This document shows, piece after piece, positions 1-59,290 of a DNA stretch of 59,290 bases (position 1 is the first letter of the stretch; every line of letters starts with the position of its first letter). The notes beneath the pieces are model-generated. The model searched no databases. It worked only from the letters and a program-made list of their open reading frames with translations, and was not told the origin of the DNA. Source of the stretch: Chloroflexota bacterium (GTDB lineage Bacteria; Chloroflexota; Anaerolineae; Anaerolineales; UBA4823); the NCBI GenBank assembly GCA_029265355.1, contig JAJUJL010000024.1, positions 1 to 59,290 of the forward strand, in the 5' to 3' direction. The translations under genes and the position numbers were made by a program.

Positions 1-73
1 CCTTCTCGCCCGAGATCAATTCCAGCACGACCTTCGCCTTGAATTCCGCTGTGAATTTCCTGCGTTCTGCCAT
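1..73 (-). CDS. IS3-family transposase OrfA, N-terminus only (partial)
   Basis: Reading leftward from the ATG at 73 gives 24 codons beginning MAERRKFTAEFKAKVVLEL, the characteristic start of IS3/IS911-type OrfA helix-turn-helix proteins, which bind the element's ends. The gene runs off the left edge of the window. Its start lies about 70 bp inside a typical IS3-type terminus, which supports the call. Only the first 24 residues can be judged, so nothing can be said about whether the element is intact. Confidence 0.75.
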   Translation of the reverse strand, partial: MAERRKFTAEFKAKVVLELISGEK

Positions 74-143
74 TGTGTACCTCTTTCCTGGATCTTACCC
101 TACCCCTATGGGGCCTGTCCAGTTTTTGGGGTCCACTACAGTA
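1..143 (-). mobile_element. IS3-family insertion sequence, left-over end
   Basis: The plus strand at 115-140 carries a sequence whose reverse complement reads TGGACCCCAAAAACTGGACA, the familiar terminal inverted repeat of many IS3-family elements. The transposase start codon lies just inside it. The outer boundary, about 138-143, is estimated from the repeat alone, and the other end lies outside the window. Confidence 0.65.
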
Positions 144-181
144 CCCTCCCTAAGATCTCAAGATATGCGAAGCCCCGAATG

Positions 182-793
182 TTACGGTTCTGGATTTCCA
201 GGAGTAGATGTAACCGGAGCTGGGTAAGGAGCAGGGGTTGTATCTATCGGCGTTGAAGGAGGTGGATAGGGGAACGATGTTGGTGTCGAAGCTGGAGGTA
301 TTTGAGTGGGTACAGAACCAGTTGGTTCGGGAGGTTCATGGCCCATCAACGAAGCCGGAGGGCTGGAGCCCAAAATAATGTCCCCATCTTCAAGTTCTAT
401 GGCCTGATCGATATCGACATTCGGTCCGGCTAGATACAGATCAAACGCGCCATTGCATCGGAATATTACAATTTCCGATTTTTCACTGAGGGGCAATTCG
501 GGACTGAGGTCATAAGTATGGGCAAATGGAATAGGTGTTACAGTCGGACGGAAATATGGTATCGAAGTCGAAAATCGATTCGGCGTGGGTGTCGGCGTCC
601 CAATCATTTGCGCTTCCTGGGGGAGTGGAACACAACAAGCAGGACGCGTCGGGAACGGTGATCTAATCACCGTCGGCAATAGTGATGGTTTGCCTTGATT
701 ATTTCGATTTGATGCAACAACGACGGACCAGGAAATCAATCCAATTAAGACAACCATACCTGTTGCCTTCATCGCCCGAGAAATCCGATTCAT
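182..793 (-). CDS. Exported Pro/Thr-rich protein of unknown function
   Basis: A 203-aa protein with one N-terminal hydrophobic segment (about residues 9-28) that would act as a signal anchor or signal peptide. The rest is low-complexity Pro/Thr/Ser-rich sequence, with PTPTP and PPSTP runs around a more ordinary central block (about residues 95-150). The start at 793 is well supported by a GGAGGG Shine-Dalgarno six to nine bases upstream. Such tails are common linkers in secreted Chloroflexota proteins. It sits alone between the IS3 end and a gene-poor stretch. No enzyme motif is visible and I do not recognise a family, so the function is unknown. Confidence 0.6.
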   Translation of the reverse strand: MNRISRAMKATGMVVLIGLISWSVVVASNRNNQGKPSLLPTVIRSPFPTRPACCVPLPQEAQMIGTPTPTPNRFSTSIPYFRPTVTPIPFAHTYDLSPELPLSEKSEIVIFRCNGAFDLYLAGPNVDIDQAIELEDGDIILGSSPPASLMGHEPPEPTGSVPTQIPPASTPTSFPYPPPSTPIDTTPAPYPAPVTSTPGNPEP

Positions 794-1015
794 CTTTACC
801 CTCCAATTTAGAGACTGGATTTACTAAAGGGGATTTAGGCAATGTATCTATTTTCACAAATTATAGCACTAATTCGTTAAACCTATCTGGGGAAAGCGCG
901 AGCCAAATTGGCATAGTTTATAAACATTAGTGCCGTCTTGTTTCAAGGTACAGGACAGCACCAACGTTGGCCGATTTGCCAACCGTAGTTATTCATTCTC
1001 CATACATTTCAGGAG

Positions 1016-1354
1016 GTGCTCACACAGCAAACCCTAAAAATAATCCAACACGCTCATTCATCGCTTCCCACCCGCATCCGCGTGGTGAGGTGCATCTATC
1101 TGGTAGACTTCGGTCCAACCACGCAGCCCCGATTTCACACGATAAGCAGACAGAGGCAATGCTCCTGTGATCTGGGCGCAGCCTGTCCGGCTGTCGAGAC
1201 CATAGCAGAATATCTACGCAATGGCGGTCAGTGCGCCCCCAACCCACTGCTACCCTGCGACGCGCAAATCGTACGCAATTGTAAGTGGGACGGTATATAC
1301 ACCAAAGAACTCGGTTTACTCTGTACAGAGAGCGGGATGCCTTACTTCTCATAA
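1016..1354 (+). CDS. Possible small Cys-rich protein, uncertain
   Basis: An open frame of 112 codons with a GTG start. Its central part (LVDFGP, then CSCDLGAACPAVETIAEYL with a following GG) looks like a small metal-binding protein of the kind found near RadC genes in Chloroflexota accessory regions. Against it: an AGGAGG runs into the GTG itself rather than sitting upstream, no better start exists before an in-frame stop at 986, and the opposite strand is also open. Report it as a candidate only. If it is not a gene, 794-1454 is non-coding apart from the dyad at 1397-1432. Confidence 0.3.
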   Translation: MLTQQTLKIIQHAHSSLPTRIRVVRCIYLVDFGPTTQPRFHTISRQRQCSCDLGAACPAVETIAEYLRNGGQCAPNPLLPCDAQIVRNCKWDGIYTKELGLLCTESGMPYFS

Positions 1355-1396
1355 GCCAAAGCCGAAGGCGTAAAGAGGCGCTCCGCCGTAAGCAAA

Positions 1397-1432
1397 CAGC
1401 GGCCAGCCACACGAAAGTGAAGCTGGCCGCTG
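1397..1432. promoter_or_regulatory. 11-bp perfect inverted repeat upstream of the RadC operon
   Basis: CAGCGGCCAGC at 1397-1407 pairs with GCTGGCCGCTG at 1422-1432 across a 14-nt loop. The right arm is followed by ACTTTTATTTATGGAGG, so it could be a weak terminator of upstream transcription, or a 5' leader stem or operator for the genes starting at 1455/1508. The sequence alone does not decide between these. Confidence 0.5.
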
Positions 1433-1454
1433 ACTTTTATTTATGGAGGTAAAT

Positions 1455-1526
1455 ATGAAAACTCACACTTTGACCGGTATAGATCATCAATCCGCTGTGG
1501 AGGTGCCATGGGACAACTCCCCTTGA
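1455..1526 (+). CDS. 23-codon leader peptide overlapping RadC start
   Basis: A short ORF starting ATG AAA ACT CAC behind a strong GGAGG (1445-1449, 5-nt spacing) and ending TGA at 1524-1526, 19 bases inside the RadC-like coding region in another frame. The main gene's own GGAGG (about 1499-1503) lies inside this ORF. Translation of the leader would therefore bring ribosomes through the RadC initiation region, a layout typical of translational coupling or leader control. No homology can be judged at this length. Confidence 0.4.
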   Translation: MKTHTLTGIDHQSAVEVPWDNSP

Positions 1527-2683
1527 TCATCTCCATTGCACCCGACCCGCGCCTGGCGCGCCTGCCGGCGCCCGAGCAACCCGTGCGCCGGGTGGCCGAA
1601 CGGCCATCCGCCTGCAATCGGGTGGAGCTCCTGGCGGCGCTGATCGGGGGTCCCAACCAGCTCGAAAAGGCCGAGCTTCTACTGGCCGCCTTTGGCAGCT
1701 TGCGTGCCATGGCCGCGGCCACCCCGGACGAGCTGGCTGCTGTCAAGGGCGTCGGGCCACAGACGGCGGTACGCGTGCGGGCGGCCCTGGAACTGGGCGT
1801 GCGCCTGGCCGGGGAGACGCCCGAAGAGCGCCCGGCCGATGCCGCCGCTCTGGTGCTGCCCGAGATGAGCGCCCTGGAGCAGGAGCACCTGCGGGTGATC
1901 CTGCTCGACACGCGCAACCGGGTGATCGACATCGTGGAGATCTACCACGGCAGCCTGAACTCCGCTCAGGTGCGGGTGGCCGAGCGTGCGAGCTTCGCTC
2001 GCGCGTTCAAGCCCGCCATCCAACGCATGTCGGCGGCGATCATTCTAGTTCATAACCATCCGAGTGGCGACCCGACGCCCAGCCCGGACGACGTGGCTGT
2101 AACCCGGGCAGTCGTCCAGGCGGGCAAGCTCTTGGACATCGACACGCTGGATCATCTGGTCATTGGTCGTGGTCGCTTCGTTTCGCTCAAAGAGCGTGGC
2201 CTGGGTTTTGACGGCCGCGTATCTGAGACGAAGCCTGGTTATCGCCTGCGATCAGCCCGGTATTCCATCCAGGAGGATGACGATCTGATTTACGCCTACA
2301 CTCGCTCCCAGGCGTTGGAAGATGGCGTGCTGGTGGATGTCTCTCAAATGGCATTGAAAGCCGGCTTTCGCTATCGCACCGCCATCACCGCCGACTTGCA
2401 TGCCCGCATCACACCAAATGAGCGGGAGAAAGCGCTGGGACAGAGCTACGAAGGCCGGTTGTGGGATGTGGTTTTTCTGGCTTCCTTCGCTGCACGCCGA
2501 TCAGGTACACAAGATCGATGCAGCTTCGAGGTCGGTCTTTTCGAAGCTGACGAGGCTCCTCCACACCGCACCCACCGTCGCACGCTCTCGTTGTGGATGG
2601 TGGTCGGTCCTGGCGATCAGGCCTGCACTGACGAAGGAAGTGGCGGGCCGGTCATCACGATCGGTTTCCCTGAGGACTTTTAA
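1508..2683 (+). CDS. RadC-like JAB/MPN protein fused to DUF6573 domain
   Basis: 391 aa in two parts. Residues about 25-230 are RadC/UPF0758: a helix-hairpin-helix-like region (GVGPQTAVRVRAALELG) then the JAMM metal-binding motif HNHPSGDPTPSPDD, with H182, H184 and D195 as expected zinc ligands. RadC homologues are common on mobile elements, but their biochemical role is unsettled. Residues about 257-391 match the DUF6573 pattern (YTRSQALEDGVLVDVS, LWDVVF, VGPGD, PVITI near the end), normally a stand-alone accessory protein. The two are joined without a stop. Start at 1508 behind GGAGG. The next gene begins 10 bp after the stop, so they are co-transcribed. Confidence 0.85.
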   Translation: MGQLPLIISIAPDPRLARLPAPEQPVRRVAERPSACNRVELLAALIGGPNQLEKAELLLAAFGSLRAMAAATPDELAAVKGVGPQTAVRVRAALELGVRLAGETPEERPADAAALVLPEMSALEQEHLRVILLDTRNRVIDIVEIYHGSLNSAQVRVAERASFARAFKPAIQRMSAAIILVHNHPSGDPTPSPDDVAVTRAVVQAGKLLDIDTLDHLVIGRGRFVSLKERGLGFDGRVSETKPGYRLRSARYSIQEDDDLIYAYTRSQALEDGVLVDVSQMALKAGFRYRTAITADLHARITPNEREKALGQSYEGRLWDVVFLASFAARRSGTQDRCSFEVGLFEADEAPPHRTHRRTLSLWMVVGPGDQACTDEGSGGPVITIGFPEDF

Positions 2684-2693
2684 GGAGGCAGCC

Positions 2694-3794
2694 ATGACTG
2701 GAAAAACAATCCCAGGCTTGCACGCCCCCTTCGAGAACGCCTACTTCCAGGAACGCGCCCTCAAGGCAGCCAACCGGCAAAAGCAAGGTCACATCCTGGT
2801 TTCTAGCTCAAAGTCAGATACAGGTCAAGGTTTACCCTTGCCGTACATCCACGATGTCCCTGGTCTGCGGCGCGGCAGCTACCCCTATGATTACGAATGT
2901 GAATGGGGGCGCTTCAAGTACGAGTACGAACTGGGCTCCTATCTCTTCACACCACACAATGGTCAGGTTCCACCCGGCTGGGAGCGCTATGACCTGCAAA
3001 CACCTATCCAGCCGGTGACCGCTGTGATCGACCGGGCGCGCCGTCTGGCGACCGTCAAGACACCGGACCGCGAGATCGACCTGCGGGATGTACCGGTGGG
3101 CGAGAGCCCCTACAACCTGCTCCAGCAGGTCAACGCAGCCCTTGCCCAAAGCTGCCAGCCCTTCGTGGCTTGGCGGCTGGAGTGGGTCAGCAGCGAGATT
3201 AAGCGGCTGTGGCCGGAAAGCGTCCCGCAGATCCGTAACGAACATGGCTCGGCTTACGTCACCGGCTATGCCCACGATGAGGCCGGCAACCTGATCTACC
3301 TGGGCATGGTCGGGCATAAGACAGTGCTCGAGTCAATCCGGGCGACGGTCCAGGCCAGGCAGCGCAAGAAGCTTTATTTACAAGGCAGACCGGTCTACCC
3401 ATTGGCAACCCACTACTCCCAAACTTGGCAGCACCTGCTGGACTACGGTGCGTACCATGCGACACTGATCGCCGATCCCGCGCTGCCAGGTAAGTGGCAT
3501 CCAGGAAAGGAAGTAGTTTATCTGCTGGAATTCGAAGGTGAATTACCGGATGGATCGACTCCTGAGGTCAAACCTTGGCGCATGCTCGCTTCTCGATTGT
3601 CAGAAACTTTGCCTATTCCAATTATGGATCATTGGGCAGTTACACTCTGGGAAGCAGGCTCGAAGAAAGAGCTAATCGGTGAGCTGGCAGTCTCTGGTGA
3701 TTGCTCATCGGGGCATTGGGTTTCTGTAACCGAATCCGGATGGAAGGAGGTGGTCACGGCGTTAGTAGAGCAGGATGAAATTAGTATTCGGTAG
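2694..3794 (+). CDS. Unknown 366-aa accessory-element protein
   Basis: The frame is open from 2400, but the real start is the ATG at 2694: it follows GGAGG (2683-2687) by six bases and lies 10 bp after the RadC-DUF6573 stop. The protein is soluble-looking, with no signal peptide or membrane segment. It is rich in aromatic residues (SYPYDYECEWGRFKYEYELG near residues 62-81). I do not recognise a family. Linkage to RadC/DUF6573 and to the downstream DUF6094 methylase-helicase suggests a plasmid or integrative-element housekeeping role, but this is inference from context. A terminator-like hairpin follows immediately. Confidence 0.7.
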   Translation: MTGKTIPGLHAPFENAYFQERALKAANRQKQGHILVSSSKSDTGQGLPLPYIHDVPGLRRGSYPYDYECEWGRFKYEYELGSYLFTPHNGQVPPGWERYDLQTPIQPVTAVIDRARRLATVKTPDREIDLRDVPVGESPYNLLQQVNAALAQSCQPFVAWRLEWVSSEIKRLWPESVPQIRNEHGSAYVTGYAHDEAGNLIYLGMVGHKTVLESIRATVQARQRKKLYLQGRPVYPLATHYSQTWQHLLDYGAYHATLIADPALPGKWHPGKEVVYLLEFEGELPDGSTPEVKPWRMLASRLSETLPIPIMDHWAVTLWEAGSKKELIGELAVSGDCSSGHWVSVTESGWKEVVTALVEQDEISIR

Positions 3795-3801
3795 GTTCAT
3801 C

Positions 3802-3834
3802 GGTTGATCGGGGGATTTATTCCCTCGATCAACC
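3802..3834 (+). terminator. Terminator-like hairpin after the RadC operon
   Basis: GGTTGATCGGGGGA (3802-3815) pairs with TCCCTCGATCAACC (3821-3834), 14 pairs with one G-U. It lies 8 bases after the stop codon. The downstream tract is AT-rich (ATTATT) rather than a clean T-run, so it is a plausible but not ideal intrinsic terminator. Confidence 0.6.
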
Positions 3835-3959
3835 ATTATTCCCTCAGCACAGTTAACATCTTTTTCAAATCCTGATTCCCCTAACATGATTTTGTCAATT
3901 AGGTAATCCAGGCCAAATTGGCTAAATCAAGCAATACAACGCCAAAACGCATCATAAAT

Positions 3960-4481
3960 TCATTTCGCCATATCGGTCATGACCTGATCATGGCGCTTAA
4001 TCAACCCGCGCACGTTGCCCAAGCAGCACGAGCCTTGCGGATTTCGTAAGTCGCACGCACATTGCCCAGCATTAATGCCAATGTTGATATCTTCTAAAAT
4101 AGCCTTGCGCGACTCCGATGATGCAGCGCGAATATCCCCGACCGTATGCCGAAAGCAGTAGCAGACAAAAACATCATCACTTTCAGGTTCTTTTTGATAG
4201 ACGCGCTCACGAATATGTTCAGCGCGAAAGATTTGCTCGCCGTCGGGCGAGAAATACACCACCGGGCAATCCTGTGTCTTGCAAAACAGGTATTCAACAT
4301 CTTGGACTTCACGCAAACTCACTGAAAGAAGAGCTTTAACCGTCTGCCCCTGGACAGGTTTGCCCCTCATGCCGCAGACGGGACAGGTGTTTTTCGTGCG
4401 GGATGGGCGTTGAAAATCCTGGGCTGGCAACTCACATACGGTACTTCCCGCTTCAGTTGGACAACAACAAGAGTCACTCAT
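3960..4481 (-). CDS. CopZ-type [2Fe-2S]/Zn metallochaperone
   Basis: 173 aa with at least a dozen cysteines: an N-terminal CCC, a zinc-knuckle CPVCGM, CKTQDCP and C-terminal CYC / CAC / CC clusters. This matches the N-terminal domain of the Archaeoglobus fulgidus CopZ family, which binds one zinc and a [2Fe-2S] cluster and is linked to copper or mercury handling. The Atx1-like C-terminal module of that archaeal protein is absent. I chose the ATG at 4481 (MSDSCCC) because AAGGAG lies about 10 bases upstream; the frame extends to 4511 but that start would overlap the SD. It lies 160 bp downstream of the MerR-type regulator on the same strand and is probably its target. Confidence 0.75.
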   Translation of the reverse strand: MSDSCCCPTEAGSTVCELPAQDFQRPSRTKNTCPVCGMRGKPVQGQTVKALLSVSLREVQDVEYLFCKTQDCPVVYFSPDGEQIFRAEHIRERVYQKEPESDDVFVCYCFRHTVGDIRAASSESRKAILEDINIGINAGQCACDLRNPQGSCCLGNVRGLIKRHDQVMTDMAK

Positions 4482-4642
4482 CGTAATTTTCTCCTTTAGA
4501 TGTAGCGTCAAGTTACTACTGAACTTCGGGGGTCAGCCGCTCGGGAGCAGGATTCAAACCAAAAGGCAACATCGGCTGGCTGAATCGCTTCATTCCAGTT
4601 CTTCTTCTGACGTTCATTACCCAGTGTCACAAGATACCTGCC

Positions 4643-5050
4643 TTATTCGGTTCGATGGATGACCAGATGACAGACACAGTTCTTTCCGTCAACATCGTCA
4701 GTTGGGTAAGTGATTCCGATCGCGTGCAGTTCATGGAGTTCGGTTTCGAGGATCATTAAATCTTTTATCCGCTGGGAAACTTCCTCTGCTTTCACGCTTA
4801 GCAGATTAAGCACCACACGGCAGGGGGCTTCACGGCGGTCTCTCATTGCCAGGATTTCGGTGATGTCATCCAGGGAAAAATCCAACCGGCGCAGCCCAAT
4901 CACAAACTTGAGCCTGTCCACATCCGAGTCGTCATATACCCGGTATCCATTTGCCAACCGTTTCGGCTGCGGGAGAACGCCGATTGACTCGTAGTAGCGG
5001 ATAGTTTTACCAGGCAGGCCAGTTAATTCGGCAAGTTCATTAATTCTCAT
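4643..5050 (-). CDS. MerR-family metal-responsive regulator (divalent-ion type)
   Basis: 135 aa from the ATG at 5050, which has GAGG six bases upstream; an in-frame ATG at 5062 lacks a site. Residues 1-70 are the winged helix of MerR proteins (ELTGLPGKTIRYYESIGVL, NGYRVYDDSDV). A dimerisation helix follows, with candidate metal ligands C77, C125 and C127. CueR-like monovalent sensors have Ser at the position of C77, so a Cys there points to a divalent or soft-metal sensor (Hg, Cd, Pb, Zn), as in MerR, CadR or ZntR. The 19-bp-spacer promoter overlapping the operator directly upstream shows autoregulation and metal activation of the operon. The exact metal is not determinable. Confidence 0.88.
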   Translation of the reverse strand: MRINELAELTGLPGKTIRYYESIGVLPQPKRLANGYRVYDDSDVDRLKFVIGLRRLDFSLDDITEILAMRDRREAPCRVVLNLLSVKAEEVSQRIKDLMILETELHELHAIGITYPTDDVDGKNCVCHLVIHRTE

Positions 5051-5071
5051 TGCACACCTCAACTACAGGAC

Positions 5072-5102
5072 ATTCTACACCTTCCAGTTACTGGAAGGTC
5101 AA
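5072..5102 (-). promoter_or_regulatory. MerR-type promoter/operator, 19-bp spacer
   Basis: Read on the minus strand: -35 TTGACC (5097-5102), a 19-bp spacer, and -10 TAGAAT (5072-5077). Almost the whole spacer is a palindrome (5079-5099) with arms ACCTTCC and GGAAGGT, the classic operator of MerR, CueR and ZntR proteins, which untwist overlong spacers when metal binds. The -10 lies 21 bp upstream of the regulator start. Confidence 0.88.
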
Positions 5103-5263
5103 GGGTAAATTGGAATCATTCATTGCTTTTAGGACTGATTGAGTGATCAACTCAGTTGATAACGTTGGCTGGTTATTGAAATCCCAGATTATGTTTTAAG
5201 GAGGTAATTCGAATACATACAACCATTCTGATGTAGTTCCTTGATTTCAACGAAAAATATCTA

Positions 5264-5294
5264 CCCCTGCGGGGACCTCGCGCCCCTCGGGGCG
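5264..5294. promoter_or_regulatory. GC-rich hairpins in the leader of the methylase-helicase gene
   Basis: Two small palindromes, CCCCTGCGGGG (5264-5274) and GCGCCCCTCGGGGCG (5280-5294), lie 40-70 bases before the start codon at 5335. The start itself is preceded by GGAGG at 5322-5326. They could form stem-loops in the mRNA leader; no known riboswitch is recognised. Confidence 0.35.
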
Positions 5295-5334
5295 AAGTGT
5301 CCTCCTGGGGGTCATACACACGGAGGATACACAC

Positions 5335-8300
5335 ATGAGACTTGCAGGAATTGAAAAGGGAGGTTTTTATCCCTACCCACCTCACATGGCGGAAGCTACG
5401 GCTTCCTGGTTTATCCCGCTTCCAGCGGGTACACGTGGGCGACTGCTCGACCCCTGCGCGGGTGAAGGTGAAATAGCCAGCCTCCTGGGCAAGCTGCTCA
5501 ACTGCGAGACCCTTCGGGCTGAGCCCCTCGGGGAGAGCCCTCAGGCGAACCCTCAGGGCGAAGCCTGGGGCTGCGAGTTGTTCCCCTACCGGGCCGAGAA
5601 AGCCGCTGCCCGTATGGACAAGTGCCACAGCGCCGCCTGGGAGAGCTGCTCGCTCACCGACGAGTCAGTCACGCTCTTATGGCTCAACCCGCCCTACGAT
5701 GACGATCGACATGGCGATGATAAGCGGCTCGAGTTGGCTTTCCTGAAATCGACCACGCCCAAGCTGGTGCGCGGCGGCGTGCTGGCGTTTGTCATTCCTC
5801 AGCGCATCCTGCACCTGGCGGAGATTGTCCGCTACTTGGCCAGTCAGTACGAACACATCAACGTTCTGCGTTTTCCAGACGGCGAGTTCGAGCGCTTCAA
5901 GCAGATCCTGCTGCTGGCGACACGGCGAGATAAGTACAACGTTCCCAACAACGAAGAGATCGAAGCCATCCAGCACCTGGCGGAGAGCGATTTACCACCC
6001 CTGGGCTTTGCCCCCGAGCCGGTCTATCCGCTGCTGCCCGCCCCCCTCAAGGGCGCGGGCGGCCGGGCGATCACTTTTCGCCGGCTGGACTGGGCGCCCG
6101 ACGACCTGGTGGAAGCCAGCCGCTGGGCGGGCGTGCGCAAGACCCGCGCCTGGCAGGATCTAGTTCATCCGGTCAGCCGCGAGATTGCCTTCACCCCCAC
6201 CATTGCCGCTGGCGAAGCGAAGCTTCGCTTAAGCGAACGCTCCGCGTTCGCCGGTCACCTGGCGATGCTGATAGCCTTCGGCATGATGGGCACCTTGAAC
6301 CTGACAGACGATGAGGGTCACCCCATGCTGGTCAAAGGCAGAGTGATCAAGGTGGTGGATAAAACCACTCACCGCGACGATCACGACCCAGAGACCCTGG
6401 TCGAGCGTTTCCGCGACCGCTACGTCACTACGGTGGCCACGCTGAGCGCCTCCCACGGTTTGGAGATCATCCAGGATACCGAGCGCCTGACCGACTTCAT
6501 GAAGGCGCACGGCGACAAGATCGCCGCCCATACCCTGGCAGCTTACCAACCGCTTTATGACCTGAAACCCACCGAAGATGAGCTGGAGATCCTGGACCGC
6601 CTGGGCAAGCAGCGCAAGCCGCTGCCCGGCCAGTCCGCACCTGGCCTGCTCCCGACCCAGAAGCATGCCGCCATCGCCGCCGCCCGGGCCATCCGGATCC
6701 ACCGGGCAGCCAACGTGCAGGGAGAGATGGGCTCCGGCAAGAGCTCGATTGGCCTGGCTGTCATTGAGCTGCTCGACGCCTACCCGGCCCTGATCTTGTG
6801 CCCGCCGCACCTGGTGCCCAAGTGGATCCGTGAAGCGGAAGACGTCATACCCGGTGTGAAAGCCCGTGAACTGCGCCGCATCGGCAAGGGAACGGAGGGT
6901 GATGTCAACGACGTGCGCGCCTTCCTGGATGACTACGACAGTGGCAAGCTGGGACATAAGGCCATCGCCGTGGTTGCATCCACCGCAGCCAAGATGGGCG
7001 CTGGCTGGAAGCCGGTCGTCCAGGCGAAGACGATCAAGATCAACGGCAAGCCCCTGGTCGTTTACACCTGCCCGCAGTGCGGCCAAGTACAGACAGATAA
7101 CCAGGGCATTCCGGTGACCGAGATCGAGTACTTCCAGAAGCACCGCAGCTTTTGTTCGGCTCAGGTCAGCAGTTGGAAACTGGACACCAAGGGCCGGCGA
7201 GTCCGGGATCAAGATGGCAATCCGGTTTGGGAGACGCGTCCCTGCGGCGCTCCGCTCTTCGAGTATTCCGAAGCCCGCCGCTGGTCCATCGCGGAGTACA
7301 TCAAGGACAAGGTGCATGGTCGTTTCAAGCTCCTCATTGGAGATGAATGCCACGAGTACAAGTCGAAATCCAGCGATCGAGGAGTGGCCTTTCACCAGTT
7401 GGCCGAAGCGACAATGTACACCCTGACCCTGACGGGCACCTACTTTGGCGGACGGAGTACTTCAATCTTTTGGTTGCTGCACCGCCTTACGCCCAGCGTC
7501 CGCCAGGATTTTGCCTTCCATGACGAGCTGCGCTGGGCTAACGCCTACGGACTGCTGGAAAGCGTTCGCAAGCGCAAGGTGGATAATGACCTGGCTGACG
7601 AGGACGGCGCCTTCACCGGCAACCGGCGTTACCGCGACCAGGCGCACGAGATACCGGGCGTCAGCCCGGCGATCGGTCGGCAGACCGCCAGCACCCGCTT
7701 ACTGCACAACTCGATCTTCCTCAACCTGAAAGACCTGGGAGTCGAGCTACCGCCCTACGCGGAGGAGGTGATAGAGCTGGAGATGGAAGATGCTCAAGCC
7801 CGCCAGTATCAGGGGATGGAAAGCATTCTGCGCCACATGGCTCGGCGTGACCAGCGCTACCTGTCCCTTTGGTTGCAGTGGGCGCTCTCCCGGCCCAATT
7901 CGGCCTTTCGGGATGAGATCGTTGCTGCCAACCACGCATCGGTGCCGGTCAATGTCCTGGAAGCGCTGGCGCGTGAAATGCTGGAGAACACCGCCACAGA
8001 AGATACGTTGGAAAATCAGATCGCCCGCACCCTGCTGGAAGCAGCAAGGTTAGCTCAATCGGCGGCTTCCCGGCGGGAGAAAGAAACGTTGGTCAAGGTT
8101 CCGTTGATGCCTTTGGAAGCGGTGGTGGATCGCTTCAGCTTGCTGCCCAAGGAAAGCTGGCTGTCCAGCTTCTGCAAAGCAGAAAAAGCTCGCGGCCGGC
8201 GGACGTTGGTGTATGTACGCCAGACTGGCACTCGCGATATCCAGGACCGCCTGGAAAGCATACTAAAGCAATCCGGTGTTCAGGCGATCACCTTGTACGG

Positions 8301-8445
8301 CTCGGTGGACCCGCGCCGGCGTGAGCGCTGGATTGAAGATCACGGCTATGCGGATACACTGATCACCAATCCTCGCCTGGTGCAAACCGGGCTGGATCTG
8401 GTCAGCTTTCAGACGGTCGTATTCTACGAGCCGGAGTACAGCCTC
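5335..8445 (+). pseudogene. DUF6094 methylase-helicase, 3' end lost at a group II intron
   Basis: 1037 native codons. Residues 1-240 are a class I SAM-dependent methyltransferase: motif I DPCAGEGE at 39-46 and catalytic NPPY at 118-121, an N6-adenine-type signature, behind the DUF6094 GGFYPYPPH start. A superfamily II helicase follows: Walker A GEMGSGKSS at 463-471, a Zn-ribbon-like insert with CPQC at 579-582, and DECH at 670-673. The frame then enters the group II intron after YEPEYSL and stops six codons later at 8466. Helicase motif VI, which should follow, is missing and is not found beyond the intron. Such proteins are common on Chloroflexota plasmids and integrative elements; the role is probably element-encoded modification or anti-restriction. 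Confidence 0.85.
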
Positions 8446-8978
8446 GTGCGCCGCATGGCGGCATGAATGATTGTACGTGACGTACCGCAGGTTGAGGAGA
8501 GTACCTGCGAGGTCATCCGATTTACCGAAAGGGGAAACCTGTACGGGAAAAGAGCATGTCGGAAAAGGGGCGAAGCGGGAAGCCGTTTACCGTAGGATGT
8601 CGCCCCAAGACCTGGATGATATGGGTAAAGCTAAACTGCTTCAAGTCCAGTGGCAAGTTGGAGACTATTCCTCTCTTGACACAACGGTTGAGGTCAAGCC
8701 CCGGCAGCAGCATCTTGTAAAGGCTGAGAGGTGCGAAATCCTCCTGCCGGGAACACGGGTCAGTGAGACCTGTCAAGCCACGAACGGACACCCTAAGTCA
8801 TCCTGATAACGTCATTCATGACTGTACTGCGGGATCGCCTACGGGGCGCGAGCCCTATGGCGACGGAAACTCCATAGTAGTCGGTGGGGTCACGTCCACC
8901 CAAGGAGGTTGGGAAAGCCAACCACAGGGCGAAGGGAGTTAGGAACTTTAGCTTGCTAGAAAATTGGAGGTATGCGCA

Positions 8979-10778
8979 ATGCAGAAAGCCGAACAAATTC
9001 TACAAGCCATGTGTAAGTTGGGTGAAAATCGTATTCCCCTGAGGCGAGTATATCGCTGCCTGTTCAGCGAGGACTTGTTCCTGGCTGCATACGACAAGAT
9101 TGCTCGCAACCGTGGCGCTTTGACTGCGGGAACGGAGAACGACACAGTAGACGGGATGAACCTGGCTCGTATCCAACGGATAATCGAGCAGCTACGCTAC
9201 GAACGGTTCAAATTCCGTCCTGCCCGTCGCATCCAAACCCCAAAGAAAAGCGGAGGGACACGCCCGCTGGGTCTCCCGAACTTTACAGACAAGCTGGTGC
9301 AGGAAGCCTTGCGCCGGATGCTGGAAGCCTACTACGAACCCCGTTTTCGGGACAGTTCACACGGCTTCCGGCCTGGACGCGGCTGTCATACGGCACTGGC
9401 AGACCTGCATAAGAAGTTCCAAGGCGCGGCGTGGTTCATCGAAGGCGACATCCGGGGCTGTTTTGACAACATCGACCATGAAACCCTGATGGAAATCCTC
9501 GCGAGAGACATTCAGGATGGCCGCTTGCTCAACCTGATTCGGATGGGACTGGAAGCCGGGTATATGGAGGACTGGCAGTACAACTGTACCTACAGCGGGA
9601 CACCGCAGGGCGGTATCCTCAGCCCGCTCCTGTCCAATATCTACCTGCATGAACTGGATACCTACGTCGAAGATGTGCTGATCCCACAATACACCCGTGG
9701 GAAAAGGCGAGCACACAGCCTGGAATACTGCCGGATGTCCTATCCGATCCAATGCGCCCGGCAAGCCGGAGATACACAGCGAGTGAAGCAGCTTGAACTC
9801 GAACGCAGAAAGCTACCTTCGCAAGATGTGCATGACCCGAACTACCGGCGGCTGCAATACATCCGTTACGCCGATGATTTCATCTTGGGCTTTATCGGCC
9901 CAAAGTCAGAAGCCGAGCAGATCAAAGCAGCTATCGGCGCATTCCTGAAAGACAGGCTACACCTGGAGATGAGTGCATCCAAAACCCTCATCACCCATGC
10001 ACGCACTGAACATGCCCGATTTTTGGGCTACGACATCAGCGTTTACCATGCGGACGACAAAATATCACCCCGAACCGGGACGCTCACCAAGATTCGCACC
10101 CAAAGCGGGTGCATCCGGCTGGGCATCCCGATGGGCAAGGTCGACGAGTTGGTGGCCCGCTACCGGCATGACGGGAAAGTCATGCACGAAAACGAGCTGC
10201 TGGCGTTCAGTGATGCCACGATCGTGAATGCGTACCAGCAACGCTATCGGGGTATTGCCGAATACTACAAGTACGCCACCGATCGGCGGCGCCTGCAAAA
10301 GCTCAAGTACTTCGTGGAAATCGCCATGACCAAGACCCTGGCCTGCAAGCACAAGACCACTGTCAACCGTATCTATCGCAAGTGTGCGAGTCAGAGAGAA
10401 GTGGACGGGACGATCTACAAAGTGCTGGCAGTGCCCATCCCCGGCCAACAAGAGCGGAAATATGCTTATTGGGGCGGCATCTCCCTGAAAAGGGTGGATG
10501 TGGGGCAAGGGTACATCATCGACCGGACCGTTATGGATCAGGTTCCCAGCCCGAAACGGGTAGAACTCATCCGGCGGTTACAGGCGAACCGGTGTGAGCT
10601 ATGCGGGTCAACCGAGAAGTGCGAAGTCCATCACGTGCGCAAGCTGGTGGACATCAAGCGCAGGTGGCGGAAGACGGAAGAGAAACCGGCCTGGGTGAAG
10701 AAGATGATCGCAATGCGTCGCAGGACACTGGTGGTCTGTGCAGCGTGTCATCACGAGATCCACAATGGACAGACCTAA
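8979..10778 (+). CDS. Group II intron reverse transcriptase/maturase with HNH
   Basis: 599 aa from ATG 8979 (GGAGG at 8966-8970, 8-nt spacing); a TTG start at 8964 is less likely. The RT domain spans about residues 60-330, with SHGFRPGRGCHTAL, GDIRGCFDNIDH, GTPQGGILSPLLSN and the catalytic YADD. A maturase X domain and a C-terminal HNH endonuclease follow, the last with CELCG, EVHHV, CAAC and HEIH ligands. It assists splicing and performs target-primed reverse transcription for retrohoming. All core motifs are present, so it is probably functional. The stop lies 24 bp upstream of domain V, as usual for domain IV ORFs. Confidence 0.95.
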   Translation: MQKAEQILQAMCKLGENRIPLRRVYRCLFSEDLFLAAYDKIARNRGALTAGTENDTVDGMNLARIQRIIEQLRYERFKFRPARRIQTPKKSGGTRPLGLPNFTDKLVQEALRRMLEAYYEPRFRDSSHGFRPGRGCHTALADLHKKFQGAAWFIEGDIRGCFDNIDHETLMEILARDIQDGRLLNLIRMGLEAGYMEDWQYNCTYSGTPQGGILSPLLSNIYLHELDTYVEDVLIPQYTRGKRRAHSLEYCRMSYPIQCARQAGDTQRVKQLELERRKLPSQDVHDPNYRRLQYIRYADDFILGFIGPKSEAEQIKAAIGAFLKDRLHLEMSASKTLITHARTEHARFLGYDISVYHADDKISPRTGTLTKIRTQSGCIRLGIPMGKVDELVARYRHDGKVMHENELLAFSDATIVNAYQQRYRGIAEYYKYATDRRRLQKLKYFVEIAMTKTLACKHKTTVNRIYRKCASQREVDGTIYKVLAVPIPGQQERKYAYWGGISLKRVDVGQGYIIDRTVMDQVPSPKRVELIRRLQANRCELCGSTEKCEVHHVRKLVDIKRRWRKTEEKPAWVKKMIAMRRRTLVVCAACHHEIHNGQT

Positions 10779-10802
10779 CCCATCTGAAGCATCAGTTCTG
10801 GA

Positions 10803-10836
10803 GAGCCGGATGATCCGAAAGGGTCACGTCCGGTTC
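10803..10836 (+). ncRNA. Group II intron domain V
   Basis: A 34-nt stem-loop with the conserved AGC triad near its 5' end, a GAAA tetraloop and a CCGGUUC 3' arm: the catalytic heart of the intron RNA. Its position 25 bp after the maturase stop and about 66 bp before the 3' splice site is canonical. Confidence 0.9.
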
Positions 10837-10902
10837 GGAGGGGGGACTGGGGAAAAGTACTGTCGGCTGTATCGGCAGCAACTCGCCCCTTTCCTACCCT
10901 AC

Positions 10903-12129
10903 TTATCCAAAGAGACCAACAAGGGCAAGCTAGAGCGTTCGCTTCAAGGCTATCACAATGGAGCCGTCCCTTGGGGTTACATCAGTGTGCTGCAGGGCAA
11001 CCGCAAGGTAGGCGTTCCCGACCCGGAGAAGGCTCCGGTTGTGGTCGCAATGTTTGAACGCTATGCTACTGGCCAATACTCTGACATGCAGATTGCCAGC
11101 TGGTTGAACGAACAGGGATTTCTCACCGCGAAAAACCGCATGTTTAACAAGGACTCAGTGCGGGATATGCTCTGCAATCCCTATTATGTGGGCAAGATCC
11201 GTTACCGTGGGATGACCGTCCGTCCTAAAGGAGTCAGCTTTCGCTCAACGCCGCCTCAGGTCTCCAATGGCCAGCACGAGCCAATCATCACCCAGGAGTT
11301 GTGGGATCGCTGCCAGGCGCTGCGTGCCAGCCGGCGTGTGGTTCCCAAACCCGGGCAGACGGCTGCCAGAGTTCACCTGCTGCAAAGCCTGGCGGTCTGT
11401 GCGCACTGTGGTCGACGACTTCGTGTCCAGACACCGAAGAATTACCCCACCTACCACCGGGAGGATTCGCACCTGCGCGGCTACTACGACTGCCCGTACT
11501 CAGGTCAAAGCATTCACGCTGACAGGCTGGATGAACAAGTCGCAGCTCTAATACAGTCGCTGAAGCTCACTCCAACCTGGGAAGAAGATGTGCGGAAACT
11601 GCTGCATGACGAACAGGACAGACCCGATCCGGAGGCCGAGCGCAAAGAGATTCGCAGTATGTTGCGCCTGATGCGCGATAACTATGAGCGGGGCCTGTAC
11701 GAAGGCGAAGAATACCAGTACTGGCAGAAAGTCAACAGCTTGAAGGAAAAACTCGAGCTGCTCACCCGTATCCCGGAGTCGGCGATTGAACGGGCTGCCC
11801 TCACCCTGCTGAACCTGCATGACAGCTGGGAATGGGCTACCCGCGAAGAGCGCAAGATGCTGGTGCGGACTATGATCCAGGAAGCTGGTTGCGATGTGGG
11901 TACAAAGCGCATCATGTGGGTCAAAGTCAATCCAGACTACGAGATTCTCTTCCGGCTGATGGATAGACTGCGCCCCGACGCTGGGCGACGCTACTGGATC
12001 CGAGAACAAGGTGCAGAAGGGAATATTGTTGACATAGGGGAAGAGATGAGACAGACGGTAACGGAAGTCAAAATCGCCTTCCCGGTGTCCCACAACACCT
12101 TGACAAGAGTCGAGGAGTACGTACAATGA
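10903..12129 (+). pseudogene. Large serine recombinase, N-terminal catalytic part missing
   Basis: The first native codon after the intron is TTA at 10903. About 408 residues follow. LERSLQGYHNGAVPWGY is the entry to the Recombinase domain (PF07508-like). Next come the zinc-ribbon-like domain (CAHCGRRLR with a later DCPYSG), a coiled-coil region and the C-terminus. The resolvase-type catalytic domain with the active-site serine, about 150-180 residues, is absent and replaced by the intron. The open frame happens to run in from intron domain IV at 10738, but those codons are not recombinase. Large serine recombinases integrate and excise elements at att sites; this one cannot act alone. Parts of its 3' end are repeated near 30.64-30.83 kb. 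Confidence 0.85.
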
Positions 12130-12197
12130 AGGATAACCGCTTAAAAGTTGAGATCGCCCAGCAGGCACTGAGCGATCTCGGGTGTGGAAACCACACC
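12119..12197 (+). terminator. Tandem hairpins after the serine recombinase (repeat copy 1)
   Basis: GAGATCGC (12150-12157) pairs with GCGATCTC (12172-12179), followed at once by GGTGTGG-AAA-CCACACC (12181-12197). The first hairpin and about 30 bases before it recur at 33249-33311. It probably ends transcription of the recombinase gene, though no T-run follows. Confidence 0.55.
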
Positions 12198-12270
12198 GAA
12201 GCGTAAAATCCCGCACGTTCACATCCGTTTTTCAACAGATCGAGAGCCGGCAGGCTCACAAGACTTTACG

Positions 12271-12320
12271 CTCAGCGGAGAGGGTGGGTGCCCACTCCAC
12301 GGTGGGTAAATACCGCTGAG
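12271..12320. repeat. Stem-loop with 17-bp motif shared with 35.04 kb
   Basis: CTCAGCGG (12271-12278) and CCGCTGAG (12313-12320) form an outer stem with GTGGG-TG-CCCAC nested inside. The 17 bases at 12277-12293, GGAGAGGGTGGGTGCCC, are repeated exactly at 35043-35059, and the alignment continues more weakly to a shared GTAAA. This suggests a common origin of the two borders. Confidence 0.55.
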
Positions 12321-12373
12321 TCGATGGGTAATATTGAACCACTTCTTCGGATTTGTAAAAACAACGATGCATG

Positions 12374-12401
12374 AGCGGGAAGGGCAGATGTCCTTCCCGC
12401 T
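12374..12401 (-). terminator. Terminator of the transporter/protease operon
   Basis: AGCGGGAAGG (12374-12383) and CCTTCCCGCT (12392-12401) make a perfect 10-bp stem with an 8-nt loop, 16 bases beyond the stop of the last gene of the minus-strand operon. A GTTGTTTTT tract follows on that strand about ten bases later. Confidence 0.65.
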
Positions 12402-12416
12402 TGTGCTGATCATTGC

Positions 12417-13337
12417 TTATACAGCCGTGGCTGCCATAAAGATGTAGATGACCGTGTCGATTGACACGTGCATAATCCACGACCAGCCCAGTCCGCGCGT
12501 ATCAAGCATGGCCTTGCCAAGCAGCAGCGCCAAGCCTCCGGAATAGACCAGCCCGAATGGCCCGGAAGGGAAGCCGCCGTAATAATGGCCAAGCCCGAAC
12601 CATAGGGAGGTGAGCCAGATGGCATGCTGCGGCCCAACGGCCGGGAGAAGCGTGGCCAAAGGCGCGGCGCGGAATTGGGCTTCCTCGCCAAAAGCGTTAA
12701 ACCCCGCGCTCAGCAGGATCAGGGGAATCCAGGGAAACGCGGCGGCAATGTTGGACAACACAGCCGGGTTTTGGCTCACCAGGAAGAGAAAGAACAACCC
12801 GGCCAGCGATATCGAAATGGCTGTTCCCAAGACAGACCAGGATAAGCGCCGCTTTTTGGCCGTGGAACCTGCCCCACCAACAGGCGCCCTCAGGTTTCCA
12901 ACTGCCAGGAACGCCTGGCGTCGTTTTATACCCATGAGGAAAAGGGCAGCTAAAACGATCAGCGTATCCACTATCAGCAAAACGCGGTCACCCAATACCC
13001 CAATTATTTGGTGTTGACCCTCAATCAGGCCGTTCCAGATAGAAGACCTAGTGATCAGAGGTCGTATTATCAGTGGGGCCAGTATGATGACTCCCATGAT
13101 GGCGAAGTAGGCCCGTAAGGGCTTCAAAACGGGCCAGACGGATGCAGCGGCGATGAGCAAGACGGCGGTCACTATCCAGGCCGGAGTAATCCAGGGAATG
13201 TCGCTGCCCAACAGATCACGCGCAATTACCAGGGGCAGCTTGCTGAGGAGCAGGGTGCCTAACCAGGCTGCAGCGATCACAATTGTGGATCTGGCTGCCA
13301 CCGCGGGATGCTCGGTAGAGGTGGAAATTGTTGTCAT
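12417..13337 (-). CDS. CPBP-family intramembrane metalloprotease
   Basis: 306 aa, multi-spanning (about eight hydrophobic segments). The CPBP/Abi motif appears as EEAQFR (two glutamates and arginine of EExxxR) followed by a WFGLGHYYGG histidine motif; both are needed for activity in the Rce1-like family. Members mature prenylated or peptide substrates, or give self-immunity to bacteriocins. Start ATG 13337 has GGAG 8 bases upstream and overlaps the preceding stop by four bases (ATGA), so it is translationally coupled. It is the last gene of the operon and one of four full-length CPBP genes in it. Confidence 0.85.
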   Translation of the reverse strand: MTTISTSTEHPAVAARSTIVIAAAWLGTLLLSKLPLVIARDLLGSDIPWITPAWIVTAVLLIAAASVWPVLKPLRAYFAIMGVIILAPLIIRPLITRSSIWNGLIEGQHQIIGVLGDRVLLIVDTLIVLAALFLMGIKRRQAFLAVGNLRAPVGGAGSTAKKRRLSWSVLGTAISISLAGLFFLFLVSQNPAVLSNIAAAFPWIPLILLSAGFNAFGEEAQFRAAPLATLLPAVGPQHAIWLTSLWFGLGHYYGGFPSGPFGLVYSGGLALLLGKAMLDTRGLGWSWIMHVSIDTVIYIFMAATAV

Positions 13338-13606
13338 TGTTTAATCTCCTGTACTTTTAGTATGGAAGGTGGATATCTCTGCTTCTGTCTGAAGAACAAG
13401 AAAGCCATATAGGGCGAGATCAACGCGACCAACAAGAACAGCGTCAAAGCTGTTGTAAAAACTCCTGGCGGGATCACGAACAAATTACCCCCTAAACCAG
13501 TGGCAGCAATATGAACAATGCTGCCCGCCCAGATTGTATTCCTGCCGCGCTCATACAAATAAGCAAGAAAACCAAGGATTAGCTTGAGATATAAATTGCG
13601 GTTCAT
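13334..13606 (-). CDS. Short membrane protein resembling the C-terminal half of a CPBP protease
   Basis: 90 aa with two or three membrane segments. LAYLYERGRNTIWAGSIVH resembles the last catalytic region of CPBP proteins (the segment with the second histidine), but the EExxxR half is absent and the protein starts directly here. A GGGAG seven bases upstream of ATG 13606 and the four-base overlap with the next gene argue that it is translated, not merely a relic. It could be a truncated paralogue or a small partner of the complete CPBP encoded next. Confidence 0.6.
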   Translation of the reverse strand: MNRNLYLKLILGFLAYLYERGRNTIWAGSIVHIAATGLGGNLFVIPPGVFTTALTLFLLVALISPYMAFLFFRQKQRYPPSILKVQEIKQ

Positions 13607-13654
13607 TTTATTCTCCCAGGATCAGCCAGATTCACATGGATGCCTCAAAAACCT

Positions 13655-15208
13655 CTAGTTCGCCAACTGCTTTGCCCGACCGATAAAAGCCATGACGATC
13701 AGGCTGAGAGTCAATGGCATGAAGAATCTGATATTGCCGCTGCTGTTTGCGCCGAGATAATCCACCGCCGATATCCCGTTCATCACCAGATACCACAAAG
13801 CGACATACATCACTTCAAAAAGTTTCTGACTTTTACTCCACACGCCCAATGCCAGAGCCAGGCTTGGGATGAATAGCGCTCCAGAGAACCAGGCGAGTAA
13901 CCCCGAGCTATCTCCAGAGATCAACAGCTTGACTGCAGCCCCACTCCCCGTCAACACGGTAACGATGAAACCAGCCAGCCAGGTCGCGGGGAGCTGTCTC
14001 CTCAGCGGCGCAGCGGAGGAGAAGACCATCTGCCCCACGTTGTGGCGGATCTCGCGGCTTCCCATGCCTGACCAGATCAGGATGGGCCAGAGCCAGGTAA
14101 TGGGGAGGATATAGGCGCGGACAGGTTCGGGGCTCATGAGAATCGCGGCGATCATCAAACCGCCTGCGACGGTGAACCACCCCCAACGCAGTCCCTTGAG
14201 CAGAAGCTTTAGCTCCAGGAACACTACTCGGGACAAAGCGAATCGATTCTTCGGTGCAGTAAGCGGAGTCAAACTTGCGGCGGATAAAGATCGTGCAGCA
14301 GGCACAACATCGGGGTCCAGAAATGATACGTCTGCATTCATTTTTCCCGGATTCCTGCTCGATGAGTCAAAGCGGTCAAAGAAGATAGAGGAGGCCAATG
14401 CCAGTGCGAATGCGATCCCAAAGAACATGAAACGAGACAGGATGATGCCGGGCGTCCAATCCACTCCTGACCAGTTGAACACTCCCGTGATGGGAGTGTC
14501 GGTATTACCCAGCGTGAAACTGCCTGAGTAATCGGGGAAGGTCACTTTTGCTGCTTCGCCCATGCTTTGTTGAAGAAGCGTGAGCCCAAGTGGGTCGAGT
14601 GAGGGATTGTTCTTGCCAATCGAGATAGCCATTGAAATGGTAGAAGCGAAAAGAACGAAATAAATCAGGTTTCCGAAACCACCTTGCAGGAATCCGACGC
14701 ATTCGAAAAAAACCGCCAGGGCAGCGGTCAGCGCCAGCATGGGCAGGGTGATGAACAGGAATGGAGAAATCAGCGCCGCAAAATCAAGCCGCCTGTTTTC
14801 TCCAGCCAATATTTGAATGACCAAAGCAGTGATGGAGAGCACAACCACCATGGCAACGAGAACAGCAAAGTTGCTGAGCCATTTGCCAAACACGTACAGC
14901 GGGCGCGTGAGCGGTGTAGATGCCATAATCTGCCCGACGCCTGTTTCGCGGTCGCGCGCGATGGAGCTTTTAACCAGATAGAAACCGAACCAGCCCAGGA
15001 AGAAAGTTGCAATACTTGCTATCATGCCTCCGACCCAGGCAGAGTTGAATGCTCCGCGATAGTTTCCAAGCTGCACATTGATGTTGCCAATTGCTGCCTG
15101 GTAACCGAGGAAAACTACGGCTCCCAACATGGTCAGAAAACTGTAGCGGCGAACGCGTTCAAGAAAATCGGCGCGCGCAATATGATAGATGGTGCGCGCC
15201 TGGTTCAT
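13655..15208 (-). CDS. ABC transporter 1, double-length ABC-2-type permease
   Basis: 517 aa with about twelve hydrophobic segments arranged as two ABC-2-like halves. The first half starts with the typical IARADFLERVRRYSFL elbow helix; the second starts near residue 325. There is an extracytoplasmic, Gly/Thr/Asp-rich stretch around residues 225-260. Its start overlaps the end of the ATPase gene by four bases, which marks the two as one exporter. ABC-2 exporters of this layout move peptides, lipids or drugs; the substrate is unknown. Confidence 0.85.
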   Translation of the reverse strand: MNQARTIYHIARADFLERVRRYSFLTMLGAVVFLGYQAAIGNINVQLGNYRGAFNSAWVGGMIASIATFFLGWFGFYLVKSSIARDRETGVGQIMASTPLTRPLYVFGKWLSNFAVLVAMVVVLSITALVIQILAGENRRLDFAALISPFLFITLPMLALTAALAVFFECVGFLQGGFGNLIYFVLFASTISMAISIGKNNPSLDPLGLTLLQQSMGEAAKVTFPDYSGSFTLGNTDTPITGVFNWSGVDWTPGIILSRFMFFGIAFALALASSIFFDRFDSSSRNPGKMNADVSFLDPDVVPAARSLSAASLTPLTAPKNRFALSRVVFLELKLLLKGLRWGWFTVAGGLMIAAILMSPEPVRAYILPITWLWPILIWSGMGSREIRHNVGQMVFSSAAPLRRQLPATWLAGFIVTVLTGSGAAVKLLISGDSSGLLAWFSGALFIPSLALALGVWSKSQKLFEVMYVALWYLVMNGISAVDYLGANSSGNIRFFMPLTLSLIVMAFIGRAKQLAN

Positions 15209-16137
15209 ATCTTGCCTCCGATGAAATACAGGTATGCATCTTCAAGGTTAGGAGAAATGTTTTTAGCGTTCGCTTCGGGTTGGCTTTCGCTGACCACGCG
15301 TACCTGCACACCGTTACTCCTGCGAATGGTTCCGCTGACGATGTATTTCTGTTTGAGCGCCAACAGCTCGTCGCTGCTTACGTTCCACTCCCAAACCTTG
15401 TTTTCCAGCCGCTGGAGCAGGTCCTCGGGTGCAGCCCTGCTCAAGAGCCTTCCTTTATCGATGAGGGCAATCTGCGTAGCGGTCGATTCGACATCGGAAA
15501 CAATATGCGTGGATAGGATCACGATCCGCTCGCCTGATAGGTCTGACAGCAAATTCCGGAATCTGACCCGCTCCTCGGGGTCGAGTCCCACAGTCGGCTC
15601 ATCCACAATGAGCAGCTGCGGGTCGTTCAAAAGGGCCTGGGCGATGCCGACGCGCTGTTTCATCCCGCCCGAATAGCCTCCCAACGGGCGCTTCGCCGCT
15701 TCGATAAGATTGACAACCTGCAGCAATTCGTCAATCCGCCTCTTCGTGCTCTTTGAATCCAGGCCTTTGATGACTGCCATATACTCAAGAAATTCAACTG
15801 CAGACAAATTCGGGTACACGCCAAAATCCTGGGGCAGATAGCCCAGCACAGCGCGCAGAGCATCGGGAGAGCGGGCAATATCCGCTCCATTCCAGGTCAC
15901 CTTGCCCGTGGTAGGTTTGGTGATAGTCGCCAGGATGCGCATCAGGGTGGACTTGCCCGCGCCGTTGGGACCAAGCAGCCCTAACACGCCTGGACCCAGA
16001 TCCAGCGAGAAATCGCGCAAACCCCAGGTTTTGCTGCTGTATTGCTTGCCCACATTCTGGATGTTTATCCCCATCGACACGCGTGCCGTGGCGGTAGAAG
16101 GTCTGGTCATCAGATGTGGAATAGTCTGGGTGTCCAT
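15205..16137 (-). CDS. ABC transporter 1, ATP-binding protein
   Basis: 310 aa from ATG 16137 (GAGG five bases upstream; a GTG two codons earlier is possible). Walker A GPNGAGKS at 56-63, signature YSGGMKQR, Walker B LLIVDEPTVGLDP, then a switch-histidine region STHIVSD. A C-terminal extension of about 80 residues fits the DrrA/BcrA-like drug and peptide exporter ATPases. It powers the permease encoded immediately downstream with a 4-bp overlap. Confidence 0.92.
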   Translation of the reverse strand: MDTQTIPHLMTRPSTATARVSMGINIQNVGKQYSSKTWGLRDFSLDLGPGVLGLLGPNGAGKSTLMRILATITKPTTGKVTWNGADIARSPDALRAVLGYLPQDFGVYPNLSAVEFLEYMAVIKGLDSKSTKRRIDELLQVVNLIEAAKRPLGGYSGGMKQRVGIAQALLNDPQLLIVDEPTVGLDPEERVRFRNLLSDLSGERIVILSTHIVSDVESTATQIALIDKGRLLSRAAPEDLLQRLENKVWEWNVSSDELLALKQKYIVSGTIRRSNGVQVRVVSESQPEANAKNISPNLEDAYLYFIGGKI

Positions 16138-16155
16138 ATTCACCTCGAGTTGCTT

Positions 16156-16977
16156 TTAGCTGGTCTCGGCCTGCCTGGTGTTGGCGATTTCCTGCTGGTT
16201 GACACGGCCGCGCTGCAGGTTGGCGCCGTAGATCAGGGATAGAATCAGAGCCAGGACGAGGGTCACACCGGTCAGCAGCCAGAGCTGCTGGGTTAATGAG
16301 ATCCCCCCATTAAGAAATACAAAAAAGCTCTGCCCGACATGATACAGGATGGGGATCGCCAGGCTGCCTTGTGTTTGGAGGTAGAACCAGGTGAGGATCA
16401 CGGACAACGCGGCGATGTAGAGGATGGTTGGCAGCCAGTACGAGCCGGCGTTCATCTGCCCGGGCAGGGTCAGGGCAAGATGGGTTGTCCCCCAAATGAC
16501 CCCGCTGAACATAGCGGAAGCAAGCGCCGGACGGACAGACAGCAACCTGGGCAGCGCATATCCTCTCCAGCCCAGCTCCTCCATGATGGCTCCGATCACG
16601 ATAAAGACGCTGATGATGACAAATTGAGGGGGAGACCAGTCGTTGAGCCGGATGGCAGGTATCCAACCGAACAGGAGCGCCAGCAGGCTCATCGCCAGAC
16701 GCACCCCCAGGGCCAGGCCGATAGCCAGGATGTACCATTTGAAGCCAACCCGCCATTGGAACAGCTTTTTTAGCAACACTCCCACAGCCTTTCTCCCCCC
16801 GGTGAGGGCGACCAGGATGACGGCCAGGAGGGCGGGCACGAAAACCATCGCCAAAGGGGTAATCTCCACGGGGAGGCGCAGAAAGAGAGGAATGGCGAAG
16901 CTAAGCAGCGGGACCAGGATGAGAAACACTGGCAAGGAAAAACGTTCTTTACGAACAGTATTCGTTTTCAAATTCAT
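16156..16977 (-). CDS. CPBP-family intramembrane metalloprotease
   Basis: 273 aa, about eight membrane segments. The motif EELGWRGY is the canonical EExxxRxx(F/Y) of CPBP/Abi proteases, followed by the WGTTHL histidine motif and a later YHVGQS histidine. The start at 16977 lies behind AAAGGTGA. It follows another CPBP gene by 13 bases and precedes ABC transporter 1 by 18, so all are one transcript. Confidence 0.87.
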   Translation of the reverse strand: MNLKTNTVRKERFSLPVFLILVPLLSFAIPLFLRLPVEITPLAMVFVPALLAVILVALTGGRKAVGVLLKKLFQWRVGFKWYILAIGLALGVRLAMSLLALLFGWIPAIRLNDWSPPQFVIISVFIVIGAIMEELGWRGYALPRLLSVRPALASAMFSGVIWGTTHLALTLPGQMNAGSYWLPTILYIAALSVILTWFYLQTQGSLAIPILYHVGQSFFVFLNGGISLTQQLWLLTGVTLVLALILSLIYGANLQRGRVNQQEIANTRQAETS

Positions 16978-16990
16978 TCACCTTTCTTTT

Positions 16991-17815
16991 TCACAGACTC
17001 TCGCGGGTCTCACCCAGGCTTTCTGTTAAGAGACGGGACACGCGTTGGGAAGCGTTAACCAACAGGATCCAGCCCAAAAATGCAACGGGAAGCATCAACA
17101 GGCTCAGCACCAGCCATGCCGATAGCGCGCCCTCCGCTGCATTACTTGTGAGGTTCAGGTACGCAGCCAGATTCAATAACCCATGGAAAAAAACTGCCGG
17201 GTAAATACTTTTTCCGTGCAATACCAGGGCTCCCAAGCAGATACCCAGCAAGGATGCGACCATGATCCGAGCGAGAACCACCAGCACAGGCTCACCGGCC
17301 AGGTAGACAATGTGCATAGCCCCAAAAAATAGCGAGGAAACCAGGACGCTCTTGAGCGGGCCGCGGCCTGTATCGCCCCAGGCGCGAATTAACCCGTGTA
17401 AAATCAACCCCCGAAAGGCAACTTCTTCCAGGAATGCGTGAGTTATAAGGAACAGGGCTGCAAGACCTGCCAACCCAGGATTGGAGACACGCAGGTCGAA
17501 ATTTCCCGTCATCGTGTAGGTTGACACTACAATTGAGTAAGCCAGCGGGAGGAGCAGAATCAGCCACGTACGCCAGCCTGCCAGCCGCGTAAATCCGGCT
17601 GAGCCTGACCATTTCAGCCGCATAAGCACCAAAAGCAGGAGCATGATCGCGACCAGCCTGCCAATCGCACTGGCGATGTACCATCCATGTGTCTCCCCAG
17701 GCCAGGATGCGCTCACCAGGATCGCTGAAAATAGTACCATGAGAATTTCGATCAAGGTGATACAGGTTGCCCAGGCCAGAGGCCGTTTGGCTGCTAAAGT
17801 TTCGATATTATTCAT
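16991..17815 (-). CDS. CPBP-family intramembrane metalloprotease
   Basis: 274 aa with about eight membrane segments. EEVAFRG (EExxxR), FFGAMHIVY and FFHGLLN carry the expected Glu/Arg and two His ligands. Its ATG overlaps the stop of the preceding gene by four bases. Sequence similarity to the other CPBP proteins here is limited to the motifs, so these are diverged paralogues and not recent tandem copies. Confidence 0.87.
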   Translation of the reverse strand: MNNIETLAAKRPLAWATCITLIEILMVLFSAILVSASWPGETHGWYIASAIGRLVAIMLLLLVLMRLKWSGSAGFTRLAGWRTWLILLLPLAYSIVVSTYTMTGNFDLRVSNPGLAGLAALFLITHAFLEEVAFRGLILHGLIRAWGDTGRGPLKSVLVSSLFFGAMHIVYLAGEPVLVVLARIMVASLLGICLGALVLHGKSIYPAVFFHGLLNLAAYLNLTSNAAEGALSAWLVLSLLMLPVAFLGWILLVNASQRVSRLLTESLGETRESL

Positions 17816-18561
17816 TTTTGCACTCTTCTTGAAAGCATGATTGGCTCCACTTCAACCTGTCTGCCATCTGCCTCCCGCAGCCGAGAGCGTTCGAGACCCA
17901 CCGCAGCGCAGAAGAAAAACAGCATGCCCAGGGGACCCAGCATCGAAGCATGCGAGATAAAAATACAGGATAGTCCGAGCAGGATACAGGCCCCCAGCGG
18001 TTTTCCCGAGCGGCGGAGCGCAACCGCAGCCAGGCTGACAGCCATGATCCAGGATAGCCAGGCAATCACAGACACGACCGAAGGGAGATCTCCAAAGATG
18101 GGGTCGGTAAAGTTGCGATAAACGGCATCGCCGATGACGGCTTGCTCATTGGCAGGCAGGCCGGCGCCGCCGCGGATGAGCAAAGCAGTCACCGTACCGA
18201 TGATCGTTTCGTACAGGATATAGGTCACGCTGAATACGAAAGCGCCTGCACGGCTGACATTCGCAGCCATGCCGCTGACACCGTGCAGGAGCAGGGTTAC
18301 CGACAGGCCCAGCAAGGCCAGCGCCAAAGGAAAAATGGCGTGCACTGCCAGGAAGGAACCGGCGATGGGAGCCATTAACTCATATAAGGCCAATCCCTGG
18401 GGCAGCTCTAAATACTGCATACCGGCCTGTTCGGGTAGCGGATGGAAGAGCAGCAGTAGCCCGGTCAACACTGGTGTTCCACCCACGATCAACTTACGCA
18501 AGCGGGTGTGGTTTTGGGTCGTCATCGAGTATCTGCGGGTCATAGAGGTATCATTTTTCAT
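17812..18561 (-). CDS. Multi-pass membrane protein of unknown function
   Basis: About 249 aa with five to six hydrophobic segments. No enzymatic motif is recognised. The start is uncertain: ATG 18561 overlaps the end of the upstream 72-aa gene by 11 bases without a clear SD, while the frame is open to 18573 and further ATGs occur at 18543 and 18525. Its stop overlaps the CPBP start by four bases. Tight coupling suggests it works with the CPBP and ABC proteins. Confidence 0.65.
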   Translation of the reverse strand: MKNDTSMTRRYSMTTQNHTRLRKLIVGGTPVLTGLLLLFHPLPEQAGMQYLELPQGLALYELMAPIAGSFLAVHAIFPLALALLGLSVTLLLHGVSGMAANVSRAGAFVFSVTYILYETIIGTVTALLIRGGAGLPANEQAVIGDAVYRNFTDPIFGDLPSVVSVIAWLSWIMAVSLAAVALRRSGKPLGACILLGLSCIFISHASMLGPLGMLFFFCAAVGLERSRLREADGRQVEVEPIMLSRRVQK

Positions 18562-18769
18562 CAGATACGGCATTCACAGAGATCAACGTCAGACCCAGGT
18601 CGCTGATGCGCTTGAGGATGCCCTGCAAAGCTGACTGATCCGGCAGGTTTCCTGAGAGCAGCGCTTCCCCGCCTTCCAGGTTGGAGACCGTCAGGCCTTC
18701 AAACCATTCGGCCCAGGTGGCGTCCAAATGGTCCTTGACTCTGATCTGATAGATCGTTGGTTTGTCCAT
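18551..18769 (-). CDS. Conserved-looking 72-aa cytoplasmic protein
   Basis: A small soluble protein (YQIRVKDHLDATWAEWF, then LSGNLPDQSALQGILKRI and LISVN at the end). The pattern of a short beta-alpha-beta protein with NLEGGEALLSG recalls small uncharacterised proteins often found beside transporters in Chloroflexota, but I cannot name a family. It begins 8 bases after the toast-rack lipoprotein gene and runs into the next membrane protein gene. No SD is obvious, so translation probably depends on coupling. Confidence 0.6.
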   Translation of the reverse strand: MDKPTIYQIRVKDHLDATWAEWFEGLTVSNLEGGEALLSGNLPDQSALQGILKRISDLGLTLISVNAVSDEK

Positions 18770-18777
18770 AGGCTATA

Positions 18778-19506
18778 TCAGGGGACTTCCAGTTTGACCG
18801 AGCCAACCCCGGCCTGCAAATCCAGAGTCAGCGTATGCGCTGCTGTGCTAAAAGCCCGGTTGACGTACCCGTCATCGTCTTTAATCAGGTTGTCGGCTGT
18901 CACGCCGACCAAGGCTGTATCCATATTGACGCGCACCCCGGTTTCGGATGGCAGCCTGACGGTGATCTCGCCGACCCCTGCCTGAATTGAAACTCTCAGG
19001 TCTTGATCCCAGGATCCGGTCAGATCGATCGTGGTGATCCCAGCACCGGTTTCGATCTCCAACCGGCTCAAGCTCAAATCGCTTAAGTTCAAGTCACTGA
19101 CGCTGGCTCCCGTATGGATCACAAGATCCAGTGGAATATCATTACTCAATCGAATGTCCCATTCATTGATCAATGGGTCGCCAACGGGCAGTTTTTCATC
19201 CTGGTGAGTGACTGAAAGCTCGCCCTGCGCACCGCTTTCACGGTAGCCAATCTTTGGCTTCCACTCAGCGACATTGTAACTAAAAGTGGCCTCCATCAGG
19301 CTGTCCGCGCCGCCTTTCAGGGACAGCTCACCGGCACCCATTTTGATTTGGACGCTGGCGGAGGTGGCCAAATCCACAGAGATGTTCTGAATATCGGTCA
19401 TCAGCTCATCGACTCGCGTGATTGGGATGGCAGTACAGGCCAGGGCAGCCAGCCAGAGCGTTAGAATTGCCACTCCCAGCTTTTTATCCAGGCGAAAATT
19501 GTTCAC
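18778..19506 (-). CDS. Toast-rack (DUF2154-like) lipoprotein
   Basis: 242 aa. GTG start at 19506 with GGAGG five bases upstream. The N-terminal signal ends in LAALAC, a lipobox with the cysteine near residue 24, so it is membrane-anchored outside the cell. The rest is a repetitive beta-solenoid: alternating hydrophobic strands in LNLSDLSLSRLEIETGAGITTIDLTG and a repeat of GAG(I/V)...GVG. This fits the toast-rack/LiaF-like adhesin superfamily, linked to envelope-stress sensing. Its position between ABC transporter 2 and the small unknown genes suggests an extracytoplasmic sensing or scaffolding role. Confidence 0.75.
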   Translation of the reverse strand: MNNFRLDKKLGVAILTLWLAALACTAIPITRVDELMTDIQNISVDLATSASVQIKMGAGELSLKGGADSLMEATFSYNVAEWKPKIGYRESGAQGELSVTHQDEKLPVGDPLINEWDIRLSNDIPLDLVIHTGASVSDLNLSDLSLSRLEIETGAGITTIDLTGSWDQDLRVSIQAGVGEITVRLPSETGVRVNMDTALVGVTADNLIKDDDGYVNRAFSTAAHTLTLDLQAGVGSVKLEVP

Positions 19507-19545
19507 TTTAGCCTCCTTGATCCAACAGGCGACCCCGTTTTGGTT

Positions 19546-20373
19546 TTAAAACTCTTCGCGCCCAAAGCGCCACAGTGCAATGGCTGTCATCACGATGATC
19601 CAGCCCGACACAGCCAGGATTGGCACAAACCAGCCCGGCGGCAAGGGCATCCGCAGCGCCAGCGCTCCGCTGAGGTCTGGGAGCAGCCAGGGGGTGAAGA
19701 GCAAGACCTGAAGCGGGATCAAGCTTTTTAACAGTAAACCGGTCAGGATCATGGCAATACCAATTGCGGCGATGGGGCCGCGGCTGCTGAACAGTGCGCC
19801 CAGCATCACCGTCAGGGTGATATAGAAAAGGAGATTCAGTATCGCTACAGACACCCCGACCAGAAAATGCATCCAGGGGAGCGGAGTAGAGATCAAAAAC
19901 GGCATTTCGAGGTAAAAAATCGTCGCGGGGATCAGAATAGCGCAGATCGAAAACCCAACAAAGTAGGCGATGATCTTTGCCAGGATAAAGGCTGAACGCG
20001 AGGTAGGTTTGGACATGACCCAGGCGGCCGTCCCCAGCTCTTTTTCGCCGACCACGGCGCCCTGGACCGTGATGATCGTTCCGATCCCAACTGTCGCGAC
20101 CAGCATAGGCAGGAAGGTCTGCACCACCTCCTGTAACTTTTCAATAGCCAACCCCGATTCGGACAGCGCGACGATGGTAGAAACACCGTTCAGGAGCAGT
20201 ACCCAGATGATGGCTTGTACCCACCAGGTGCGGGTACCCCACCACTGGCCCAATTCCTTGCTCAGCAAGTTGCCAAAGCCGCCCAGCCATGAGCGTTCAG
20301 CTACGGGGCGTAATCCCTTGCGGGCTGCCAGGATGAGATCCTGGGTGATAGCTGTTTTCGATTGTGTGGTCAT
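19546..20373 (-). CDS. ABC transporter 2, permease
   Basis: 275 aa, six predicted membrane segments in the ABC-2 arrangement, with an amphipathic N-terminal stretch (NLLSKELGQWWGTRTWW) preceding the first. GEKELGTAAWVMSKPTSRSAF between segments 2 and 3 is the typical ABC-2 coupling-helix region. The start overlaps the ATPase stop by four bases. It forms a homodimeric exporter with the protein of 20370-21335. Confidence 0.88.
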   Translation of the reverse strand: MTTQSKTAITQDLILAARKGLRPVAERSWLGGFGNLLSKELGQWWGTRTWWVQAIIWVLLLNGVSTIVALSESGLAIEKLQEVVQTFLPMLVATVGIGTIITVQGAVVGEKELGTAAWVMSKPTSRSAFILAKIIAYFVGFSICAILIPATIFYLEMPFLISTPLPWMHFLVGVSVAILNLLFYITLTVMLGALFSSRGPIAAIGIAMILTGLLLKSLIPLQVLLFTPWLLPDLSGALALRMPLPPGWFVPILAVSGWIIVMTAIALWRFGREEF

Positions 20374-21335
20374 TTTGACGGCTCCTCTCTGACCAGGTTC
20401 AAGAACACTTCTTCCAGGTTGTGCGTTTTGCGCCCGAAGCTTTTCAAGCGCAGGCTGCGGTCTTCCAGGATGAGGGGCAGCAGCTCATCTTCGGCAGCGT
20501 CATTGTCGGTCACGCCGACCTGCCAGGTGGTGAGCCCATCGTGGGCTTCGCTGCTCAGAGACTGGACCCAGGGCTGCCCGGCTACCCGTTTCTGCGCCTG
20601 GCCGGCGTCCCCTTTGAGCGTCACGCTGTAGACCGCAGCCGAGCCGCTGCCATTCAGCAGTTCTTCGATGGGGGCCTCAGCGACCAGCTTGCCATGGTTC
20701 AAGATTGCGACGCTATCGCTCACGCGCTGTACATCTTCTAGGATGTGGGTAGAGTAGAAGATGGTGGTGTACTTGCGCAGCCTTTCCATCACATCCAGCA
20801 CGTCGTGGCGGCCCTGTGGGTCGAGCGAAGCCGCCGGTTCGTCCAGGATGATCAGGTCGGGATAGTTGATCTGGGCCTGGGCGATGCCCAGGCGCTGCCG
20901 CTCGCCGCCTGAGAAGCCTTTGATGGACCGGTCGGCTTTGTTGCTCAGCCCGGTGAGATCCAGCATCTCCTCGATGCGCGCTTCGATCAGCTCCTTTGGT
21001 CCGCTGTAAAAGAAGCGCGCCGTATATCGCAGAGTCTGGCGAGCGGTCATGTGCTCGTAGTAGCGCGGGTCCTGCGCCAGGTAGCCGATCCGACGGCGAA
21101 CGGCCAGGCCTTCTCGTGCGATGTCCTGCCCGAAGACCAGGGCTTTGCCCGAGGTGGGGCGGGTCAATCCCAGCAGCATCTTGATGGTGGTGCTCTTGCC
21201 CGCCCCGTTGGGACCCAGGAAACCGTAGATCGAGTTCCTGGGCACTTGCAGGTTGAGGCCATCCAGGGCTTTTGCACCCTGATAGGCTTTGGTCAACCCC
21301 TGAGTGTGGATGACGTTTCCATTTGAAGGATTCAT
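20370..21335 (-). CDS. ABC transporter 2, ATP-binding protein
   Basis: 321 aa. Walker A GPNGAGKS at 41-48, Q-loop LAQDPRYYEHM, signature FSGGERQRLG, Walker B LIILDEPAASLDP and H-switch STHILEDV are all intact. A C-terminal extension of about 100 residues with LEEVFLNL is typical of ABC-2 exporter ATPases. The upstream alpha/beta hydrolase gene ends 11 bases before its start, so the two are co-transcribed. Confidence 0.92.
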   Translation of the reverse strand: MNPSNGNVIHTQGLTKAYQGAKALDGLNLQVPRNSIYGFLGPNGAGKSTTIKMLLGLTRPTSGKALVFGQDIAREGLAVRRRIGYLAQDPRYYEHMTARQTLRYTARFFYSGPKELIEARIEEMLDLTGLSNKADRSIKGFSGGERQRLGIAQAQINYPDLIILDEPAASLDPQGRHDVLDVMERLRKYTTIFYSTHILEDVQRVSDSVAILNHGKLVAEAPIEELLNGSGSAAVYSVTLKGDAGQAQKRVAGQPWVQSLSSEAHDGLTTWQVGVTDNDAAEDELLPLILEDRSLRLKSFGRKTHNLEEVFLNLVREEPSK

Positions 21336-21346
21336 TTTTTTGCTCC

Positions 21347-22405
21347 TTATCTAGACATATTGACAAGCGCCTGGCCTGTGCGGGCCGCTTCCAGCACTTG
21401 GCGGATGATATCAACAACAATCAAAGCATGTTCTTGTTCGGCTACCAGGCTCTCGTGCGTTGCACCTGCTTCGGTGTAGTGAATGCTATTGCTCGAAAGG
21501 GTAGCCAAATCAGCTTGTAAGCTGGTGAGGATGTCGGCGAAGTAGGGCTGGTTGGTCACGCTGATCACCGCCAACGGTAAGTCGCCCAGACTGAGCGCTT
21601 GGTTAATTTGTGGCCGCGTCCGCTCACTCCAGAGCATGAGGACTTCGCCGCCAACCTTCCAGGGCTGCGGTTGGGCCAGGATGGCTTGCATCTCGCCTGC
21701 CGACCGTTCAGGCAGTCCAGCGGTGAGTGATTTTTCTAAATGGAAGAAGCGTACCACGCCGAATCGTGCCAATATGCCCGATAAGATCATGGATTGAGCA
21801 TTGACCTTGCCATCCCGAGAGACGGGCATGTGGGCCCATTGATTGGGGTGGGATGCATCGATCAACACCATGCCCGCGACCTCATCTGGATACAAATCCG
21901 TAAAAGCGCGCACGACTAATCCTCCGTACGAGTGACCAGCCACTACGAAAGGACCTTGAATATCGGCTGCTTGCAGCGCGGCGTGAAGGTCGCGGGCGCT
22001 TTGCTGTGCATCTTGGGGCTCGGGTGCGGGGTCGCTCCAACCCAGTCCGGCACGATCATACGCGACAACCTGGGTAGTAGCAGCCAGCTCATTCTGTACC
22101 CAATAGAAATTACTGGAAAAGCTTGCCATGCCAGCTTCCAGAATCACAGTCGGTTGATCGGTTTTGTTGCCCACCACAACCATGTGAATGCGGCGACCGC
22201 CGATATCGACCATCTTGCCTGGCGGCAGAAAACGCCGGGCATCAAGCCCTGAGGCGATCGCCTGGTAAATTGCTCCAATGCCGGCGAGACTAACAATTGC
22301 AACGGTAAGCCCGAAGAAACCACGCTTGAACCAGATGCGAATACGGCTCCTGGGTTTCGGTTGGGTAACTGGTAAGGCGATGGGTGAAGTGGTGGTTATA
22401 CTCAT
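21347..22405 (-). CDS. Membrane-anchored alpha/beta hydrolase
   Basis: 352 aa. One N-terminal membrane segment (about residues 28-50), then an alpha/beta hydrolase fold: oxyanion region LEAGMASFSSNFYW, nucleophile elbow GHSYGG with Ser159, acid in LIDASHP and a C-terminal histidine in ATHESL. The substrate is unknown (ester, lipid or peptide). The start has GGAG about nine bases upstream. It lies in the operon between a beta-lactamase-fold lipoprotein and ABC transporter 2. Confidence 0.85.
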   Translation of the reverse strand: MSITTTSPIALPVTQPKPRSRIRIWFKRGFFGLTVAIVSLAGIGAIYQAIASGLDARRFLPPGKMVDIGGRRIHMVVVGNKTDQPTVILEAGMASFSSNFYWVQNELAATTQVVAYDRAGLGWSDPAPEPQDAQQSARDLHAALQAADIQGPFVVAGHSYGGLVVRAFTDLYPDEVAGMVLIDASHPNQWAHMPVSRDGKVNAQSMILSGILARFGVVRFFHLEKSLTAGLPERSAGEMQAILAQPQPWKVGGEVLMLWSERTRPQINQALSLGDLPLAVISVTNQPYFADILTSLQADLATLSSNSIHYTEAGATHESLVAEQEHALIVVDIIRQVLEAARTGQALVNMSR

Positions 22406-22491
22406 TCGACTGACTCCGTACTTCTAATTTCAACACTTATTTCGCTGCAAGCTGCTGGCTCGTGACCATCCTCTCCGTGGCTGTTTCCAGC

Positions 22492-23907
22492 TTACGGTCG
22501 AGTTCCTTTCACCTTGGCGGCGTGTATCTCCTGGCCGCCCTCGTGGATGACCAACTCAGTCACGGACCCGTCCGCGCCCACCTCGAACTGCAATTTGATG
22601 TCGGCGATCTTGGCGAAGAAGTCCGTTTCGGAGGTCGGGAAAATCTCGAACTTCGGCAGGTTCGGCACCTCGGCGAACAGATGGCCGGCCTCGGCCGTGA
22701 TGGTAAACGCCATGTCGGCCGAGACCTGGTAACTGCCGGCGTATTTCTGAAGGATTGCCGGGTCGATATCCACGACCTCCGCAGCGGGCAGTCGCCCGGG
22801 CATGTCGTACGGCTCGCCGTAGGCGATAGCCGCCAGGCCTTGCGCCACATCCACCGCGGCCGGTTTCTCGATGTTGCTCAACACAATGACGTAAAGTTGG
22901 GTGGCCGGGTCGCGGATGGCGTAGGTCACGAAGCCGACGCTCCCGCCGCTATGCTCAGCCAGCGTATGCTCCGGTGTGTCCGTGATCACCCAACCGAAAG
23001 CATAGTTCTGCCCCTCGCCCATGCTGACGCGTGGGGTGAAGTACGCTTCCCGCGCCGCCGCGCTCAGAACCGCATCCGTGTAAAGCGCGCGATCCCACTT
23101 GTACATGTCCCCCACGGTCGAGATCAATATCCCCGCTCCGCCTACGTTCGACATGTCAATGAACTCGGCGTTGCGATAGGTCCTGCCATCCCAGGTGTAG
23201 CCCGCGGCGCGGTGCGGCACGACCGGGCCGGCTTCGTCGATGCCAGTCGCCGTCATTCCCGCCGGCTGGAAGATGTGCTCAGACAGGTAGTCAGCGTAGG
23301 ACTGACCGCTGACCTTTTCCACGATGCGGCCCAGCATGAGGTAGCAGACGTTGCAGTAGTGGTATTGGCTGCCAGGGGTGAATTCCAACGGCTGGCCCGC
23401 CGCCTGGCCAATCATTTCGTCCGGGGCGTGAGCCTGGCGCAATTCGAGACTAGGGCTCGCGAGGTTGTCGGGCATGCCGGACGAGTGGCTCATCAACTGG
23501 GCCAGCGTGACTTCGCCGGCATGCGGCGCGTCGGGTAGATACTTGTTCAAGGTGTCGTTGACGTTCAATCGCCCCTGCTCCTGCAATTGCAGGATGGCCG
23601 CCGCCGTGAACTGCTTGGTGAGCGAGCCGAGGCGAAACACAGTCTCGGGCGTGTTCGGCACGTCCAGTTCCAGATCGGCCTTGCCATAGCCACCCTGGAA
23701 CAGCACCTCATCGCCGCGCGCCACCAGCACCGCCCCCATGAAATCCCCGGTTGCCAGGTGCGCCTGCACAAAGGCCTCCATTTCCTGCTGCTGGGTGGGC
23801 TGGGGCGTGGCCCCCAGGCCGATTTGCCCACAGCCCGTCACCGCCAGCAGGGCCAGGGCCAGAATGACGGTTCGAATGCAAGTTTTCCAAGAAGTGATAG
23901 GGTTCAT
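22492..23907 (-). CDS. Class C beta-lactamase-like serine hydrolase, lipoprotein
   Basis: 471 aa. Signal peptide with lipobox VTGC (Cys26), then a Gln/Pro/Thr linker and a beta-lactamase/D-aminopeptidase fold: SxxK as Ser95-Leu-Thr-Lys98, Tyr184-Cys-Asn186 for YxN, and HSGG at 319-322. A C-terminal lipocalin-like region of about 120 residues follows. Acting outside the membrane, it could be an esterase, D-peptidase or peptidoglycan/peptide hydrolase; true beta-lactamase activity cannot be inferred. Its first residues MNPITS and the sequence around its start resemble those of the CPBP gene upstream, so the initiation region may have been duplicated. Confidence 0.88.
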   Translation of the reverse strand: MNPITSWKTCIRTVILALALLAVTGCGQIGLGATPQPTQQQEMEAFVQAHLATGDFMGAVLVARGDEVLFQGGYGKADLELDVPNTPETVFRLGSLTKQFTAAAILQLQEQGRLNVNDTLNKYLPDAPHAGEVTLAQLMSHSSGMPDNLASPSLELRQAHAPDEMIGQAAGQPLEFTPGSQYHYCNVCYLMLGRIVEKVSGQSYADYLSEHIFQPAGMTATGIDEAGPVVPHRAAGYTWDGRTYRNAEFIDMSNVGGAGILISTVGDMYKWDRALYTDAVLSAAAREAYFTPRVSMGEGQNYAFGWVITDTPEHTLAEHSGGSVGFVTYAIRDPATQLYVIVLSNIEKPAAVDVAQGLAAIAYGEPYDMPGRLPAAEVVDIDPAILQKYAGSYQVSADMAFTITAEAGHLFAEVPNLPKFEIFPTSETDFFAKIADIKLQFEVGADGSVTELVIHEGGQEIHAAKVKGTRP

Positions 23908-23987
23908 TTGTTTCTCCTTCTAAAAGGTTATTGGTCGTGCCCTGGGATGTGAGAAACCAAGGACACAGCCATTGGAGTATGATTTAT

Positions 23988-24800
23988 TTATCCCGCTAAC
24001 ACTGGCTGTTCCGTAGCCAGCGTAGCGACGTCTGCTTCCGGTTTGCGACCCAGCTCCCGGCCGGCGAAAACCCGCAATAGGATGGCAATGACGATGAAAG
24101 CGACTCCGAGCCAAATATCGTTCATTAGGGCTTCAGAACCTGAAAACATTTCACCGAAGAAACCACCGGCTGCATCCGAGGATGCGTGCAAAAGCATAGC
24201 GATGAAAACACTCCCGTTCGTATGGTTGAAGATCCAGGTGAACAAGAAGGCCGCGCAAAACGGATTTACGAGGAAAACAAGTGATTCTTCCCCTCCGATG
24301 ACCAACGGCAAATGCCAGATCGCATGCAATACACCCACAATCAGGCTGGCTGCAAACGCAGAACGACCTACAAGGAAGCGCGGCAAAGAGAAGCCGCGGA
24401 TACCCGATTCTTCACCCAGGGCAATCGTTAAGAAAGAGAACACAAATACTTCCGCGAGAGAGCCAAACGCCGGGAAGTTCCCCAAGGCCTTTGCGCCGGT
24501 CAGTAGGTTCAGCCCGAATGCGACAAAACCAAGTATGAAGGGAGTCAACAACGCGATGGCATACCACTGAATCCCCGCGCGGAAGCGCACTAGCCTGCTG
24601 AGATAGGTCTTCAATCCAGTTTTTCCATTGGCGATCCTCGTAACGAGCGCTCCGCCCAGAAAAATACCCCATAGAACGAGGATCCACAGATCATTCGGAT
24701 ACAACCGGCCCAGAATATATCCGCCGCCACTGATAACGTAAGCGATGCCCCAGAAGACGCCCTGGGGATATCGTTTGATGAAAGAAGTGATTGGGTTCAT
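23988..24800 (-). CDS. CPBP-family intramembrane metalloprotease, first gene of the operon
   Basis: 270 aa, about eight membrane segments. EESGIRGF supplies the EExxxR motif, with VLHAIWHLP and MLLHASSDA as the histidine motifs. The start at 24800 has AAGGAG seven bases upstream. It is the promoter-proximal gene after the terminator that ends the LuxR transcript, so regulation by the two LAL regulators would act in the 24801-24860 gap. Confidence 0.87.
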   Translation of the reverse strand: MNPITSFIKRYPQGVFWGIAYVISGGGYILGRLYPNDLWILVLWGIFLGGALVTRIANGKTGLKTYLSRLVRFRAGIQWYAIALLTPFILGFVAFGLNLLTGAKALGNFPAFGSLAEVFVFSFLTIALGEESGIRGFSLPRFLVGRSAFAASLIVGVLHAIWHLPLVIGGEESLVFLVNPFCAAFLFTWIFNHTNGSVFIAMLLHASSDAAGGFFGEMFSGSEALMNDIWLGVAFIVIAILLRVFAGRELGRKPEADVATLATEQPVLAG

Positions 24801-24822
24801 ACAAATCTCCTTTTGTGTATGT

Positions 24823-24848
24823 GGCTTTTCACAGCAACCGTAAAAGCC
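24823..24848 (-). promoter_or_regulatory. Dyad between regulator genes and the operon
   Basis: GGCTTTT (24823-24829) and AAAAGCC (24842-24848) form a 7-12-7 inverted repeat, 22-48 bases upstream of the first operon gene and just after the LuxR terminator. It is the only clear dyad in this short gap and could be an operator or a leader stem. No -35/-10 pair was convincing. Confidence 0.35.
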
Positions 24849-24865
24849 TGAGAAGAAGACAAAAA

Positions 24866-24894
24866 CGACCTGGTATATCTAAAATACCAGATCG
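24866..24894 (-). terminator. Intrinsic terminator after the LuxR regulators
   Basis: On the minus strand, CGATCTGGTAT (24894-24884) pairs with ATACCAGGTCG (24876-24866) around a 7-nt loop, with one mismatch, and is followed directly by TTTTTG. This is a textbook rho-independent terminator 33 bases after the 24927 stop, separating the regulator transcript from the operon. Confidence 0.85.
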
Positions 24895-24926
24895 TCGGGT
24901 GGAGTGTCATCCACCGAAGGGTGGAA

Positions 24927-27668
24927 TCAGGGGGTGGATTTAGTTTCTAAATGGATGGAGAATCGTTCTGAGAGCAGACCTAACTCACGCGCCCTGGCGA
25001 CCACCTGGGTTCGTCTGTGGGTACCCAGTTTGCCGTACAGATTGTTGATATGTGTTTTGACTGTGCTTACGGCGATTACCAATATCTCGGCGATTTCATG
25101 GTTGGTAAGACCTGTGGCAATCAGCCGCAGAATATCCAGTTCGCGCTCACTCAGCGGTTCGGGTAGGGATTCCTGCTTTTGTTGCTCAACGGGAACAGGT
25201 TTCGGGAATGCAGCTAGCAGTTTGTCAGTGTACGCGAGGAGTCGGAGGGATTCGCCGTCAACTCCATCGCGAATCTTCTTTTTGATATCTGTTTGATAGT
25301 CGAGGAGCAGTTGGCGCATCCGTTCACCCTCGTCAACAAAGGAACGTACGAACCCTTCCGATTTACCCAAAGTTAAGGCATGTTTTAGCCTAACTAAGGC
25401 TTCCGCCCGATCCTGTTGCGCTGAGGCGACCAAGGCTTGTAGAGCCAGGATTTCAATCGCACGCGATATTCGCCCGAACTTCTCAGCAGGGGGCAATAGC
25501 CGTGCAAGTAGCTGCCACGCCTCAGCCAGTTGTCCCTGTGCCAAGTGTATACGGGCCAGTGTTATATAATCGTATTCGAGAGCGGGGTTCAGCGGTCCAT
25601 CGGTTGGCAGTTCGATTGTTGCAGCCCATTTCAGAGCCGTCTCAAATTCATTAATTTGCAAAAACATCCGCGCGCGGTAAGCTGCCGCTGGTATCATAAT
25701 CTGCTTGAGATGATGCTTTTGGATTGTCTCCCAAGCGCGCTCCATTAATTCGCGTGCATCATCGCATTCGCCTAATGCCAGTCTGAGACGAGCCAAGCGA
25801 ATGCAGCCGATGATTACTGGTCGCTTCAAGGAGTAACCTTCCGCTTCGGCAATCCCGTGAGTCAGCACTTCTAACGCGCCTGCCAGGTCGTTGCGTTCGT
25901 AGAGAACGGGACTGCCCCATATGCGACTGAGGCCGGCTGCGGGGAGATGCTCCCATCCGGGCTGACTGGCTAGGTTCAACAACTCATCACTGGACATCTC
26001 GGCGGCGCGCAGTCTTCCCTGGATGACGCGCATCCCGATAACGTGAGAGCGAATCATCAGCTCTGTAAACGCATCTCCGGCACTTTGGCTGAGCCGGATA
26101 GCCTCCTCGAATGATCGCTCGGCTGTCTGCATGTCGCCCAACGAAATGTACTGGGCACATCCCAAGATAAGCAATGCGTAAGCGTGTCGGGCCAAATCGC
26201 TTTCCGGTAGCAATGCCAACGCTTCACGCCCCGCCGCGATAGTGACTTTCCCCGGGTGCTCCTGCATCAGCGCGCTGGTCTCGCGCACCAGGGCAACTTG
26301 CCCCAGAAGCGCGGCTTGCTCGTCGGCATCCAATGTTGGATCGGATCGAAAGGCTTGCTCAGTAGCTGCCAGTCGCTGTTCGGCCAGGGTAAACTCATCT
26401 ACTTCAACCAGGAGCAAAGCATGGGTAAGGCCCAACATCGGACGGGTGTGAATGGCCTCGTTGGGAAGCGCACCCAACCAGCGCAACACGGTTGCCATCT
26501 CACCGACCATTATCGCCTCTTGCATATTTGCTTCGATCATCGGTATCGCGTGGCCCCAATCGCGTCCGCGCAGCGCAGATTCTATAGCTTCTGGGTAAAA
26601 TCCATTCCCCTCAAACCAGTCACTTGCGCGCCGGTACAGCTCGGGTACCCACTCGGGATGCGCTTGGCGCAAACGGCTTTGTAAAACTTCAGCAAATAGG
26701 TGATGATAGCGATACCAATTACGTTCCTCATCAAGCGGAACAATGAACAGATTGGCATGTTCCAGGTTTTCAAGGATGGCCTGTCCACCAGACTCGCCGG
26801 TTATGGCATCACATAGCGGTCCAGATAATCGATCTAAACTGGCTGTTTGCAATAGGAAATTAAGCGTGGCTTCAGGCTGTTGATTGATTACCTCTTCAGC
26901 CAAATATCCGAGGATATGCCGGTGACTGCCTGAGAATGCCTCGATGAATCCCGGAATATCATCGTGACTTTGTATGGACAGCGCGGCGATCTGCAGACCG
27001 GCAATCCAGCCCTCGGTGCGTGCCTCCAGCGCAGATATTTCTTCTGGCGACAGGCTCAGCCCCATCACCTGATTAAGAAACGATGATGTTTCATCTACTG
27101 TAAAACGCAAATCATTTGCGCGAAGTTCTGTCATTTCATCGCGCGCACGCAGTCGAGCCAAAGGCAGGGGTGGGTTGATGCGAGTCGTAATCACCAGGTT
27201 CATATTGGCTGGCAAATGATCGATTAAAAAGGTCAGCGCTTCGTGAATGGGCTGGGAGTCAATGACATGGTAATCATTGAGCACTGAAGCGAATGCGTCC
27301 GGGAAGACACAAAGGTCATTGATCAAGCCCGTCAGGATGGATTGCATTGGGGGAGGCTGTGGAGATTGGATCAAGGCCAGCGCATCGGCGCCGAGATCAG
27401 GGCGGAGCTGCTGCAAAGAGGTGATGAAATAAGCCCAAAACCGGGTTGGATCATTGTCGCCATCGTCGAGTGAGAGCCAGGTCACGCAGTGCGGGCACTG
27501 AGGGATCCACTCGCTGAGCAAGGTGGTTTTGCCGGACCCGGCCGGGGCGGAGATCAGGGTCAGTTTGCGCCCCAGGCCAGCGTGGAGGCGTTCGATCAGG
27601 CGCGAGCGAGACACCTGTTTCGACCGGGGGCGCGGGATAAATAATTTTGTGTTCAGCAGCTCAACCAT
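24927..27668 (-). CDS. LAL/MalT-type LuxR-family ATP-dependent regulator 1
   Basis: 913 aa from ATG 27668 (MVELLNTKLFIPRP, the same start as the paralogue upstream; AAGG about seven bases before). The frame extends to 27731 but that would overlap the neighbouring gene. P-loop APAGSGKT at 41-48, a STAND NTPase module (about residues 30-330), a long TPR-like helical region, and a C-terminal LuxR helix-turn-helix at about residues 835-900 (LSERELDILRLIATG, TNHEIAEILVIAVSTVKTHINN). Such proteins bind an inducer and ATP, oligomerise and activate target operons. It most likely regulates the adjacent 24.8-12.4 kb operon. Confidence 0.92.
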   Translation of the reverse strand: MVELLNTKLFIPRPRSKQVSRSRLIERLHAGLGRKLTLISAPAGSGKTTLLSEWIPQCPHCVTWLSLDDGDNDPTRFWAYFITSLQQLRPDLGADALALIQSPQPPPMQSILTGLINDLCVFPDAFASVLNDYHVIDSQPIHEALTFLIDHLPANMNLVITTRINPPLPLARLRARDEMTELRANDLRFTVDETSSFLNQVMGLSLSPEEISALEARTEGWIAGLQIAALSIQSHDDIPGFIEAFSGSHRHILGYLAEEVINQQPEATLNFLLQTASLDRLSGPLCDAITGESGGQAILENLEHANLFIVPLDEERNWYRYHHLFAEVLQSRLRQAHPEWVPELYRRASDWFEGNGFYPEAIESALRGRDWGHAIPMIEANMQEAIMVGEMATVLRWLGALPNEAIHTRPMLGLTHALLLVEVDEFTLAEQRLAATEQAFRSDPTLDADEQAALLGQVALVRETSALMQEHPGKVTIAAGREALALLPESDLARHAYALLILGCAQYISLGDMQTAERSFEEAIRLSQSAGDAFTELMIRSHVIGMRVIQGRLRAAEMSSDELLNLASQPGWEHLPAAGLSRIWGSPVLYERNDLAGALEVLTHGIAEAEGYSLKRPVIIGCIRLARLRLALGECDDARELMERAWETIQKHHLKQIMIPAAAYRARMFLQINEFETALKWAATIELPTDGPLNPALEYDYITLARIHLAQGQLAEAWQLLARLLPPAEKFGRISRAIEILALQALVASAQQDRAEALVRLKHALTLGKSEGFVRSFVDEGERMRQLLLDYQTDIKKKIRDGVDGESLRLLAYTDKLLAAFPKPVPVEQQKQESLPEPLSERELDILRLIATGLTNHEIAEILVIAVSTVKTHINNLYGKLGTHRRTQVVARARELGLLSERFSIHLETKSTP

Positions 27669-27727
27669 TGAAGACCTTGGATATGCAAACCAATTGATGT
27701 TTTTTGGTGCTACCTGGGCAGTGGTGG

Positions 27728-30421
27728 TCACTGCGATAATAAACCCCGCTCTTGTGCAATGAGGATGGCTTGAGTTCGCCGGTTAGCACCTAGTTTGGCG
27801 TATAGGTTGTTAATATGGGTTTTCACCGTACTGACAGCGATCACCAAAATTGCAGCTATTTCCTGGTTGGAGCATCCTTTACTAATCAGGCGCAAGATTT
27901 CAAGCTCGCGCTCGCTGAGAGGCTCAGGGAGAAGGACCGGAGCACGGGCAGCTTCGGGCAGCGGCTGAGAAAAGGCGGAGAGCAGCTTCTCGGTGTACGC
28001 TAGCATGCGCAGGATTTCTTCATCTGCGCTGGCACTGAGCTTTTGCCGGCTCAATTCCTGGAACTCCTTAATCAGGATGCGCATGGGGTCTCCCTCGTCG
28101 ACAAAGACGCGCACATAACCTTCCGGCTCGGCCAGCCTCAAGGCACGCACCAGGCATGCCAGGGCGCGGGCCGTGCTACCCTGGCTCTGGAATGCCAGGC
28201 TTTGCAGCGCCAGGTTCTCAATTACGCTTCCAATCCGTCCCTCGGATTCTGCAGAGGCGAGTAGGCGATCAAGAAGAACAAGCGCTTGCGAGTGCCGGTC
28301 CTGGGCAGTGAGCACGCGCGCACAGGCGAGGTACTCTACCTCCCGCACGCCGGGATGGTCGGCTTGCGGGTCATCTACGCTAAGGCTACTGTCTGCCAGC
28401 CATCGGCCGGCAGCACCGCGATCGCCCTGGGACAGCTCCAGCCTGGCGCGCAGCGCGGCGACTTGCGCCGTAACAAAAGCTGACTGGGCGCTTTGACCAC
28501 TCCGGTAGGCCAGCTCTAAAGCATCCAGCGCGCCAGCCCAGTTGCCTTTGGCTCTCTGAATGCGCGCCAGGGACCGATACAGCCACAACGCAGCCCCAGG
28601 ACCGCCCACCTGTTCAAGCTGTTCGAGGCCCGCCTGAGCGTGAGCCAGCGCGGCCTCCAGCTGATCCTGCTCACATAGCACGTTGGCCAGGCCGGCGTGC
28701 GCCACCAAGGCTCCTTTCTGGGGGAGGCCGGAATCACCCCAGGCCAGGACCTGTCGGTACAACTCCGCAGCACGACGCAGGCGACCTTGAAAAACCTGCA
28801 TATCGGCCAGGAAGTTACCGGCAATCAGCTGGATGTAGAGGTCGCCGTAAGCCTGGCTGAGCTGCACGGTCTCGGTCAGAACGGTTGTAGCGGCTGATAA
28901 TTCGCCGGCTGAATACAGGGCGGAGCCGAGGCAGAAAGTTGCCACGCCCCGCCAAGGGCTGCCGGCGGGCAGGCATTCCAGGGCGCGCTGCGCGATTTGA
29001 CGGCTGAGCGCGTCATCTACCCGGTCGGCTGAGATCAGCGCCTGCAAGGCGTAAACCTCCCCTTCCAGTTCGAGGTCAGGTATCGAGCCCGGCTGTATCG
29101 CTTCCAAAGCGAACTGCGCCCATTCCTCCGCGCTCTCAAGGCTAAACTCCGGGCCCCACACAAACGACCAGCCGCGAGCAAGGCACAGGCGCGGGCGTGC
29201 TCTAATCGTCCCGTCTGGCAAAGCATTCAGCCACCGTATGAGCGAAGCGGCCTTGCCTTTGCGCAGCATGTTTCCGGCTACACGCTCGATAAGCCTGGCA
29301 GCCAGCTCAAAATTGGCGCCGGAAAGTTCGTGCTGTACTGCCTCATCGAGCATGCCCTGCCGCGCAAACCAGTTGCCAGCCCGGCGATGAAATTCGGTTA
29401 TCTGGCCATGCTGAATTTGGCGCAAGCGAGCCTGGAGCACCTCAGCAAACAGGTGGTGATAGCGATACCACCGGCTCTCGTCATCCAGCGGGGTGATGAA
29501 CAAGTTGGTGCGTTCAAGGTTCTCTAAAATTTCCTGCCCGCCGGTTTCTCCTGTCACGGCATCGCACAGCGGCCCGCACAATCGGTTCAGGATAGAGGTT
29601 TGCAGCAGGAAAGACAAGATAGTCTTGGGTTGCTGGTTGATGACTTCATCGGCGAGATACCCCAGGATATGGCGATGGCTGCCCGAGAAGGCTTGAATGA
29701 ACCCGGAAACATCGTCATGGCCCTGGATGGAAAGTGCGGCAATTTGCAGACCGGCAATCCAGCCCTCGGTGCGCATCTCCAGAGCAGAGACCTCTTCTTC
29801 AGTCAGGTTCAATCCCATCATCTGGTTAAGGAATATGGCGGCTTCATCCGGCGTAAAACGCAGGTCGCGGGCGCGGTATTCCGTCATCTGACCGCGAGCC
29901 CGTAAGCGGGCCAGCGGCAGAGGCGGGTCAACGCGGGTAGTGATGACTAGGTGCATGTTGGCTGGCAGGTGGTCGAGCAGGAAAGTCAGCGCTTCATGAA
30001 CGGGTTCAGAATCAATCAGATGGAAATCGTCCAAGACGGACGAGAAGGAATCCGGGAAGGCGATGATATCGTTGATCAGGCTGGTCAGAACTGCGTTGAT
30101 GGGGAGGGCCTGGGAGGACTGCAACGAGGCCAGGGCGCTTTTGCCGAGATCGGAGTGCAATTGCTGGATGGAAGCGATAAAGTAAACCCAAAACTGGGCG
30201 GGGTCATTGTCATCTTCGTCGAGCGAAAGCCAGGTCACGCAGTGCGGGCACTGAGGGATCCACTCGCTGAGCAGAGTGGTTTTGCCGAAACCGGCAGGGG
30301 CGGCGATCAGGGTGAGCTTTTTATCCAGACCGGCGTTGAGGCGCTGCGTGAGCCGAGGACGAGAGACCAGATCGGGCCGCGGGCGGGGAATAAAAAGTTT
30401 CGTCCTTAGAAGCTCAACCAT
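27728..30421 (-). CDS. LAL/MalT-type LuxR-family ATP-dependent regulator 2
   Basis: 897 aa, paralogue of the next gene with the same architecture: MVELLRTKLFIPRP start, P-loop APAGFGKT at 41-48, STAND module, TPR-like sensor region and C-terminal HTH (LSERELEILRLISKGCSNQEIAAIL). The NTPase and HTH parts are highly similar between the two, while the middle sensor regions diverge strongly. This suggests a duplication followed by change of inducer. The start follows AAAGGGG. The two genes are 59 bp apart and share a transcript ending at the 24.88-kb terminator. Confidence 0.92.
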   Translation of the reverse strand: MVELLRTKLFIPRPRPDLVSRPRLTQRLNAGLDKKLTLIAAPAGFGKTTLLSEWIPQCPHCVTWLSLDEDDNDPAQFWVYFIASIQQLHSDLGKSALASLQSSQALPINAVLTSLINDIIAFPDSFSSVLDDFHLIDSEPVHEALTFLLDHLPANMHLVITTRVDPPLPLARLRARGQMTEYRARDLRFTPDEAAIFLNQMMGLNLTEEEVSALEMRTEGWIAGLQIAALSIQGHDDVSGFIQAFSGSHRHILGYLADEVINQQPKTILSFLLQTSILNRLCGPLCDAVTGETGGQEILENLERTNLFITPLDDESRWYRYHHLFAEVLQARLRQIQHGQITEFHRRAGNWFARQGMLDEAVQHELSGANFELAARLIERVAGNMLRKGKAASLIRWLNALPDGTIRARPRLCLARGWSFVWGPEFSLESAEEWAQFALEAIQPGSIPDLELEGEVYALQALISADRVDDALSRQIAQRALECLPAGSPWRGVATFCLGSALYSAGELSAATTVLTETVQLSQAYGDLYIQLIAGNFLADMQVFQGRLRRAAELYRQVLAWGDSGLPQKGALVAHAGLANVLCEQDQLEAALAHAQAGLEQLEQVGGPGAALWLYRSLARIQRAKGNWAGALDALELAYRSGQSAQSAFVTAQVAALRARLELSQGDRGAAGRWLADSSLSVDDPQADHPGVREVEYLACARVLTAQDRHSQALVLLDRLLASAESEGRIGSVIENLALQSLAFQSQGSTARALACLVRALRLAEPEGYVRVFVDEGDPMRILIKEFQELSRQKLSASADEEILRMLAYTEKLLSAFSQPLPEAARAPVLLPEPLSERELEILRLISKGCSNQEIAAILVIAVSTVKTHINNLYAKLGANRRTQAILIAQERGLLSQ

Positions 30422-31090
30422 AAAGCACCCCTTTCTTGTGGTTTATGCCTTAAATGATTACCCTACCAAAAGGGTGGCTAAATAGCGCTGAGCGAAGGCC
30501 TTTCGACCGGGCTGGACAACATGAGATCTAAGATGATTATAGTCCAAATATCGGGAGGAAATCAAGGAAAATTACCGTAAAAGTATGCCGGAGGTTGTTT
30601 CAAAAAACGAATCAAACGTGATCTTTATTCTACAGAGTGTTGTGTTTGGCAGCTGGATGGAGAGTTGTGTTGGTGGATATTGCGCATAAAGTTAGATGGG
30701 AACATCTGTGACATAGAGGTAGATACCGGACAGATGAGTACCGGTGTCGAAATCCTGCTGCAGATGTCTGACAAGGCAAGCACTTGTCTTGCAATACCTT
30801 GACGAGAGCAGAGGAGTACATAATAATGATTTAAGGATTGGTGCGGCGCGGGGTCATAAAACCACTCCGCCTACCAGAGCGCAGCCGCCGCATAATCCAC
30901 AATTGGACTAAGCCGGTGTTGGAACGAATCACGACCGATTTGGGAATTGATGCGAATTCGCTCCCCCTAAATGCCTCGCCTCGCCTGGTAATTCGTGCCC
31001 TTATGTTTCCTCTTCCCTGGCAACGAGCAAACTGCTGAATTAAATTGAACATTTCTGGGCGAACCGTTTGCGTCCTGGAGAATCAGAATT
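30422..31090. other. Gene-poor stretch with recombinase remnant
   Basis: About 670 bases with no convincing gene. It holds the upstream region of the LuxR gene and a decayed copy of the serine recombinase 3' end (30640-30830). Short open frames at 30831-31052 on both strands show no recognisable features. Confidence 0.6.
30640..30830 (+). pseudogene. Decayed 3' end of a serine recombinase gene (repeat copy 2)
   Basis: The stretch aligns with the last about 180 bases of the 10903-12129 gene, for example shared GGGAA-AT-TG-TGACATAG-GG-AGA, GACAGA, AAATC and the tail TTGACNAGAG-GAGGAGTAC. Translated, it retains W-I, GNI-DI and an EI core. An in-frame stop at about 30800 and many substitutions show that it is not functional. 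It marks the right border of the transporter/protease locus. Confidence 0.6.
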
Positions 31091-31123
31091 CCGGAACGCC
31101 GAAAGGCTGAAACGGCGTTCTGG
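31091..31123. repeat. Strong hairpin at the IS91-like element end
   Basis: GAACGCCG (31094-31101) pairs with CGGCGTTC (31113-31120), extended outward by TTCC/GGAA with one mismatch. IS91 elements carry a subterminal hairpin near the termination end. The position about 30-60 bases beyond the transposase stop fits, but the exact element end is not certain. Confidence 0.5.
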
Positions 31124-31154
31124 AAAGGGCAGGGTCCATGACAACACCTGTCTC

Positions 31155-32276
31155 TCATGGTGGAGACCGCTCTTTGGTGGGTAGGATCGGATCTCCAGGT
31201 TGCATTGGGCGGCCGCAAACAGGACACAGATGTGCCTTTTCGGATAGCGGTGCTACTTCTCGAGCCTGGCCTGGTTGAGCCTCATCAACCTGGATGGGCT
31301 CTTGACCAAGCTGCTGGCGGATCGCAGCCAGGTGCGGGCGCGAACCCGAACTGAAGAAGCCATAATAACGGACCTTGACGCAGCCCTTGGGCAGGATGTG
31401 CTGCAAGAAACGGCGGATGAATTCTTCGGCCACCAGGGTGCACAATCGTTCCTGGCCGGTATCGGTCGTCCGGTAGCGGAAGGTCACCCGCTCGTTTTCC
31501 AGTTTCAGGATGCGTCGATTGCTGATGGCCACTCGAAAGATGTAGGGCGCCAGGTACTTCAACGCCAGCTGTCCGCAGCCCACCGCTTTACAGTACCGGT
31601 GTTCTTTACCGGCCACCACCCAGCTTTGCCGCCAGACATCCGGTGGAATGAGCCCATCGACATCGACCTTGGCTAAAGCCTGGCGCATTTTGGCCCGGAA
31701 AATGCGCGAAAGCGCTTTGACTGGCAGCAGAAATTTCTGGTGAGCGGCTACCCAGGTTTGGTCATCGCTTGCCAGCCCTCCGGCTGGAACCAGGTAATGC
31801 ACGTGGGGATGATAGGCCAGGTTGCGGCCCCAGGTATGCAGCACGCCCACCATGCCCACCTGCCCACCGACAAAACGCGCATCCTGAGCCAGCTGCTGAG
31901 TAGCTTGCGCGGACATGCGGAAGAGCAAGTCATAGATCAACTGCGGCTGACGCCGGGCAAACTCCCGCAGACCGGCCGGCAGGGTGAAGGTCAGCAGGAA
32001 ATAGGGCACAGGCAGCAGCATTTCCTGCTGCTGCTCCAGCCAGGCCTGGGCATGCTCGTTCTGGCATTTGGGACAGTGCCGGTTGCGGCAGGAGTGATAG
32101 CTGTATTGCACCTGCTCGCAATCCGGACAGACATACACCTGCCCGCCCAACGTTTCGGTTCGGCAGGTTTCAATGGCCTGCATGGCTTGTAAATGGTGAA
32201 TTTGGATGTGTCCGGCGTATTTCTGGCGATAGGCAGGCCCGCACTGGCACAATATTTCAGCCAGTTCTATCCCCAC
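31155..32276 (-). CDS. IS91-family HUH transposase
   Basis: 373 aa. N-terminal zinc-binding domain (CPDCEQVQYSYHSC, RHCPKCQ) followed by the rolling-circle HUH motif HPHVHYLVP (about residues 154-162) and a C-terminal Zn-finger-like CPVCGRPM. IS91 transposases nick single strands and move by rolling-circle transposition. The start is a GTG at 32276 with a weak site, 41 bp after the integrase-like gene. The frame is intact. Confidence 0.9.
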   Translation of the reverse strand: MGIELAEILCQCGPAYRQKYAGHIQIHHLQAMQAIETCRTETLGGQVYVCPDCEQVQYSYHSCRNRHCPKCQNEHAQAWLEQQQEMLLPVPYFLLTFTLPAGLREFARRQPQLIYDLLFRMSAQATQQLAQDARFVGGQVGMVGVLHTWGRNLAYHPHVHYLVPAGGLASDDQTWVAAHQKFLLPVKALSRIFRAKMRQALAKVDVDGLIPPDVWRQSWVVAGKEHRYCKAVGCGQLALKYLAPYIFRVAISNRRILKLENERVTFRYRTTDTGQERLCTLVAEEFIRRFLQHILPKGCVKVRYYGFFSSGSRPHLAAIRQQLGQEPIQVDEAQPGQAREVAPLSEKAHLCPVCGRPMQPGDPILPTKERSPP

Positions 32277-32317
32277 AAGCGACCCACCAGCCTGTTAATC
32301 GCAGCCACTGCCGGCGC

Positions 32318-33134
32318 TTACACTTGAGGGGTGAGATGAGTATAAATGATGGTGGTATCCGGAGTGGCGTGCCCCAGATAAGCCTGGATCAAGCGCAGGC
32401 TTACCCCTGCTTCGAGCAGATGGGTGGCATACGAATGTCTTAAGGTGTGCACAGTGGCATCCTTCTGGATGCGGCTCTCAACCAGGGCAAATTTGAAGGC
32501 GCGTTGGACCCCGCGATGGTGAACCGGACCGGCAGGGGCAGCCGATGCACCACCTTCCCATCTGGAATCCGGGAAAAGCCATACCGGGTGGTGATGGCTG
32601 CTCCAGTGTTGCCGCAATAACTCCAACAGGCTCAGGCACATAGCGTTCTTTGTTGCCTTTCCCCCGGTGCACGTGTAGAAACATGCGCTGGCTGTCGATA
32701 TCCCCCACTTGCAGGTGGATCCCCTCTTGCAAGCGCAGCCCACAGGCATAGATCGCGCTCAGGCAGACCCGATAGCGCGCCCGATGCACACGGGCTAAGA
32801 CCCGACCCACTTCTTCCACCGAAAGTACCACCGGCAGCTTCGTCTCCCGAATGGGTTTGACCAGCTCAAGCGTGGCCCACTGCCGCTGCAGGGTGTACTC
32901 GAAGAAGAACTTGATCGCACTCAGCGCAATCTGAAAGGTGCTGGGGGGAACCTGCCTGACCTGACTGAGGTAGGGAAAGTACTGGCGCAGCTCTTCTTCA
33001 CTGATCTGGTCGGGAGATTTCCCATAGTGATCAGCCAGCTGCCGCACCGCGACCACATACACTTCCTGGGTCCGGCTGGACAGCCCGTGCAGCTGCAGAT
33101 CCTCAATCAGCTTCTGCCGCAAAGGGGTAGACAT
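32318..33134 (-). pseudogene. Tyrosine recombinase of the IS91-like element, frameshifted
   Basis: Starts at ATG 33134 behind a perfect GGAGG. The N-terminal SAM-like domain (HGLSSRTQEVYVVAVRQL) and the first catalytic arginine region ([10 protein letters not shown]) read in one frame down to [10 protein letters not shown], near 32640. The remainder ([37 protein letters not shown], with HxxR, H and the nucleophilic Tyr) continues in another frame to 32318. One or two bases are lost or gained at the junction. All catalytic residues exist but no single frame contains them, so it is a pseudogene unless this is a sequencing error. Confidence 0.85.
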
Positions 33135-33248
33135 GGCTTTACCTCCTGTAAATGGGGATTGATTTACAGGAAATATAGCCCTAATCAAGCAGTTCGGTAT
33201 GTTCTCGGAATGAATTTCAGAGGGGAGGTTTTCTGCGCGAAGCGCTTA

Positions 33249-33311
33249 GTCCAATGAAGGGTATGCACTTTAAAAGTGAGATCGCCCAGCGTGAGCTGAG
33301 CGATCTCGGTC
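33249..33311 (+). repeat. Copy 2 of the recombinase-associated hairpin repeat
   Basis: About 60 bases closely matching 12119-12181: CAATGAAGG, TTAAAAGT, then GAGATCGC (33279-33286) and GCGATCTC (33301-33308) around a 14-nt loop. From 33312 to 33559 I see no gene; it holds small dyads and presumably one end of the IS110 element. Confidence 0.75.
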
Positions 33312-33559
33312 GCAGATCCCTTGCACCTTGACAGTCCTACCACCAGAACGATTAAGTCCGGCAGTAAGTGCAGCTTACGCTGCCTAGGGGGAACTTATAA
33401 CCTGCGGACACGCTTTGTCAACCCCCAATCCGTAAAATAGACGCGATAAGCAAGCGGTGCCGGAACAATCGTTTCGGCCTGTTTGCGATTAAGGGATGAC
33501 AAGGGTGGACCCATCCAATCTGCCTGCTCCAGTCATGCGCTCATAAAAACAAAACGTCG

Positions 33560-34785
33560 TCAAATCTTCGGTTGGCTGCGTGCTGCCCGCTGTTGAAAAT
33601 GGTAAGCTTCGTCGTAGGGTTGGTGAGTTTGCCAGAGCTTCCAGGCGATTGCCAACCAGCGGTTAGCCACGCACCGATATGCGTGGTGACGGTTGTGGCA
33701 GCGCGGGCGGATTTGCTCAAAGTAAGCGATGGCCAAAGGGGATTTGGCCCTGTTCACCAGAGCAATCGCCCAGGCCTGGGAAAGGGAACGCCACTCTCGG
33801 TCACAGGCCTTGCGGAATTTGATCACCCTGCGTTTGCCGCTTTGGTCGGTGACTGGACAGGTGCCTGCCAGGGCTTGCACACTGGCCGGGGTCGGGAAAC
33901 GCTGGCGATCATCCCCAAACTTGACCAGCAAGGCTGGTTCTAGCAGCTCTCCGGCTCCAGGCAGCGAGCTGAAGATCGGGTAATCGGGGTGTTGCCGGAA
34001 CAAAGCCTGTAACTCGCACAGGGCATCCAGCCTGGTGCGGATCATCTGTAAGAGCAGGCTCGCCGGTTGGACAGCTTCATTCTGGTAGATCAACACCGTC
34101 TCTGGGCTGGCTGGGGGATAATCTCCCTTCAAACGAGCGAAGCAGAGGGGCAGTTTCTTGGGGTGAGAATAGGCCTGCTGGTGGGCAAAGGCTTCGAATT
34201 CAGCGAAGGTCAGCTTGGCAGCCGCCTGAGGCGTAGGATAGGCCTGAATGAATTCCAGGGCGATCTGCGTGCTCGGGTCCGGAAAGACTTGCAGGGCGGC
34301 CGGGTAATATCGCAGCAGCACCGCCCGCAGGCGATTAGACAACCGCGTGCTGGCGCGGGTCAGGTGCTGGATCCAGCTAACTTTCGCCCGCATCTGGCGG
34401 GTGAGCAGGCTGTCAGGGTGCCAGGGCTGCAGGCGACCCCGGTCGGTACGCAGGATGTCCGCCAGGAGATATCCATCACTCTGATCGTCACGTGCCCCGC
34501 TTTGCCGGAAGCGGCTGCGGTTGCTCTTGACCACACTTGGTGGGAGACATACACTTGCCGGTACGCCTGGCTCCATAAGTACTCAATGATCAGGTTGTGC
34601 GCCGTTTCGAGCCCGAGCATGCACTCGCCCGGCTCCAAGCCGAGTTTCCGACGTGCAGCCTCCAGCTGCACAAACCCATCCAGGCTGTGCGGGATGGTCA
34701 GATGGGCTACATCAACGCCGGCTTGGTTCATAAAAACCACGTCGTGCTTGTCTTCACTCCAGTCAATTCCGATGTATACTGGCAT
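33560..34785 (-). pseudogene. IS110-family transposase, frameshifted
   Basis: ATG 34785 behind GGAGG. The first frame encodes the RuvC-like DEDD half: YIGIDWSEDKHDV with the first Asp, GLETAHN with Glu. After YRQVYV, near 34545, the reading frame shifts, and LPPSVVKSNRSRFRQSGARDDQSDGY with the last acidic pair continues in another frame. This leads to the Transposase_20 domain (SLPGAGELLEPALLVKFGDD) and ends at 33560. A single missing base restores the whole protein. It is inactive as written, or the shift is an assembly or sequencing error. Confidence 0.85.
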
Positions 34786-34789
34786 CGTA

Positions 34790-35040
34790 ACCTCCTGAAG
34801 CGCTGACCGGAGACTCCCATCGGACGCCCTGGGTTGTGTTCCTGTTACGGCGCTCACAGCGCGGCACGCTTTGGACAGTACCACTGGGCAGGCCTGGGGG
34901 ACGGTCCGCAGGAAGCACTCGCAGTGCCAGAGGGTGGGGGTCCTCAGCTCCCAGGCCAGACGGCCGGTGGGGTGGGCAGGTGGATGATGGGTCCAATCCT
35001 GTTTTACCCCATCGGCCTTCTGTTGTCTATTGTACAGTAA
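34790..35040 (-). ncRNA. Candidate IS110 bridge RNA region
   Basis: No gene lies in these 250 bases upstream of the IS110 transposase. GGCCTGGG (34891-34898) pairs with CCCAGGCC (34950-34957), enclosing GCACT-CGC-AGTGC (34915-34927). GCGCTCACAGCGC lies near 34852. IS110 elements encode a target- and donor-binding bridge RNA in the non-coding end on this side of the gene, so the structure is in the right place. Loop specificity could not be verified. Confidence 0.45.
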
Positions 35041-35042
35041 CA

Positions 35043-35059
35043 GGAGAGGGTGGGTGCCC
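35043..35059. repeat. Second copy of the 17-bp border motif
   Basis: GGAGAGGGTGGGTGCCC, identical to 12277-12293, with weaker similarity continuing to a shared GTAAA. It marks the right edge of the mobile debris before the replicon genes. Confidence 0.6.
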
Positions 35060-35097
35060 GCCCATCCGAGCGTAAAGCAGGCTAAAAGCAATTATTA

Positions 35098-35153
35098 GCC
35101 GGCTCTCGGTCTGAACCTGTATTGTTACAGGCCAGATTGAGAGCCGGCTTTTT
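35098..35153 (+). terminator. Intrinsic terminator or attenuator before the replicon operon
   Basis: GCCGGCTCTC (35098-35107) pairs perfectly with GAGAGCCGGC (35139-35148), with a nested CCTGTA-TTGT-TACAGG (35116-35131), followed by TTTTTG. It lies 38 bases upstream of the HTH gene on the same strand. It either insulates the operon or acts as an attenuator in its leader. Confidence 0.8.
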
Positions 35154-35190
35154 GATTCTCCCCAAGCAAAAGCCGGCGGGAGAAAAGGAG

Positions 35191-35448
35191 ATGACAACAC
35201 AATCAGTCCACTCACCCCCGGGCACCTGGAATGCCCGGAACTTACTCACCGTACTTGAAGTAGCAGAGTGGGCACGTGTCCACCCGAAAACCGTCTATCG
35301 CTGGATCAGAGATGGAAAGCTTGAAGCGATCCAATTTGGACCGCGCACATTCCGTGTGCCGGAGGATGCCATTGGTAAGTTTCTTCAGAAAACAGGATAC
35401 AAGAAGGCGTCTGAGTTCCCGAAGCCAAACGGGAGAGAGCAATCATGA
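35191..35448 (+). CDS. HTH_17/excisionase-like DNA-binding protein
   Basis: 85 aa from ATG 35191, with GGGAG eight bases upstream. The core LTVLEVAEWARVHPKTVYRWIRDGKLEAIQF with FRVPEDAIGKFL is the MerR-like winged helix of excisionase-family proteins. It ends with a 4-bp ATGA overlap with the initiator gene, so the two are coupled. Likely roles are repression of the operon, control of initiation, or recombination directionality for the integrase at 41.9 kb. Confidence 0.82.
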   Translation: MTTQSVHSPPGTWNARNLLTVLEVAEWARVHPKTVYRWIRDGKLEAIQFGPRTFRVPEDAIGKFLQKTGYKKASEFPKPNGREQS

Positions 35449-37601
35449 ACGGCTCCAATATCCAACCCGAAAGGGCGTGGCAAATGGCGCTTGACCAGTT
35501 ACGTCTGGGTATGCCGAAGGCATCGTTTGATACCTGGGTGCGGGATACCAGCTTTGTCTCGTACGAAGACGGAGTTTTCACCATTGGTGCCCCCAATGCC
35601 TACGGCCGAGAATGGCTGGCCAGCCGCCTGACCAGCACGGTGACCCGCATGCTGACCGGTATCCTGAACCAGCAGGTGGAAGTGCAGTTTATCGTCGTTG
35701 AAGCGCCTGTTGTCGGAGATGAAGAGCCGGAAAGCGACGAGTATGACCAGCAGATAGCAATCCTGCCTGAGCAACAACAGGAGGTGCTGGCGCTGCAGGC
35801 AGCCTATCAATCCGTCTACGACGAGATCGTTCGCCCCGACCAAGTGATCGTCCTCCCAGGCTATTTCCTTCGCTTTATCCCACTGCTCGGCGTGGAGCTG
35901 GCCTGGATGTATATTGGCTTCCGCCAGGCGGCCTACGAAGCAGGCGCAGCCAGGCAGCCAGGAAAGAAGTTTGGCGCGCCGGCGCAGAAGGTTGCCAGGT
36001 ACTCTGGGATGAGCCTGCGCACCTTCCGTCGCTACTCTGCAAAACCCGATACCTGGCAGCGCTTACGCGGTCTGGTTACGCCTATCGAGGATCAACCCCG
36101 CTGGCAGCACGGCAGCGATAACCACCCTCATCGGACCCCCCGTTTCTACCGGGTGGCAATGACCCTCCCGTTGACCCCCTCCGATGAGCTTTCTTTGCGC
36201 TCCTGGCTGTACAAACGCCTGGCCGGAGGGAAAAGCCCACTGGCGGTGATCCAGGCGGCTTTAGAGACCCCGGTGGATGAGCTGATCCCCTGGCAGGAGA
36301 ATACACCTTCGTCGAGAGATGTCAGCGTCGAGCTTCATTCTGTTCATGATGTGCTGAGCGCTGTGTGCGGACCAATCTCAGATAACGATCGCAAGCCATT
36401 CCAGGAATTGGCCGATCAGTTGGCGCAACACCTGATGCCGCCCAAAGACCTGGTCTTCCTCACACACTACTTCGTGACCCGCTGGTTGCCCAAACTGGGT
36501 CATGGGCAGGGCTGGTTTGTAGTGATGCTGCGCGATCGCTGTTATATCAACCCTCGCACAGGCGAAATCCGGGACGAAGCACGGGTAGAACAGGGCTACG
36601 CAGAGATCGCTGGTTGGTTAGGCTTGAAACGCGTCAAAACGATCTGGGAATGGCTGCGCAACGATGACGTCAGCCGGTTCGTCCGCGAGATAAGCCACGA
36701 GTTTGGCGAATGGGAAGAATCGCCGCGCCGCTTCAAAGTCTGCCTGGGTGAACCGATGACTGAGGAAGACCAGACCCGGGCAAATGAATCGTTAGCCCAT
36801 AGAGGGTTTGGCGCAGTTGACACGTATAGCCAGCCGATTGGCGCGAATGACACCATTAGGAATGAGCGCACCAGCGGCTCGGTTGGCGCGGTTGACACCC
36901 ATAATGGCGGAATTGACACCATTAGTGGCGCGAGTGACACCATTAGGGATGGATATAGCAACGATCTTATTGGCGCAGTTGACACCCATAATGGCGCAAT
37001 TGACATCGGTCGTGGCGCGAATGGCACTTCCGTTGGCGGTGATGACACCCATAGGGTTGGCGCGGTTGACACTTTTGATTGGCGCGAGTGGCACAGGTTA
37101 AACACCTTAGCACTTGGTTTGAATCACAAGAAAAATACGCCAACCACCACCGACGCCGGCATCGAACCTGATTCAGCAGTTGATTCCGACAGACTTGAAA
37201 AGGGGGTGGTGGGCATGGAATGGAATTTATCGGATTTGCTTCTTCGAAACCGAATAAGCGCCAAAAACCAGGAATTGCTCCTGGGAAAAGGTTTAACAGC
37301 GCAGGCTTTTATTTCCTGGTTGCTTTACGCCGCCAGCATGAGCGGAAATGGCATCCGCGATCCTATTGCCCATGCTGTCTCTCGCCTGATCCCCGACCCA
37401 GGTCGAGGTGCAGGTGGCGTCTTTGATCAGCTATCCGAGTTGCCTGCCAACGAGCTGGCGGACATGCTGACCAGGGAGTTGGCTGGACAAAGCCCCTGGA
37501 ACCAGACCTGGCGGAAGGGAATGGCAGGCGCGCCGCGTTCGCGCCTGCGAGCGCTGGTTGATCAATTGGGTTTATCGGTCCCTGAAACTGGATATTGGTA
37601 A
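35445..37601 (+). CDS. DnaA-N-domain replication initiator with internal heptapeptide repeats
   Basis: 718 aa. Residues 8-88 (ERAWQMALDQLRLGMPKASFDTW, DGVFTIGAPNAYGREWL) match the DnaA N-terminal domain, here without the AAA+ part. A large helical, winged-helix-like middle follows (about residues 130-440). Residues about 455-545 are heptad repeats of the form G-A-x-D-T-x-x, encoded by iteron-like DNA repeats. The C-terminal 130 residues are globular. Coupling to an HTH gene and linkage to ParA/FtsK genes make it the probable initiator of a plasmid or integrative element. The family assignment of the middle is uncertain. Confidence 0.75.
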   Translation: MNGSNIQPERAWQMALDQLRLGMPKASFDTWVRDTSFVSYEDGVFTIGAPNAYGREWLASRLTSTVTRMLTGILNQQVEVQFIVVEAPVVGDEEPESDEYDQQIAILPEQQQEVLALQAAYQSVYDEIVRPDQVIVLPGYFLRFIPLLGVELAWMYIGFRQAAYEAGAARQPGKKFGAPAQKVARYSGMSLRTFRRYSAKPDTWQRLRGLVTPIEDQPRWQHGSDNHPHRTPRFYRVAMTLPLTPSDELSLRSWLYKRLAGGKSPLAVIQAALETPVDELIPWQENTPSSRDVSVELHSVHDVLSAVCGPISDNDRKPFQELADQLAQHLMPPKDLVFLTHYFVTRWLPKLGHGQGWFVVMLRDRCYINPRTGEIRDEARVEQGYAEIAGWLGLKRVKTIWEWLRNDDVSRFVREISHEFGEWEESPRRFKVCLGEPMTEEDQTRANESLAHRGFGAVDTYSQPIGANDTIRNERTSGSVGAVDTHNGGIDTISGASDTIRDGYSNDLIGAVDTHNGAIDIGRGANGTSVGGDDTHRVGAVDTFDWREWHRLNTLALGLNHKKNTPTTTDAGIEPDSAVDSDRLEKGVVGMEWNLSDLLLRNRISAKNQELLLGKGLTAQAFISWLLYAASMSGNGIRDPIAHAVSRLIPDPGRGAGGVFDQLSELPANELADMLTRELAGQSPWNQTWRKGMAGAPRSRLRALVDQLGLSVPETGYW
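36810..37100 (+). repeat. Iteron-like array of about 21-nt repeats inside the initiator gene
   Basis: Eleven units with the core GGCGC-N3-TGACACC start at 36810, 36840, 36885, 36906, 36927, 36972, 36993, 37014, 37035, 37059 and 37081. Most spacings are 21, others 24, 30 or 45. The last unit is 22 bases after the tenth and so out of the protein's reading frame, which favours selection on DNA. This could be the origin's initiator-binding array. Confidence 0.6.
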
Positions 37602-37628
37602 ATGGTTCACTTTAAATGGAGGTATGAC

Positions 37629-38105
37629 ATGAAAAAGATCGGTTTCTTCATCGCAATCATTATGCTGGTTTGGCTGGCTGCAGCGGCATGCGGGCCAGGC
37701 GACAATGCTGTAGAGATCGCGCAAGCGCAGAGCGTGATCGAGGCGGCCCGAGCCGCCCAAGATGCTGCCCGGGCAGCGCAGATTGCCTCCCAAGGATTGA
37801 GTGATGTTGGACGAGGTCAAACGCTGATCCTGGTACTCCTGACCCTGGTGGTGGTTTTGCTGATTGGGATGGCTGCCTATATTGTCATCCAACGCCAGAT
37901 TTGGAAACACAGCCAGGTTCAACCAAAGACAACTGGGCGCTGGATGGGTGGGCCAAATGCTCATTGGAAGCGGGTAGCAGGTTCTGACCCTTACCAACAA
38001 CTCCTCCTCCAACAGCAGTTGCTGCTTACCCAGCTTCTTCAACAGAGCCAAACAGAAACTCCGGAAGATGACCAACCTCAACTGCCTGCTGGGTGGTGGG
38101 GATAA
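37629..38105 (+). CDS. Small lipoprotein with one further membrane segment
   Basis: 158 aa from ATG 37629 (GGAGG at 37618-37622). Signal peptide ending LAAAAC (Cys21), an Ala-rich helical stretch (AARAAQDAARAAQIASQG), then a membrane segment at about residues 65-87 and a Gln-rich cytoplasmic or periplasmic tail. No family is recognised. It lies 27 bases after the initiator gene and is followed by a second lipoprotein gene and the FtsK-like ATPase, so a membrane complex for the ATPase is a reasonable guess. Confidence 0.65.
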   Translation: MKKIGFFIAIIMLVWLAAAACGPGDNAVEIAQAQSVIEAARAAQDAARAAQIASQGLSDVGRGQTLILVLLTLVVVLLIGMAAYIVIQRQIWKHSQVQPKTTGRWMGGPNAHWKRVAGSDPYQQLLLQQQLLLTQLLQQSQTETPEDDQPQLPAGWWG

Positions 38106-38119
38106 GTGAGAGGGTGAGG

Positions 38120-39127
38120 ATGGTGAACATGAAAACCAACATGCTGTTTTATCTGCTCTTACTGCTACTGGCTGGAGGGATACTGACTGCATGCGATGAT
38201 GCCGCTTACATCAGCGCAGATCCCAATGTCTCTGGAGTTCAGGCTCGGGCGACCCTGGAATTTGTACAGGCTGTGCAGACCTCCACAGCTCAGGCTTTGT
38301 ATGCCGCCGAATGGCAGGCGACCGTCCAGGCCGGCGCGACGCAGGATGCAATTCAGGCTGCCTATGTCGCTGCTCAGGCTACCGAAGAAAGCATCCGAGC
38401 TGCGGCAGCAGCCACCCAGACTCAACAGGTTTGGAATGCCACTGCAACAGCCGATAGCAATCAGGCAACCGCCACGGCTGCCGCCAATGCCACGGCAGTG
38501 AGCTGGTCCAGCACTGCCACCCAATCGGCCTGGAACAATCAGGCTACCGCCGAAGTCGCCAGCGTGCAGGCATTGCAAACCGCTCAAGCTGCTCAAGCCG
38601 ATATGGCTCGCATGGCGGCAGAACGCCAGCGAACGATCAATAAAATTCAAGCCGCCGCTCCCTGGGTGATCCTGGGAATCGCTGTTCCTTTAGTGGCTTA
38701 TCTGGCTTGGGTGTGGGGCAACACCGAAGCTCTGCGCCGGCGCGCCATCCCGCGTGATCCGCGTGGGGATGCACCTATCCTGATCCTGGACGACCACGGC
38801 AGGCGCAATGTCATCGACCCGGATTTGCTCTTCAGCGCAGCTGTATCGATCGGTAAAAGTGGTCAACCGGAAGCTCCGTTGCTGGCTGCTCCTGAGCTCC
38901 AATCCCAGGTAAAAGCGCGTGACCAGGCGGTCGATCTCGTCAGCCGTGGCCTTCCCGGCCAGCCTCCGCGCAGGCGCGCTTTACCTGCCCTAACACAACC
39001 TCCTCCAAATCCGTTGTTAGGCGACGTCCGGGTAGTGGAGCCTGAGGAAGTCAAGGATTGGATCTCGGATGTGCTGCCGCGTATCCAGCAGAAGGCGCTT
39101 CAGGAAGGAGAAGACGATGATGTTTGA
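38120..39127 (+). CDS. Ala/Thr/Gln-rich lipoprotein with membrane anchor
   Basis: 335 aa. Start at 38120 (GAGGG five bases upstream) or at 38129 (GAGG nine bases upstream). Lipobox LTAC with Cys25, then about 150 residues of Ala/Thr/Gln-rich, probably coiled-coil sequence (QATATAAANATA). A membrane helix follows (about residues 184-203), then a roughly 130-residue, basic and Pro-rich tail. An anchored N-terminus plus a helix would place the coiled coil outside and the tail inside, facing the FtsK-like ATPase encoded next with an 11-bp overlap. Confidence 0.65.
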   Translation: MVNMKTNMLFYLLLLLLAGGILTACDDAAYISADPNVSGVQARATLEFVQAVQTSTAQALYAAEWQATVQAGATQDAIQAAYVAAQATEESIRAAAAATQTQQVWNATATADSNQATATAAANATAVSWSSTATQSAWNNQATAEVASVQALQTAQAAQADMARMAAERQRTINKIQAAAPWVILGIAVPLVAYLAWVWGNTEALRRRAIPRDPRGDAPILILDDHGRRNVIDPDLLFSAAVSIGKSGQPEAPLLAAPELQSQVKARDQAVDLVSRGLPGQPPRRRALPALTQPPPNPLLGDVRVVEPEEVKDWISDVLPRIQQKALQEGEDDDV

Positions 39128-40475
39128 AACCAACAACTTCATTTCCAGGCGTTACCAGCTCCAGGCGCAGATCGTTGCAAAGCGGCTACCGCAGGTGCTG
39201 CAACAGCGCGGCCTGGAAGCGGCGTTTGCCGAATTTTTGCTCACCTCGACCCAGGGCATGGTGTTGCTCTTTGCCATTCTGGATCTGCCCCGCGTCAGGC
39301 GGTTGGAAGCCTATACCACCCCCGAACTGCTGCATCACCTGAGCACCGATTTGCAGGGGCTGCCGGTGTTCCTCTCTAACTCGAATGGGCTGCGCTACGC
39401 CATCCCGCTCTCGCCTATTGCCCGCCTGCCAAAGGTAATTCCATTCCCCGGAGTAACAGATGGTTGGGTACAGTTGGGCGTCAACCACAGCGGTGAGACG
39501 ATAAGCCAACCCTGGTCGAGACTTGGTCACCTGTTGGTGGCTGGCAAGACAGGTTCCGGAAAGTCAGTATTTCTGCGTTTACTGGCCTACCAGGCACCTG
39601 CCGGAGGCGCTCAGCTTCTTTTAGTTGATCTGGACGGCGCAACCTTCCCGATGTTGACCAATCACCCAGCATTGTTGGCTCCAATCGCAACCACACCGCA
39701 AGCAGCTCAAGCGGCAATCGAGCGCGCCCTCGGGGAGTGCGATCATCGAGCGGGGTTGTACATGCAAATGGACGGATATCCGGAAAGCCTGGAAGAGTAT
39801 AACCGGACAATCGTCCGGCATGGAAGTGACCCGCTCCCCCGGTTGCTGGTAGTGCTGGATGAGTTCAGCGCCCTGATGACAACCCTGGGTGGCCCGAAGA
39901 GCAGTTTTGCTAATCGGGTCGCAGAGTTGGGTTGGCGTGGGCGCAAATTCGGCGTCCACCTGGTGTTTGCCGCCCAGGATTTCACCAAGCAAGTGGTAGG
40001 GCGGGTGCGTGACCAGGTGAGCGCCGCAGTCTGCTTTCGGGTGCGCAGCCTGGAAGCCGCCCGTGCGATGGGCTGCCCGGAAGCAGTCCGCATTCCGGAG
40101 AGTCGCCCTGGACTGGCATGCACCGACCGTTGGGGATTGGTGCAGACCTTCTACCTGGATAAGCGCATGTTCGGGCAGATTGGCCCAAGGGCTGTGCTTA
40201 GCCGGCAAGAGCAGGAACTGGTGGAGCGCGCATTGAACGAAGCAGAAGGTAAGATGTCCATCCCGCTGCTCGTGTCCTGGGGAATGCCTGAACGCGGGGC
40301 GCGTTCGCTCGTGGAGAGTTGGGAGCTGCGCGGCTGGCTTCACCAGGATCCGACGCGCCAGAACGCCCGCTATGTAACCCCGAAATTGAAAGCATTGCTG
40401 GCTGCTTTTACCAGCAATGCCAAATCCTTGTCAAGCAGTCAAAGTGGTCATACCGCGTCAAGCACATCAAACTGA
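39117..40475 (+). CDS. FtsK/SpoIIIE-like DNA translocase
   Basis: 452 aa from ATG 39117 (GGAG at 39107-39110). Walker A AGKTGSGKS at 142-150, Walker B LLVVLDEF with D248/E249, and GRKFGVHLVFAAQD as in FtsK-type motors. A winged-helix-like C-terminus (about residues 370-430) could bind DNA. There is no N-terminal membrane domain of its own; the preceding lipoproteins may supply it. Comparable proteins move double-stranded plasmid DNA in actinomycete-type conjugation, or act as coupling or partition motors. Confidence 0.85.
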   Translation: MMFETNNFISRRYQLQAQIVAKRLPQVLQQRGLEAAFAEFLLTSTQGMVLLFAILDLPRVRRLEAYTTPELLHHLSTDLQGLPVFLSNSNGLRYAIPLSPIARLPKVIPFPGVTDGWVQLGVNHSGETISQPWSRLGHLLVAGKTGSGKSVFLRLLAYQAPAGGAQLLLVDLDGATFPMLTNHPALLAPIATTPQAAQAAIERALGECDHRAGLYMQMDGYPESLEEYNRTIVRHGSDPLPRLLVVLDEFSALMTTLGGPKSSFANRVAELGWRGRKFGVHLVFAAQDFTKQVVGRVRDQVSAAVCFRVRSLEAARAMGCPEAVRIPESRPGLACTDRWGLVQTFYLDKRMFGQIGPRAVLSRQEQELVERALNEAEGKMSIPLLVSWGMPERGARSLVESWELRGWLHQDPTRQNARYVTPKLKALLAAFTSNAKSLSSSQSGHTASSTSN

Positions 40476-40489
40476 TGAGGAGTGAGAAT

Positions 40490-41263
40490 ATGCCTACGAC
40501 TATAGCGATCTTGAATCAAAAAGGGGGCGTGGGGAAGACGACTACTGCTGTCACCCTGGCTTCCGGATTGGCCAGGAATGGCTACCATGTTCTGTTGATC
40601 GACCTGGATACCCAGGGCAATGTCGCCGACAGCCTGGGCTTGCCGCACAGCGACGACCTTCGCCGGCTGCTCTCACCTGATTTACGCGTTCCGATCGACC
40701 AGGTCATCACATCGAGCGGATTAGATCATCTGGATGTCATCCGCTCTGACAAGAGCACTACCGCTTTGAAACAAACCCTGGCTGGTGTAACCATGCGAGA
40801 GTACGTCCTGTCGGATGTGCTGGAAAGTGTTGCGCATGACGTGATCCTGCTGGACTGCGCTCCTTCAGCCGATCTTCTGCACTTCGCCGCCCTGGTTGCC
40901 GCTGATTATCTGCTCATTCCCACCCGGCTTGACAAGCTGGCAGTGAATGGTGTGCGTGATGCGCTGCAGACATTGGCAGCTTTGAGACGGATTACCCGCT
41001 GTCAGGTAGCCGGCATCCTGCCTACTTTCTACGAAAGGGTTACTTTGGAAAGCCATGAGCAGCTGATCCATCTGGCACAAACCTTTGGCAAGCTTGTGCT
41101 GCCGCCTATCCCACAAGATACCCAATGCCGTGTGGCGACTCGCTACGGGAAGACGTTATGGGACTACTCTCCAAACGCTAAAGCGCTGAATGGTTACGAG
41201 CAAGGCAACCGGCGAGTGGGCGGATATCTACAAGTTTTAGAACGAGTAAAGGAATGGCTATGA
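40490..41263 (+). CDS. ParA-family partition ATPase
   Basis: 257 aa from ATG 40490; the frame is open from 40319, but only this start has GGAG at seven bases. KGGVGKTTT at 11-19 is the deviant Walker A of ParA/MinD. DLDTQGN and VILLDCAPS are the A' and Walker B motifs. It ends in a 4-bp ATGA overlap with the ribbon-helix-helix gene, the usual type Ib partition layout. With the repeats at 41.69 kb it forms a complete candidate segregation cassette. Confidence 0.9.
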   Translation: MPTTIAILNQKGGVGKTTTAVTLASGLARNGYHVLLIDLDTQGNVADSLGLPHSDDLRRLLSPDLRVPIDQVITSSGLDHLDVIRSDKSTTALKQTLAGVTMREYVLSDVLESVAHDVILLDCAPSADLLHFAALVAADYLLIPTRLDKLAVNGVRDALQTLAALRRITRCQVAGILPTFYERVTLESHEQLIHLAQTFGKLVLPPIPQDTQCRVATRYGKTLWDYSPNAKALNGYEQGNRRVGGYLQVLERVKEWL

Positions 41264-41679
41264 ACAGAAACATAAAAGGGTTAACCAGTTTCGAAGAATT
41301 GCCCGGCGTCGACCCGGCGGTTGAGTCGCTGCTTGGGCAAGGTCAACGCCGTCAGGATGAAGCACGCTTGCCTCGAACCGAGCGATCCCGCAAGAAGAAG
41401 GAACGCGAGCGCGCTGAAAAGCGTAAACCCAACCGGATCAACCTTGACCTGCCGGTAGATCTGAAAAAGCGCCTGGAGCACCTGGCCAAGAAGGAGGGTG
41501 TGCCGATCAGCCAATTGGTAGCCTTCCTGCTCTACGAACCGGTACACCAGCTCGAGAGCCGGGCGATCAGCCTGTGGGGCTACAAGACCGCCTCCGGCTG
41601 CCCGAAGTTCGAGTGCAACCTGGATTTGAAACGCCGCGCAGATGAAGCGGCGCATCACGATGCGTCGCGGAAATCTTGA
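41260..41679 (+). CDS. Ribbon-helix-helix partition partner
   Basis: 139 aa. The ATG at 41260 overlaps the ParA stop and has AAGGA at about eight bases; an ATG at 41254 lacks spacing. A basic, Lys/Arg/Glu-rich region (about residues 45-62) precedes RINLDLPVDLKKRLEHLAKKEG, an RHH DNA-binding fold. The C-terminus would contact ParA or fold over the repeat array. It probably binds the five TAGGGCGTCCTA-type repeats that start 13 bases after its stop. Confidence 0.8.
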   Translation: MNRNIKGLTSFEELPGVDPAVESLLGQGQRRQDEARLPRTERSRKKKERERAEKRKPNRINLDLPVDLKKRLEHLAKKEGVPISQLVAFLLYEPVHQLESRAISLWGYKTASGCPKFECNLDLKRRADEAAHHDASRKS

Positions 41680-41692
41680 TAAGTTGGTTGTG

Positions 41693-41786
41693 TAGGGCGT
41701 CCTAAGGCGATTTGTAGGGCGTCCCACTAGGGCATCCTATTAGGGCGTCCTAATGGAAAAAACCCGGAAAATCATAGGGCGTCCTA
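41693..41786. repeat. Centromere-like repeat array (candidate parS/parC)
   Basis: Five copies of the near-palindromic 12-mer TAGGGCGTCCTA begin at 41693, 41715, 41728, 41741 and 41775 (two with a single change). They lie between the RHH gene and the integrase gene, where partition centromeres are often placed. From 41787 to 41904 I see only two small stem-loops, AGCCAC/GTGGCT (41809-41832) and GCCCT/AGGGC (41859-41872). Confidence 0.75.
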
Positions 41787-41904
41787 TGAGCCACCAGGAA
41801 GGCTCAGGAGCCACGCATTGTGAGGGGTGGCTATCTTTGATCATAAAGCGAAAAAATCGCCCTTGTAAGGGCAAAAATATACACCACAAGAATGGAGACT
41901 GAAA

Positions 41905-42825
41905 ATGACAGACGCGCTGCATCTAGACGAATTCCAGGCGTATTTGTTAGCTGAGGATCGCTCGCCGGTAACGATCGCAGGATATTTGGGCGATGTACGC
42001 TTATTCGCCCAATGGTATGAGGGGCATTATCGGGACGCATTGATCCCTGCTTCTCTGACAAACGAAGCCGTACGTAATTATAAGCAACATCTTCTTGACC
42101 AGGCTGCCAAACCTAAGACGATCAACCGCCGGCTAGCAGCTCTGGCAGCCTATGCCCACTGGTTGGAGCAGGCCGGATACGTCAGGAACGCGCGCAACCC
42201 TGTGCAGGGGGTGAAGGCCGTGAAAGAGACTGCGCTGGCTCCCAAGTGGCTGGATAAAAAGCAGCGTGCGGCATTATTGAGGGTAGTTGATAAGGAGGTT
42301 GAAGATGCGATGCGTCGATACCCGCGCCTGCGGTTGATGTATCTGCGAGATGCGGCAATTGTCAAGCTGATCTTGTTTGCCGGTCTGCGGGTCGGCGAAA
42401 TCATCCAATTGCGAATGAGTGACGTAGTTCTGGATGACCGCAAGGGCAGCGTGATTGTTAGGGAGGGGAAAGGCACGAAGCGGAGGGAAATTCCTTTGAA
42501 TGTCAAGGCACGCAAAGCAATACTTGATTATTTAAGGGTCAGACCAGATGTGGAAATAGATGATCTCTTTCTTGGCCAACGCAATGAAGGTGTACAGAGT
42601 AAGACCATCCAGCGGGCTGTGCAGCGCTTTGCGAAGAAAGCGGGTCTAAAGAACATTACTCCCCATACTCTCCGCCATAGTTTCGCAAAGGCCTTGATCG
42701 ATGCAGGGGTATCTCTGGAAAAGGTTGCGACTCTATTGGGGCACAGCAATGTGAATACAACCCGTATTTACACAACGCCTGGTGAGGAAGATTTGGAGGA
42801 CGCAGTAGGAAAAATTGAGGATTAG
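41905..42825 (+). CDS. Tyrosine site-specific recombinase (XerC/D-like integrase)
   Basis: 306 aa. N-terminal core-binding SAM-like domain (LAEDRSPVTIAGYLGDVRLFAQW) and catalytic domain with Arg (GLRVGE), HTLRHSF (His-x-x-Arg), LLGHSN and nucleophilic Tyr in TTRIYTTP. GGAG lies nine bases upstream. It is intact and would integrate or resolve the replicon. Its place directly after the partition cassette supports an integrative element or plasmid dimer-resolution role. No attachment site could be recognised in 42826-42958. Confidence 0.92.
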   Translation: MTDALHLDEFQAYLLAEDRSPVTIAGYLGDVRLFAQWYEGHYRDALIPASLTNEAVRNYKQHLLDQAAKPKTINRRLAALAAYAHWLEQAGYVRNARNPVQGVKAVKETALAPKWLDKKQRAALLRVVDKEVEDAMRRYPRLRLMYLRDAAIVKLILFAGLRVGEIIQLRMSDVVLDDRKGSVIVREGKGTKRREIPLNVKARKAILDYLRVRPDVEIDDLFLGQRNEGVQSKTIQRAVQRFAKKAGLKNITPHTLRHSFAKALIDAGVSLEKVATLLGHSNVNTTRIYTTPGEEDLEDAVGKIED

Positions 42826-42958
42826 GAGGAGATCTGAGAGGGATTTCCCCTTAACCAGCAGGGTAGATTTCGGTTTCTGAAAAACTGGAATGTTAGATTA
42901 AATTCCTGATTATCACACATATTGAGCCGGCATAGCTCATACCCTTGCGCCTCATAAA

Positions 42959-45900
42959 TTACTTCTCAAACCCATGCGTCTTGAACTTCAACGTATTGCA
43001 ATTCTCGCTAACAATCCTCACCACATTTTCAGGAACACCCTCTTGCACTTCAACCAAAATCTCCAGGGTGATTTTTACATCCGAACCAACCAATCCCTCT
43101 AAGTGCGAGATCACCTCGTCGGCAATCCGGCCGGCGTCGCGACCCAAGCGCATTGGATCGAGCTCCACGGAGCCATGGAAGCGCCGCAATACTGCTTTGG
43201 TTGGGCCAATATCGACAATGCCTCCTGGACCTGGGCGGGTTCCAGTGTCAATTTCGGTACCACCTTCTACGCCTTCTTTTGTTTTATAAATTACCTCTTC
43301 GGCTATCCTCCGCTCTTCTTCCCGCTGTTTTTGGGCAGCCTCGGGTTTGACGATTACGCTGGAGCTGTCCAGGGTGATGTTGGGTAAACTGCCAGCTACA
43401 AGGCCAACGTAATAACCATCTTCACGAACGGCGGATGCATAAGCAAAATAATCACTCCAGGTAAATGATCCGACTCCGTTGCGAATGGCATCTACTAAAA
43501 CTTGCTCGTTGCGCAGGCGGGGTAGGTAGAGGTAAGAAGCCAGGTATTCCCATAGCTGCTTGACCGAGAGATGCTGTTGGTCTTTCCACAACCAGCGGTC
43601 CAGTTCAATTCGAAGGGTTGCCGGTGACCATTGGGTGATGAGCTCTTCATCGCGCACCAACCGGCGCGAAGCGCGTTCCACCAAACTTTCGCTGCCCTGC
43701 AAGCGGGTGTAGATCCATTCCACTGGACCTGTCCCTTCTTGAGATGGAACGATCAGGTGACAATAGGTTTCATTCAACCTGGCTGTGATCGTTTCATCAT
43801 ACTTCTTCACCTGGTTGTCAACCTGGCGTTTTTGAGTAGCGTCAAGATTGAGCTGATCTTCTTCTTGCTTAATAGAAGTCCAAGCCAGCCATAGACGCAC
43901 CGCCTGCTGCAGTTCTTCCAGGCGCTCGCTGTCGGCAGCCAGAAATACCAGCATGTTGCGGTAGATACGCGGGCTGTTGCTGCGCCGCTCCAGGATCTCC
44001 TGAGCTGCAGCTTGGGCTTTGCTTGTACCGTTCCGGGCTCTGTGAGGTACGTCAGGCCCTAAGATCACAAGGCGAGCTTCCGGTTCGTCGGGCACATCCC
44101 CGCTGTTTGCAGGAATCGTATGTACACCCACAAATTCACCCCGCTCGCGACCCACGGAAGCGCGTACGCGGCGGATGATCTCGTCCTCAACCAAGTGAGG
44201 TGTGCGTTCATACTGCGCAGCCCGGTCGGTTGCAATGCGCGTGATGGTGGGGTGTGTATCGAACCAGTAGCGGCTGGCGTCTGAATAGAGATAGGTCAGC
44301 TCTTCTGAGAGACGCCGCAAAGCGTCACCGAACACGGCAGGCGTTTCTCCGGGCTGCACGCAGCCCAACTTGATCCGCACCTCTTCCACACCGCGCGCTT
44401 TCTGGGCGCTGACCGATGGTGCGCTGCCGATAAAGACCGTGCGCGCCACACGCCGGCAAGCCGAGTATCTCCCCAAGTTGGGGTTTTCTCGATCCAGAAC
44501 CAATGGCCGGCTTGTGGAGCCATCCACATCCTTGTCTAATACAGCTCCCCATCCTTCTGGCAGGTAGCGGGTGATCTCAAAACGCACTGCGGTGGAATCG
44601 ATCGGTACCAGCCCTGGCATAATGAGCAGCGAGCTGTCATTACGCTCCCACAATTCGTGGATCAGCGAAGCCATCAGGCGCAGCACGCCGCGCGTGCGCT
44701 GGAAGCGATCCAGCGTGGACCAGTCCTCGTACAGGCGGTCGAAGAACTCAGGATGGATCGGGTAGGCAGAGCGCAGCCGTTCCTCGTAACCGGCCTCGCG
44801 GCACTCGCTGGGAAATTCTGCCCGGTTGCTTTGATACATCTCTGAAAACGCTCGGCAGACCGCATCGCGGGCGCTAAAGTCGGAGATGGGCTGGAATAAC
44901 CTGCGCCGGACGATCTCGAAGGACTCAGTAGATGTGGCTGGTTTCCACACCGACTCGACTCGTGAAAATACGTTTTGGATGCGTTCCAGCGCCGCTCGTC
45001 CGCCTTCCCCACCAATTTCGATATCGGAAGCCGGGATCGAAGCCACGATCAGTGCATTGCGGGCAGCTTTGGCGGATTCTGTCAGGGCTTGGGCGAAGGT
45101 CATATTGGAATCAAAACTGCCGGCAGGCAAGCCATCTTTGCCGTAGATCTGCCGGGCATAGGCCACCCATTCATCGATTAACACCAGAGCCGGACCGTAC
45201 ACCTCAAAGAGCCTGGTCAGTTTTTCCGACCCTGGACTAATCCCTTCCCGATCTTCCTGAGCAACCAGAGCGAATGCCTCGGCGCCCTTGCCGCCTGCCG
45301 CATCACCCAACTGCCAGGCCATCTCTCCCCACAGCGTGTTGATGATCGTCCCATCCGGCTTTGTGCGCGCCTCCGCTGGGCTGATCTGTGTGCCCACCAG
45401 CACCGCCCGCCGCGCCTTGGGCAGCGCCACCTGATCCTCATCCACCAGGCTGTCCGGGATCAGCAGCTCCAGCCCAGCCACCTCTCTGAGCTGCGCGCCG
45501 CCTGCGAATAGATGGTATAGCGCCAGCATCGAGTGCGTCTTCCCGCCGCCGAAGTTGGTTTGCAACTCCACCACCGGGTCGCCGCCCTTTCCCAGCAGCC
45601 GCTCCCACGCCCGCGACAGCAGCCGCGTCAGCCCTTCGGTCAGGTACGTGCGCCGGAAGAACTCCTTTGCATCGCCATATTCCGGCTCTGCCTTTCCCGT
45701 AATCACCTGGAACAGGTCGGCGGCGAACTCTGCCTGCTGGTAGCGTCCAGAGGCCACGTCCGGGTGTGGCGTTGCCACCTGCCGCCACGGTTTCAGCCCT
45801 CCCAGCGCGCCAGTCTGTGTCACTGCGGCGCTTTTCTTGAGCTCGCGTTTGGTTTCGGCTTCGAAGCGCTGCCGGAGCAGATCCTGGCTGAGCTGTTTCA

Positions 45901-46324
45901 GATCGTCCTGCCCCTCCCCTCCGGTCATACCTAATAAGCGCTGCATCGTATCCAGGGCGCGGAAAGCGTCTTCAGCCGTGAAAGCTCGTTGGTGTGCCCA
46001 GCTATTGCGCACCTCGCGCAGCTCGCCAACATAACTTCGCCCCACGTAACCCAACTGCCCTTGGAAAACGTCATTCCAGCAGCTCGTCATGATGGTCAAG
46101 ATCGCCTGGACATCCAGGATTTCAAACCGTTCTTCGTCCGACATCGGCTGTCGCTCACCCCAGCGCGTTTCGGCGCGTACCGTCCCACGAAGGACATCCT
46201 CCACCGCCGTTTTCCACCAGCGGTCACCATAGCGGCTCTTGAGTTCTCGAAGGACATAAGGACGAAGCCCAGTAAGTAAAACGTCCAGCCCGGTTGTGAC
46301 GATCTCAACATTGCTCTTTGCCAT
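42959..46324 (-). CDS. DUF499 ATPase with N-terminal Swt1-HEPN-like domain
   Basis: 1121 aa. Residues about 1-125 match the Swt1/HEPN-like helical domain (LREVRNSWAHQRAF contains the Rx4-6H-like element). The DUF499 P-loop ATPase follows, with Walker A FGGGKTHS at 258-265 and a Walker B-like LVLIDEWVAY (D384, E385). Large helical domains and a Glu-rich linker precede the C-terminal IgG-like end. RefSeq labels relatives as anti-phage-associated together with DUF1156 methyltransferases. Here the two genes are 71 bp apart. Its role is probably ATP-driven sensing or effector control in a modification-dependent defence system. Confidence 0.85.
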   Translation of the reverse strand: MAKSNVEIVTTGLDVLLTGLRPYVLRELKSRYGDRWWKTAVEDVLRGTVRAETRWGERQPMSDEERFEILDVQAILTIMTSCWNDVFQGQLGYVGRSYVGELREVRNSWAHQRAFTAEDAFRALDTMQRLLGMTGGEGQDDLKQLSQDLLRQRFEAETKRELKKSAAVTQTGALGGLKPWRQVATPHPDVASGRYQQAEFAADLFQVITGKAEPEYGDAKEFFRRTYLTEGLTRLLSRAWERLLGKGGDPVVELQTNFGGGKTHSMLALYHLFAGGAQLREVAGLELLIPDSLVDEDQVALPKARRAVLVGTQISPAEARTKPDGTIINTLWGEMAWQLGDAAGGKGAEAFALVAQEDREGISPGSEKLTRLFEVYGPALVLIDEWVAYARQIYGKDGLPAGSFDSNMTFAQALTESAKAARNALIVASIPASDIEIGGEGGRAALERIQNVFSRVESVWKPATSTESFEIVRRRLFQPISDFSARDAVCRAFSEMYQSNRAEFPSECREAGYEERLRSAYPIHPEFFDRLYEDWSTLDRFQRTRGVLRLMASLIHELWERNDSSLLIMPGLVPIDSTAVRFEITRYLPEGWGAVLDKDVDGSTSRPLVLDRENPNLGRYSACRRVARTVFIGSAPSVSAQKARGVEEVRIKLGCVQPGETPAVFGDALRRLSEELTYLYSDASRYWFDTHPTITRIATDRAAQYERTPHLVEDEIIRRVRASVGRERGEFVGVHTIPANSGDVPDEPEARLVILGPDVPHRARNGTSKAQAAAQEILERRSNSPRIYRNMLVFLAADSERLEELQQAVRLWLAWTSIKQEEDQLNLDATQKRQVDNQVKKYDETITARLNETYCHLIVPSQEGTGPVEWIYTRLQGSESLVERASRRLVRDEELITQWSPATLRIELDRWLWKDQQHLSVKQLWEYLASYLYLPRLRNEQVLVDAIRNGVGSFTWSDYFAYASAVREDGYYVGLVAGSLPNITLDSSSVIVKPEAAQKQREEERRIAEEVIYKTKEGVEGGTEIDTGTRPGPGGIVDIGPTKAVLRRFHGSVELDPMRLGRDAGRIADEVISHLEGLVGSDVKITLEILVEVQEGVPENVVRIVSENCNTLKFKTHGFEK

Positions 46325-46395
46325 ATTTCTCGATCTCCTGTTTCAATAACCTACGTTCATATTATCGTTCAAAAACTCACTCTCAATGGCTGTTT

Positions 46396-49227
46396 TCATA
46401 AAAATAGAGACTGCTGTGCCGATGCCGGCTTTTTATGCGCCTGATCTCTCAGGCGCGGCATGGCGACCACCAGCATGTTGCATGCCATGGCTTCCTGCGC
46501 CCATTTCTTGCGCTCACAAATGGTGTACAAGCGGTAAGCCAGGTCTCGAACCGCCTCTCCGTAAGATCCCAGGCGAGCAAGCAGAGCAGCAGCTTCTCTT
46601 TCGCCGCCTTTATCCAACGCCCGGATCAAGTGATGGGTTGCTTCCCAGGTCGTAACGCGCTTATCTTGCAGGGGATCCCAATCTGCTGGGAGCTCCTCGC
46701 GCGCCAGTATGCGTACTTTTCCGGCGCGGGCTTCCAGGATGTCTGCCTGTACCAAGCCTTCTACGCTGGTGTTCTTCGCCTTGCTGAGCGTTTCCGCCAC
46801 GCCATACGGACCGGGATCAAACCCATACTGTTCGAACCAGCTCAGCGCCCAGCGGGTGTCGGCATCATAGTCCCCTTCTTGTTCGGTGAGGAACTCATCT
46901 AGCACCTGGTTGATCAGCGCCAGGGCAGTCCGGACGGACATCGGGGTTCCATCTGCTTCTAAAACCTGGCGGTGACGGGAGAACACGGCCATGCCTGGGC
47001 CGATGGCAGCCTGCGCCAGGTCTACTGGCGCGATGTTGCCTTGCTTGAGCTGCTCCAGCTCGCGCAATAATTCTCGCTGCAATCCGACAATGAAATCTCG
47101 GCGGGTGGCTACTGGAGCATCGTCCGGTCGAGGACGGCAAACCAGCACGATCGATGACGCCAGAACATTTGAGCCAATCGAAGCGACTTTCATCTCCCGT
47201 TCGGTGCGCATCGGCCAGGTTCCGGTGATGGTGAAACCGGCGTCCACGATACCGGTCAGGATCGTCTCCCAGCCAGTGCTGACCTCCTGGTCATCACCCA
47301 CTTGTTCTTGCTGCTTGTAGGCGTAGTAAACTGTCAGCGGATAATCCGGATTGGCGGTCTTCCGCAAATGGTCGAACACCGCAAACATGCCGCTTTCGAA
47401 ATGAGCCCGGGCCGCCTCCTGGCCACCTGCCCGGCTGGCATCGGCGATCAACTCATCGGTCTTGGGTGTCAGCATGGTGGAGAACAAATCTGGGTAGATA
47501 TCCCCCAACAGCCGGCGTAGCCAGACGTAGAAGAAGTCCGAAAGGTCGGAATAAGGAATAATGTCGTAATAGGGTGGGTCGGTGGAGATCAGCGGCGCAG
47601 GCAGGTCTTTGCCAGCTTTAGCCGCGTTGCCTTGAAAAGCCCGACCAAAAGCAGGAATAGTCAACGCTGTTTTTTCCAAGGCGCGCAGGGTATTATCTAG
47701 CATGCTGCTGAACGATCCGCTTGGCCCGAAGATCACGTTCGATTCAGCAAAATCCCAGATGAACGGAATGGTCTGCCGGGAGAACAGGTTGACCGGGCAT
47801 TCTACGGTTACCCCCCAGGGCACGAAGGCATTGCTACGGTTGAGCGTTTTGGAGAAAGCGAAAGCCAGATAGGTGACGATAGCATCTGCATACGCCCGTG
47901 CTTGATTTCCCCCTTGATCCAAGGAAATCCCGTCTTCTTTCCAGCCATTGTCTACCGCATCTTTATATACTTTTTTATGCACCTCGCCGATCAACTCGGC
48001 TAGAGTATCCAATGCCACAAGCTGGCGGGGCAAGAACAAGTCCGCAAATGTGGTGTAACCGTAGCTGGAGACATTGCCTGCCATTCCCTCGGTGATCGTT
48101 TGGTCGGGCTGCCAGGCGGGTCTGGCGCTATAAGCGGCTGATATTTGTTCTTCATCTGGGGCGAGATAGATCCGGCCTCCGGGTTTGTCGGCCGCCACGG
48201 CGATCATCTGCATCCCGATGCGGCCGGCAATCCCCTCGCTGCGCACGTATTCCAGCGGCACCGGCGTATTGCAGGCTAGGCAGATTGCCCCGCGGCGTTC
48301 CACAGTTCGCTCGGGAGGCTTGCCTTTCCCGCCTCTAATGGTGTAGCGAATGACAGGCGGTATTTGGGTGCGATCTACCACCGGCTGCACCCAGGTTTCT
48401 TTGCCCTTTTTACGGCTCAGATCCCATTTGCTTGCCAGCGGCATCTCGGCTCCACAAGCCGGGTTCGGGCAGCGCACCGTGCGCACCCACAACCGGGCGA
48501 CTACGGTTGCCTGGCTGCCGTTCGCGATTTTGGCTAGTGGGAAAAGGTTTTTCAGCCTTTCTTCTGCCTGTTGCTGTACCCAATTGCCGTAATAGCCCAG
48601 GTCGTCCAACAATCCCTGGATGCCATCCCATTTCTGCTCCCATAGGACTGGCTGCCCAGGCTTGACCTTCGTCGCAGGATGAACAGGTGGGCGGCCCAGA
48701 AACCTGCCAGGGATTTCAATCATCGCCTTATTGACCAGCACGGCTACGGGGTTCAGGTCGCTGGCAAAGGCGCACAGCCCCAATCGTTGGGCTTCCAGGG
48801 GAATGGAGCCGCCCCCGGCGAACGGATCCCAGACCGGCGGAGCGTATTTTTGCAGGAATTCCAGGACGGCGGCTTTGCCAATGGGCATAGGCAGGCTCAA
48901 GCGGCGCGCCAGGCTGCGCGCCAGCTCAAGCCTGGCTTTGTCGAGCACCGCTTCGTTATGGATATTCTCCCACTGTACCAAATCATCGATAATGGCAAAC
49001 AGGCGCTCGCGCTCTTCGCGGATTTTTTCTTCATCAGCCAGGTATTCGCCTGGGTCATCGATCAGAGAAGCGAAAATAACCCCCCGCGCCGCGGCCAATG
49101 GTTTGCGCGACCACCACTGGTGCAGGTTGTTCGGGTGGCCGGTGCGGATGAACTTCTCGTACACTGAAGCCTGGTTGATGGCTTCGAGGGGTAGTGATAC
49201 TTCAATGAGTTTACGATTGTTTGCCAT
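46396..49227 (-). CDS. DUF1156 DNA methyltransferase A
   Basis: 943 aa from ATG 49227 (no strong SD; a GTG six codons upstream is possible). The N-terminal DUF1156 signature runs KLIEVSLPLEAIN to HQWWSRKPLAAAR. SAM motif DPFAGGGS is at 134-141, a Zn ribbon follows (CPNPACG with CLAC), and the catalytic TDPPYYD (D550-Y553) marks an N6-adenine or N4-cytosine methylase. It would mark self DNA so that partner nucleases spare it. A paralogue lies 0.6 kb upstream with about 50-60% similarity by eye. Confidence 0.9.
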   Translation of the reverse strand: MANNRKLIEVSLPLEAINQASVYEKFIRTGHPNNLHQWWSRKPLAAARGVIFASLIDDPGEYLADEEKIREERERLFAIIDDLVQWENIHNEAVLDKARLELARSLARRLSLPMPIGKAAVLEFLQKYAPPVWDPFAGGGSIPLEAQRLGLCAFASDLNPVAVLVNKAMIEIPGRFLGRPPVHPATKVKPGQPVLWEQKWDGIQGLLDDLGYYGNWVQQQAEERLKNLFPLAKIANGSQATVVARLWVRTVRCPNPACGAEMPLASKWDLSRKKGKETWVQPVVDRTQIPPVIRYTIRGGKGKPPERTVERRGAICLACNTPVPLEYVRSEGIAGRIGMQMIAVAADKPGGRIYLAPDEEQISAAYSARPAWQPDQTITEGMAGNVSSYGYTTFADLFLPRQLVALDTLAELIGEVHKKVYKDAVDNGWKEDGISLDQGGNQARAYADAIVTYLAFAFSKTLNRSNAFVPWGVTVECPVNLFSRQTIPFIWDFAESNVIFGPSGSFSSMLDNTLRALEKTALTIPAFGRAFQGNAAKAGKDLPAPLISTDPPYYDIIPYSDLSDFFYVWLRRLLGDIYPDLFSTMLTPKTDELIADASRAGGQEAARAHFESGMFAVFDHLRKTANPDYPLTVYYAYKQQEQVGDDQEVSTGWETILTGIVDAGFTITGTWPMRTEREMKVASIGSNVLASSIVLVCRPRPDDAPVATRRDFIVGLQRELLRELEQLKQGNIAPVDLAQAAIGPGMAVFSRHRQVLEADGTPMSVRTALALINQVLDEFLTEQEGDYDADTRWALSWFEQYGFDPGPYGVAETLSKAKNTSVEGLVQADILEARAGKVRILAREELPADWDPLQDKRVTTWEATHHLIRALDKGGEREAAALLARLGSYGEAVRDLAYRLYTICERKKWAQEAMACNMLVVAMPRLRDQAHKKPASAQQSLFL

Positions 49228-49239
49228 ATCTAAAATCGC

Positions 49240-49310
49240 AACCACGAATTACACTAATCCACACGAATTATGGATGGTTTTATTCGTGCCCATTCGTGTT
49301 ATTCGTGGTT
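49240..49310. repeat. Palindromic repeat flanking the GxxExxY gene, copy 1
   Basis: AACCACGAATTACACTAAT at the left and ATTCGTGTTATTCGTGGTT at the right form an imperfect stem over about 70 bases. A second copy at 49715-49788 is in the same orientation. Such ACCACGAAT repeats commonly accompany GxxExxY genes. Confidence 0.75.
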
Positions 49311-49320
49311 AAGCTGCTCA

Positions 49321-49698
49321 TCACCTGATAATCCGCTTCCATTCCAACTTGCCAACAGAGCCAAAATTGATCAACAAGCCCAGCCGCAAGCCGGTTGCTT
49401 TCAGATAATTCAAAAGTTGCGCTTCTTCGATAGCTCCCAATGCAGAGATGGTTTTCAATTCCAGGATGATTTTATCGAACAGGATCATGTCGGGAACATA
49501 ATGATGGCGCAAGGGTTGGTTCTTGTATAGAATCTCCAACGGAACCTGTTCTTTGAAAGGAATATTCCTCAGCGCCAGCTCAATCGCCAGCGCATCTTGG
49601 TAGACGCCCTCCAAAAAACCATTACCGAGCTGGTTATAGACCTCCATCGCCGCTCCGACAATCTGATAGACTTCTTCTTTATACAGCAGTTCCGTCAT
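49321..49698 (-). CDS. GxxExxY-family putative PD-(D/E)XK nuclease
   Basis: 125 aa. The family motif is present as G27-x-x-E30-x-x-Y33 within GNGFLEGVYQ, followed by YVPDMILFDKIILELKT, a D...ExK nuclease-like core, and the conserved LLNYLKATGLRLGLLINFG end. The function of the family is not established; the fold suggests a nuclease. It is bracketed by two direct copies of a palindromic repeat and separates two DUF1156 genes, so it looks like a small mobile cassette inserted between them. Confidence 0.85.
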   Translation of the reverse strand: MTELLYKEEVYQIVGAAMEVYNQLGNGFLEGVYQDALAIELALRNIPFKEQVPLEILYKNQPLRHHYVPDMILFDKIILELKTISALGAIEEAQLLNYLKATGLRLGLLINFGSVGKLEWKRIIR

Positions 49699-49714
49699 TT
49701 TCTATGCCTTATTG

Positions 49715-49788
49715 AAACCACGAATTACACTAATCTACACAAATTTTTGACGGTTTTTATTCGTGACCATTCGTGTTATTCGTGGTTT
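49715..49788. repeat. Palindromic repeat flanking the GxxExxY gene, copy 2
   Basis: Same unit as 49240-49310 (AAACCACGAATTACACTAAT ... ATTCGTGTTATTCGTGGTTT) with a diverged middle. It lies 17 bases beyond the gene start and ends four bases before the next methyltransferase gene's stop. Confidence 0.75.
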
Positions 49789-49791
49789 CTC

Positions 49792-52716
49792 TCACAACAA
49801 CCTGCCCTGCTTCGGCGGGCGAGTGCTCCTCGCCATCTCCTTCAAGCGGGGCCAGGCCACCACCAACATGTTATATCCTAGCGCATCCTGAGCCCAGCCC
49901 TTGCGCTCGCAGATGGTGTACAACCGGTACGCCAGATCGCGGGCTACCTCGCCCAAACCGCCCAGGCGCGAGAGCAGCAGCGCCGCCCCCTGCTCGCCGT
50001 GCGTATCCAGCGCCCGGATCAGGTACTGCACCGCTTCCCAGGCGGTGGGGCGCTTATCCTGGGTCGGGTCCCAGTCTTCTTTTAGCTCGGTTCGTGAGAG
50101 CAAGCGCACCTTGCCGGCGCGCGCCAGTAAGATGCCCGCTTCTCCCAGCCCGCCCACGCTGGTGTTCTTGGCTTTGCTGAGCGTCTCCGCCACACCGAAG
50201 GGGCCTTCGTTGAAGCCATACTGCTCGTACCAGGCTAACGCCCAGCGCGTATCAGCGTCATATTCGCCCTCTTGCTCGGCAAGGAACTCGTCCAGCGCCT
50301 GGTTGATCAACGCCAGCGCTGCGCGCACTGTCATAGGTGAGCCGTCTGCTTCGAGAACTTGTTTGTAACGTGAAAAGACAGCCATGCCAGGACCAATCGC
50401 AGCCTGTGCTAGATCTACAGGAGCAATGCTGCCTTGCTGAAGCTGACGTAGGGCATGAGGGAGGTCGCGTTTAAGAGCAGCCCAAAAATCGCGGCGAGTG
50501 ATAGTGGGAACATTCTCGGGTCGCGGGCGGCAAACTAATACGATCGATGATGCTAGAGCGTTAGTACCTCCGCCTCCGGTTGCCAGAGCTCTAGTTTCAT
50601 TCTCGGTTCTCATAGGCCATGTGCCTGTGATTTTAAAATTGGCTTTAATCAAACCTTCCAACATGGTCTCCCAGCCGGTAGACACCTGACTTAATTGTTC
50701 TATTAATAAATCATCACTGGTATCGGTTTCTGTTTGTTTGAATGCATAAAAAACAGTAAATGGGAATTCATTATTCTGGGAAGCCCTAATTCGTACAAAT
50801 GTCTTACTGAGACCATCTTCAAAGAATTTTTTCGCTCGCTCATGATCGTTATCAAAACGTGATGACTCTGCTATTAACTCTTTTGATTTTGGGACAAGGA
50901 TCGTCCCGAAAAGACTTGGATAAACATCATTTAAACATCTTCTTAGCCAAATATAGAAAAAATCCGATAAATCCGCATATCCTATGTTGTCGTAATATGG
51001 AGGATCTGTAGATATTATCGGATTCCCAGCGAATGCTCCGCCAGATGTAGCATCATCTTGATTAACCGTTCCTTTTGGAAAAGCGGGAATAGCGTTCGCC
51101 AAAACCTTGGGGGCAGCTTTCTCAGCTATTTCCGAGAAATCACCACCAGCTTTGGCAAATGGATTAACTTCTGCAAAGTCCCAAGTCATAGCTAAAGCTT
51201 GCTTACCAAACCCAGATGCAGACTTGTTTTCTTTCGTACGCCAATAAGAAAATTTGTTGTGGAATGTTGAAAATTTACTTACCGCCTCCGCCAGATATAC
51301 GGTTATAGCTTGAGCGTAAGCTGTTACTCCCGCTCCTTCTTGCTCAAGCGTTTCATTTCTGGATGGTAATCCAGCTAGCTCGGCGTCTTGTTTGATCTTT
51401 TTGTACGCCTCTTTAAGGATTTCAATAAAAACCCCCAATACAACTAATTGTCGAGAGGTAAAAACCTCACTCCAAAGGTTTATGCCATAACCTCGTCCAC
51501 TAACAAGGTTAGGTGTTTTTGTATTCATTTCCTCTTCGGGAATTAGATTTGGTTTTGAATTTTCTGCAGAGATCAAATGATCCCCCAGAGGTGGTAAATG
51601 GAATCTACCACGTGGGCTATCTACAACTATGGATATTAGGGTAACCCCGTCCCGCTTTCCTTGAAATTCTGTTCTAACAGCCATTTCAGGTGCTACTTGA
51701 CCACACGCCAAACATCGAAATTGTGCGCCTCTCCCTATTTTGGGTGACTCCGGAACATTATCTTTGCTTGTTTTAGTGGTAAACCTAATTTTGGGAGGTT
51801 TTGTACTATGATCAATAATTGGATCCAACCGGCTTTCCCGACCTTTTTGAGTAGAAAGAACAAAGGAGCGAAACAACGGCATCTGCGCGCCACAAGCCGG
51901 GTTTGGGCACTTCACCGTCCGCGCCCACAACCAGGCAATCACAGTCAGCTTATCACCTGGTTTCAAACCCTGAGCTTTCAAGTCAGGGCGCTCGTCCAGC
52001 AATTCCTGAGTGATCTTGTATTTGGGATACAAGTGCCCAATCCGTTTTTCGGCTTCATCGCGCATCCATTTCCCGTAATAGCGCACATCCTCCGCCAGAC
52101 CTTCGGCGCCTTTCCACTCTCTCTTCATCAGGCTTAACTGCTGCTCTTTGCTCTCCGGGGGGTGCACCGGCGGCATTCCAGCAAATTTGGGTGGGATCTC
52201 GATCAAAGCCTTGTTGATCAGCACCGCCACCGGGTTCAGGTCGCTGGCGTAGGCGCGCAAGCCCAGTCGCTGCGCCTCCAGCGGGATCGAGCCGCCGCCG
52301 GCAAAGGGGTCCAACACCGGCGGGGCTTTGGTCGCCAGGAACTCGCGGATGGCTTGTTTACCAACCGGCACCGGCACGTCTAAGTCGCGCGCTACCGAGC
52401 GGGCGATCTCCAACCGCGCCCGATCCAGCACTTCTTCGTTGTTGATATTTTCCCACTTAACCAGCTCTTCAATCAGATCGAACAGCCGCTCGCGCTCCTC
52501 ATCGGCCGATTTTTCGTCGGGCATGTACTCGCTGGGGTCGTCCACCAGTTGGGAGAACAGCACCGCTCGGCAGGCTGCCAGGGGTCGGCGCGCCCACCAC
52601 AGGTGCAGCGTGCTGGGATGCCCGTGGCGAATGGATTTTTCACGTGAGGATTCGGCGTTGATGGCGTCGAGGGGCAGAGCGACTTCGATCAGTTTTTTGC
52701 GATAGGAAGAGGACAT
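49792..52716 (-). CDS. DUF1156 DNA methyltransferase B
   Basis: 974 aa from ATG 52716 ([14 protein letters not shown]); the frame extends four codons further. Same architecture as A: DUF1156 N-terminus (HLWWARRPLAACR), DPFAGGGS near residue 135, Zn ribbon (CPNPACG, CLACG) and TDPPYYD around D571. The middle part (about residues 280-640) is markedly more AT-rich and more diverged from copy A than both ends. This suggests a target-specificity region exchanged by recombination. The NYN gene ends six bases upstream. Confidence 0.9.
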   Translation of the reverse strand: MSSSYRKKLIEVALPLDAINAESSREKSIRHGHPSTLHLWWARRPLAACRAVLFSQLVDDPSEYMPDEKSADEERERLFDLIEELVKWENINNEEVLDRARLEIARSVARDLDVPVPVGKQAIREFLATKAPPVLDPFAGGGSIPLEAQRLGLRAYASDLNPVAVLINKALIEIPPKFAGMPPVHPPESKEQQLSLMKREWKGAEGLAEDVRYYGKWMRDEAEKRIGHLYPKYKITQELLDERPDLKAQGLKPGDKLTVIAWLWARTVKCPNPACGAQMPLFRSFVLSTQKGRESRLDPIIDHSTKPPKIRFTTKTSKDNVPESPKIGRGAQFRCLACGQVAPEMAVRTEFQGKRDGVTLISIVVDSPRGRFHLPPLGDHLISAENSKPNLIPEEEMNTKTPNLVSGRGYGINLWSEVFTSRQLVVLGVFIEILKEAYKKIKQDAELAGLPSRNETLEQEGAGVTAYAQAITVYLAEAVSKFSTFHNKFSYWRTKENKSASGFGKQALAMTWDFAEVNPFAKAGGDFSEIAEKAAPKVLANAIPAFPKGTVNQDDATSGGAFAGNPIISTDPPYYDNIGYADLSDFFYIWLRRCLNDVYPSLFGTILVPKSKELIAESSRFDNDHERAKKFFEDGLSKTFVRIRASQNNEFPFTVFYAFKQTETDTSDDLLIEQLSQVSTGWETMLEGLIKANFKITGTWPMRTENETRALATGGGGTNALASSIVLVCRPRPENVPTITRRDFWAALKRDLPHALRQLQQGSIAPVDLAQAAIGPGMAVFSRYKQVLEADGSPMTVRAALALINQALDEFLAEQEGEYDADTRWALAWYEQYGFNEGPFGVAETLSKAKNTSVGGLGEAGILLARAGKVRLLSRTELKEDWDPTQDKRPTAWEAVQYLIRALDTHGEQGAALLLSRLGGLGEVARDLAYRLYTICERKGWAQDALGYNMLVVAWPRLKEMARSTRPPKQGRLL
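52605..52716. repeat. Direct repeat bracketing the NYN gene, copy B
   Basis: The first about 100 bases of methyltransferase B, starting (plus strand) GCAGCGTGCTG, are repeated at 53494-53599 with roughly 85-90% identity by eye. The NYN gene lies between the copies. Confidence 0.8.
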
Positions 52717-52721
52717 AGAAT

Positions 52722-53348
52722 TCACCAAGTTGGGGGTTTATGAAAGCTGCCTGTGGCATCGGTTAGGGTCGTTGGAAACTGGGAAGCGGCCAAAACACCT
52801 TTACGAATCGGCTTGACGAAAGTTGCGTACTTGCGTAATTCATAGCTGGGAGTATTGTGGTGTGGATTTAACACACCCACCGCCAGTTTCAAATCGCTTC
52901 GAACGATTTTAATCGGTTCGACCAGGTCGGAATCGTTGGTGAGCAAGACCGCGACCTGGTAAAGTCCTTTGTAACCGTCGTTGATCATATGGGCGGCGAT
53001 GTTTACGTCCGAGCCCTTTTCTTCCGTTTTCATCACGTGCGCATATTTTGTTTTACCTGAGAGACTGTTGACCAGCGGCATGTTAACTGGATGCTCTAAA
53101 AAGTGTCCGTAAATGATTTCCAGGTTGGGGATCGTTCTTAGCGCGCGCAGGTAGATCTGCTGGCGATTCGGCTGATCGGGATCTCCAGGGCGGGCAGTCA
53201 CCAGGGCTGTAAAATATTTTATCTTAACGATGTTGTTCTTCGGCAGCAATCGCTGGCATAGACTGAGAATATTCAACCACTTATAGGGTGTGCCTTTGAC
53301 CGCGCCGTAATACAAGTTGAAGCCGTCCACGTAAACGTACGTGATCAT
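52722..53348 (-). CDS. NYN-domain (PIN-like) ribonuclease
   Basis: 208 aa. The acidic motifs of NYN/LabA proteins are present: VDGFNLYYG (first Asp), [12 protein letters not shown] and [12 protein letters not shown]. These coordinate a metal in a PIN-like nuclease fold acting on RNA. The ATG at 53348 overlaps by four bases the stop of the truncated DUF1156 frame upstream, but a terminator lies between, so it may also have its own promoter near 53.45 kb. It sits inside the defence operon, possibly as an RNA-targeting effector or as an inserted cassette. Confidence 0.88.
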
Positions 53349-53599
53349 GCTTCCCCCAGCAAATACGTGGAAACGGAAATGCTTAAAAAAGCAGAGGCGG
53401 TCGTTAACCGCCTCGCGCCCTGCCCCCGAAGGAACAGGGGGGATGTACCTAATTTATAGCATGAATGAGCATTTATGTCAAATCGAAGTTGCCGCAGCGT
53501 GCTGAGATGCCCGTGGCGGATGGATTTCTCGCGGGCGGATTCTGCATTGATAGCGTCGAGGGGCAGGGCGACTTCGATCAGTTTTTTGCGGTATGTCAT
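53345..53599 (-). pseudogene. Truncated DUF1156 methyltransferase, first 35 codons
   Basis: Starts [18 protein letters not shown] at 53599, with the ATG overlapping the RecQ gene's stop by four bases. It matches methyltransferase B residues 4-40 almost exactly, up to HGHLSTL. The homology then ends abruptly at about 53494, and a 50-codon unrelated tail continues to a stop at 53345. It is a relic of a methyltransferase start left when the NYN segment was inserted. Confidence 0.85.
53384..53414 (-). terminator. Intrinsic terminator upstream of the NYN gene
   Basis: On the minus strand GAGGCGG (53414-53408) pairs with CCGCCTC (53400-53394) around a 7-nt loop and is followed by TGCTTTTTT. It would stop transcription coming from the RecQ gene before the NYN and methyltransferase genes, unless antiterminated. 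Confidence 0.75.
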
Positions 53600-55626
53600 T
53601 CAAGCTCCTTATCGATGGGGACTACCCCAAACTTCTCTTGGAGGATGAGCTTGCATTCCTGGCTGAGCGTGGCGGTTTCCTGGGTGGTGATCAATTGCCC
53701 GGGGAAGTTAGCCTGGTACCAGGCTTTTTTGACCTGCCACTCGCGCGCATACTCCTCATCATCCAGCAGGCCCAGGTGTTCCCAGTAATATGTTTTCCCC
53801 TTCCATTCAAGGGTAAAATCTGGATCGCGACGCGTGCCGTCAGGCGCTTTCAAGATCTTTTCATAAAAGAACGGAATACCGCTTTGAAACAGGATATTGG
53901 CGATGATCACTTCTGATTTTGAGCGCACAAAGTCTCCTGAAAGGGTCTGGTAGATATTCTGGCGGCTGAATTTATCGATACCCAGGTATTCGCCAATTTG
54001 CTGGTGGAACTCAAAAGAATTGGTATACCTTTCTAGTATTGCTGTGAACTCATCGAACAATCCCAAACGATAAGCCTTCTTTTCAGAGACATCCGCCATG
54101 ATCTCAGCGACCAGATCGTCTGGCAGGGCATCAACCATTGAATCGATCACCAGGCATTTTCCGGGAGCGCTTTTTGTTTTCAGCTTGCCTTCTGCCAGCC
54201 ATTGGTAAAGGTCTCTTAAGATATCATCTTCGGATTTTCCAGTTTTTAGGGCGGTTTGGATCAACAACCCCGTGTATGAGGCGTTGCGGTATGCCTCGAA
54301 GGCTGGCAGGGATAAGCCCTTAGCGATTTGGAACACATCCAGGCTTTGGATTCCTTTGCACATGGGTGAGATGACCCGGCTGCGAACCAGATAATGGTAA
54401 GCGGACTGGGTGCTGTCGCCTTCATCGAAGTAATTCACCGTGCGTTTCCCGGTGCGGTTATCGGTCAGGTTGGTAAAAGCCCATTGGATATCTTCTTCAC
54501 TGGGGAAGGATTTCGCAATGAACCAGGTTTTGCGCACTTCGATATTCTTGTCCGAATAGAAAAGCACCGCCCAAGAGGGTTTACCATCGCGGCCAACGCG
54601 CCCGATCTGCTGGTAATACTGCTCGGCAGATTCGGTCAGCAGGTAGTGGACAACCCCACGGATATCAGGGATATCGATGCCCATGCCAAAGGCGCTGGTG
54701 GCAAAGACGGTCAGGATCTCACCCATCTTGAATTTACGGATGACCTCGGCTTTTGCCTCAGATGTCATATCACCGTGAAAAAAGACTGCTTTGAATCCTC
54801 GCGCGACTGCGATCTCACACAACTCCTCAGTAGATCGCGTTCCCCGTTTGCGATCCAGGTAAACAAGCACTTTCTCATGCTTGTGCTCATCCATTAGCGC
54901 CCAAAATTGCTCATCCTTGGTGTTTTCATCCGGAACCTTAACGATGCGCACATTTATCTCAGGACGCAGGAGTACATCATGGCGGATAACATGGGAATCT
55001 TCAATCCTAAAATCCTGGCAAATTTGCTCGCGGTCCTTCGGGTTGAGGGTGGCTGTCAGGCACAGCACAGTGGGCAGCGGCTGGTCGCCAAAGATCGCAT
55101 GCATGAAGTGAGGAATTTCTTTGTAGAAAGGCCTGAAATCCAACCCCCATTGAGAGATGCAGTGCGCTTCATCAACAACAATCAGCCTGATCTGTTCGCG
55201 GATAGATTGGAGGACATATTCCAGAAAGCCATCCGTAGCCAGACGTTCCGGCGAGAGGAAGATGAAATCGGGCTTCTCACGCTGATTATACAGATCAACC
55301 AGCTCCTGATACTGCTTGTGCGTATCGATCCCACTGTGCAGGGTAAACACCCTGAGGCCATGGCTTGCCAGCTTCAACGCTTGTTCATCCATTAAAGCGG
55401 TAAGCGGAAATATGACCAGGGTAATCCCCTTCAAGGCAACTCCGGCGATCCAATAACACAAGGATTTCCCAGATCCCGTCGGCATCAGACCCAGGGTGTT
55501 GTGCCCATCCATCACAGATTGGATCATCCGGCGCTGGGTTGGGCGAACTCCTCGGCCAATACCGGAGAAATGGGTCTGGAATATTTGATCAATCAGTTGA
55601 TTAGAACCAGGGTCGGCTTTCGACAT
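53596..55626 (-). CDS. RecQ-like helicase with C-terminal nuclease-like domain
   Basis: 676 aa from ATG 55626 (GGAG eight bases upstream). Helicase core: motif 0/I RPTQ and PTGSGKS (49-55), DEAH box in [18 protein letters not shown]-type motif [18 protein letters not shown] and [10 protein letters not shown] (motif VI). RQC and HRDC domains are absent. Residues about 575-676 instead show [26 protein letters not shown] and YYWEHLG, a PD-(D/E)XK-like pattern seen at the ends of defence helicases. It probably unwinds and cuts invading DNA. Its start overlaps the end of the preceding gene by 26 bases. Confidence 0.88.
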
Positions 55627-56473
55627 CTACGGAACTCCGGGTGAAGCAATTGATATCTTCTCGATGGGTTCCCGCTATGTGGTCGCTGAATGTGCTTAGA
55701 TATACATAACGGTGACGGTCATAGAATGTGATCCCCTTCTCCTGGCAAGCCGATTTCAACATCCTAAAAACTTGCAAACTGTAGAAGCCAAACAATTCAG
55801 CCGGGTAAAAATAATTCTGTTCGCAGGTCCCCAGGTTGGGTTCCACCATGAGGAATTCAGAGCCATCCAGGAGATCGAATTCTTTCCGTCCGCTCAGGAA
55901 ATACAGCGACCAAACCGCGTTTTGAGATCGATGGGCAAAATAGCGGGCGTATAAACCATACAGCAGGCTGGATTGCACACCATAACCAATGACCCCTACT
56001 GTTCCATATTTGCCCTCATTTAAAGGCTCGAGACCGAGCTCTGAGTAGGATTCAACATTTTCATGTTGCTCATCGTTGAAACTGGCCGCATAATCCAAGC
56101 CAAACCTGGCAATATTTTTCACCGCATCTAAAAGTTGTCGACCGGTCGACATGTTGAAGCTAATCTTGTATTGACGCATCACCTCATCCTGGGATTGGAG
56201 ACAGCGATGGATGATCGGACATTTATTTTTCGTATATTTCTTAAAGGCATTGGGATCAGCTTCAAACTCATGTAAAGCCTGCATGCTGAGATAGGCTCGA
56301 TAGGCTATCTGTTCTTTCTCGTAATCCTGGATCGCCTTCGAGAAGAGAGCTTCAAGGGGTTGGGCGGCGAAGCTATGGAAATATTTTGGAAAATTATGGT
56401 TGATTTCAGCCAACACTTGCTGGATGTGCTGCGGTTCATATACTTGTTTTTCGATCTCTTTGCCCCGGATCAT
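55601..56473 (-). CDS. Unknown 290-aa partner of the RecQ-nuclease
   Basis: A soluble protein with no recognised domain. A helical N-terminal half with conserved-looking Cys/His (KNKCPIIHRC) precedes a mixed C-terminal half (VGVIGYGVQSSLLYGLY, then YLSTFSDHIAGT). The tight 26-base overlap with the RecQ-nuclease gene indicates that the two act together, perhaps as sensor or regulatory subunit. It starts at 56473 with GGAGG about six bases upstream and lies 33 bases after the SNF2 helicase gene. Confidence 0.7.
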   Translation of the reverse strand: MIRGKEIEKQVYEPQHIQQVLAEINHNFPKYFHSFAAQPLEALFSKAIQDYEKEQIAYRAYLSMQALHEFEADPNAFKKYTKNKCPIIHRCLQSQDEVMRQYKISFNMSTGRQLLDAVKNIARFGLDYAASFNDEQHENVESYSELGLEPLNEGKYGTVGVIGYGVQSSLLYGLYARYFAHRSQNAVWSLYFLSGRKEFDLLDGSEFLMVEPNLGTCEQNYFYPAELFGFYSLQVFRMLKSACQEKGITFYDRHRYVYLSTFSDHIAGTHREDINCFTRSSVDVESRPWF

Positions 56474-56506
56474 GAAAACCTCCTGGTGTTTATGGGGATG
56501 AACGAG

Positions 56507-59290
56507 TTAATCAGGATTTTCTCTCTTGGCCAATAATTGCTCGATGCTGTAGTTCACGCTGGTGACACCGAAATCCGGTTCGCGCTGGAAAGGCTTCTGA
56601 ATATAGGCAACGCGGCCAGGGTGCACTTTTCTGTCCTCAAATTTTACCTCCACGACCGCCAGGATGAAATCTTCCGGTTTGTTCAAACCTGCTAAGATCT
56701 CATTCTTGCTGACGGTGATCGTCGTAGCACCTTCCACTCTTCCCTTCACTTCTATGAACCGCAGCTTGCCTGTCCCAGGGATACGCGACTCGATGTCCCA
56801 GCCCAGCTTGGCAGCGCTGACATCGACTGGGACATAACCCAGGCTGCGCTCCTGTTCCATAACGGCCTGCATGGCTGCTTTTTCGATCGCATTCCTGCCT
56901 TCTCTTCCGAAGATACCTGCTTCACTTTCGAATTTTCCTTCTAGTCGTGCCAAAAGCCCGGCCGGAATTACAAGCGCCCCGCCGATCACCACCGGAGGCT
57001 GCGGCGCAATCCGGCGATCCTGGTCCAGCTCTGCCAGCCGGCGCTCAAGACGTCCCTGCAAATCGTCCGCCCGGCGGCGTGCCATTTCTGAATTCAAGCG
57101 AGCGTTGAATTTTCCCGATTGCTCCTGAGCCTTCAACTCTTCAGCTCTGTGGTCCCAATAAGCGATTTCTTTGGTCAGGCGGTCTTTCACCGCACTGTAG
57201 GTGCGGTCGATCATCTCCGTCCGGCGGGTCTTCACTTCGCCCAGGTGCGCTGGGACTAGACGCTGTACGGCATACTCGACGATCTGGCTTTCTAGGTCAT
57301 CTCTCAACCATTGAGCCTCCTTGACCCTGGCATCGATGACCTCGCGGTATTCCTCTTTGAGCGGTTCATAGTCCAGGAAGGGCGCCGGACCACCGATCTG
57401 GATATTCCCCTGGGAGTCAATCTCGATAAACTGCATCTGGCGTGAAACGGCATGCCGGCTATCGCCGCCGGCGAGGATCGAGTGCTCCAGGTAAAACAAG
57501 GCCCGGATTTCTTCGCCTGGGTCATTGGGGTCAACCAGGTAGGCGCCGCTACGCAGCAATTGCCGGTAGCGTTCCAGGATTAGATCAATTACCGAGTCCA
57601 TCAAGGGATGCCCTGGGCAAAGGAATTCGGCGGTGGGCTTGCCCGGCAAATTGATCTCTTCTTTGTGGAAGGTGATGCGCTCGTAGCGCGGCAGCACGAT
57701 CCCTGACCCGACCAGGCGGCTGCGCTCGCGCACCACCGCCGGCACCCGCGTGATCTCGTAGCGCTTGGACTCGCGCGGATACATCGTGCCGCCCAGGCGC
57801 TCAAAGGCTGCTTTGAATAAAGCGGCTACGAAGTGGGGTTGTAGGCGGCGCGCCTGGGCGCGCTCGAACTCCTCCCGGATGTGCTGCACCTGGGTGGTGT
57901 CCAGGCTGTCGCGCGCCAGTGAGTAGTCAGCCAAAAGCTCTCGCACCCGCTTCTGGTCGGCGGCGTTGTCAACCGCTTTATATAGCCGCTCTCGCACCTC
58001 GGGCTGGTCGCCGTAGCGGATCGCCTCCAGCAGCAGCTTACGCAGGCTGACTTCCTGGAAGAGATTACCCAGTACATCGAAGACGCCATCTCCCAACGCC
58101 TGGCGCTGCTGCTCGATCTTTTCCAACAAGCGGATATAGACGTCGCCTTCGCGCGTCTCCTCTGCCACCAGGTTCCACAAATGGCAGACTTCCGTCTGAC
58201 CGATGCGGTGGATGCGTCCAAAGCGTTGCTCCAGGCGAGTGGGGTTCCAGGGCAGGTCGTAGTTGATCATCAGGTGGGCGCGCTGCAAGTTGATGCCCTC
58301 GCCCGCCGCGTCGGTGGCAACCAGCACCAGCACATCCTTATCTTGCATAAAAGAAGCCTGGATGCCGCGGCGTTGATCCCTGGGAATTCCACCGTGAATG
58401 GTGACAACCGCCTCCGGTTTGCCGATCAGGCTGCGGATCTTGTCAGCCAGGTAGTTGAGTGTATCGCGATGCTCGCTAAAAATGACGAGCTTGCGGCGCT
58501 GGCCACCAGCGTCGAACATCTCGCTTTGTTCTTGCAGCAACCGAGAGAGTTCATTCCACTTACGATCGATACCGCTGCGTCTCACCCGCTCCGCCAAGGC
58601 TTCCAACTCGCGCAGCGTCTGGATCTCGGCTTCTAATTCGGCGATCGTGCGGGCGGCAGTCGCCAGGTCCAGAACCTGTTCTGCGGTTTGCTCTACTTCG
58701 TCTTCGGGTGCGTCCTCTAAATCATCCCAGGCATCTTCATCGATCACGGGGATTTCAGCGATCGTTTCGAGCTGCGCTTCAGCGCCGCGCTTCAACAAGC
58801 GGGTTTCACGCAGCCTGCTTTCCAGGCGTTCCCGTCGCCGGCGCAGCGACTGGTATATCGCTTCTGGGCTAGATGCCAGTCGGCGCTGCAGGATGGTCAA
58901 GGCAAAGCCAACCGTGCCTTTGCGCCCGCTCTCTAAACTTTCCGCACGGTTGAACTCTTCCCGCACATAGCTGGTCACCTGCTCATACAGGGCTGCCTCC
59001 AAATCCGAGAGCTTGTAAGTCACCGTGTAGGCTCTGCGTTCAGGAAACAAGGGCGTGCCATCGAATTTGAGCAACTGCTCTTTGACCAGGCGGCGCATCA
59101 TATCAGAGGTGTCCGCGTCGTGCACGCCCTCGCGATAGCGGCCTTCGAAACGGTCTGCATCCAGTAAGGCAAGGAAGAGCTGGAAATCCTCTTCTTTGCC
59201 GTTGTGCGGCGTGGCTGTCAGCAGCAAGACATGCCGCGCCCGCTGGGTCAGAACTTGCCCCAGGTGATAGCGCTTGGTGTATTTGATCTC
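56507..59290 (-). CDS. SNF2-type helicase with C-terminal DUF3883 domain (partial)
   Basis: At least 927 aa, continuing in frame to the window edge (residues before LLLTATPHNG read EIKYTKRYHLGQ). The second RecA-like domain shows LVIFSEHRDTLNYL, ATDAAGEGINLQ and RFGRIHRIGQ (motif VI). A long helical region follows, and near the end LGWDIESRIPGTGKLRFIEVKG is the DUF3883 signature, a nuclease-related fold. Large DUF3883 helicases are recurrent members of methylase-containing defence systems. The N-terminal Walker A and DEAH motifs lie outside the window. Confidence 0.88.
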   Translation of the reverse strand, partial: EIKYTKRYHLGQVLTQRARHVLLLTATPHNGKEEDFQLFLALLDADRFEGRYREGVHDADTSDMMRRLVKEQLLKFDGTPLFPERRAYTVTYKLSDLEAALYEQVTSYVREEFNRAESLESGRKGTVGFALTILQRRLASSPEAIYQSLRRRRERLESRLRETRLLKRGAEAQLETIAEIPVIDEDAWDDLEDAPEDEVEQTAEQVLDLATAARTIAELEAEIQTLRELEALAERVRRSGIDRKWNELSRLLQEQSEMFDAGGQRRKLVIFSEHRDTLNYLADKIRSLIGKPEAVVTIHGGIPRDQRRGIQASFMQDKDVLVLVATDAAGEGINLQRAHLMINYDLPWNPTRLEQRFGRIHRIGQTEVCHLWNLVAEETREGDVYIRLLEKIEQQRQALGDGVFDVLGNLFQEVSLRKLLLEAIRYGDQPEVRERLYKAVDNAADQKRVRELLADYSLARDSLDTTQVQHIREEFERAQARRLQPHFVAALFKAAFERLGGTMYPRESKRYEITRVPAVVRERSRLVGSGIVLPRYERITFHKEEINLPGKPTAEFLCPGHPLMDSVIDLILERYRQLLRSGAYLVDPNDPGEEIRALFYLEHSILAGGDSRHAVSRQMQFIEIDSQGNIQIGGPAPFLDYEPLKEEYREVIDARVKEAQWLRDDLESQIVEYAVQRLVPAHLGEVKTRRTEMIDRTYSAVKDRLTKEIAYWDHRAEELKAQEQSGKFNARLNSEMARRRADDLQGRLERRLAELDQDRRIAPQPPVVIGGALVIPAGLLARLEGKFESEAGIFGREGRNAIEKAAMQAVMEQERSLGYVPVDVSAAKLGWDIESRIPGTGKLRFIEVKGRVEGATTITVSKNEILAGLNKPEDFILAVVEVKFEDRKVHPGRVAYIQKPFQREPDFGVTSVNYSIEQLLAKRENPD

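Follow-up and report, generated by a model that had tools for sequence, protein, structure and literature searches.

A mosaic group II intron joining parts of a helicase gene and a serine recombinase gene in a Chloroflexota bacterium

That genes can be made by recombination within introns has long been proposed, mostly on eukaryotic evidence. In a 2021 report, chimeric relaxases were reportedly produced by exon shuffling at both the RNA and the DNA level, versions of the same gene being joined. As told in the part of the Thermosynechococcus elongatus study drawn on here, the 5′ exon of one member of the intron pair TeI4f/TeI4g and the 3′ exon of the other come from a single ABC-transporter pseudogene, of which they are two parts, and the authors infer that two ancestral introns underwent homologous recombination that shuffled exons (PMC2882425). 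Exon shuffling by group II introns is thus already precedented, and the locus described here is a variant of it. The T. elongatus introns are, in the same portion of that study, all 85-100% identical to each other (PMC2882425), whereas two diverged, site-specific lineages are involved here; in addition, the intron sequence itself shows the mosaic, the genes brought together in frame are two different neighbours, and the intervening DNA is lost. Intergenic trans-splicing has been described for Ll.LtrB of Lactococcus lactis, another bacterial group II intron that joins exons of different genes; in the sections of that paper used here the chimeras arise at the RNA level (PMC6248898), whereas the present join lies in the genome.

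The DNA analysed, referred to as the window, is a stretch of 59,290 nucleotides (contig JAJUJL010000024.1 of assembly GCA_029265355.1, a draft of 64 contigs). A sequence-only reading had proposed that it holds a group II intron between two broken genes, and this is borne out by domain V, the conserved ends and an intact maturase, with the bounds now taken from homology alignment (Table 1). The intron is 2457 nt long (GTGCG...CCCTAC), and the introns of five related loci (L046, L047, L049, L050 and L051) align to it over the full length, nt 1-2457. Conserved group II intron ends are GUGYG...AY, and the ends set by the alignment, GTGCG at 8446 and CTAC at 10902, conform to them. Reverse transcriptase, maturase X and HNH domains are all present in the maturase frame, which has no internal stops and scores 272.6 bits against the NCBIfam equivalog TIGR04416, under the curated cut-off of 300.

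Table 1. Coordinates of the intron, its parts and its exons in the window
Feature	Position	Strand	Basis
5′ exon, DUF6094 methylase/SF2 helicase, codons 1-1037, ends ...EYSL	5335-8445	+	Pfam DUF6094, Helicase_C, ResIII
Mosaic group II intron	8446-10902	+	Full-length alignment to relatives, domain V, mosaic tests
Intron part from lineage A, domain I to about maturase codon 375	8446-10088	+	Informative sites, left-half tree
Chimeric reverse transcriptase/maturase, 604 aa	8964-10778	+	YADD at residue 302, HNH; RVT_1, Intron_maturas2, AI2M-like_HNH
Estimated crossover, intron nt 1643-1653, maturase residues 375-379	10088-10098	+	Likelihood-ratio maximum nt 1647; triplet tests nt 1647-1707
Intron part from lineage B: maturase C-terminus with HNH, domains V/VI, 3′ splice site	10098-10902	+	Informative sites, right-half tree
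Domains V and VI, intron 3′ end	10801-10902	+	Rfam RF00029, 63.7 bits, cut-off 40
3′ exon, serine recombinase from LSKETNKGK on, without Resolvase catalytic domain	10903-12129	+	Pfam; G050 relative

Both exons are incomplete, as had been proposed. In relatives the methylase-helicase runs on past the intron site as YVLWQALRRVWRLGQ, a stretch missing from the window; the residues QALRRVWRLGQ directly after the site, which we take to be motif VI, are lost with it, and the gene thus lacks a motif that a functional SF2 helicase needs. While the cut itself was read correctly, the end of the helicase frame was not: the intron supplies its last six codons and TGA (8446-8466). An identical exon end precedes the introns of L033, L047, L049, L050 and L051. 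Downstream, the recombinase exon has Recombinase and Zn-ribbon domains and no Resolvase domain, and so is without the catalytic domain that a large serine recombinase requires; the closest relative (G050), 96% identical across the exon's 408 residues, has all three. Both junctions are of phase 0, in agreement with the codon-boundary junctions noted before, and because of this the exons are automatically in frame: 8445 joined to 10903 gives a single open frame of 1445 aa.

The flanks of the window intron differ, with helicase on the left and recombinase on the right, whereas in relatives the same gene lies on both sides. Junctions were read at 11 loci, namely ten of 63 related loci plus L033 (L053 and L054 on the 3′ side only). 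In six of these (L033 and L047-L051, Chloroflexota) the helicase site, EYSL/Y, is occupied by an intron with the matching 3′ exon, and for five of the six the contig includes the 5′ exon as well. These introns, here called lineage A, share with the window intron the site, the 5′ end and closely similar 5′ two thirds, but have the helicase 3′ exon in place and a different intron 3′ part. At the recombinase site, N/L, two introns (L150 in G301 and L151 in G274; lineage B) interrupt serine recombinases in phase 0, at a position equivalent by homology to the 3′ junction of the window; Resolvase lies upstream of it, and Recombinase and Zn ribbon follow downstream. They have the same recombinase position, the closest 3′ part, domain VI and the same 3′ exon phase as the window intron, whereas their recombinase 5′ exon is in place, their 5′ part is different and their hosts belong to other recombinase subfamilies, only about 25-33% identical to the window recombinase. 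In the recombinase's own subfamily no intron was found among copies at least 70% identical: outside the window, all ten that cover the site lack an interruption, and two fragments (G001:C119 and G000:C9) stop short of it. A fragment in G399 was rejected as an intron-bearing recombinase, having an internal deletion and no maturase nearby. Given the limited number of loci read, additional recombinase-site introns may exist.

The two genes had been taken to be unrelated, a view that does not hold: the helicase 3′ end and the whole recombinase adjoin in three relatives (G050, G013 and G023). In G050, the closest, the two sites are separated by 1358 bp that are missing from the window. Because both genes adjoin in relatives, the event was a deletion, and the translocation from an unrelated place that had been offered beside it is discarded. 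None of the relatives examined was found to carry both introns in place at one locus.

The intron itself is a mosaic of the two lineages. Of 147 informative sites 10 match neither lineage; to the left of nt ~1647, 62 of the 73 two-state sites match A and 11 match B, and to the right, 52 of 64 match B and 12 match A. The Fisher P is 3e-15 at a breakpoint fitted to the same data, and none of 100000 label permutations was as extreme. With the window as child, triplet tests of all 12 parent pairs gave maximal descents of 77-104 (0 of 5000 shuffles each), and 16 control rows in which the child was a different helicase-lineage intron gave 6-11, without a comparable lineage switch. In the left-half tree the window groups with A, apart from B and the outgroups (support 99.5/99), and in the right-half tree with B (100/100); the AU test rejects window plus B on the left with moderate strength only (P 0.023) and window plus A on the right with P 2e-6. 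A and B resemble each other more in the left part than in the right, though distances within A and to the outgroup are even, which raises the possibility that lineage B is itself a mosaic of older date. That lineage A and not the window intron is the recombinant was considered and rejected: judged by branch lengths B looks displaced in the right half, which again points to an earlier mosaic in B, but the window stays with A on the left.

These data bear on one alternative, a single helicase-site intron followed by an ordinary adjacent deletion that ended by chance at the intron's 3′ end. The helicase site is a common home of the family, and loss between neighbouring genes is a simple event, but the deletion would have had to halt exactly at the intron's last base, begin exactly at the family's other known home position, keep the frame and leave behind a 3′ part that belongs to the other lineage, which makes it extremely improbable.

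With both flanks being home sites and the intron a mosaic of both lineages, the first suggestion, that two introns recombined and DNA was lost in the process, now appears probable. An integrated mobile element would have carried a helicase gene with a serine recombinase gene just downstream. A lineage A intron would have homed into the helicase at EYSL/Y, and a related but different lineage B intron into the recombinase at DN/L in the same orientation; that the known lineage B introns, L150 and L151, reside in recombinases of other subfamilies tells against this second step. A single exchange within the two intron-encoded reverse transcriptase genes, about intron nt 1647, would then have removed everything from the 3′ part of A through the ends of the two genes (helicase 3′, recombinase 5′) to the 5′ part of B. 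The outcome would be one hybrid intron between two broken genes, the splicing of which would yield the 1445-aa fusion, and the element would no longer have a working recombinase. We infer that both introns once resided here and that the exchange was one of DNA.

The same products could come from template switching by a reverse transcriptase: with B inserting into the recombinase, the cDNA would have started as a copy of the 3′ part of B, jumped to an unspliced helicase RNA containing intron A and been repaired at its helicase end into the upstream gene, with no recombination of two DNA copies. Group II intron reverse transcriptases are said to switch templates. The longest exact run shared by known A and B introns in alignment nt 1500-1750 is 16 nt at most, poor for RecA-type exchange, but the crossover homology of the true parents is not measurable from these introns. 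Template switching also calls for three steps at a single locus (insertion, the switch and repair), none of which the sequence demands, and we regard it as unlikely.

Recombination of two resident introns must further be weighed against an artefact, in which the assembly wrongly linked two elements, each with an intact intron of its own. The genome is a draft, and a second recombinase copy in it (residues 432-552 of the G050 protein) is unfinished, running off the end of contig C9, with its 5′ part not in the assembly. If such a join had been made, however, the missing gene ends and a second domain V would be expected in the assembly. A single domain V was found there (150 of 280 first-look candidates scored), together with a single DNA match to the intron. 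Of the recombinase N-terminus nothing of its kind was found in the draft, only a 25%-identical recombinase on C12, and of the helicase 3′ end only a decayed C-terminus on C11 with two stops, besides chance-level matches. The second intron copy flanked by the missing exon ends, which the sequence-only reading had proposed to seek in this genome, was thus searched for and not found among the candidates scored. A chimeric join would also need a long shared word, and none is seen between the known lineages, which average about 62% similarity over the 3′ part; moreover, relatives have the two genes side by side, and the reading frame is preserved. Because the lineages are diverged and the lost pieces were not found in the draft genome, the collapse of two intron copies envisaged earlier is disfavoured, and a chimera of this kind seems very unlikely.

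The locus offers a bacterial case that is readable from sequence, with relatives of both parents, home sites, a crossover zone, lost DNA and the reading frame. Diverged, site-specific group II introns can, on this evidence, swap 5′ and 3′ parts inside the reverse transcriptase gene. Such an exchange runs against the general picture in which ribozyme and protein evolve together, as given in the portion of the source used here (PMC4424553). The hybrid, which would combine a lineage-A domain I with a catalytic 3′ end and a maturase C-terminus from lineage B, may still splice, as the main reading supposes. That it does so and thereby expresses a true fusion protein is doubtful, and the helicase-recombinase fusion is probably inert. 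If a spliced fusion were made, spontaneous intron recombination would make a new protein, and the phase-0 home sites would be built-in fusion points.

Pairing between EBS1 and IBS1 was considered as proof and dropped, the pairings being too weak and partly contrary. The window intron forms six Watson-Crick pairs with its own 5′ exon at -7..-2, a weak signal (shuffle P 0.03); L150 and L151 form six each (P 0.04 and 0.06), and five other helicase-site introns pair over 2-4 nt only. The L150 EBS1 loop pairs over 7 nt with the window's helicase exon.

The junction is known from one assembly. Across 38 genomes of the family, intron end and recombinase fall in one match only in the window's own genome, and viral contigs gave 0 exact matches to the junction. 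Matches to the intron occur in 84 plasmid and 3 phage records of the collections searched, none covering 80%. Related introns are present in 149 of 396 genomes of the class, and six of those loci were fetched. Six viral loci have related matches, 30-34% identical.

The 59,290-bp window is contig C61 of a draft genome (64 contigs, 5.05 Mb). Five relatives that align from first to last base set the bounds of its group II intron (see table), and the 3′ end of a domain V/VI match, at 10902, agrees with the intron end. Domain V and an intact maturase had been stated by the sequence-only reading, and both hold; the maturase carries RT, X and HNH domains, and it scores under the cut-off of the NCBIfam equivalog. 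The final six codons and TGA of the helicase ORF are intron sequence. Joining 8445 to 10903 gives an open frame of 1445 aa, which bears out the earlier claim that splicing would fuse the two genes in frame.

Features of the window (window coordinates)
Feature	Position	Strand	Remark
Helicase exon	ends at 8445		last codon 1037
Group II intron	8446-10902		bounds from 5 relatives
Recombinase exon	begins at 10903
HmaC	42959-46324	minus
HmaB-like methylases (two, tandem)	46396-49245, 49792-52728	minus
HEC-09 protein and DpdF-like helicase	between HmaB-like pair and HmaA	minus
HmaA	56507-59227	minus	N-terminal part missing at contig end

Eleven related loci were read at their junctions. In six (L033, L047, L048, L049, L050 and L051) the intron is followed by Y[VT][LM]WQ..RRVWRLGQ, and the 5′ exon ends in EYSL in all five of these that have it on the contig; we call these helicase-site introns lineage A. 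The L046 intron (5483-7933), which matches the L047 intron at 95-100% identity depending on the segment and has flanks not readable as helicase, is an ectopic insertion of a helicase-lineage intron. L052 and L067 carry more distantly related introns, which lie in other genes; at L053 and L054, where just the 3′ side was read, the flank is helicase-like but the position differs. When 400 genomes of the order were searched with the C-terminal portion of the window maturase, two introns proved nearer to it than the helicase-site ones (70-71% versus 64-67%). These introns (lineage B; L150 in G301 and L151 in G274) each interrupt a serine recombinase at an N|L boundary, with LQQETRKGK and LRQETIKGK, respectively, after the site. 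The window recombinase exon starts LSKETNKGK, and the uninterrupted recombinase of the related genome G050 reads YSDN and then LSKETNKGK at the same place. Both window junctions are home sites of the intron family. All the helicase and recombinase sites are in phase 0, so that an in-frame fusion would be automatic for any such exchange.

The two genes, which the sequence-only reading had described as unrelated, are neighbours in relatives. The distance from the end of the helicase match to the start of the recombinase match is 1355 bp in G050, 1339 bp in G013 and 1357 bp in G023, on the same strand; in all three genomes the helicase 3′ end continues through motif VI, which we take to be the QALRRVWRLGQ stretch, and the recombinase has an unbroken frame. 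The helicase gene is seen just in part in G013 and G023, whose contigs start within it, and in G050 it is interrupted by another group II intron, at codon 675, with one in-frame TAG shortly downstream. In G001 both genes are present, ~10 kb apart. The two junction positions are separated in G050 by 1358 bp; this interval contains the end of the helicase gene, including QALRRVWRLGQ, and the start of the recombinase gene, including the Resolvase domain, and the window is without an equivalent stretch. The sequence-only reading had suggested looking for the missing exon pieces in the same genome. The sole likeness to the lost stretch in the remaining draft genome is a decayed helicase C-terminus with stops on contig C11 (L109, ~19822-20052), which is a fossil of a related element. 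A second recombinase copy is cut off by the end of contig C9, and the draft thus lacks part of a second element.

The window intron itself is a mosaic of lineages A and B. In an alignment of the six A and two B introns, 147 columns tell the lineages apart. Of the two-state sites, the window agrees with A at 62 of the 73 that lie left of the best breakpoint and with B at 52 of the 64 that lie right of it; in 10 of the 147 columns it has neither base. The Fisher P of 3e-15 was computed at the fitted breakpoint; because that breakpoint had been picked from the data, labels were also permuted, and 0 of 100,000 permutations reached the observed value. Leave-one-out controls gave no switch: L050, the most divergent A member, has the B base at 22/103 sites left and 19/99 right; L150, with L151 as sole B reference, has the A base at 63/163 and 49/146; L151, with L150 as sole reference, at 74/174 and 55/152; and the outgroups (L052, L067) show a mixture left and right alike. 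When the window was the child in triplet tests, descents ranged from 77 to 104 across all 12 parent pairs and were reached by 0 of 5000 shuffles (six pairs were also run with 20,000). Other A introns as child gave 6-11 (16 rows); several rows have nominal P <0.05, the lowest 0.004, so A introns may have undergone minor local exchanges with one another. With a B intron as child (two rows) the raw descents are larger (154 and 147) because B bases prevail, and shuffles go as high (P 1.0 and 0.84). Trees place the left part with A (support 99.5/99; AU P 0.023) and the right part with B (100/100; AU P 2e-6). The breakpoint falls inside the maturase gene, at intron nt 1643-1653 by likelihood (residues 375-379) and 1647-1707 by triplets.

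Lineage B may itself be an older mosaic, since A and B diverge more in the 3′ than in the 5′ part, with no such imbalance in the A-A or outgroup distances; L150 and L151 are much farther from L033, L047-L051 and the outgroups in the 3′ part.

The simplest account is one exchange between two same-orientation introns in neighbouring genes, which would delete one intron's worth of sequence plus 1.36 kb. The earlier proposal of a deletion by recombination between intron copies is supported by the neighbouring genes, the missing 1.36 kb and the mosaic, with the amendment that the two copies would have belonged to distinct lineages. The exchange may have been either DNA recombination between imperfect copies or template switching by the RT; in the aligned nt 1500-1750 the longest identical stretch between known A and B introns does not exceed 16 bases. 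Lacking helicase motif VI and the recombinase catalytic domain, the fusion product is probably inactive, and the element is probably fixed at its site. Elsewhere, L180 (G719, contig C205) holds two direct-orientation introns 3557 bp apart (~5450-7340 and ~9010-10900) whose maturase ORFs are split and identical, a pair that could readily undergo a deletion of this type.

We give EBS1 pairing little weight as support. A candidate EBS1 in a variable loop of domain I forms 6 pairs with the helicase exon of the window itself (P 0.03), and in L151 this loop pairs over 7 nt with the recombinase exon of G050. Against that, pairing with the own exon covers just 2-4 nt in five other A introns, and in L150 the loop pairs over 7 nt with the helicase exon of the window, more than with its own. 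At helicase and recombinase sites alike the 3′ exon starts with T, which would be compatible with one EBS3.

DNA-level exon shuffling of relaxases was reportedly described in a 2021 paper. The T. elongatus introns TeI4f/TeI4g were read by their authors as exon shuffling by homologous recombination between introns (PMC2882425), and Ll.LtrB gives intergenic chimeras at the RNA level (PMC6248898). Searches of open-licence papers gave no report of introns of two different home sites recombining to yield a mosaic intron and a gene fusion.

The helicase gene seems to be a hot spot for group II introns: others lie at ~codon 675 in both G050 and G001 (L028 and L031), and L179 (G708) has two introns amid helicase parts. 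At L195 (G399, contig C168) a recombinase of the same subfamily, without intron, retains residues 1-130 and pieces ~365-411 and 519-552, and is shortened through internal deletion.

The recombinase gene adjoins a tRNA-Ser gene in four relatives (L028-L031); the window has just a stretch resembling the 3′ part of tRNA-Ser. The recombinase tail and the att-like stretch after it (window 12121-12181) recur ~18-21 kb away in the window, at 30696-30774 and 33249-33312, and again at the end of contig C9 (L035) beside an intact tRNA-Ser(CGA), which suggests that related elements integrated repeatedly. A second mobile-element block (35445-42825) encodes a DnaA_N-domain protein, an FtsK-like ATPase, ParA and a tyrosine recombinase. 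Hma-type defence genes span 42959-59227 on the minus strand, and the doubled HmaB is, to our knowledge, unusual.
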